Below are positions 1 through 25,558 of a stretch of DNA of 25,558 bases, piece after piece; the first letter of the stretch is position 1; each line of letters begins with the position of its first letter. Location of the stretch: positions 1 through 25,558 of IMG/VR virus record IMGVR_UViG_3300027741_000246; one strand, 5' to 3'. The stretch comes from a virus. Below the pieces are notes generated by a model. It saw nothing but the letters and a program-made list of their open reading frames with translations. It did no database searches and was not told where the DNA came from. The position numbers and the translations under genes are program-made.

Positions 1-2
1 TT

Positions 3-85
3 AAAAAACAAAAAAAAAAAAAAAAAAAAAGAGAAAACATTTGCGATAAGTGGTGTTATTCAGCACCTTTAGCAAATGTTTTCTC
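3..85 (-). terminator. Intrinsic terminator of the leftward gene 97-453
   Basis: A perfect 14-bp inverted repeat (31-44 with 72-85) encloses a loop that holds a further GGTG/CACC pair. Read leftward, the hairpin is followed by an almost uninterrupted T tract (the A run at 3-30, broken once at 9). It begins 11 bp after the stop codon of the leftward gene. Hairpin plus U tract is the classic rho-independent layout. Confidence 0.9.
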
Positions 86-96
86 TATAGAGAGAA

Positions 97-453
97 TCAA
101 TTAAAGAACGTAAGAGCCCATTTATAAAGCTCTAACGTTTCTTCATTAAACCAATCATCCTCGTCCCCAGACAAGAATGCGATTTGCCTCTCCACATCCT
201 CTTTGTAATAAGGATTGACGAGATAAGATGCACCAAACTCTGCAAGTTCAGTTTCATCCCAATTCTCATAACCAAATCTTGCTTGAAAATGATCACAATG
301 GTCACAAGAACCATATGCTCCTATCACTACACTGCGTTGACCATTATAGTCAACAACAGCTCCCCAAGTGCCTTGATAGTCACCTGAAGATTTAAAATCT
401 ATCACTGTAGCACCTGCTGCTTTCAACGCAGACGAATAACCATAAGCTGCCAT
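97..453 (-). CDS. Small phage protein with a GSCDHCDHF motif, function unknown
   Basis: This encodes 118 residues starting MAAYGYSSALKAAGAT. The centre reads YQGTWGAVVDYNG followed by GAYGSCDHCDHFQARFGY, and the C-terminal part (FGASYLVNPYY, then acidic) is helix-like. I recall phage proteins with the same order, 'AGAT...YQG...GSCxxCDxF...FGxxYL'; none has a function I know. The paired CxxC could bind a metal, but no second pair is present. The gene is monocistronic, leftward, and ends at a strong terminator. A TTAATTTG sequence on the minus strand (490-483) is one base off the Bacteroidota -7 consensus and lies about 30 bp upstream, so it may be the promoter. The start is the only ATG before the conserved-looking part. 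Confidence 0.75.
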   Translation of the reverse strand: MAAYGYSSALKAAGATVIDFKSSGDYQGTWGAVVDYNGQRSVVIGAYGSCDHCDHFQARFGYENWDETELAEFGASYLVNPYYKEDVERQIAFLSGDEDDWFNEETLELYKWALTFFN

Positions 454-504
454 AAAATATATATTTGAGGATGAAAAAAATACAAATTAAAGAGAAAATA
501 GAAG

Positions 505-1059
505 TCCCCTACTAACACATTTCTGTGCTTTCAGGGAAACCTCAAAATGAGATGAAAAAAAATAATATATACGCATGTCGTTTGCTTTTGTATACAAACT
601 TTCTCCATTATTATTACAAACCTAGTCTCATTATGAATGTCTTTTCAATTCATCTTTAAGATTTTGTTATAGGAAATGGAGACAGAGCAACCTTAATTTA
701 TGTTTGTTTAGGCTGTACACATCAGCACGCCACTCTCCATGGGCATATATAGTGCAAAGTGAGAGAATCGAACTCTATAGAACACTCCAGTCTTTGCATA
801 TCGCTAATATCAAGAGGATAATCCCAATCAATCAACTAATCTGTGGTAACTGAACAGATTTAAACAGTAGTAAATTTTACAGTTTTACTCAACTGGCTGC
901 AATAGGCATCATAAATCTAATAAACAATTATCTGTTTATTGACCAAGATTCATTTAGCCTGATAATACACACATCCATTTAAGGATATGTAAATTGCAGC
1001 AACTTCTTAATTATTCATCTCCACAAGACGGTCAAATCTTGTAGAGGAAGTTGTTTTTT
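505..1059 (+). ncRNA. Candidate large structured non-coding RNA (about 0.55 kb)
   Basis: Helices readable by eye, in order: TCCC/GGGA (505-508/534-537) around CACA/TGTG (516-519/524-527); CTCA/TGAG near 541-551; ATGAAT/ATTCAT near 632-652; ATGGAGA/TCTCCAT (676-682/734-740) enclosing CCTTAA/TTTAGG and GCTG/CAGC; TGCAAAG/CTTTGCA (753-759/792-798) enclosing AGAG/CTCT; AATCTGT/ACAGATT (838-844/854-860); and GCTGCAAT/ATTGCAGC (896-903/993-1000). The last encloses AGGC..GCCT (904-907/957-960) around AATAAACA/TGTTTATT (919-926/933-940) and a CATCC/GGAT hairpin. The array ends in a hairpin plus T6. Phages are known to carry large ornate RNAs such as GOLLD and ROOL. I see the general style but cannot assign a class. 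The 5' end and the strand are inferred, the strand from the T tract. Confidence 0.45.
1000..1059 (+). terminator. Rightward intrinsic terminator after the ncRNA candidate
   Basis: CAACTTC (1000-1006) pairs with GAAGTTG (1047-1053), and inside it CTCCACAAGA (1019-1028) pairs with TCTTGTAGAG (1037-1046) with one mismatch. Six Ts (1054-1059) follow directly. There is no rightward gene upstream, so it would end a non-coding transcript. One pair is C-A as read rightward but G-U leftward, so folding on the other strand is not excluded. Confidence 0.6.
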
Positions 1060-1078
1060 ATAACATAATGGTAGTTTT

Positions 1079-1093
1079 GTGGAGCTCTTCCAC
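1079..1093. repeat. GTGGA/TCCAC hairpin between the two terminators
   Basis: A perfect 5-bp stem with a GCTCT loop lies in the 120-bp interval between the two rightward terminators. It may be part of a second short transcript or simply of the tandem terminator. Confidence 0.4.
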
Positions 1094-1126
1094 GAAAGAA
1101 TAAAAAAATAGAAAAATAGGATTTAT

Positions 1127-1189
1127 GAAGGTTTTTTATACGTTAGTGTTAGCATGATATATCAATGCATCTAACGTTTTTTATCCTTC
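1127..1189 (+). terminator. Second rightward intrinsic terminator-like hairpin
   Basis: ACGTTAG (1140-1146) and CTAACGT (1171-1177) form a perfect 7-bp stem. Its apex can extend through a nearly self-complementary GCATGATATATCAATGC, and a T tract (1178-1182) follows. An outer GAAGG/CCTTC (1127-1131/1185-1189) adds a second helix. It faces the leftward gene at 1479-1847, so it may separate converging transcription. Confidence 0.6.
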
Positions 1190-1191
1190 GC

Positions 1192-1473
1192 CAACAAGTG
1201 AGTTTCCTCTCTTTTCAAGCGGTATTCTTGTTGTTGTACAGCCCAGCACCACGCTATGAGCCGCCTATTAGTTTAATACAGGTAAAAGTTAAACTACGAT
1301 GTAATGGACCTAAACCCTGTATTGTTGATGAGCTGAATGTCCCTATCATATCTCATCTTTACAAATCAAATACGTTTTTGTATTTCAGAACGTATAAACT
1401 GGGGCGTAGTTTTAATTCCCGTCGACCTGTGCCCTAAGGAGAATAAGCAGTTTTATGTCATGCTTAGGACAGG
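1192..1473. other. Structured non-coding block downstream of gene 1479-1847
   Basis: Perfect helices follow one another: CAACAAG/CTTGTTG (1192-1198/1227-1233), AATACAGG/CCTGTATT (1275-1282/1316-1323), GATGAG/CTCATC (1327-1332/1352-1357), AAATAC/GTATTT (1368-1373/1380-1385), and a nested set near 1426-1473 (CCTGT/ACAGG outside, TAAGCA/TGCTTA inside). Read leftward this would be the 3' untranslated region of the 122-aa gene; read rightward it would be a separate RNA. I find no T tract or promoter that settles the strand. A rightward frame of 90 codons crosses it but shows no protein-like features. Confidence 0.4.
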
Positions 1474-1478
1474 CTGAT

Positions 1479-1847
1479 TTAGAATGCAGGGCAAATGCCT
1501 CTACATCCCAAAAACGAGTTTCCATCATCAGACATTACAGGATCAGCCACTGTAAATATCTTGCTCATATCCATGCCAGCTTTAACAGCGGCTGATGCAT
1601 ATAAAGCAGAGACAATGTAGATGTCATATCCATCAGGAAGAGCATCTACGCCTGAGAATGACTTACCAAATACTGGTATACTATCAATTGCAGGTAAGTC
1701 AACTGCATTGATTTTAGCATTTAACATTCCTGTAGAAGGAATAGTTAAAACTATTGTACCTCCTGTATACTTGCGTATAGCAGGATTAAATACTGAGCCT
1801 GAAACCACATTTATGGCATGTGGTGTGCCGTTGAAAATCTTGGTCAT
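1479..1847 (-). CDS. 'TPHAI' family small phage/bacterial protein, function unknown
   Basis: This encodes 122 residues. The N-terminus reads KIFNGTPHAINVV, and the C-terminus holds VSALYASAAVKAG, then FTVADPVMSDDGNSFLGCRG. That order (N-x-TPH-x-I/V near the start, an S-A-L-x-A helix, then a DPV-x-(D/E)DG-x-x-x-G-C-R-G ending) matches a small family I recall from phages and bacteria whose role is unknown to me. The middle is hydrophobic and Gly/Pro-rich with no membrane segment strong enough to call. It stands alone, leftward, with about 360 bp of structured non-coding DNA upstream and 300 bp or more downstream. The ATG at 1847 gives the conserved-looking N-terminus, so the start is fairly safe. 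Confidence 0.8.
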   Translation of the reverse strand: MTKIFNGTPHAINVVSGSVFNPAIRKYTGGTIVLTIPSTGMLNAKINAVDLPAIDSIPVFGKSFSGVDALPDGYDIYIVSALYASAAVKAGMDMSKIFTVADPVMSDDGNSFLGCRGICPAF

Positions 1848-2209
1848 GATATATTTGATTTAATTGGTTACTAAATTAAAAACCTCCCTATGATGTTCAG
1901 GAGTTTTGAGGGTTACCTTTTGGTGTAAATTCAGCAATTCTGCATTTTATCCCCTCTTAAAAAGTTTGCTCTGTTCCTCCTTTAAGCTACAGAGACTGAT
2001 TTCAATGAATATTTGCTAGGAAATCTTACACTTGCGAGAGGGTATATCTCTCTGGGCGTACGCTTTTGTGAACGCAAATATCCATCTAAGAAGGTTTCCA
2101 CCTACAATAGCCTAAATGTATTAGACATCAAAATGTTCATTCTTCAGAAGAACATATAACAACAACCCATTCCCATAGAGAAACGAATCTCTATGAGAAC
2201 AGGAATAAT
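1848..2209. other. Non-coding gap with several hairpins (long leader of gene 1479-1847)
   Basis: No coding frame is seen. ATATTTGC (2009-2016) pairs perfectly with GCAAATAT (2074-2081). Inside, GAGAG/CTCTC near 2056-2072 and a GCGT/ACGC pair give a possible three-way junction. A second hairpin (2133-2155) nests ATGTTC/GAACAT over TTCT/AGAA. Read leftward, this is a 362-nt stretch between genes that could serve as a regulatory leader for the 122-aa gene. No TAnnTTTG promoter was found on the minus strand. Confidence 0.45.
2169..2206 (-). terminator. Hairpin after gene 2210-2473 (terminator-like, weak T tract)
   Basis: CATAGAGA (2174-2181) pairs perfectly with TCTCTATG (2188-2195) around a 6-nt loop, with outer ATTCC/GGAAT (2169-2173/2202-2206). 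It lies 4 bp after the leftward stop codon. Leftward of the stem the sequence is GGTTGTTGTTATATG, which is T-rich but not an uninterrupted tract, so it may stabilise the 3' end instead of terminating. Confidence 0.55.
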
Positions 2210-2473
2210 TTACCACTGGTCCTCAAAGCAGGACATCAAGTCTTTCCATCTAAAATTCTCATCTTTCTCAAGAAGAGAATTTAAGAAATCCATGTCTTCA
2301 GGAGTGGCTTCTCTTACAGTTTTGTCAACCACCTCGAACTCGTAGTGGTTAACAAATTCACGAGCTATCTCTAGCCCGTTCATAAAAAATCTTGAAAACG
2401 ACCCCTTTGAACCATCTTCTGCTACAAAATTGCTGATGGTTACAAACACTACATTGTTAAATGATGATGACAT
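2210..2473 (-). CDS. Hypothetical protein, 87 aa
   Basis: I do not recognise this protein. It has 87 residues: a beta-like start (NNVVFVTISNFVAEDG), a helix with NGLEIAREFVNHYEFEVVDK, then a charged helical end with TPEDMDFLNSLLEKDENF. It is soluble, with no signal peptide or membrane segment. It looks like a real gene: amino-acid use is balanced, it has the same orientation and spacing as its leftward neighbours, and a strong hairpin sits just behind the stop. The leader is AT-rich with no Shine-Dalgarno, as elsewhere here. Small accessory phage proteins acting on the host are often found in such positions, but nothing in the sequence shows a role. Confidence 0.7.
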   Translation of the reverse strand: MSSSFNNVVFVTISNFVAEDGSKGSFSRFFMNGLEIAREFVNHYEFEVVDKTVREATPEDMDFLNSLLEKDENFRWKDLMSCFEDQW

Positions 2474-2527
2474 AATATATAAAATTAAAAGGTTACAATT
2501 TTGTGTGCTATTGCCATTAAAATATTC

Positions 2528-2552
2528 ATTATGTACGGCAATTGTACATAAT
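2528..2552. repeat. Perfect 9-bp inverted repeat in the leader of gene 2210-2473
   Basis: ATTATGTAC (2528-2536) and GTACATAAT (2544-2552) flank a 7-nt loop, 55 bp upstream of the leftward start codon. It could be an operator or a leader hairpin. Two copies of the palindrome ACATGT follow at 2557-2562 and 2571-2576. Confidence 0.5.
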
Positions 2553-2624
2553 ATAACATGTATTTATTTGACATGTGGCATCAGTTCCTCGTATTTAGTG
2601 TCCCTGGAACATCATTGAGACATG

Positions 2625-2681
2625 TTTTGTTTAACGATAAGTTGAAAAAAGCCGTAAAAACTTTTCAAACGTTAAACAAAA
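2625..2681. repeat. 57-bp extended inverted repeat
   Basis: TTTTGTTTAACG (2625-2636) is perfectly complementary to CGTTAAACAAAA (2670-2681). The interior continues with GTTGAAAA.. against CTTTTC.AAAC with small bulges, giving a nearly closed hairpin. No T tract follows on either strand, so it is not an ordinary terminator. It lies in the 377-bp non-coding gap 2474-2850, which otherwise holds only the hairpins listed here. Confidence 0.7.
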
Positions 2682-2774
2682 TGAGTTTGAGCTACCATGC
2701 ACTCCTTTTATTCTACATTCTTTATACTCTATGTAAGGAACATTAAAGAGTTTCTTTCTATAGAAGAACAGAAA

Positions 2775-2845
2775 ACCCTTTGGAGTATATATATAAATAT
2801 TCTTATTCACATTCGTGATGAATATAATATATACCCCAAAGGGGT
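2775..2845. repeat. 71-bp imperfect inverted repeat with TCAC-ATTC-GTGA apex
   Basis: The outer arms ACCCTTTGG (2775-2783) and CCAAAGGGGT (2836-2845) pair with one bulge. The middle arms GTATATATATAAATATTC (2785-2802) and GAATATAATATATAC (2820-2834) pair with bulges, and the tip can close as TCAC/GTGA. The arm at 2832-2846 can instead fold locally as TACCCC-AAA-GGGGTA, so two alternative structures exist. It is immediately downstream of the leftward gene 2851-3150. Confidence 0.6.
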
Positions 2846-2846
2846 A

Positions 2847-2866
2847 CGAACTACAGTGGTAGTTCG
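2847..2866 (-). repeat. Perfect 8-bp hairpin spanning the stop codon of gene 2851-3150
   Basis: CGAACTAC (2847-2854) pairs with GTAGTTCG (2859-2866) around 4 nt. The leftward TAG stop (2853-2851) is inside the stem. With the TACCCC hairpin next to it, it makes a double hairpin at the mRNA 3' end. There is no T tract. Confidence 0.6.
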
Positions 2867-3150
2867 TTTATTGCCATTGGTCTTTGTTGCAAGACCGCAA
2901 GACTTCTTATCTCCTTCTCTTGTTCGAAGGTGAAGTCTGCTACCCACGTTAGTCCCAACTCGTTCTCTTCAAGTTCCAGTATGAACAGTTTCTTGGGGTC
3001 AAATCCCAAGTTTGTGTTTACTATGAAACTTTTGTCTCCAACCACGTAGTGGTCGAAGAATTGTCCTGCTAACTTTGTCTTTTCTCCGTAAGGTACATTG
3101 GCTCTTACTTTTCTAACTTTACTTAATTCTCTTCCTTGTAATGTTGGCAT
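2851..3150 (-). CDS. Hypothetical protein, 99 aa
   Basis: I do not recognise this protein. It has 99 residues with a basic N-terminal third (GRELSKVRKVRANVPYGEKTK), a central beta-rich part (FFDHYVVGDKSFIVNTNLGFD, LFILELEENELGLTWVADF) and a short helical end. It is soluble, with no Cys. It is the first leftward gene and is transcribed away from the rightward block across a 293-bp divergent region. Its codons are less AT-biased than those of its neighbours (AAC and ACC occur), which may point to good expression or separate origin. The chosen ATG follows an AT-rich, SD-less leader. Confidence 0.7.
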   Translation of the reverse strand: MPTLQGRELSKVRKVRANVPYGEKTKLAGQFFDHYVVGDKSFIVNTNLGFDPKKLFILELEENELGLTWVADFTFEQEKEIRSLAVLQQRPMAINELPL

Positions 3151-3295
3151 AATTTTATTTTTATGGGGTCGCTACCCGCTCCCCGCCAATCACAGGAGGA
3201 GTTGCTATTGGAAGTACCCTCCTCCACCATCTACATAAAAAATTTTTGGAATGTAAAGGAGGGGGGGGGGGCTAGAAAAAAAAATTATTTTTTTT

Positions 3296-3323
3296 TTTGT
3301 ATTTGTATTTCCCCTTACCTTTG
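3296..3323 (+). promoter_or_regulatory. Possible upstream rightward promoter (short spacer)
   Basis: TTTG (3296-3299) and TACCTTTG (3316-3323) match the Bacteroidota -33/-7 forms, but the spacer is 16 bp rather than the roughly 19 bp seen at 19761-19791. The -33 part is the end of the T11 tract, so length variation there would alter it. Confidence 0.3.
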
Positions 3324-3423
3324 AAGGGTGGAGGGCGGGAATAGATCTATAGAAACCATAGAATTTTTAGGTTTTATAGCTTATGTGGTTTAGAGGAGTT
3401 TTCACTTTACACAAAAATCTATT

Positions 3424-3431
3424 TATCTTTG
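3424..3431 (+). promoter_or_regulatory. Bacteroidota-type -7 element for the first rightward block
   Basis: TATCTTTG fits TAnnTTTG exactly and is identical to the -7 element at 19784-19791. No good TTTG lies 19-21 bp upstream (the region reads TTTTCACTTTAC), so an activator may be needed. The start codon is only 12 bp after the element, so the mRNA leader would be almost absent. Confidence 0.6.
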
Positions 3432-3443
3432 TAGGAATTAAAT

Positions 3444-3797
3444 ATGGAAAATAGAAAAACGATATTACAGACATTGAGGAAAACACTTCCTGATGTTTAT
3501 TCAATAGCAGAAAAGTATTATGCATTCATTTCTGTTATGAATGACATTAAGTTGTCTGAGAGAGAAATACAATTGATATCATTTTTTGCTGTTAAAGGGA
3601 ATATTTCCTATACAGTGAATAAGGAGGAGTTTTGTAAGAAGTATAATAGTTCTGAAGCTACAATGAATAATATTATTTCTAAGCTTAAGAAGATGAAGAT
3701 TTTGTATAAGGAAGGCAATAGGATAAAATTACATTCTGCCATTCTATTGGATTTTAGTAAGAACATTTCTCTCAATATAAATCTTGTACATGAATAA
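3444..3797 (+). CDS. Winged-helix-like DNA-binding protein
   Basis: This encodes 117 residues. Residues about 35-105 (SEREIQLISFFAVKG... EEFCKKYNSSEATMNNIISKLKKMKILYKEGNRIKL) read as a winged helix: a tri-helical core, a recognition helix around SEATMNNIISKLKK, and a beta wing around ILYKEGNRIKL. The pattern 'EEFCxxxNSSxATxNNIISxLxKxxxLxKE' recalls small DNA-binding proteins of Bacteroidota phages; I know no proven target. It is first in the packaging/head block, immediately behind a -7 element, so a role in late transcription or in terminase or replication control is plausible but inferred. Its stop overlaps the next start (ATGAATAA). Confidence 0.75.
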   Translation: MENRKTILQTLRKTLPDVYSIAEKYYAFISVMNDIKLSEREIQLISFFAVKGNISYTVNKEEFCKKYNSSEATMNNIISKLKKMKILYKEGNRIKLHSAILLDFSKNISLNINLVHE

Positions 3798-4140
3798 GCC
3801 TTCTTCTATGTCGATTAAGGAATACCTTGTACGTTTACAAGCTATGTCTTCTCTAAGAAGTGAGAGTGTTATTAACAGTGTTATTACACATCAGTTTCAG
3901 AGTGCTAATGATGCTATGAAAACAAACAACAGTGTAGAGATTTCTGGCTTTGGAAAGTTTTATTTTAATTTACCAAAGGCTAAGAAAAGAATAGAAGCTC
4001 TTAATAATAAGATAAGGAATTATAAGAGAGCGTTAATAGAAGACAGTCCTTCAGAAATTCTCATAAAAAGAATAGAAGCAAGAATTGTTTTTCTACAGGA
4101 AGAATTAGACAGATTAAATAATAAAACCAATGAGCTTTAA
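3790..4140 (+). CDS. IHF/HU-like DNA-bending protein with C-terminal coiled coil
   Basis: This encodes 116 residues from the ATG at 3790. A TTG six bases upstream could add two residues but is less likely. Residues about 6-55 (SIKEYLVRLQAMSSL..ESVINSVITHQFQSANDAMKTNNSVEISGFGKFYFN) follow the HU/IHF order: two helices, then the 'V-x-x-x-GFGxF' beta hairpin. The long DNA-clasping arm is not evident. The C-terminal half is charged and helical (KKRIEALNNKIRNYKRAL... RIEARIVFLQEELDRL), a likely coiled coil. crAss-like phages are known to encode an IHF-subunit-like protein. It overlaps the genes on both sides, so it is translationally coupled. It may assist DNA condensation or packaging. Confidence 0.75.
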   Translation: MNKPSSMSIKEYLVRLQAMSSLRSESVINSVITHQFQSANDAMKTNNSVEISGFGKFYFNLPKAKKRIEALNNKIRNYKRALIEDSPSEILIKRIEARIVFLQEELDRLNNKTNEL

Positions 4141-4432
4141 ACAAATTTTAGAAGGATGGAGAAATCACATTATTCCTCCAGAAGAATTGAAAGAAGTGAT
4201 TAATAACACTTCTATAGAAAGAATGAATATATGTAACAAGTGTGAATGGTTTTCTGAGAATAAAAAGAAGACAGGGGAATATAACACGTTGCGTCCTGAT
4301 GAACATTGTACAAATTGTGGATGTACGCTTTCTGCTAAAACAAAATGTCTTTCTTGTAGCTGTCCTTTGTCTCTATGGGATGCTGTTACAACAGATGAAA
4401 GTATTGATGACGAATTAAATGATTTGAAATGA
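4130..4432 (+). CDS. Small zinc-ribbon-like protein (eight Cys)
   Basis: This encodes 100 residues. The cysteines are C35-x2-C38, C60-x2-C63-x-C65 and C73-x2-C76-x-C78, with motifs ICNKCEWFS, RPDEHCTNCGC and KTKCLSCSCPLSLW. This order resembles a zinc-binding family seen in many phages; it probably binds one or two zinc ions. Its function is not known to me. The N-terminus (residues 1-30) is a basic/amphipathic helix and the C-terminus is acidic. It starts inside the preceding gene's end (11-nt overlap), and the next gene starts by an ATGA overlap, so it belongs to a coupled cluster leading to terminase. Confidence 0.8.
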   Translation: MSFKQILEGWRNHIIPPEELKEVINNTSIERMNICNKCEWFSENKKKTGEYNTLRPDEHCTNCGCTLSAKTKCLSCSCPLSLWDAVTTDESIDDELNDLK

Positions 4433-4632
4433 ACAATATGACAATAAGGAAAGTGGAATTGTTGGCATTGTTGACAGCTTTGAAAGAAGTGTATGAAACA
4501 ACAGAGGTTAGGTATATTGATATTACAGCAACGCTTCATGACGATGAGGATACATTGATGATAACACCTTCTGAAGACGACGATGATGATGACGAAGAAA
4601 TAATTGAAATTGATATAACGGATTTAGCATGA
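4429..4632 (+). CDS. Small acidic protein, 67 aa
   Basis: I do not recognise this protein. It has 67 residues with an N-terminal helix (TIRKVELLALLTALKEVYETT), a beta stretch (VRYIDITATL) and a very acidic C-terminus with a run of six Asp followed by Glu, then IIEIDITDLA. The charge suggests DNA mimicry or binding to a basic partner, but this is inference. It is coupled by ATGA overlaps at both ends (4429-4432 and 4629-4632). The GAC/GAT repeat encoding the Asp run is a possible slippage site. Confidence 0.7.
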   Translation: MNNMTIRKVELLALLTALKEVYETTEVRYIDITATLHDDEDTLMITPSEDDDDDDEEIIEIDITDLA

Positions 4633-4805
4633 ACACAATACAAGACGCATTTTATTTTATAGAGAAGTTGGCAGCAATATGTGCTACGCCAGGAATTAAT
4701 GTAACAACACAAGATATTGCAAATAATCAAATACAGAGATTGTTGGGTGTGGTGGAACAGGAAGTGAAGAAGATAACAGCACAAAGCAGTGGAATAATAA
4801 TTTAG
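4629..4805 (+). CDS. Short protein, 58 aa, between the acidic protein and gene 4808
   Basis: A complete frame from the ATG at 4629 (overlapping the preceding TGA) to TAG at 4803-4805. It encodes MNTIQDAFYFIEKLAAICAT, then PGINVTTQDIANNQIQ, and ends in a helix with RLLGVVEQEVKKITA. The coupled start, the 2-bp gap to the next gene and the balanced composition argue that it is real. No family is recognised. Without it there would be a 175-bp gap in an otherwise gap-free cluster. Confidence 0.7.
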   Translation: MNTIQDAFYFIEKLAAICATPGINVTTQDIANNQIQRLLGVVEQEVKKITAQSSGIII

Positions 4806-4807
4806 AA

Positions 4808-5077
4808 ATGGCAAAGAAGAAGAACGAATATAGTGAAATCATTGATGTGTTGAAAGAGCTAAAAACTCTCCATCCCTCTTATGGTATGGGAAGACACATA
4901 GCAACAGCTTTAGATGATTGTGGAGACGTGTGGGGAATGAGAGACAGTGAAATGCTTTTTGCTCTACAGAAATACAAGAGTGAATTAGACATGAACATTG
5001 TCTCAGATGATGCCCTTGATAATATTGTAAAGGATGGATTGAATTTATTTAACCAAGAAGACTATGGCGACTATTAA
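4808..5077 (+). CDS. Conserved-looking small phage protein, 89 aa
   Basis: This encodes 89 residues. It has a basic start (MAKKKNEYSEII), then LKELKTLHPSYGMGRHIATALDDCGDVWGMRDSEMLFALQKYKSELD, mostly helical, and an acidic end. The 'LHPxYxxGxHxxTALxDxGDxWGxxDxExLFALxKYxxEL' pattern is one I associate with small proteins near terminase in Bacteroidota phages; no function is known to me. It ends inside the start of the next gene (14-nt overlap), so the two are likely co-translated. Confidence 0.75.
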   Translation: MAKKKNEYSEIIDVLKELKTLHPSYGMGRHIATALDDCGDVWGMRDSEMLFALQKYKSELDMNIVSDDALDNIVKDGLNLFNQEDYGDY

Positions 5078-5396
5078 AAAAACTACATACATTAATACAG
5101 AACTTGAGTGGGCAGAGGAACAACTTGCTTCATGGAAAGCTTATGTCAATGCCAATCCTCTTCACGAGTTGAAGGATAGGATTGAATGGAAACCAACATC
5201 AAAAGGAGGAATGCTTCCAATGGTGATTGCTTCTATAGAAGCTCAAGGTAAGTTTGTTCAAGAGACAATGAAGAACTATTTAGCTTTATTAGAAGTGGTG
5301 GATAAACTTAGAGAAAAAGAAGAATCAAAAGTGGAAGTGAGAGGTAAGGGAGAATTGTCTTCTATGGCTGAAGACTTTCTTAAAAATAGAAAATGA
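5064..5396 (+). CDS. Small helical protein before terminase, possible small terminase subunit
   Basis: This encodes 110 residues, nearly all helical: TELEWAEEQLASWKAYVN, a conserved-looking RIEWKPTSKGGMLPMVIASIEAQGK, then a charged coiled-coil (YLALLEVVDKLREKEESKVEV) and a short tail RGKGELSSMAEDFL. It lies directly upstream of the large terminase and overlaps it by ATGA. Small terminase subunits are usually at this position, are helical and bind DNA at the N-terminus. No helix-turn-helix is evident here, so the assignment rests on position and fold style only. The alternative is a conserved hypothetical protein. Confidence 0.6.
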   Translation: MATIKKTTYINTELEWAEEQLASWKAYVNANPLHELKDRIEWKPTSKGGMLPMVIASIEAQGKFVQETMKNYLALLEVVDKLREKEESKVEVRGKGELSSMAEDFLKNRK

Positions 5397-7420
5397 TCAA
5401 TCTCAAAAATATAGATTATAAAGATTGGTACATCAATCAAAAAAGAATTCCAGACAAATCTTCTGAAGAACATAGAGAGTTTTTCAACCATCACAAAGAA
5501 TTGTGTCTGAACGGAGCAATGATGGATGGTGTGTACATAAACCCATTTTTATATTGGCACCTCAACTTCTGGAACACAGAGGTGGATATAATAGATGAGC
5601 GTGGAAGAATCTCCCAAAAATATGCCAATCCCTATTTGAGAGATAATGAATGGGTGATAACAAATGAAATTGATAGGGCACAGAACGAAAGAAAAGGACT
5701 TGTTATTTTAGGCATAAGACGTTTGGCAAAATCAGTTTTAGAATCAAGCTACATAGCTTGGGGAGCAACGTTTGATGAAAACTCACAGAACGTAATTGCA
5801 GGCTTAAATAGCCCTGATATAAAGCTTATTACAGATAAGATAGACAAGGGATTGAATTTCATTCCTGAAGCTTGGAGGTGGCAAAGAATAGAAGATAATT
5901 GGAAGAATCAAGTGACGCTAGGAATTAAAACTAAATCAGGAGAAAGGATTCCTTATTCCTCTATTCTTATTCGTAACCTTGATGAAGGTAATAATGAGGA
6001 AGCTATTGCAGGTACAAAACCCAGAAAGCTTATTATAGATGAGATAGGAAAAGGATCTTTTCTTAGAGGACTTCAGGCTGCTATTCCAGGATTTACAACA
6101 CCCTTTGGATGGGGCTGTTCTCCTATTCTTACAGGAACAGGTGGTGACATGAAAAGGTTTATGGATGCCAAGAGTCTTATGTTTGATGTAGACAATTTCA
6201 ACTTCCTTACGTACAATAATTCAAAAGATACATCTAGAATACATGGGCTGTTTATTTCTAACAAGTATAGAATGGAAGCCAAAGAAGATTCTTCTCTTGG
6301 TGCTTTCTTAAACGTTCCTCTTTCTTCAGAACTACACCAAGTTAAAATGCTTGTAAGCAATGAAGAAAAAGCAAATGCTCTCACTGTAAGTAATCTTGAA
6401 CGTCTGAAGAAAGCTGGAGATAGAATTGCCTACCTAAAAGAAAAGATGTACTATCCTCAAGAAGTGGATGATATATTTTTAAATGAGGATACAAACATAT
6501 TTGATATTGAATCTGCCAAGAGACAAAAGAGTAGATTGTTACAACAATTGAGAACAGGCACTCCTGTTATTCTTTTCCAAGACGAGGGTAAAATATCACA
6601 CGAGTTTACAGACAAACTACCTATTTCAAACTTTCCTCTAAAGAACTCTGATTTAAAAGATGCTCCTGTAGTTATATATGAATTCCCTATAGAAAATCCT
6701 CCATACGGATTGTATGTAGCAGGAGTGGATCCCTACAGACAGGGACAATCAGCATACAGTTCTTCTCTAGGTAGTGTGTATGTATATAAGAGAATGCACA
6801 GCTTGATGGATGAGAAATACCAAGACATGTTTGTAGCTTCTTATTGTGCACGTCCTGATAAGAAAGAAACATGGGAAGAACAAGCTAGGATGCTAATTAA
6901 GTATTATAATGCTCGCACTCTTTGTGAGAATGATGATATTTCTTTTATAGAATACATGAAGTCAAAAGGAGATGCACAATATTTAGAGAAACAGCCTCAA
7001 TGGCTTATGGAGATTGTTCCTAACACAACAGTGAAACGAGAATACGGAATACATAGAAGTAGTCAAAAGATTATTGACTATTTACATGCATGTCTAAAGA
7101 AATACATGGAAGAATCTATTGTCAAAGAAACTGATGAGAATGGCTCTGTGATTAGAGAAGTGTTTGGAGTGAATAAAATACTTGATCCTGTTCTTCTAGA
7201 AGAAATCATCCAGTATAATGATAATGGTAACTTTGATAGAATTATTGCTGCGGAATTAGCAATAGCACAAGCACTTAAAATGGATCCTATATTTGGAAAA
7301 ATAGGAGGAAGTGGAGATGATAGAGTGAAGTCTTTGTATTCAGGGAAAAGAAACAATAAATTATTTTCTGAATCAAGTTCTCTTTTTTACAATAAACAAA
7401 AACAAAAACTGTTTACATAA
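5393..7420 (+). CDS. terL: Terminase large subunit (packaging ATPase/nuclease)
   Basis: This encodes 675 residues, at the long end for crAss-like enzymes. The ATPase half has a deviant Walker A, LGIRRLAKS (about 106-114), a Walker B LIIDEIG (about 213-219, D-E pair) and a coupling motif TGTGGD (about 245-250). The nuclease half is RNase H-like: VAGVDPY (about 442-448), CENDD (about 509-513) and NFDRIIAAELA (about 612-622) supply the acidic metal ligands. It cuts concatemeric DNA and drives it through the portal into the prohead. It starts by ATGA overlap with the small protein before it and ends in TAATG shared with the portal start, so the three are coupled. Confidence 0.93.
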   Translation: MINLKNIDYKDWYINQKRIPDKSSEEHREFFNHHKELCLNGAMMDGVYINPFLYWHLNFWNTEVDIIDERGRISQKYANPYLRDNEWVITNEIDRAQNERKGLVILGIRRLAKSVLESSYIAWGATFDENSQNVIAGLNSPDIKLITDKIDKGLNFIPEAWRWQRIEDNWKNQVTLGIKTKSGERIPYSSILIRNLDEGNNEEAIAGTKPRKLIIDEIGKGSFLRGLQAAIPGFTTPFGWGCSPILTGTGGDMKRFMDAKSLMFDVDNFNFLTYNNSKDTSRIHGLFISNKYRMEAKEDSSLGAFLNVPLSSELHQVKMLVSNEEKANALTVSNLERLKKAGDRIAYLKEKMYYPQEVDDIFLNEDTNIFDIESAKRQKSRLLQQLRTGTPVILFQDEGKISHEFTDKLPISNFPLKNSDLKDAPVVIYEFPIENPPYGLYVAGVDPYRQGQSAYSSSLGSVYVYKRMHSLMDEKYQDMFVASYCARPDKKETWEEQARMLIKYYNARTLCENDDISFIEYMKSKGDAQYLEKQPQWLMEIVPNTTVKREYGIHRSSQKIIDYLHACLKKYMEESIVKETDENGSVIREVFGVNKILDPVLLEEIIQYNDNGNFDRIIAAELAIAQALKMDPIFGKIGGSGDDRVKSLYSGKRNNKLFSESSSLFYNKQKQKLFT

Positions 7421-10008
7421 TGCCTATAATTAGATATACAAAAGATGCTACGATTAGATATGCCTATCTTAATATATTCCCTGACCAATTTAAAACAGAC
7501 AAAGAGAAGCAAGATGAGAGTTGGGTGAAGAATACAATGGACTATTTTGCAAATAAAGCTTATGCAGAATATGTAAAGAATAGAGATACATTTGTTAAAA
7601 ACTATGATCTTATTAAAGGGATTCTTCGTCCTGAAGATTTCTATCAAGAACAAGATGTAAAGTCATTTACAGAAATGTTACAAAGTGATTTGGAACTTCC
7701 TGCATATGTTAAACATTATTCAATTATTACAACACCTGTTAATGAACTTGTGGGAGAGATTTCAAAAAGACCTAACACATATTCTATAAAAGCATTTGAT
7801 GATGATAGTAAAGCAGAAGAGTTGGAATACAAAACACAGCTTCTTCAGGACTACGTAATGAATCAAGTGAAACAAGACATTCTGCAGAAAGCAGCAATGA
7901 GAGGAGAAGAAATAGACGAGGAGCAGTTGAATCAAATGACAATGGAGCAGGTGAAAGAAGATTTAGATTCTTACACATCTGTTGCAGAGAAATGGGCAAA
8001 TCACATACTTACAGCTACAAAAGCTGAATTCAATCTCAAAGAAAAGAGTGAGGATGCATTTAGAGACATGATGATCACTGCTAGAGAATTCTATCACATC
8101 TATGAAGACAATTCTAAAACAGGATATAATATAGAAGTGTGCAATCCTAAGAATACATGGTTTCTCACTACACCTGATAGAAAGTATATTTCAGATGTAA
8201 CAGGTAGGGCACAAGGAGCGTATGCTGCTGGAACAGTGATGGTGATGGAATTGTCTGAAATTATAGAAACATTCCCATTCATCACTAAAGAAGAGATAGA
8301 TCATCTAAGAAGTTCTCTACAGGACTACGGACTTATAAATGTGAGAGAGTCTAACTTGGGAAATCCTAATGCCACTCCTGGAACAGACTCTGTACAATAT
8401 GATACATACGATCCTCTTGTGCTTCGTACAAGAATGATTATTGAATCAGAAATGAAAGAGAACAATGATGGACTAAAAGACTTTTTAGGACTTACATCAA
8501 ATGTTTCCTCATTTGGATACAAATACGTTGTTGTAAGAGCCTATTGGATTTCAAAAAAGAAAATAGGAAAGCTTATATTCTTAGATGAAATGGGTAATGA
8601 ACAATCAATACTTGTTGATGAGAGTTATAAAAGCAACACCATTCCTACACAACAGTCTTTAGAATGGGGATGGGTGAATCAATGGTATGAAGGAGTGAAG
8701 ATAGGACCAGACATCTATCACATCAAACCTTACAAACTTCTTCCATACTGTCCCATTATAGGACTTACACATGAAGTGAAGAACACAGAAGCAAAGTCTT
8801 TAGTAGACTTAATGAAACCTTTTCAGGTGATATACAATGTTTGTATGAATCAACTGTTTAAACTTCTTGAGAAAGAAATAGGAAAAGTTTATTTAACATC
8901 AATTAGACACATTCCTGTTCCAAAAGATGGAGATGCTCAAGATGCTCTTGACATGTGGGAGTTGGAAGCAAGAAATCGAGGAGTGGTATTTATTGATGAC
9001 TCTCCAGAAAATCTAAAAGCACCATCTTCTTTCAACCAGTTCAGAGACATTGATTTAACAAGAACACAAGAAATACAATCTCGTTACACTCTTGCACAAC
9101 AAATGAAGAATGAGTGTTGGGAATTGATAGGTATGTCTAAACAGAGAATGGGAAGTATTTCTGCATCAGAATCTGCTACAGGAACAAATGCTGCTCTTAC
9201 ACAAAGTTATTCTCAAACAGAACCTCTTTTTGTAGCTCATGAATATGTATTAGGACAACTCTATCAAGCTGTTATTGATGCTTCTCTCTATGTAGAAAGC
9301 AAAAAGCCTCAATCAACAATTTCATACATTACATCTAAAGGAGAATCAGCATTTGTAGAAGTGAATGGTACAGATTTGAGATTTAGAGATTTAAAAGTGT
9401 TTGCTACAAATAGACCTGAAGATAAAAAGATGTTTGAAGAGATTAGACAATTGTCTCAAGCTGTTATACAGAATGGTGGATCATTGTACGACATTATAGA
9501 ATTGTATTCTACAGATTCTGTACGTCAAATGAAGAAGGTGTTTAAGACATTGAAAGATAGACAAGAGCAAATGCAAGACCAACAACAACAAATGCAACAA
9601 CAGCAGCAACAAGCTCAACAAGAACAAGCTCAAGCTCAATTGGCACAACAACAACAACAACATGAAGAGCAAATGGCTCACGATGATTATCAAAAACAAC
9701 TTGATAGACTTTCTAAAGAGAAGATTGCAATTATTTCAGCAACAGGATATGGTAATGTTGCAGCAGAAGATGTTGACCAGAACGCTGTTCCAGATGTATT
9801 AGAAATGAGTAAGCTTTCTCACGAGCAGGAAAAGGCTGCAAAAGATTATCAGTTGAAAATGCAAGACATACAATTGAAGAATAAACAATCAAACGATAAG
9901 ATGGCTTTAGAAAGAGAGAAGCTTCAAGTGGCAAGAGAGAATCAAAAGAATGATTTAGAGATTGCTAGAACAAATGCAAAGAACAGAGCGTCAAAGACTA
10001 AAAAATAG
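7420..10008 (+). CDS. Portal protein
   Basis: This encodes 862 residues, large as in crAss-like phages. It is identified by position (directly after terminase, before scaffold and capsid), by size and by portal-like content: an N-terminal alpha/beta region with TTPVNELVGEISKRP, a central wing, and a long helical stretch with LMKPFQVIYNVCMNQLFKLLEKEIG and MSKQRMGSISASESATGTNAALTQS, a crown/stem pattern found in portals of this kind. The C-terminus holds a glutamine-rich tract (about 707-745) followed by charged coiled coils to TKK. It would form the dodecameric DNA channel at one capsid vertex. It is closed by TAG and followed by the first sizeable gap of the block. Confidence 0.88.
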   Translation: MPIIRYTKDATIRYAYLNIFPDQFKTDKEKQDESWVKNTMDYFANKAYAEYVKNRDTFVKNYDLIKGILRPEDFYQEQDVKSFTEMLQSDLELPAYVKHYSIITTPVNELVGEISKRPNTYSIKAFDDDSKAEELEYKTQLLQDYVMNQVKQDILQKAAMRGEEIDEEQLNQMTMEQVKEDLDSYTSVAEKWANHILTATKAEFNLKEKSEDAFRDMMITAREFYHIYEDNSKTGYNIEVCNPKNTWFLTTPDRKYISDVTGRAQGAYAAGTVMVMELSEIIETFPFITKEEIDHLRSSLQDYGLINVRESNLGNPNATPGTDSVQYDTYDPLVLRTRMIIESEMKENNDGLKDFLGLTSNVSSFGYKYVVVRAYWISKKKIGKLIFLDEMGNEQSILVDESYKSNTIPTQQSLEWGWVNQWYEGVKIGPDIYHIKPYKLLPYCPIIGLTHEVKNTEAKSLVDLMKPFQVIYNVCMNQLFKLLEKEIGKVYLTSIRHIPVPKDGDAQDALDMWELEARNRGVVFIDDSPENLKAPSSFNQFRDIDLTRTQEIQSRYTLAQQMKNECWELIGMSKQRMGSISASESATGTNAALTQSYSQTEPLFVAHEYVLGQLYQAVIDASLYVESKKPQSTISYITSKGESAFVEVNGTDLRFRDLKVFATNRPEDKKMFEEIRQLSQAVIQNGGSLYDIIELYSTDSVRQMKKVFKTLKDRQEQMQDQQQQMQQQQQQAQQEQAQAQLAQQQQQHEEQMAHDDYQKQLDRLSKEKIAIISATGYGNVAAEDVDQNAVPDVLEMSKLSHEQEKAAKDYQLKMQDIQLKNKQSNDKMALEREKLQVARENQKNDLEIARTNAKNRASKTKK

Positions 10009-10048
10009 TAATGCCATATTAGCTTCAAAATTCACTGTTTTCAAACCT

Positions 10049-10086
10049 AATGTATTTGTTAGAATACATTTAATACATATTTTTAC
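10049..10086 (+). promoter_or_regulatory. Hairpin between portal and scaffold genes, possible attenuator
   Basis: AATGTATT (10049-10056) pairs perfectly with AATACATT (10063-10070) around TGTTAG. After eight bases comes a T5 run. The stem is AT-only, so weak as a terminator. It sits in the 98-bp gap 10009-10106 and could reduce or process readthrough between head genes. Confidence 0.4.
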
Positions 10087-10106
10087 ACTATAAACCAAAA
10101 CTACAT

Positions 10107-11357
10107 ATGTCTGATAATTTAGAAACCCCATCATTTGGAGATTTCAGTATACAAAATACAATGGAAATGGGAATGGGCAATCAAGAATTGCTTAAAGACC
10201 TAATGTCCACAGAAACATCCACCGCTTCTCCAGAAGAAGTGACTGAAATAAAAGAAGAAGCTCCAAAACCCTCCACAAAATCATCATCCCCAAAAACTAC
10301 AGAAAGCGATGCTCCTAAAAAGGAAGAATCAGATGCAGCAAGCAAATCGATTCAAGATTTTCTTCTTGGAGAAACAGAAGAAGAAGACGATGATAACGAT
10401 ATTCCTGCAAAACCATCTGCAAAATCTAAAACAGCTCCTTCAAATGAAGAATCTGATGATGATGACAATGATGATGTATCAAATAGATTTACAGCCCTTT
10501 CTAATGATTTATTCAAACTTGGAGTTTTTAATAAAGACGAAGATGAAGAGGATGTTAACATTGAATCAGCAGAAGACTTCCTTGAAAGATTCAATCTAGA
10601 AAAGAAGAAAGGCTCTATAGAAATAGTACAAAACTTTATAGGACAGTTTGGTGAAGATTATCAACAAGCATTCGATGCAATCTTTGTAAAAGGTGTAGAT
10701 CCTAAAGAATATTTTGGTGTATATAATAATATAGAAAGTTTTGCAAACCTTGATCTTTCTGAAGAAAGAAATCAAGAAGCAGTTTTGAAACAAGCTCTTG
10801 CTGATCAAGGCTTCGAACCAGAAGATGTTGATTCAGAAATTGAAAGACTAAAAAATTATGGAGATTTAGAAACTGTAGCACAAAAACACCACAAGGTGTT
10901 AGTGAAAAAAGAAGCAGCAAAACTCCAACAGTTAGAAAGACAAAACGAAGAAAGATTACAAAAACAATATGCCTTTAGACAACAATACGTAAACAACGTA
11001 CAAAATGTTCTACAGTCAAAACTAAAAACAAAAGAATTTGATGGTATTCCCATCAATCCCAAACTTGCTGGTGATCTACAGGACTTCTTAGTGACAGAAA
11101 AATATCAAACTCCATCAGGAGAAAAACTTACAGAGTTTGATAGACAAATTCTTGAATTAAAAAGACCAGAGAATCATGAGATGAAAGTGAAAGTGGGACT
11201 GCTTTTAAAAATTCTAGAAACTGACCCTACACTTTCAACAATACAGAAAAGGGCAGTGAGTAAAAAATCAGATGAGTTGTTTAGTGAAGTGGCAAGACAA
11301 ACTTCAAAAAGTGGCAAATCACTAAGCTCATCAAAACCATCATCTTGGTTTCTGTAA
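10107..11357 (+). CDS. Scaffold-like head assembly protein
   Basis: This encodes 416 residues. The first about 150 are low-complexity, Ser/Pro/Lys/Glu/Asp-rich and very acidic (EEEDDDND, ESDDDDNDD), so probably disordered. Residues about 155-310 are helical, with GVDPKEYFGVYNNIESFANLDL and a coiled coil (KKEAAKLQQLERQNEERLQKQYAF). The C-terminus is Ser/Lys-rich and ends SSWFL. Between portal and major capsid genes, phages usually encode a scaffold or head protease; no protease triad is seen, so scaffold fits best. The leader is A-rich with no Shine-Dalgarno sequence. The sequence itself does not show whether the protein is cleaved. Confidence 0.65.
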   Translation: MSDNLETPSFGDFSIQNTMEMGMGNQELLKDLMSTETSTASPEEVTEIKEEAPKPSTKSSSPKTTESDAPKKEESDAASKSIQDFLLGETEEEDDDNDIPAKPSAKSKTAPSNEESDDDDNDDVSNRFTALSNDLFKLGVFNKDEDEEDVNIESAEDFLERFNLEKKKGSIEIVQNFIGQFGEDYQQAFDAIFVKGVDPKEYFGVYNNIESFANLDLSEERNQEAVLKQALADQGFEPEDVDSEIERLKNYGDLETVAQKHHKVLVKKEAAKLQQLERQNEERLQKQYAFRQQYVNNVQNVLQSKLKTKEFDGIPINPKLAGDLQDFLVTEKYQTPSGEKLTEFDRQILELKRPENHEMKVKVGLLLKILETDPTLSTIQKRAVSKKSDELFSEVARQTSKSGKSLSSSKPSSWFL

Positions 11358-11382
11358 CAAATAATAATAAAAGATAATAAAA

Positions 11383-12936
11383 ATGGCAATTTCAACAATT
11401 CCTGGAGTTACTGGCTTTACATATGCCAGAGTGGCTTCAATGGACAAAAGAGCGGTGGGCAAGCTTACTGATGCTAACCACTTAGAAAGTTTTCACTCTA
11501 CAGAACCTGCAGACTATGATAAGAAAATCATCAGTCTTTACACACAGAGTTCTTTGTATTCTAACGATTTCTTGGACATGATTAACAAGTCCACTCCTTT
11601 TTATATTGATAATAACAGTGATGCTTGGAAATGGGACATTCAAGTTCCTTACAAGTTTCCTAAAATTATCGATATTCCTACAGCAACTTCCAATCTTACA
11701 AAACCTGGTATCGATGGTCAAGAGTTTTCTCTTGTTCTTGATACTAATGAGTTCTCTAAGAATGCAATTGTATCTGTAGGTACTCGTCAGTATGGTCCTC
11801 GTTTCTACGTAGTTAAAGATCCTCTTCCTTGGAATGCTGGATATTTGTATTCATTCACTCTTGTGTCTGATAACCCTACAGTGGATTTTGTTAGTTCTAC
11901 ATTTCTTCAGACAGGTATTGAACTTGAATTGATTGACGCTGCAATTGGCGAATTTGATCAAGACTTGTTAGGACTTCCTCGTTTGGGTGAGAAAATCACT
12001 ATGTTTGAATCTTTAGGATCAGCATATGGTTATGAGCACAAAATCACTGAGTGGGCTGATGACAAGATGATGAAAGATGCTTCTGGTAAAGCTTTGGATA
12101 TTTTGGTGTATGCTCCACAAAGACGTAACCAACTTCCTTTAACTCGTAACGATGTTAAATGGGAACCATTCATTGAGTTCTGGATGCGTAAGTCTATGTT
12201 AGAATTGAAAGTGAAGCGTATGATTTGGGCTAAACCAGGTACAGTGAAAACTAATGGTTCTAAGCAAGAATTAAAGCGTACATCTGCTGGTGTTTATCAC
12301 AGAATGAGAAACAACGGTAACTTGGTACAATACAATCGTGGTGAATTCACTGCAAACTTAATCAGAAGTGTATTTGGTGATCTTTTCTACAGAAGGGTGG
12401 ACGTTAAAGACCGTAAGGTGAAAATGTACACCAATGAAGCAGGATTTGACGTTTTCCAACAAGCTTTGAAAACAGATGCTTTAAATTCAGGACTTACTTT
12501 CATGGCAGATAGCGGTAATCGTTACATGCAAGGTGAAGGTCAGCACATCACTTACAACTTTGCGTTTGACTCAATGGTCACTCGTGAAACTGGTCGTGTA
12601 GAGTTGATTCACTTGAAAGAACTTGATCTTCCACAATCAAATTTAGAATTTGGTCAAAACAAGAAATCCACTCCTGTATTCATGGTATTTGACGTATCTC
12701 CAATGAGCGATGGTTCAATGGTGAATAACATCAGAGAAGTGAGAATGAAAGGTGCTCCTTCTATGACTTGGGGTTATATTGATGGTACTCGTCACCACTT
12801 AGGTTTTGCAAAATCTCAAGGTATGAGTTCTGCTAACAAGTTCCCTGGTTATGAAATTTGGATGAAAGATAGATGCGATGTATTCATTGAAGATTTGTCT
12901 CGCACAGTTTTGATCGAAGAAATACCACAGTTCTAA
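11383..12936 (+). CDS. Major capsid protein
   Basis: This encodes 517 residues, the size expected for a crAss-like HK97-fold capsid protein, and lies after the portal and scaffold-like genes. Gly-Pro-rich turns and mixed alpha/beta content fit a capsid. Readable segments include GVTGFTYARVASMDKRAVGK, KWDIQVPYKFPKI, LLGLPRLGEKITMFESLGSAY and MSDGSMVNNIREVRM. Codon use differs from the neighbours: at least a dozen CGT arginines and many GGT/GCT codons, where terminase and portal mostly use AGA. The leader is A-rich and SD-less (AATAATAATAAAAGATAATAAAA), which is how highly translated Bacteroidota genes start. Both features fit the most abundant virion protein. A cluster of hairpins follows the stop. 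Confidence 0.88.
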   Translation: MAISTIPGVTGFTYARVASMDKRAVGKLTDANHLESFHSTEPADYDKKIISLYTQSSLYSNDFLDMINKSTPFYIDNNSDAWKWDIQVPYKFPKIIDIPTATSNLTKPGIDGQEFSLVLDTNEFSKNAIVSVGTRQYGPRFYVVKDPLPWNAGYLYSFTLVSDNPTVDFVSSTFLQTGIELELIDAAIGEFDQDLLGLPRLGEKITMFESLGSAYGYEHKITEWADDKMMKDASGKALDILVYAPQRRNQLPLTRNDVKWEPFIEFWMRKSMLELKVKRMIWAKPGTVKTNGSKQELKRTSAGVYHRMRNNGNLVQYNRGEFTANLIRSVFGDLFYRRVDVKDRKVKMYTNEAGFDVFQQALKTDALNSGLTFMADSGNRYMQGEGQHITYNFAFDSMVTRETGRVELIHLKELDLPQSNLEFGQNKKSTPVFMVFDVSPMSDGSMVNNIREVRMKGAPSMTWGYIDGTRHHLGFAKSQGMSSANKFPGYEIWMKDRCDVFIEDLSRTVLIEEIPQF

Positions 12937-12944
12937 TAACCCCC

Positions 12945-13102
12945 CTAGGAATAGTATTCATAGACCTACACACTAGCAATAGTGTTTATACATCCTACCA
13001 AGAAGAATCTCCCCCCACCTCCAAGTGGGGGAGTCTTCTTACATACAGAATGAAGAATTAAGGTGATACTTAATTGCTATCTCTTCGATGAGGATCATTC
13101 TG
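12945..13102 (+). promoter_or_regulatory. Structured 3' region after the capsid gene
   Basis: Three elements follow one another. (1) CACTA-GCAA-TAGTG (12971-12984) carries a GNRA-type tetraloop. (2) A long stem (13000-13040) pairs AAGAAGA..CTCCCCC.AC with GTGGGGGAGTCTTCTT across two small bulges. (3) A CAGAATGA/TCATTCTG helix (13046-13053/13095-13102) encloses ATTAAG/CTTAAT (13057-13062/13069-13074) and a short CTC/GAG hairpin, forming a three-way junction. There is no T tract, so protection or processing of the capsid mRNA 3' end is more likely than full termination. Confidence 0.6.
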
Positions 13103-13137
13103 CAAAAACAAAATAAAAAAACCAAAACAACTAAATA

Positions 13138-14106
13138 ATGGCAAAGATAGGAAAAATCTCTACGTTAAAAAAAGAGTATAGCAATAGTCAATTGCAAACA
13201 ATGCAAGGAGGACTTTCTCAAAAAGGTATGACAAGAGTTCCTGGAACAGGAGTGTTCAAGTATCCATATAGAGAAATCGATGGTCAATATAGAACAGGAT
13301 TGAATCCAAATGCTTCATATATTAAACGCATCAGCGATCCTCTTGAGAGAGAATTAGAAATTGAAAGAGTTACCAACCTAAAAACAAAACTAGAAGATGC
13401 GTTAGGAGGAGTGGACTTAGGTCCTCGTTCTACATTCTGGAACAGTGGTCTTAGTGCATCAGAATATGACACTGCACATGTTCAACCTGTAAAACTTCTA
13501 GATGGTGACAACTATTTTGATTTCTCAAACCCTATGTTAGAACTCGCCTTTTCTTGGCTGAGAGTACATCCTACAATTGCCAGTTCCTATCAAGCTTGGG
13601 AAAGAGGTGAATTTCCTGCTGATACACAATTTTATGTTGTTGATGATGAATTAGAGAGTACAATATTGTTTAAGAAGAAACAAATTGTAAACAAAGCAAT
13701 CAGTAAATTTGATGCAATGGGTCCAGACAAGAAACAAAAAGTTGCAAGACTTTTAGGACTCCCTGTAACATCTGACACAAAAGAAGAAGTGGTTTACAAT
13801 TTAGTAGATAATCTTCTTAAAGATGTAGAATTTAAAACAGGAAAATATCAAGGGCTTTCAACAATAGAAGTTTTCACAAGATTTGCTGACATGAAAGAAA
13901 ATCTTTTACACGTTAGAGACTTAGTAAAACAAGCAGTTCAACATTCCATCTATAGATTAAAACCAAATGGTAAAGTTTATGAAGGTGAATTTGAGATAGC
14001 AAAAGACGAAGATGATTTGATTAAGTTTCTTGTAGATGATAATAATCAAGATGAGCTTCTTACGCTTGAACAGAAATTAAAAATGAAAAAACTAGCATCA
14101 ACATGA
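13138..14106 (+). CDS. Probable virion protein, 322 aa, function unknown
   Basis: This encodes 322 residues. The N-terminal third is Gly/Pro/basic (QGGLSQKGMTRVPGTGVFKYPYREIDG), the middle has YFDFSNPMLELAFSWLRVHPTIASSYQAW, and the C-terminal half is helical, with KKKQIVNKAISKFDAMGPDKKQKVARLLGLP, ends in GKVYEGEFEIAKDEDDLIKFLVD and looks compact. I recall similar C-terminal ends ('YxGEFxxxKDExDxxxFLxDxxNQDEL') in phage head-region proteins of unknown role. It follows the capsid gene and overlaps the next one by ATGA, consistent with a head or head-tail protein. It has an A-rich, SD-less start region. Confidence 0.65.
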   Translation: MAKIGKISTLKKEYSNSQLQTMQGGLSQKGMTRVPGTGVFKYPYREIDGQYRTGLNPNASYIKRISDPLERELEIERVTNLKTKLEDALGGVDLGPRSTFWNSGLSASEYDTAHVQPVKLLDGDNYFDFSNPMLELAFSWLRVHPTIASSYQAWERGEFPADTQFYVVDDELESTILFKKKQIVNKAISKFDAMGPDKKQKVARLLGLPVTSDTKEEVVYNLVDNLLKDVEFKTGKYQGLSTIEVFTRFADMKENLLHVRDLVKQAVQHSIYRLKPNGKVYEGEFEIAKDEDDLIKFLVDDNNQDELLTLEQKLKMKKLAST

Positions 14107-14834
14107 TACCAGTAGATAGTTTATTATACAAGATTGATCAGAAACTAAATAAACTATCAACAAATGACCATCAACAAATTCCATTAGAAGACAAAATCTT
14201 AGCTCTTAATGAAGCTCAGATTAAGTTGATAAAACAAAAAGTTGATGGTGATAGTACATTAAATGGGTTGGGACTTGATGCTTTTAAGAAGAGATATGAA
14301 GATTTACAGAAGCTTGTTGAGCCTTATGAGAAACATGCGTTAGACTTAGTTTTAGCTGATGAAAACATGAATAAGTGGACAACTTCTCTTTTAAATCTTA
14401 CGCCTGCATACATGTTTTATATAGATTGTTATTTAACAGCAGATAAAGGAAGATGTAAAGATAGAGTAATATACATAAACAAAGATTTAACCAAACATGG
14501 TGATCTTTCTATGTTTCTAACAAACACTCATTACAAACCATCTTTCGAATATCAAGAAACATTCAATATCATTTCTTCAGATAGTATAGGAATATTTACA
14601 GACGGAACATTCATTCCAAAAAAACTTCATCTCTCATACATGCGTTATCCCAAATACATAGACAAAGAAGGCTATGTGAAACTTGATGGGAATGATTCTA
14701 CAAATCAGGATTGTGAATTGAAAAACTATTTAGAAGATGAACTTGTTGATTTGACAGTTCAAAATCTAGCAATGTACACAGAAAATCAAAGTGCTGTTCA
14801 AAATTCAGCATTTAGAATAAAAACAAACGAATAA
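14103..14834 (+). CDS. Probable head-completion or connector protein, 243 aa
   Basis: This encodes 243 residues. An N-terminal helical half (PVDSLLYKIDQKLNKLST...LALNEAQIKLIKQKV, then YEDLQKLVEPYEKHALDLVL) is followed by a beta-rich half with LHLSYMRYPKYIDKEGYVKLDGN and a C-terminal helix ELKNYLEDELVDLTVQNLAMYT. The 'LxYxRYPxxIDxxGYxxxDG...DCEL' and closing helix are typical of neck or connector-like proteins in large phages. It is translationally coupled to the 322-aa gene. The alternative is an inner head protein. No catalytic motifs are seen. Confidence 0.55.
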   Translation: MIPVDSLLYKIDQKLNKLSTNDHQQIPLEDKILALNEAQIKLIKQKVDGDSTLNGLGLDAFKKRYEDLQKLVEPYEKHALDLVLADENMNKWTTSLLNLTPAYMFYIDCYLTADKGRCKDRVIYINKDLTKHGDLSMFLTNTHYKPSFEYQETFNIISSDSIGIFTDGTFIPKKLHLSYMRYPKYIDKEGYVKLDGNDSTNQDCELKNYLEDELVDLTVQNLAMYTENQSAVQNSAFRIKTNE

Positions 14835-14861
14835 TTATTTAAAACAATAAATTAAAATAAA

Positions 14862-16061
14862 ATGGCAGATTTTTCTCTAACTACGCTCTTCGTAGTTCCT
14901 ACAGCCCAAACTTCATTACCTACCACAGGAAGCACTCAAGATTTGACTGCTGGTCAACTTGGTATTTTCACTGATGCTTATGTTCCAAGTGCAACAGCTG
15001 CAACACTTGCTGCTGCTCCTTACATTTATATTGCTCAAGGTAGAGGTAACACCTACTTGCAAGGTTCTAAAAGATCAGACAAGATTTCTGGTAAGAACAA
15101 CGCAGGCACTGGAAGAAACGTCACTGAATGGTATAAAGTGAGTGGTATTGCTTATGCTACCACACAAATCACTAAAGTGAGTGGATTTAATGTAAAATGT
15201 GGAGATGTTGTCACTTTAACGTTACGTGCACACTCTTCTTACATTGACACCTTATATTTCAATGGTTTCACTCGTTCTGTAACTGTACAAGCTCCTTGTT
15301 GCGATTGTGGTGCTAGTGGATGTGACACTGTTGACGTTCCTGCATTAATTGATCAATTCATTGCAAAACTTACACAAAAAGCTCCTGGTATCAACCCTGA
15401 TAACATTAGCTTTAGCACATTCTTCACATTTGCAAGAGTGGGCACTGGTTCTACAGCATATTTGCAAATCACTGGTAAACCTCTTACTAAATATGGTGTT
15501 CCTTGTGACGTTGCTGCATTCCCTTACGAGTATGACAGAATGTACTTCAGAACATTTGTATATTCAGGTCCTGCAACCACTGCTGACTTCATCGTAGCTG
15601 ACAACTGTAATATTGTTGCCACTGCTACAGTGTTACAACGTGCTTCTTACCCTGCTGGAGGTTCTGATGAAATCACTCAACTTGAGAAGAATTATTATTC
15701 TTACCAAGCTGGTTATTTAAAGCATCTCTACAGAATGGCTGGATACAATCAAAACTTTGAAAGTTATGTATCTGCTAACACCACTTACGACACTTATTAC
15801 ATCAGATTTACAGAATATGATAAGAGTGCTTATCAGTGGGGTGATTATATTCCTCAAGAAAGCATGGTGATTATAGCTGTATTGGCTGCGGGTGCTCTTG
15901 CTACAGCAATTGAAGCTGCTTTGGCTGGTGTAACTAGTACATGGGCTGGTCCTTTAGGATTGTACACTGACAACAGTGCTCCTGCTCCATCTACTACCAC
16001 TTCTACCACTACCACTGGTACTTCTACCACCACCACTACCACAACCACTTTGATTCCTTAA
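14862..16061 (+). CDS. Abundant virion protein with Thr-rich C-terminal tail
   Basis: This encodes 399 residues and is beta-rich. It has IYIAQGRGNTYLQGSKRSDKI, a Cys cluster APCCDCGASGCDTVD near 144-158, a further beta domain, and a hydrophobic Ala-rich helix (SMVIIAVLAAGALATAIEAALAG, about 340-362). The last about 27 residues are nearly all Thr and Ser. Codon use is capsid-like (CGT, ACC and GCT frequent) and the leader is A-rich without Shine-Dalgarno (AAAACAATAAATTAAAATAAAATGG), so expression is probably high. A strong hairpin follows. Candidate roles are an auxiliary capsid/decoration protein, a head fibre or a tail-tube-like protein; the sequence alone does not decide. The helix resembles a membrane or packing segment. 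Confidence 0.65.
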   Translation: MADFSLTTLFVVPTAQTSLPTTGSTQDLTAGQLGIFTDAYVPSATAATLAAAPYIYIAQGRGNTYLQGSKRSDKISGKNNAGTGRNVTEWYKVSGIAYATTQITKVSGFNVKCGDVVTLTLRAHSSYIDTLYFNGFTRSVTVQAPCCDCGASGCDTVDVPALIDQFIAKLTQKAPGINPDNISFSTFFTFARVGTGSTAYLQITGKPLTKYGVPCDVAAFPYEYDRMYFRTFVYSGPATTADFIVADNCNIVATATVLQRASYPAGGSDEITQLEKNYYSYQAGYLKHLYRMAGYNQNFESYVSANTTYDTYYIRFTEYDKSAYQWGDYIPQESMVIIAVLAAGALATAIEAALAGVTSTWAGPLGLYTDNSAPAPSTTTSTTTTGTSTTTTTTTTLIP

Positions 16062-16085
16062 TCAGTAAATAACAAATCATAACCC

Positions 16086-16136
16086 TATGCCAGAGGTGAG
16101 AGAGGATTTCTCAATCCTCTGGCATAATTATTTATA
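16086..16136 (+). terminator. Strong hairpin after the 399-aa virion gene
   Basis: TATGCCAGAGG (16086-16096) is perfectly complementary to CCTCTGGCATA (16116-16126), and an inner TGAG/CTCA closes the loop. T-rich ATTATTTATAG follows. It lies in the 81-bp gap before the next rightward gene, so it may act as a partial terminator that lowers expression downstream. Confidence 0.7.
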
Positions 16137-16142
16137 GAGATT

Positions 16143-16694
16143 ATGCCAACATTGCATTTAGATATATTAGTTATTGATACACATGATAGTAGGACATTGG
16201 GGATAGCAGACATATCAACTTATGCTACAACACCTTCTGCTCCTACAATAACTATCACTGTACCAGGATTTAATCCTTTACCAATACCTTTTGTACCAAA
16301 TAGTTTTAATGTATTCAATTCTGCAACGTTAGGACTTTCTTCTGCAGGAGTATACAATCCTATTCCTGATGGCATTTATTATTTAAAATATTCAATTGCT
16401 CCTGCAAATGTAAATTTTGTAGATAAAACATTCATGAGAGTAGAAAATCTTCAACAGAAGTTTGACGAAGCTTTTATGAAATTGGATATGATGGAGTGTG
16501 ATTATGCAATTAAGAAACAACAGAAGGTGGAATTGAATAGTATTTACTATTTCATACAAGGATCAATTGCTGCAGCAAATAATTGTGCTGTAGAAACATC
16601 AAATAAACTTTACAATCAAGCAAGTAAAATGCTTGATCATTTTATAACCAATGGTTGCAACTGTTCAGGAAACAACTATTTTAATAATTACTAG
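16143..16694 (+). CDS. Conserved-looking Bacteroidota-phage virion protein, 183 aa
   Basis: This encodes 183 residues. The beta-rich N-terminal domain contains PIPDGIYYLKYSIAPANVNFVDKTFMRV. The helical C-terminal domain has KFDEAFMKLDMMECDYAIKKQ, YFIQGSIAAANNCAVETSNKLYNQASKMLDHF and ends NGCNCSGNNYF. I recall the order 'PDGIYxxxYS..FMRVexLQxKxDEAFxKLDMMECDxAIKxQ..IQGxIAAANNCAV' from many Bacteroidota phages, where it sits among fibre and adaptor genes. Its biochemical role is unknown. The CNC motif at the end adds to the Cys-rich theme of this stretch. It starts 17 bp behind the hairpin 16086-16126. Confidence 0.75.
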   Translation: MPTLHLDILVIDTHDSRTLGIADISTYATTPSAPTITITVPGFNPLPIPFVPNSFNVFNSATLGLSSAGVYNPIPDGIYYLKYSIAPANVNFVDKTFMRVENLQQKFDEAFMKLDMMECDYAIKKQQKVELNSIYYFIQGSIAAANNCAVETSNKLYNQASKMLDHFITNGCNCSGNNYFNNY

Positions 16695-16695
16695 A

Positions 16696-16791
16696 ATGGC
16701 AAACTGTAATCAATGCGGAGCAAATGTAGGATGTGGATGTAATCTAACAAATGGTTTATGTGCATATTGTGCAGGAACTCTAAAAAAATAA
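16696..16791 (+). CDS. 31-residue Cys-rich mini-protein
   Basis: A complete frame from ATG to TAA starts 2 bp after the previous stop and ends 5 bp before the next start. It encodes MANCNQCGANVGCGCNLTNG followed by LCAYCAGTLKK. Six cysteines lie in the order CxxC-x5-CxC-x6-CxxC, a probable single zinc-binding knuckle. I associate very small proteins of this style with Bacteroidota phages. The close fit between neighbours and the Cys pattern support a real gene despite the size. Confidence 0.75.
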   Translation: MANCNQCGANVGCGCNLTNGLCAYCAGTLKK

Positions 16792-16795
16792 AACT

Positions 16796-17062
16796 ATGCT
16801 TTCTCCAAGACTTACTAATTGTGTAGATTGTACAACAGTGTCAGCATTACTTGCAGACATTGATTGTAAACTCACAACATTAGCTAACAATCAATATAAC
16901 AATATTGTGTTTATATTAAACAAACCTTTCCCAGACACAGTGTTGGGAGATTTGTTAAACTATAAAAGAATATTGACAAATAGATTGTGCAATCCTAACT
17001 ATGCTTGCACTTATTCTACAGAACAAATAGCAAGTAGAGTTAAATTATTAATTCATAAATAA
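16796..17062 (+). CDS. Small conserved-looking phage protein, 88 aa (NCVDC motif)
   Basis: This encodes 88 residues. The order SPRLTNCVDCTTVSALLADIDCKLTTLANNQYNNIVFILNKP, then LLNYKRILTNRLCNPNYA and IASRVKLLIHK, matches a small helical family I recall from uncultured and Bacteroidota phages. Its function is not known to me. Cysteines: CVDC near 9-12, plus single ones. It is placed between two virion-type genes, so a structural or assembly role is likely. It is separated by 5 bp from the mini-protein and 10 bp from the fibre gene. Confidence 0.75.
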   Translation: MLSPRLTNCVDCTTVSALLADIDCKLTTLANNQYNNIVFILNKPFPDTVLGDLLNYKRILTNRLCNPNYACTYSTEQIASRVKLLIHK

Positions 17063-17072
17063 AATTTACAAT

Positions 17073-18209
17073 ATGTCTTGTACAAATTGTTTCAATGGAT
17101 GTCCAGAAACAGGTTCAGATAAATGTATTCAATATACAGGGGTAGGAAGTCAACCATTAGGTATTTCTACAGGAGATACGTTATTAAGTGTAGAGAATGT
17201 ATTAATCAACAGAGTGGTATCATTTCTTGACGGATCAGGAATTAGAATCACCGCTCTTCAAGATAATCTTTGTGCATTAATAACAGCTTATTTAGAAAAT
17301 ACAGATGATCCTACACTTCCAGAAGTGTTGGTGGCATTTGAGCGAGCTCTTTGTGATTTACAAACACAAACAACAGCTGTAACAAATACAGTGGCAGGTA
17401 TTAACACTGGGTATACAACAACTTGTTTGTCTGGTGTAAGCTCATCATCTACTATCAAACAAGTGGTGCAGGCAATAATAGTGAAACTTTGCTCTGTTTC
17501 TTCAGATCTAACAGCTCTCACTACAAACGTAAACACAAATTACGTAAAACTAGCAGACTTAAACTCTCTAATAGCAGCCTATCTACAGAGCATTGCTCCA
17601 TCAGCACAATACTACACTAAGATGGTGCCTTACACTGTTGTTGAATATTATGGTTCTCTTGCAGGAAACTTTGATGTAACAGGAAAAGGAATTGCAGCTA
17701 CAGGATGGGACAAAGTGTATTTGTGTAATGGATTAAATGGCACTCCTGATAAAAGAGGAAGAACCACTGTTGGTGCTATTATAAGTGTAGGTGGAGGAGC
17801 TCTTGATCCAGAAGTTAATCCTGCTGTTTCAGCATTCAATCCCAATTACGCATTGAATACAAAAACAGGAACAAATAAAATTGCTCTCACTATAGATACA
17901 ATGCCTTCTCACAATCATGCAACAACTGCTACAGATAGTGGACATTTTCATTACACTTCTTCAGAATCTGTAAATTCAGGAGCAGGAGCAGTTAGTGTAA
18001 ATTCAACGCATCCAATAGGTATAACTAAGAATGACGGCAATCAAACAAGAAATTATGATTTGGTGATTGGCAATGTGCCTGCAATATATGGAATAACAAG
18101 CACTAACAGTGCAAATATAGTTGTAACAAATCCTCCAAATGGTGGTAATCAACCTCACGCAAATATTCAACCTGTAATATCAGCATATTACATAATGTAC
18201 ATACCTTAA
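17073..18209 (+). CDS. Tail fibre/adhesin with tail-collar-like C-terminus
   Basis: This encodes 378 residues. The N-terminal anchor reads MSCTNCFNGCPETGSDKCIQ, then YTGVGSQPLGISTGDTLLSVENVL, a pattern I know from fibre proteins of Bacteroidota phages. A helical/trimer-like middle (about 60-180) follows. From about 190 there is a tail-collar-like domain (phage collar / microcystin-dependent type): GNFDVTGKGIAATGWDKVYL, CNGLNGTPDKRGRTTVGA, then ALTIDTMPSHNHATT and a closing NIQPVISAYYIMYIP. The His-rich MPSHNH and GHFHY motifs fit metal-threaded fibre tips. It is likely a receptor-binding or fibre protein; which receptor is not visible. Confidence 0.85.
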   Translation: MSCTNCFNGCPETGSDKCIQYTGVGSQPLGISTGDTLLSVENVLINRVVSFLDGSGIRITALQDNLCALITAYLENTDDPTLPEVLVAFERALCDLQTQTTAVTNTVAGINTGYTTTCLSGVSSSSTIKQVVQAIIVKLCSVSSDLTALTTNVNTNYVKLADLNSLIAAYLQSIAPSAQYYTKMVPYTVVEYYGSLAGNFDVTGKGIAATGWDKVYLCNGLNGTPDKRGRTTVGAIISVGGGALDPEVNPAVSAFNPNYALNTKTGTNKIALTIDTMPSHNHATTATDSGHFHYTSSESVNSGAGAVSVNSTHPIGITKNDGNQTRNYDLVIGNVPAIYGITSTNSANIVVTNPPNGGNQPHANIQPVISAYYIMYIP

Positions 18210-18220
18210 ACTTTTTTATT

Positions 18221-19150
18221 ATGTCATGTGTTCCAGGAATGCCTTGCTACACTCAAACTGTAGTTTATTCTAATGAATGTGATAATTGTAATCAACCTAC
18301 ATCTTCAGATGATGTAAGTTATGTTGCATCAAATCTTCCAAATACAGGAATAAACTTCAGAGACTCTCTAACATTGGCTCTACAGAAGATAGATGCAGAA
18401 TTTGATCCTATTACATTAGCATCAACAATACTTGCAACAATTGCTACAAATTATCAAACAAAAGCATTGTTTTGTAATCTTGTAACAAGTTGTGGAACAT
18501 TTGTGCCAACTACAACAACATCTACAAGCACAACCACATCAACCACCACCACCATTCCACCTATAACCACCACTACGTCAACGACATCCTCTACAACGAC
18601 ATCCTCTACAACAACATCAACCACTTCCACTACCACCTCCACTACATCTTCTACAACAACGACATCCACTTCATCCACTACAACTAGCACCACCACAACA
18701 CAACCTCCCACCACTACATCCACTACATCTTCCACTACCACCACTTCTACTAGTACATCTACAACTTCCACCACTACTTCCACTACAACAACAATTGCTC
18801 CTCCTGCATTTGATGTTTCTAATTTATCAATAAATAAATCACTTAATCCAGAAATAACAATTACATCAGTGACAGTTAATGGAGTTCAAGCAACATATGT
18901 TAGTGGAACACCTCTTCCTAATTCAGGAAGTGATATAACCTATCTAAACACTACACAATCAGGATCGTGCGTTGTTGTTATTACATACAACTCTTCTCAA
19001 TCTAATAAAGGAATAAAAATATACTTTGGAACAGGAAGTGCCACTTGTGGAGTGACTAGTTCAGGAACAGGTCGAACAGTAACGCTCTCTAGTATTACAT
19101 TTAATAACACTTCACGAAATGATATATTCACACAATTAAATTGTAACTAA
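18221..19150 (+). CDS. Fibre-like protein with 95-residue Thr/Ser linker
   Basis: This encodes 309 residues. The N-terminus is Cys-containing (SCVPGMPC, ECDNCNQ) with a short helical part to about residue 92. Then residues about 97-192 are almost only Thr and Ser, broken by IPPI, QPP and IAPP. A beta-rich C-terminal domain (about 196-309) includes VSGTPLPNSGSDITYLN and GIKIYFGTGSATCG. The layout is anchor, mucin-like spacer, binding head, typical of an adhesin or fibre accessory. The Thr tract could be O-glycosylated by a Bacteroidota host, but this is speculation. It lies between two other surface-protein genes. Confidence 0.75.
   Translation: MSCVPGMPCYTQTVVYSNECDNCNQPTSSDDVSYVASNLPNTGINFRDSLTLALQKIDAEFDPITLASTILATIATNYQTKALFCNLVTSCGTFVPTTTTSTSTTTSTTTTIPPITTTTSTTSSTTTSSTTTSTTSTTTSTTSSTTTTSTSSTTTSTTTTQPPTTTSTTSSTTTTSTSTSTTSTTTSTTTTIAPPAFDVSNLSINKSLNPEITITSVTVNGVQATYVSGTPLPNSGSDITYLNTTQSGSCVVVITYNSSQSNKGIKIYFGTGSATCGVTSSGTGRTVTLSSITFNNTSRNDIFTQLNCN
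18509..18798 (+). repeat. Imperfect triplet/hexamer repeat encoding the Thr/Ser linker
   Basis: About 290 bp made of ACA/ACT/ACC/TCT/TCA/TCC codons, with recurring units such as TCCACTACATCTTC (near 18646 and 18719) and CATCCTCTACAACGA. Similar DNA encodes the Thr tail at about 15985-16058, so recombination within or between the tracts is possible. Length may vary between relatives. Confidence 0.85.
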
Positions 19151-19166
19151 CATAAATTTTTAAAAC

Positions 19167-19655
19167 ATGACAGTAGTAATAACATTAACTACAGCAGGAG
19201 CAGATACAGGACCTTTTAATTTATATTCTAATGTTGATGGATTTACATCAGCATTTGCAACAGGAATATCTAAAGCAACACTGCTTGCTGGATATACATC
19301 GACAGTGGTGCCTAACAATACAACAATTGTAAGAGCACTTTCTACAAGTGCTTATTGTAATGGTTCATATGTAGACATGACTATTAGTGGACTTCCTACA
19401 TATTACACATATTTAATAAGCGGCACCACTCAAATGAACAATGCTGATGCATGTGCAAACTTAACCACTCCTAATACAGTGTATTCAACACAAGCTAATT
19501 CAGACATTGTAATAAACTTTTGGACAAACAGTCTTTGTACAATTCCTTTCTCAGGAGATGGAAATTATTATAAATATCGTCTTCAAACCTCTTCTGCATT
19601 CTATTCTGCACAAATAAACGGAACAGCCCCTCTCACTAATATAGCACCTTGTTAA
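19167..19655 (+). CDS. Small beta-rich adhesin-like protein, 162 aa
   Basis: This encodes 162 residues. The start reads MTVVITLTTAGADTGPFNLY, then SNVDGFTSAFATGISKATLLAGYTS, a beta-domain pattern I recall from phage fibre or tail-tip proteins. The second half (YYTYLISGTTQMNNADACANL, INFWTNSLCTIPF) looks like another small beta domain. It has four Cys, no signal peptide and no membrane segment. It is last in the fibre set and ends before an intrinsic terminator. A role as fibre tip, chaperone-like cap or receptor-binding module is likely but unproven. Confidence 0.7.
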   Translation: MTVVITLTTAGADTGPFNLYSNVDGFTSAFATGISKATLLAGYTSTVVPNNTTIVRALSTSAYCNGSYVDMTISGLPTYYTYLISGTTQMNNADACANLTTPNTVYSTQANSDIVINFWTNSLCTIPFSGDGNYYKYRLQTSSAFYSAQINGTAPLTNIAPC

Positions 19656-19691
19656 AAACACGGTTTGTTTGTTGGTTTACAGACCTGTGTA

Positions 19692-19717
19692 CCCTGCCTT
19701 TTCTAAGGCGGGGTTTT
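19692..19717 (+). terminator. Intrinsic terminator closing the first rightward block
   Basis: CCCTGCCTT (19692-19700) and AAGGCGGGG (19705-19713) form a 9-bp GC-rich stem with one G-U pair and a TTCT loop, followed by TTTTAATTGTT. It lies 37 bp after the stop at 19655. Confidence 0.9.
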
Positions 19718-19760
19718 AATTGTTATAGTTAACCTATATAATCTAATTGGTTAAATTAAT

Positions 19761-19791
19761 TTTGTTTTTTTAAAAATACCGTCTATCTTTG
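19761..19791 (+). promoter_or_regulatory. Bacteroidota-type promoter of the second rightward block
   Basis: TTTG (19761-19764), a 19-bp spacer, then TATCTTTG (19784-19791) match the Bacteroidota -33/-7 consensus (TTTG, TAnnTTTG). The start codon of the next gene is at 19816, so the leader is short and AT-rich with no Shine-Dalgarno sequence. It sits directly behind a terminator, so it starts a new transcription unit. Confidence 0.85.
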
Positions 19792-19815
19792 TTGTAAATT
19801 TGATAAATTTTTTGT

Positions 19816-21054
19816 ATGGCTGAAAACCAAAACGTTCTGTTACAATTAGAACAACTGTTAAGCTGGAAAAAGAGTAAGAAGTTTTATGCTGAAAAGCTAG
19901 GAATTACAGAACAAGAAGTGTCAGACTTATTGAAAGAAATAAGAGGAAAAGAAATCTCTTCTGCACCAGACACTTATGAAGAATTTGTAGAAGCTCTTGA
20001 AGAACATTTCACAAAGGTGAATAATGAGAAAGGTACAATAGAGAGTACATTACAAATAGACTTTGAACCAAAAAGTGATTTAGAACTTGCTAAACTACAT
20101 AAAATAAACTTAGACAAGTATAAAATCTCCAACTATTGGACTAAACAGAAATCAAATGGTAAGTTTACATCTTCTGTATTTGCCACTCTGAAGAAACCAA
20201 AGGATTATTCTCCAGAAGATTTTTCTAAGTTTTTAGAAACATACAAACCTGCTGACATTATTGTGAGAAGTGTTGAAAATGATCCTCTAGAGAAAGAAGT
20301 AGTGAATGTAGAAGTTTCAATATGTGATTTTCACTTAGCTAAAAGAACATTAGAAGGTGATACAATAGAACAAAAGAAAGTACAATACTTAGGAGTGGTT
20401 AGAGACTTAGTGGAAAAAACAAGAAACTCTTTTGCAATAAACAAGATTGTTTTTCCAATATCAAACGATTTCTTTCATACAGACAACTATCAAAATCAAA
20501 CAACTAATGGAACTCCTCAAGATGTTCTAGTAGAATATGATAATGAATACGAACAAGGGTTCGATTTATTAGTTACAACAATCAATTACTTGCAGGCAGT
20601 AGCTAATAGTGTAGAAGTGATTCTTGTACAAGGTAATCACGATAGAACTAAATCATTCTATTTAGCACATGCATTGGATGTGTTCTTTAAGAACAACGAT
20701 AAGGTTGATTTCCAAAGATGGCATTCTACAACCAAACACACCACGTTAGGAAACACATTCATAGGATATCATCATGGTAATTGTAAGATAGATGACCTTC
20801 CTCTTTTATTTGCCACAAACAATGATTCTTGTACAGATTTTGGAAATGCTGTATACAGAGAAATTCACACTGGAGACAAGCATCATTACATGGCAAAAGA
20901 AATAAAAGGAGTGAGAATACAACAAATGCCTTCATTATCAGGAACAGATAGATGGCATTCTGATAACAACTTTGTAAATCAAATTCGTGCAGGGATTGTA
21001 CTTATTTATCATCCAATCTACGGAAAGATTGGAGAATACGAAAGTCGAATATAA
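19816..21054 (+). CDS. HTH plus calcineurin-like metallophosphoesterase
   Basis: This encodes 412 residues. An N-terminal helix-turn-helix (about 15-40: KSKKFYAEKLGITEQEVSDLLKEI) and a linker lead to a metallophosphoesterase domain from about 165. Metal motifs: ICDFHLAK (D-x-H, about 169-172), SNDFFHTDN where family members usually have G-N-D (about 214), GNHDR (273-277), YHHG (about 318-321) and TGDKHH (about 352-357), where G-H-x-H is usual. The TTNGTPQD segment also fits the phage group. It probably hydrolyses phosphodiesters or acts on DNA ends; the substrate is unknown. It heads a unit of connector and tail genes, an odd place for an enzyme. The H-to-D change may alter metal binding. Confidence 0.8.
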   Translation: MAENQNVLLQLEQLLSWKKSKKFYAEKLGITEQEVSDLLKEIRGKEISSAPDTYEEFVEALEEHFTKVNNEKGTIESTLQIDFEPKSDLELAKLHKINLDKYKISNYWTKQKSNGKFTSSVFATLKKPKDYSPEDFSKFLETYKPADIIVRSVENDPLEKEVVNVEVSICDFHLAKRTLEGDTIEQKKVQYLGVVRDLVEKTRNSFAINKIVFPISNDFFHTDNYQNQTTNGTPQDVLVEYDNEYEQGFDLLVTTINYLQAVANSVEVILVQGNHDRTKSFYLAHALDVFFKNNDKVDFQRWHSTTKHTTLGNTFIGYHHGNCKIDDLPLLFATNNDSCTDFGNAVYREIHTGDKHHYMAKEIKGVRIQQMPSLSGTDRWHSDNNFVNQIRAGIVLIYHPIYGKIGEYESRI

Positions 21055-21059
21055 ACAAT

Positions 21060-21785
21060 ATGTCAACATTACGAAAACTAGTCTCAGACGTACGAGGTTC
21101 ACATAAACTTCTTTCTACAGATGCTCTAATAACAGATAGAGTGATAGCATCTGAGATTAAGAACAATACCATTATGCTCGTAAAACGAGAAACAAATCTT
21201 CGTAAGCTATGGGCAACAGATACATTGTTTACAACAATCCCATGTCTAGAGATGACAGAAGTGAGCATTTCTGAATGCTGCGGATATGTTGATGATTGTA
21301 CAATTGCAAGATCTGTAAACAAACTTCCTCGCATCTCTGAGGGCAATTATCAATACACAATACAAGGTGTTTATTCAATAAACGCAATGGGTGGAAATGG
21401 TAAAAAACTAAAAGAAATCACTGTCAATAGATATCTCAACTTACTAAAGCTTCCAATAATAAAAAACGAAGAATACTATTGGATAATGAATGGGTATTTA
21501 TATGTTACAAACCCTCTTCTAAAAGCAATAAGAATGTCTGCTTTCTTTGAGGAAGATATTCCAAATGAAATAATGTTTTCTGAATGTTGTTGTGGAAATG
21601 ATTTTGACATAGATGACTATTGTAAAAATCCTCTAGATAAAGAATTTCATGCTCCAGGATATTTAGAAATGCAGATATTAAAAATGACCTCTGATAAATT
21701 ACTGTCCACTTATTTTAGACTTAAAACAGATATGACACAAGATGCAATAGATGGTCAAGCACCAAATACACCCAATACAAAATAA
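21060..21785 (+). CDS. Ring/tail-connector-like protein, 241 aa
   Basis: This encodes 241 residues. It begins STLRKLVSDVRGSHKLLSTD, continues to NNTIMLVKRETNLRKLW, then IPCLEMTEVSISECCGYVDD followed by CTIARSVNKLPRI. After a beta region it has SECCCGNDFDIDDYC and a helical end KMTSDKLLSTYFRLKTDMTQD. The order 'RxxxxK...C-x-E-x-x-x-x-x-x-ECC...C-x-x-x-R-x-x-x-x-x-P' matches my memory of ring-type structural proteins of crAss-like phages, which sit between portal and muzzle. The name is inferred from this and from its neighbours. It starts 5 bp after the metallophosphoesterase gene, so the two are in one operon. Confidence 0.65.
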   Translation: MSTLRKLVSDVRGSHKLLSTDALITDRVIASEIKNNTIMLVKRETNLRKLWATDTLFTTIPCLEMTEVSISECCGYVDDCTIARSVNKLPRISEGNYQYTIQGVYSINAMGGNGKKLKEITVNRYLNLLKLPIIKNEEYYWIMNGYLYVTNPLLKAIRMSAFFEEDIPNEIMFSECCCGNDFDIDDYCKNPLDKEFHAPGYLEMQILKMTSDKLLSTYFRLKTDMTQDAIDGQAPNTPNTK

Positions 21786-21796
21786 CATTAACATAG

Positions 21797-22276
21797 ATGA
21801 GTAGAGTGAAGATTGAATGGAGGAGTTGTAGTAAAGAGAATTACAAAGATTATTGTGCAAAACATTCTAATACAAAATTAACGTTTGAAGAATGGAAAAG
21901 CATCATATATAAATTTAATGAAGATTTTAGAAACTATCTTCTAGAGACAGGAAAGAAAGAAAAGCTTCCTCATGGATTTGGTGATTTTGCAATAAACAAA
22001 AAGAAGAGAAAGAAGATTGTAACATACAAAGGCAAAGATTACATCAATCTTCCTATAGATTGGATAAAAACTAGAGAAAAGGGAAAGATAATATATAATT
22101 TCAACCACCATACAGAAGGATATTTCTTTGGATGGATATGGTTCAAACGCACATCAAGAATCAAAGGTCCTGAGTTTTGGTTCTTCAAGCCTACAAGAGT
22201 GACATCAAGAATGTTAGCTCACTATTTAAAAACCAACGACAAATATCAGCATCTATATCAATCATGGATAGTGTAA
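21797..22276 (+). CDS. Conserved-looking basic phage protein, 159 aa
   Basis: This encodes 159 residues, strongly basic. The order FEEWKSIIYKFNEDFRNYLLETGKKEKLPHGFGDFAI, then YINLPIDWIKTREKGKIIYNFNHHTEGYFFGWIWFK and FKPTRVTSRMLAHYLKTNDKYQHLYQSW, matches a family I recall from Bacteroidota and other large phages in the same neighbourhood. Aromatic-rich W/F/Y clusters suggest a compact structural protein. The GFGDFAI segment slightly recalls HU GFGxF, but the surroundings differ. Its role is unknown to me; a connector or ring subunit is possible from its position between two ring-like genes. Confidence 0.65.
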   Translation: MSRVKIEWRSCSKENYKDYCAKHSNTKLTFEEWKSIIYKFNEDFRNYLLETGKKEKLPHGFGDFAINKKKRKKIVTYKGKDYINLPIDWIKTREKGKIIYNFNHHTEGYFFGWIWFKRTSRIKGPEFWFFKPTRVTSRMLAHYLKTNDKYQHLYQSWIV

Positions 22277-22286
22277 AAAAGTCGAT

Positions 22287-23210
22287 ATGTCGTATTATTA
22301 CAAATATAATTTCGTAACTCCTGAACCTGTCTATTCTACAGTGAAAGAAGAGCTTAAGAGCTATTTTGACACTGGTGCTGTAGATGACTTAATGTTCCCT
22401 ACATATTTAGACAAATGCTTAAGAAAATTAGGCAGGAGTTCATATGTCATAACAGAAACTCAATTACACATTGAAGATTTTCAAGCAAGACTTCCAGACA
22501 ACTTCTTTGCTGTAAGAGAAGCTTGGTTGTGTACATACGTGCAAGGATATCCCTATCAATCAGCAAACTCGTTCTATTCTCAATCAGAACAAACAACAAT
22601 ACAAGTGTCACCAATTACAACAAATGGTGTTCCTTGTACAAACTGTTCATCACCTTCTTGTGATGGAGCATGTCTTCCCCAACTTATACAGGCTGTTTAT
22701 AAGACTAATAATTCAATGAATCAGAATTACCAAAGAGCTTTCTTGTTAAAACCAGGAAACATTTCTGTAAGAGCTGATTGTGCATTGGATTGTGCAAACT
22801 TTGGCTCTTCAGCTGCTGACTCATTTGATATTAGAGACAATAAGTTTGTCACTAATTTTAGAAATGGTGTAGTGCATTTGATATTTTATTCATACGACTA
22901 CGATACATCTGGTAATCAAATGATTCCTGATAACTATCGTATAAGAGAATACGTAGAAGCATTTATTAAATATAAAATATTTGAAACTCTTGCTAATCAA
23001 GTGAATGATGAAACATTCAATCAAATAGAAAAGAAGCTTGCTTATTATAAACAACTCTCTGAAGAAGCATTCATCATGGCAGACATAGAGGTGAAGAAAT
23101 CTACAGTTTACCAAAAACAGAGGAAAATAAGAGAAGAGCTTAATAGATTTAACATGTACGAACTTCCAAATCGTATTGATAGTAGATATGGTTGGAGACG
23201 CAATGGATAA
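22287..23210 (+). CDS. Ring protein 1-like tail connector, 307 aa
   Basis: This encodes 307 residues. The N-terminus (YKYNFVTPEPVYSTVKEELK, DTGAVDDLMFPTYLDKCLRK, then LHIEDFQARLPDNFFAVREAWLC) matches what I remember of the crAss-like ring 1 family directly upstream of the muzzle gene. The middle has PCTNCSSPSCDGACLPQLIQ and a beta part; the end is helical, with YVEAFIKYKIFETLANQVND and KKLAYYKQLSEEAFIMADIE, and a basic tail. It should sit under the portal in the tail ring stack. The next gene, muzzle-like, supports this. The Cys-rich loop could bind zinc. Confidence 0.75.
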   Translation: MSYYYKYNFVTPEPVYSTVKEELKSYFDTGAVDDLMFPTYLDKCLRKLGRSSYVITETQLHIEDFQARLPDNFFAVREAWLCTYVQGYPYQSANSFYSQSEQTTIQVSPITTNGVPCTNCSSPSCDGACLPQLIQAVYKTNNSMNQNYQRAFLLKPGNISVRADCALDCANFGSSAADSFDIRDNKFVTNFRNGVVHLIFYSYDYDTSGNQMIPDNYRIREYVEAFIKYKIFETLANQVNDETFNQIEKKLAYYKQLSEEAFIMADIEVKKSTVYQKQRKIREELNRFNMYELPNRIDSRYGWRRNG

Positions 23211-23225
23211 TTTATAATATACATT

Positions 23226-25558
23226 ATGGCAGACAACGAACAAGGCAATATACGTACAGAATATAGCGTTGCAAGAATAGGCTTGGACATGGACTCTTCT
23301 GTTAATCAAATAGGAGAAGGTAAACTCTCGTATGCCCTAAATGCTGCTCTTGAGAACTTTGATTCTAATTCTATTAATTATCAGAATGAATCAGGTAATG
23401 ATTTATGTTTAAAGTTTCCTGAAGATTTTCAGCTAATAGGTGAACATTTTATAAATGAACAAAACAAACATATATTCTTTTTAGCCAATCCAAATACAGG
23501 AGAAAGTGAAATTGGATATATGGACAATAACGATTGTGTCTATAGAACTTACATAAACGCATTCTGTCTAAACTTCAGCATCACCCATCCTATACACAAA
23601 GCTGTACACAAAATAACCAATTGTACAACGGAAATTTATTGGACAGATGGATTTAATGTAAGAAGATATTTAGATTTAAACAATCTTCCTTATAAAATAA
23701 AACCAGGAACAAAGGTTTGTGATAATATTACAACCACTGAAATTGATTGTAATAAACTTAAAGTGCAGCCTAATTTTGAGATTCCCTATTTAGATGTAGT
23801 GGATGTGATTAGTGGAGGAAGCTTAACGTCAGGCACATATCAATTTGCTGTACAATATTGTAATGCTTCAGGAGATGCTTACACGTCTTACTATTCTGTC
23901 ACCAACCCCACTCCTATTGCAAAAACTCAATTAATCTCTGCTGATTTTAATTACAATGTAGGAAAGTCTATTGTACTAAATATTTCCAATCTTGATGTTA
24001 CAGGATATTTTGAATATTATAATATTGCTGTAATTAAAACAGTGAATTCTATATCTTCTGTAGAACTAGTGGGTACATATTTTATAGATGATAATTTTAA
24101 TCAAATCACTTATACAGGACAGAACGTAACACAAATACGCCTTACAATAAACGAAATATTCGAAAAGTTTCCTTATTACGATATTGCTCAAGATTTAACA
24201 GCTGTACAAGATGTACTTGTATGGGACCAACTCACTTCTATAGATAGAATTAACTATCAACAGATAGCTAATCAAATTGAACTTGGATGGCAAACATATA
24301 GAATTCCTTCTACAGAAACATATGCTGATGAACTAAATGCAACAAACCTAAGAGGCTATCTAAGGGATGAGGTGTATGCATTTGAAATAGTGTTTCTCTT
24401 GAAGAACGGAAAACAAACAGATGGATTTCACATCCCTGGAAGAATACAAGACTTCAACGAGTTTTCTCAACCAGATGTTCCTAATACAAACCCAGATTTC
24501 ATTGGAGAACCCTCGTACACGCAAGGAAACGTGGGATATAGCCCTTATTGGAAAATATACAATACAGCAAGCGTAACAGCAAACTCTGCTGAATACACAA
24601 CAGATTCAAACTACAAGGGTCCCTATCAGTATGGTAAGTTTGCATATTGGGAATCTACAGAACTATATCCTTGTAATGACAATGTTTGGGGTACACTTGC
24701 TAACACTCCCATAAGACATCATAAGTTTCCAGACGTAAACATTAGTCCAATATTTGAGACACCATTTATTGAATTAAATGGAAATGGTACATACAAACTT
24801 GCTACAGCAAAAGATGCTATATTTCCAATAGGTGTAAAGATTGACATACAAAGAGTTTCTCAATTAATTTATACATCCTCTCTTACAAAAGAGCAAATAG
24901 ACAATATTGCAGGATTTAAAATTGTAAGAGGTGATAGAGGTACAAACAAGTCAATTGTTGCTAAAGGTATTTTAAGAAACGTTGGTAAATACGAAAGAGA
25001 AGGCACCACATATTTGTTTCCCAACTATCCGTACAACGATTTAAGAGAAGATCCTTTTATATTAAAAAATCCTAATGCTTTTAATTCTGAGTGTAGAACA
25101 TACAAAATTGTAACAACAACAAAGATTATTGCTGAATACACTGATTGTTTCACAAACACTGTGAAGACAAAAGAAATTCCAGCACGTACTACAGAATACA
25201 TATGTTCATTAACTGTCCCTGTTAGAAGACCTTCTGAAGGAATAGCTACAGTGGATTTAATTAAGTTTTCTTCTTATAGACTCACAAGTGTTATTTCTGC
25301 AACATTTAGTTATATTGATGCTATTACAGAAGCAGCAACTTCTATAAATGTAACATCAGCTACACCAAAGGTGGTGAATGTTAAGCTAGATACAGTGCCT
25401 ACATTTCTTTATGGAGAAGGAGGATTTACAATTTCTCTATTGAGTATAAACATAAACATGTATTGCTATCCCACTGCTCTTAAAGCATTTGATAGTGATG
25501 ATAGTAAATACAGACATGTATTTAATTCTCCAGACACATCTTTTGGTCAACCTTTCTT
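23226..25558 (+). CDS. Muzzle-like tail protein, cut by the right edge
   Basis: The frame opens at ATG 23226 and stays open to the window end, giving 777 residues with no stop. It starts MADNEQGNIRTEYSVARIGL, then LDMDSSVNQIGEGKLSYALN. Typical segments follow: CTTEIYWTDGFNVRRYLDLN, GGSLTSGTYQFAVQYCNASG, then KIDIQRVSQLIYTSSLTKEQ. The 'YWTDGxNxxRYL...GGxLxSGxYQFxVxYxNxxGxxxxxYS' pattern matches the large muzzle (stabilisation) proteins of crAss-like phages, which close the tail exit. It lies right after the ring 1-like gene as in that group. The C-terminus is outside the window. The start follows 15 bp after the previous stop and needs no Shine-Dalgarno. Confidence 0.8.
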   Translation, partial: MADNEQGNIRTEYSVARIGLDMDSSVNQIGEGKLSYALNAALENFDSNSINYQNESGNDLCLKFPEDFQLIGEHFINEQNKHIFFLANPNTGESEIGYMDNNDCVYRTYINAFCLNFSITHPIHKAVHKITNCTTEIYWTDGFNVRRYLDLNNLPYKIKPGTKVCDNITTTEIDCNKLKVQPNFEIPYLDVVDVISGGSLTSGTYQFAVQYCNASGDAYTSYYSVTNPTPIAKTQLISADFNYNVGKSIVLNISNLDVTGYFEYYNIAVIKTVNSISSVELVGTYFIDDNFNQITYTGQNVTQIRLTINEIFEKFPYYDIAQDLTAVQDVLVWDQLTSIDRINYQQIANQIELGWQTYRIPSTETYADELNATNLRGYLRDEVYAFEIVFLLKNGKQTDGFHIPGRIQDFNEFSQPDVPNTNPDFIGEPSYTQGNVGYSPYWKIYNTASVTANSAEYTTDSNYKGPYQYGKFAYWESTELYPCNDNVWGTLANTPIRHHKFPDVNISPIFETPFIELNGNGTYKLATAKDAIFPIGVKIDIQRVSQLIYTSSLTKEQIDNIAGFKIVRGDRGTNKSIVAKGILRNVGKYEREGTTYLFPNYPYNDLREDPFILKNPNAFNSECRTYKIVTTTKIIAEYTDCFTNTVKTKEIPARTTEYICSLTVPVRRPSEGIATVDLIKFSSYRLTSVISATFSYIDAITEAATSINVTSATPKVVNVKLDTVPTFLYGEGGFTISLLSININMYCYPTALKAFDSDDSKYRHVFNSPDTSFGQPF

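Follow-up and report, generated by a model that had tools for sequence, protein, structure and literature searches.

Gene layout around the non-coding region

The DNA analysed here, hereafter called the window, is a virus record of 25,558 bases. Its terminase, portal and major head protein fall into PHROG families of those functions, and the nearest relatives of the terminase are those of Leptolyngbya phage Lbo-JY46 (39%), Cellulophaga phage phi4:1 (33%) and gut crAss-like phages. Judged from these sequence relationships, the source of the window is an environmental crAss-like phage. Its genes are read from the minus strand between about position 3150 and the left end and from the plus strand from position 3444 on. 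The region of interest (454-1478) is located 4-5 kb from the terminase gene between two minus-strand genes:

97-453, minus strand: left flanking gene, 118 amino acids, phrog_28969, function unknown
1479-1847, minus strand: right flanking gene, 122 amino acids, phrog_30542, function unknown

The region is shared by a near relative, which is a single phage represented in three IMG/VR contigs (L002, L003, and L004 with L087). The only reading frame of at least 50 amino acids that lies completely inside the region (1165-1437, plus strand) is broken in this relative by a frameshift and a stop codon, and this agrees with a previous reading of the sequence alone (the sequence-only reading), according to which no coding frame fits here.

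Three other non-coding stretches of the window were recorded. Positions 10-90 form a long hairpin that is followed on the minus strand by about 20 U (fold z of 1-150: -6.7 on the minus and -6.5 on the plus strand); this structure is likely the terminator of gene 97-453. The 200 non-coding bases that follow the major head protein gene (12937-13137) matched 35 gaps of other loci in blastn at 65-88% identity, the near relative not counted. A conserved non-coding stretch at 3151-3443, where the leftward and the rightward genes diverge, gave nhmmer matches (E up to 1, some of them weak) in 46 loci besides those of the near relative.

Folding signal and direction of transcription

Perfect stems (loops of 3-100 nucleotides, overlapping alternatives counted) were enumerated in the region and in 200 dinucleotide shuffles. 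Here, we found 26 stems of at least 7 bp compared with 8.4 ± 2.9 in the shuffles, none of which reached 26. For stems of at least 8 bp the corresponding values were 10 and 2.2 (0 of 200 shuffles), and 5 of the 26 stems consisted entirely of A/T pairs. This excess bears out the array of about ten nested short perfect helices that had been noticed before, and the 8-bp helix enclosing complete hairpins is also present (GCTGCAAT/ATTGCAGC, 896-903 with 993-1000). The hairpin plus T6 at which the array was said to end could be confirmed only in its parts. Both elements exist (1019-1046 and 1054-1059), but they are not adjacent: the 7 bases between them (GAAGTTG, 1047-1053) pair with CAACTTC at 1000-1006 in another helix. 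The combination is also absent from the listing of our terminator scan.

When the complete region was folded (24 shuffles for each strand), the z-score was -4.7 for the minus strand vs. -2.8 for the plus strand. Among eleven 150-nt segments, the minus strand of 901-1050 folded most strongly (z -7.2, compared with -2.5 for the plus strand), and several segments were unremarkable. As a group, the minus-strand segments of the region had lower values than 74 late-gene segments (p = 0.004), which was not the case for the plus-strand segments (p = 0.18). For three coding stretches of some 800 bases, folded on both strands as controls, the z-scores lay between -0.7 and -3.2, and a coding segment of the same leftward block (2251-2400, minus strand) reached -5.5. 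Since coding segments can be that low, a low z-score by itself is no proof of an RNA gene.

The flanking genes and the folding energies both point leftward, and on these grounds we read the region from the minus strand. Among ten folded gaps, this window included, eight folded better on the strand of their flanking genes. A promoter scan inside the region indicated two weak sites on the plus strand and one on the minus strand, none of them outstanding. A rightward transcript of 0.5-0.6 kb with its end at the T6 is not supported, and the rightward direction of the sequence-only reading is probably wrong.

Conserved modules

Comparison with the near relative divides the region into segments of different conservation, and an additional conserved segment (I1) was found beyond the span of the sequence-only reading. 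The features are as follows:

476-543, minus strand: terminator-like 3' end of module A, an imperfect hairpin (501-543) followed by a U-rich tail (476-500)
558-741, minus strand: core of module A, no difference from the relative in 184 bases
751/752: junction at which the L002 phage carries an extra 272 bp with a 74-amino-acid minus-strand frame
752-1062, minus strand: module B1; 308 aligned bases with 5 substitutions, plus 5 gap columns; fold z-score -4.4 for the minus and -2.8 for the plus strand
753-798, minus strand: tRNA-like minihelix, detected by a script scan; acceptor TGCAAAG/CTTTGCA, 14-nt linker, 4-bp T-stem, T-loop TTCGATT
892-1055, minus strand: B1 core, a nested hairpin and a three-way junction with an 8-bp closing helix; strongest folding signal of the region
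939-944, minus strand: GGUCAA, possible partner of 1030-1035, its GGUC located in a bulge
1030-1035, minus strand: hairpin loop UUGACC, complementary to 939-944
1063-1116: spacer, diverged; 14 differences in 54 bases, plus 12 gap columns
1117-1478, minus strand: module B2; 358 aligned bases with 6 substitutions, plus 7 gap columns; fold z-score -2.5 for the minus and -1.1 for the plus strand
1960-2209, minus strand: module I1, non-coding, no difference from the relative in 250 bases

B1 and B2 together carry 11 substitutions in 666 aligned bases with 12 gap columns. Among the fourfold sites of the two flanking genes, 31 of 88 differ between the phages; in the structural genes of 3444-17062, 72 of 1574 do. 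B1 and B2 evolve more slowly than the latter sites (Fisher p = 3e-4), but the difference is only about threefold. The entire stretch 454-751, with 11 substitutions in 294 bases, is no slower than fourfold sites. On the minus strand, I1 begins at a terminator-like hairpin (2166-2203), and its neighbouring genes diverge. The genes of 3444-17062 share 96-99% identity between the two phages with exact runs of 101 to 477 bases, and recombination could be an alternative source of the conservation mosaic.

A and B1 are separable because the relative carries 272 bp with the 74-amino-acid frame between them. These separately conserved modules disfavour the single large RNA of the sequence-only reading and are consistent with the several RNAs that it had also considered. 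The B1 core is compact (164 nt), and a kissing contact between its loop 1030-1035 and the complementary bases 939-944 is possible. Apart from the window itself and the near relative, a covariance model of this core gave no convincing homologue, with best E-values of 3.4 (83 loci) and 0.6 (33 whole records).

When A, B1 and B2 are folded as consensus on the minus strand, all 8 changed pairs still pair, and all changes are one-sided (seven A-U/G-U, one G-C to G-U). The plus-strand folds contain 4 changed pairs, none of them broken and one two-sided. These counts say little, since the folds were derived from the same two sequences and are biased towards compatibility. A two-sided change was also seen in the spacer hairpin 1079-1093, where pair 1082-1090 is G-C in the window and A-T in the relative; this single change is strand-neutral. 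Covariation is the usual proof of a structured RNA and the comparison set for the region comprises only two distinct sequences, which accounts for the bulk of our doubt. Taken together, the region is non-coding, structured, modular, more conserved than its neighbours and better folded on the minus strand, and its modules are likely structured RNAs.

Conserved structure in a gap between small genes may also belong to cis-acting untranslated regions, so that the modules would serve the small genes as terminators, attenuators and leaders, and no free-standing RNA would be formed. It can be seen that terminator-like sites are enriched in this part of the genome (8 in 1-3500 vs. 1.8 in shuffles), that the minus-strand genes 2210-2473 and 2851-3150 are each directly followed by a terminator-like hairpin, and that B2 begins at the stop codon of a gene. 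However, none of the 8 listed sites is located inside 454-1478, and a conserved 1 kb with three separate blocks and a 164-nt three-way-junction core exceeds ordinary terminators and leaders. The hairpin 501-543 with its U-rich tail is likewise not in the scan list. We consider this explanation rather unlikely.

Homology and family searches

At gathering scores, Rfam cmscan returned no match in the whole window. When E-values up to 5 were admitted over positions 1-3400, four matches were obtained, which were weak microRNA and CRISPR-repeat rows below their own thresholds; none was located in 454-1478 and none belonged to GOLLD, ROOL or a ribozyme. Thus, the kinship with GOLLD or ROOL that had been considered for this locus was given no covariance-model match in the window. 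A distant blastn search of 1-3300 against phage records found nothing. With the DNA of 454-1478 as query, 20 of 50 records matched at E up to 0.1. Apart from the near relative (two records) and a 37-base head in common with L082 (E = 1.4e-9), these matches were short (36 bases of an A-rich stretch at 1.1e-4, others at E of 0.004 or worse).

Exact probes of 16-18 bases were searched in viral_contigs. Those of A retrieved only the three contigs of the near relative, those of B1 these contigs and L120, and those of B2 the contigs of the near relative and seven others. None of these 8 other contigs aligned to window positions 1-5392 at E 0.01. A short hairpin like ACCTAAGCATGTCATTAAACTGCTTA, which is related to the start of B2, recurs outside large genes (L082:5379-5403, L011:5709-5733, L013:5735-5759, L040:1018-1042 and 4118-4141). 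The partial texts retrieved on crAss-like phages or Crassvirales with non-coding or structured RNA or tmRNA do not describe the elements reported here.

RNA elements in the same gene block of relatives

The homologue of gene 1479-1847 in L082 has a hatchet ribozyme upstream (RF02678, L082:3501-3635, plus strand, 82.4 bits, in a non-coding gap) and directly downstream a gap of 700 nt, which is the position of B2 in the window. This gap and gaps in many other relatives contain a recurrent RNA element, R2 (CCCAAGG ... GCAGAGGG, helices P1-P3):

L082:4586-4765 and 5734-5907: R2 copies
L002:7172-7316: R2 copy
35 further sources: R2 copies

Among ten copies, 11 of 20 pairs showed two-sided changes, a value reached by none of 500 shuffles; helices P1 and P2 fail in 4 of the 10 copies (L032, L044, L050 and the second L082 copy). 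With the R2 model, 37 of 85 sources were hit at E below 0.01, giving 40 matches in all; this count includes some near-duplicates, two matches cut by a locus end and nine from the sources of the model itself. In the window, no R2 match was obtained at E up to 1, and with filters off the best score over 1-3500 was 6.6 bits (E = 1.4). At gathering scores, Rfam found nothing at the R2 copies in the nine loci scanned, and R2 is possibly a new RNA class of crAss-like phages. The element presumably bears some likeness to twister, whose loop pseudoknot we take to involve CCCAAG. An assignment of R2 to twister was rejected: in 20 records the Rfam model Twister-P5 had a single match, which did not reach its cut-off, and on L082 4347-6069 Rfam at E up to 5 showed no twister.

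With a hatchet ribozyme and the covarying R2 in the same gene block, one may ask whether at least one module of the window is a new self-cleaving ribozyme or is processed by one. Against this idea, no ribozyme family was detected in 1-3400 at E up to 5, R2, for which cleavage is putative, is absent from the window at the threshold given above, and the hatchet motif was present in only 1 of 24 records searched. It appears quite improbable to us.

tRNA and tmRNA genes were also found in this block. In phi4:1 (L122) 22 tRNAs are encoded on the minus strand beside the packaging genes, together with one doubtful tmRNA call. Lbo-JY46 (L121) carries 17 tRNAs beside the packaging genes, on the plus strand and thus on the strand of the terminase rather than on the opposite one. 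Of 49 further loci, 3 contain a tRNA and 5 a tmRNA (L033, L069, L071, L076, L080); the ends of these tmRNA genes are some 7-8 kb away from the terminase, beyond the left end of the window. In whole records, a tmRNA scored above the cut-off in 8 of 50. In the near relative, a 99-nt stretch some 4 kb to the left of the region scores above the cut-off for tRNA (L002:309-407, minus strand, 39.2 bits), and the only tmRNA signal of this phage is a partial match of 17 positions (L002:506-522, about 4 kb from the region). By eye, a leucine-like tRNA with a long D-loop insertion can be recognized at L002 ~498-640 (minus strand), part of which scores 20.8 bits, below the cut-off. ARAGORN reported neither of these two tRNA-like genes.

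In the window itself, ARAGORN and Rfam found no tRNA or tmRNA. The minihelix stands at the 3' end of B1 and has no anticodon arm. Of such short tRNA-like forms, 1.66 Mb of loci contained seven distinct ones (window, near relative, L007, L012 and single forms in L031, L052 and L084), and one mononucleotide shuffle gave one. The forms at L007:4279 and L012:2924 (both minus strand) are nearly identical to each other and consist of an acceptor, one small hairpin and a T-arm, without an ordinary anticodon arm. Two other candidates were discarded. B2 contains GTCGACGGG, which we took to be a tmRNA 5'-end motif, and B1 ends in a T-arm; a tmRNA across B2 and B1 was rejected because a matching acceptor 5' strand, a tag and a model match were lacking. 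At very low score limits, ARAGORN returned tRNA-like and permuted-tmRNA forms in large numbers (with introns allowed, three sequences gave 906 tRNA forms), which we judged to be noise.

The tRNA clusters that adjoin the packaging genes of the two isolates, and the acceptor and T-arm retained by the minihelix, would fit a region of degenerating tRNA or tmRNA genes in which the minihelix is the remnant of an isolate-like array. Decay would not be expected to leave B1 and B2 slower than fourfold sites, and the window gave no tRNA or tmRNA match; this origin is very unlikely. An element acting at the DNA level, for instance an origin of replication or a packaging site, is suggested by the presence of conserved non-coding DNA within 4-5 kb of the terminase gene but has equally little to recommend it, as folding is strand-asymmetric, which points to RNA, and the other relatives searched lack matching sequence of any length here.

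Proposed interpretation

We lean, with some reserve, towards the interpretation that 454-1478 encodes several leftward structured RNAs whose role is perhaps related to translation. The region would be part of a leftward unit made up of small genes with non-coding structured RNAs between them, comprising at least three RNA modules: B2, B1 with its 164-nt core and 3' minihelix, and A, which would end at the terminator-like hairpin. The modules may be transcribed together with the upstream gene and then cut into stable RNAs. In this scheme the minihelix would mark a 3' end as substrate of RNase P or RNase Z, and RNA ends would be formed at the minihelix and at the hairpin 501-543. A role around translation is suggested purely by genomic company, namely the tRNAs and tmRNA in the same gene block of relatives.

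A more far-reaching scenario, which we offer tentatively and regard as less probable, is that phages of this group keep a slot for structural RNAs beside the packaging genes in which unrelated RNAs replace one another. The window would then hold new RNA classes, one of which would end in an armless tRNA-like minihelix directing its processing or an action on host translation.

There are few phage RNAs without a known function, and our understanding of them is poor. Provided that the modules are real, they mark a site in the genomes of a common group of phages at which a systematic search for new RNA classes could be made. The same gene block has yielded the covarying R2, for which Rfam gave no match in the scanned loci. 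Owing to its small size, the B1 core is amenable to direct structural and biochemical work.

Comparison with known systems

GOLLD and ROOL are described in PMC12286853 as phage-borne, non-coding and elaborate RNAs that are often located near tRNA islands. The region resembles them in that it is also phage-encoded (crAss-like genes), with a tRNA match about 4 kb away in the near relative and tRNA clusters in two isolates. In contrast to these RNAs, it lacks an Rfam match and its conservation is modular rather than that of one long RNA. GOLLD and ROOL assemble into RNA-only cages.

With tmRNA (RF00023) and phage tRNA clusters the region shares the gene block in relatives, and the minihelix has an acceptor and a T-arm. 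It differs from them in that neither a complete tRNA nor a complete tmRNA is present: an anticodon arm is lacking, a tag frame was not found, and no covariance model matched in 1-3400. The hatchet ribozyme (RF02678) occupies a non-coding gap of the same block in L082 and is absent from window positions 1-3400. Theta ribozymes lie beside phage tRNAs and have been proposed to act in tRNA maturation (PMC10879173). They are HDV-like, whereas the region matches no Rfam family, in a library that may not include theta. The likeness to the modules described here is that of small structured RNAs in phage tRNA regions.
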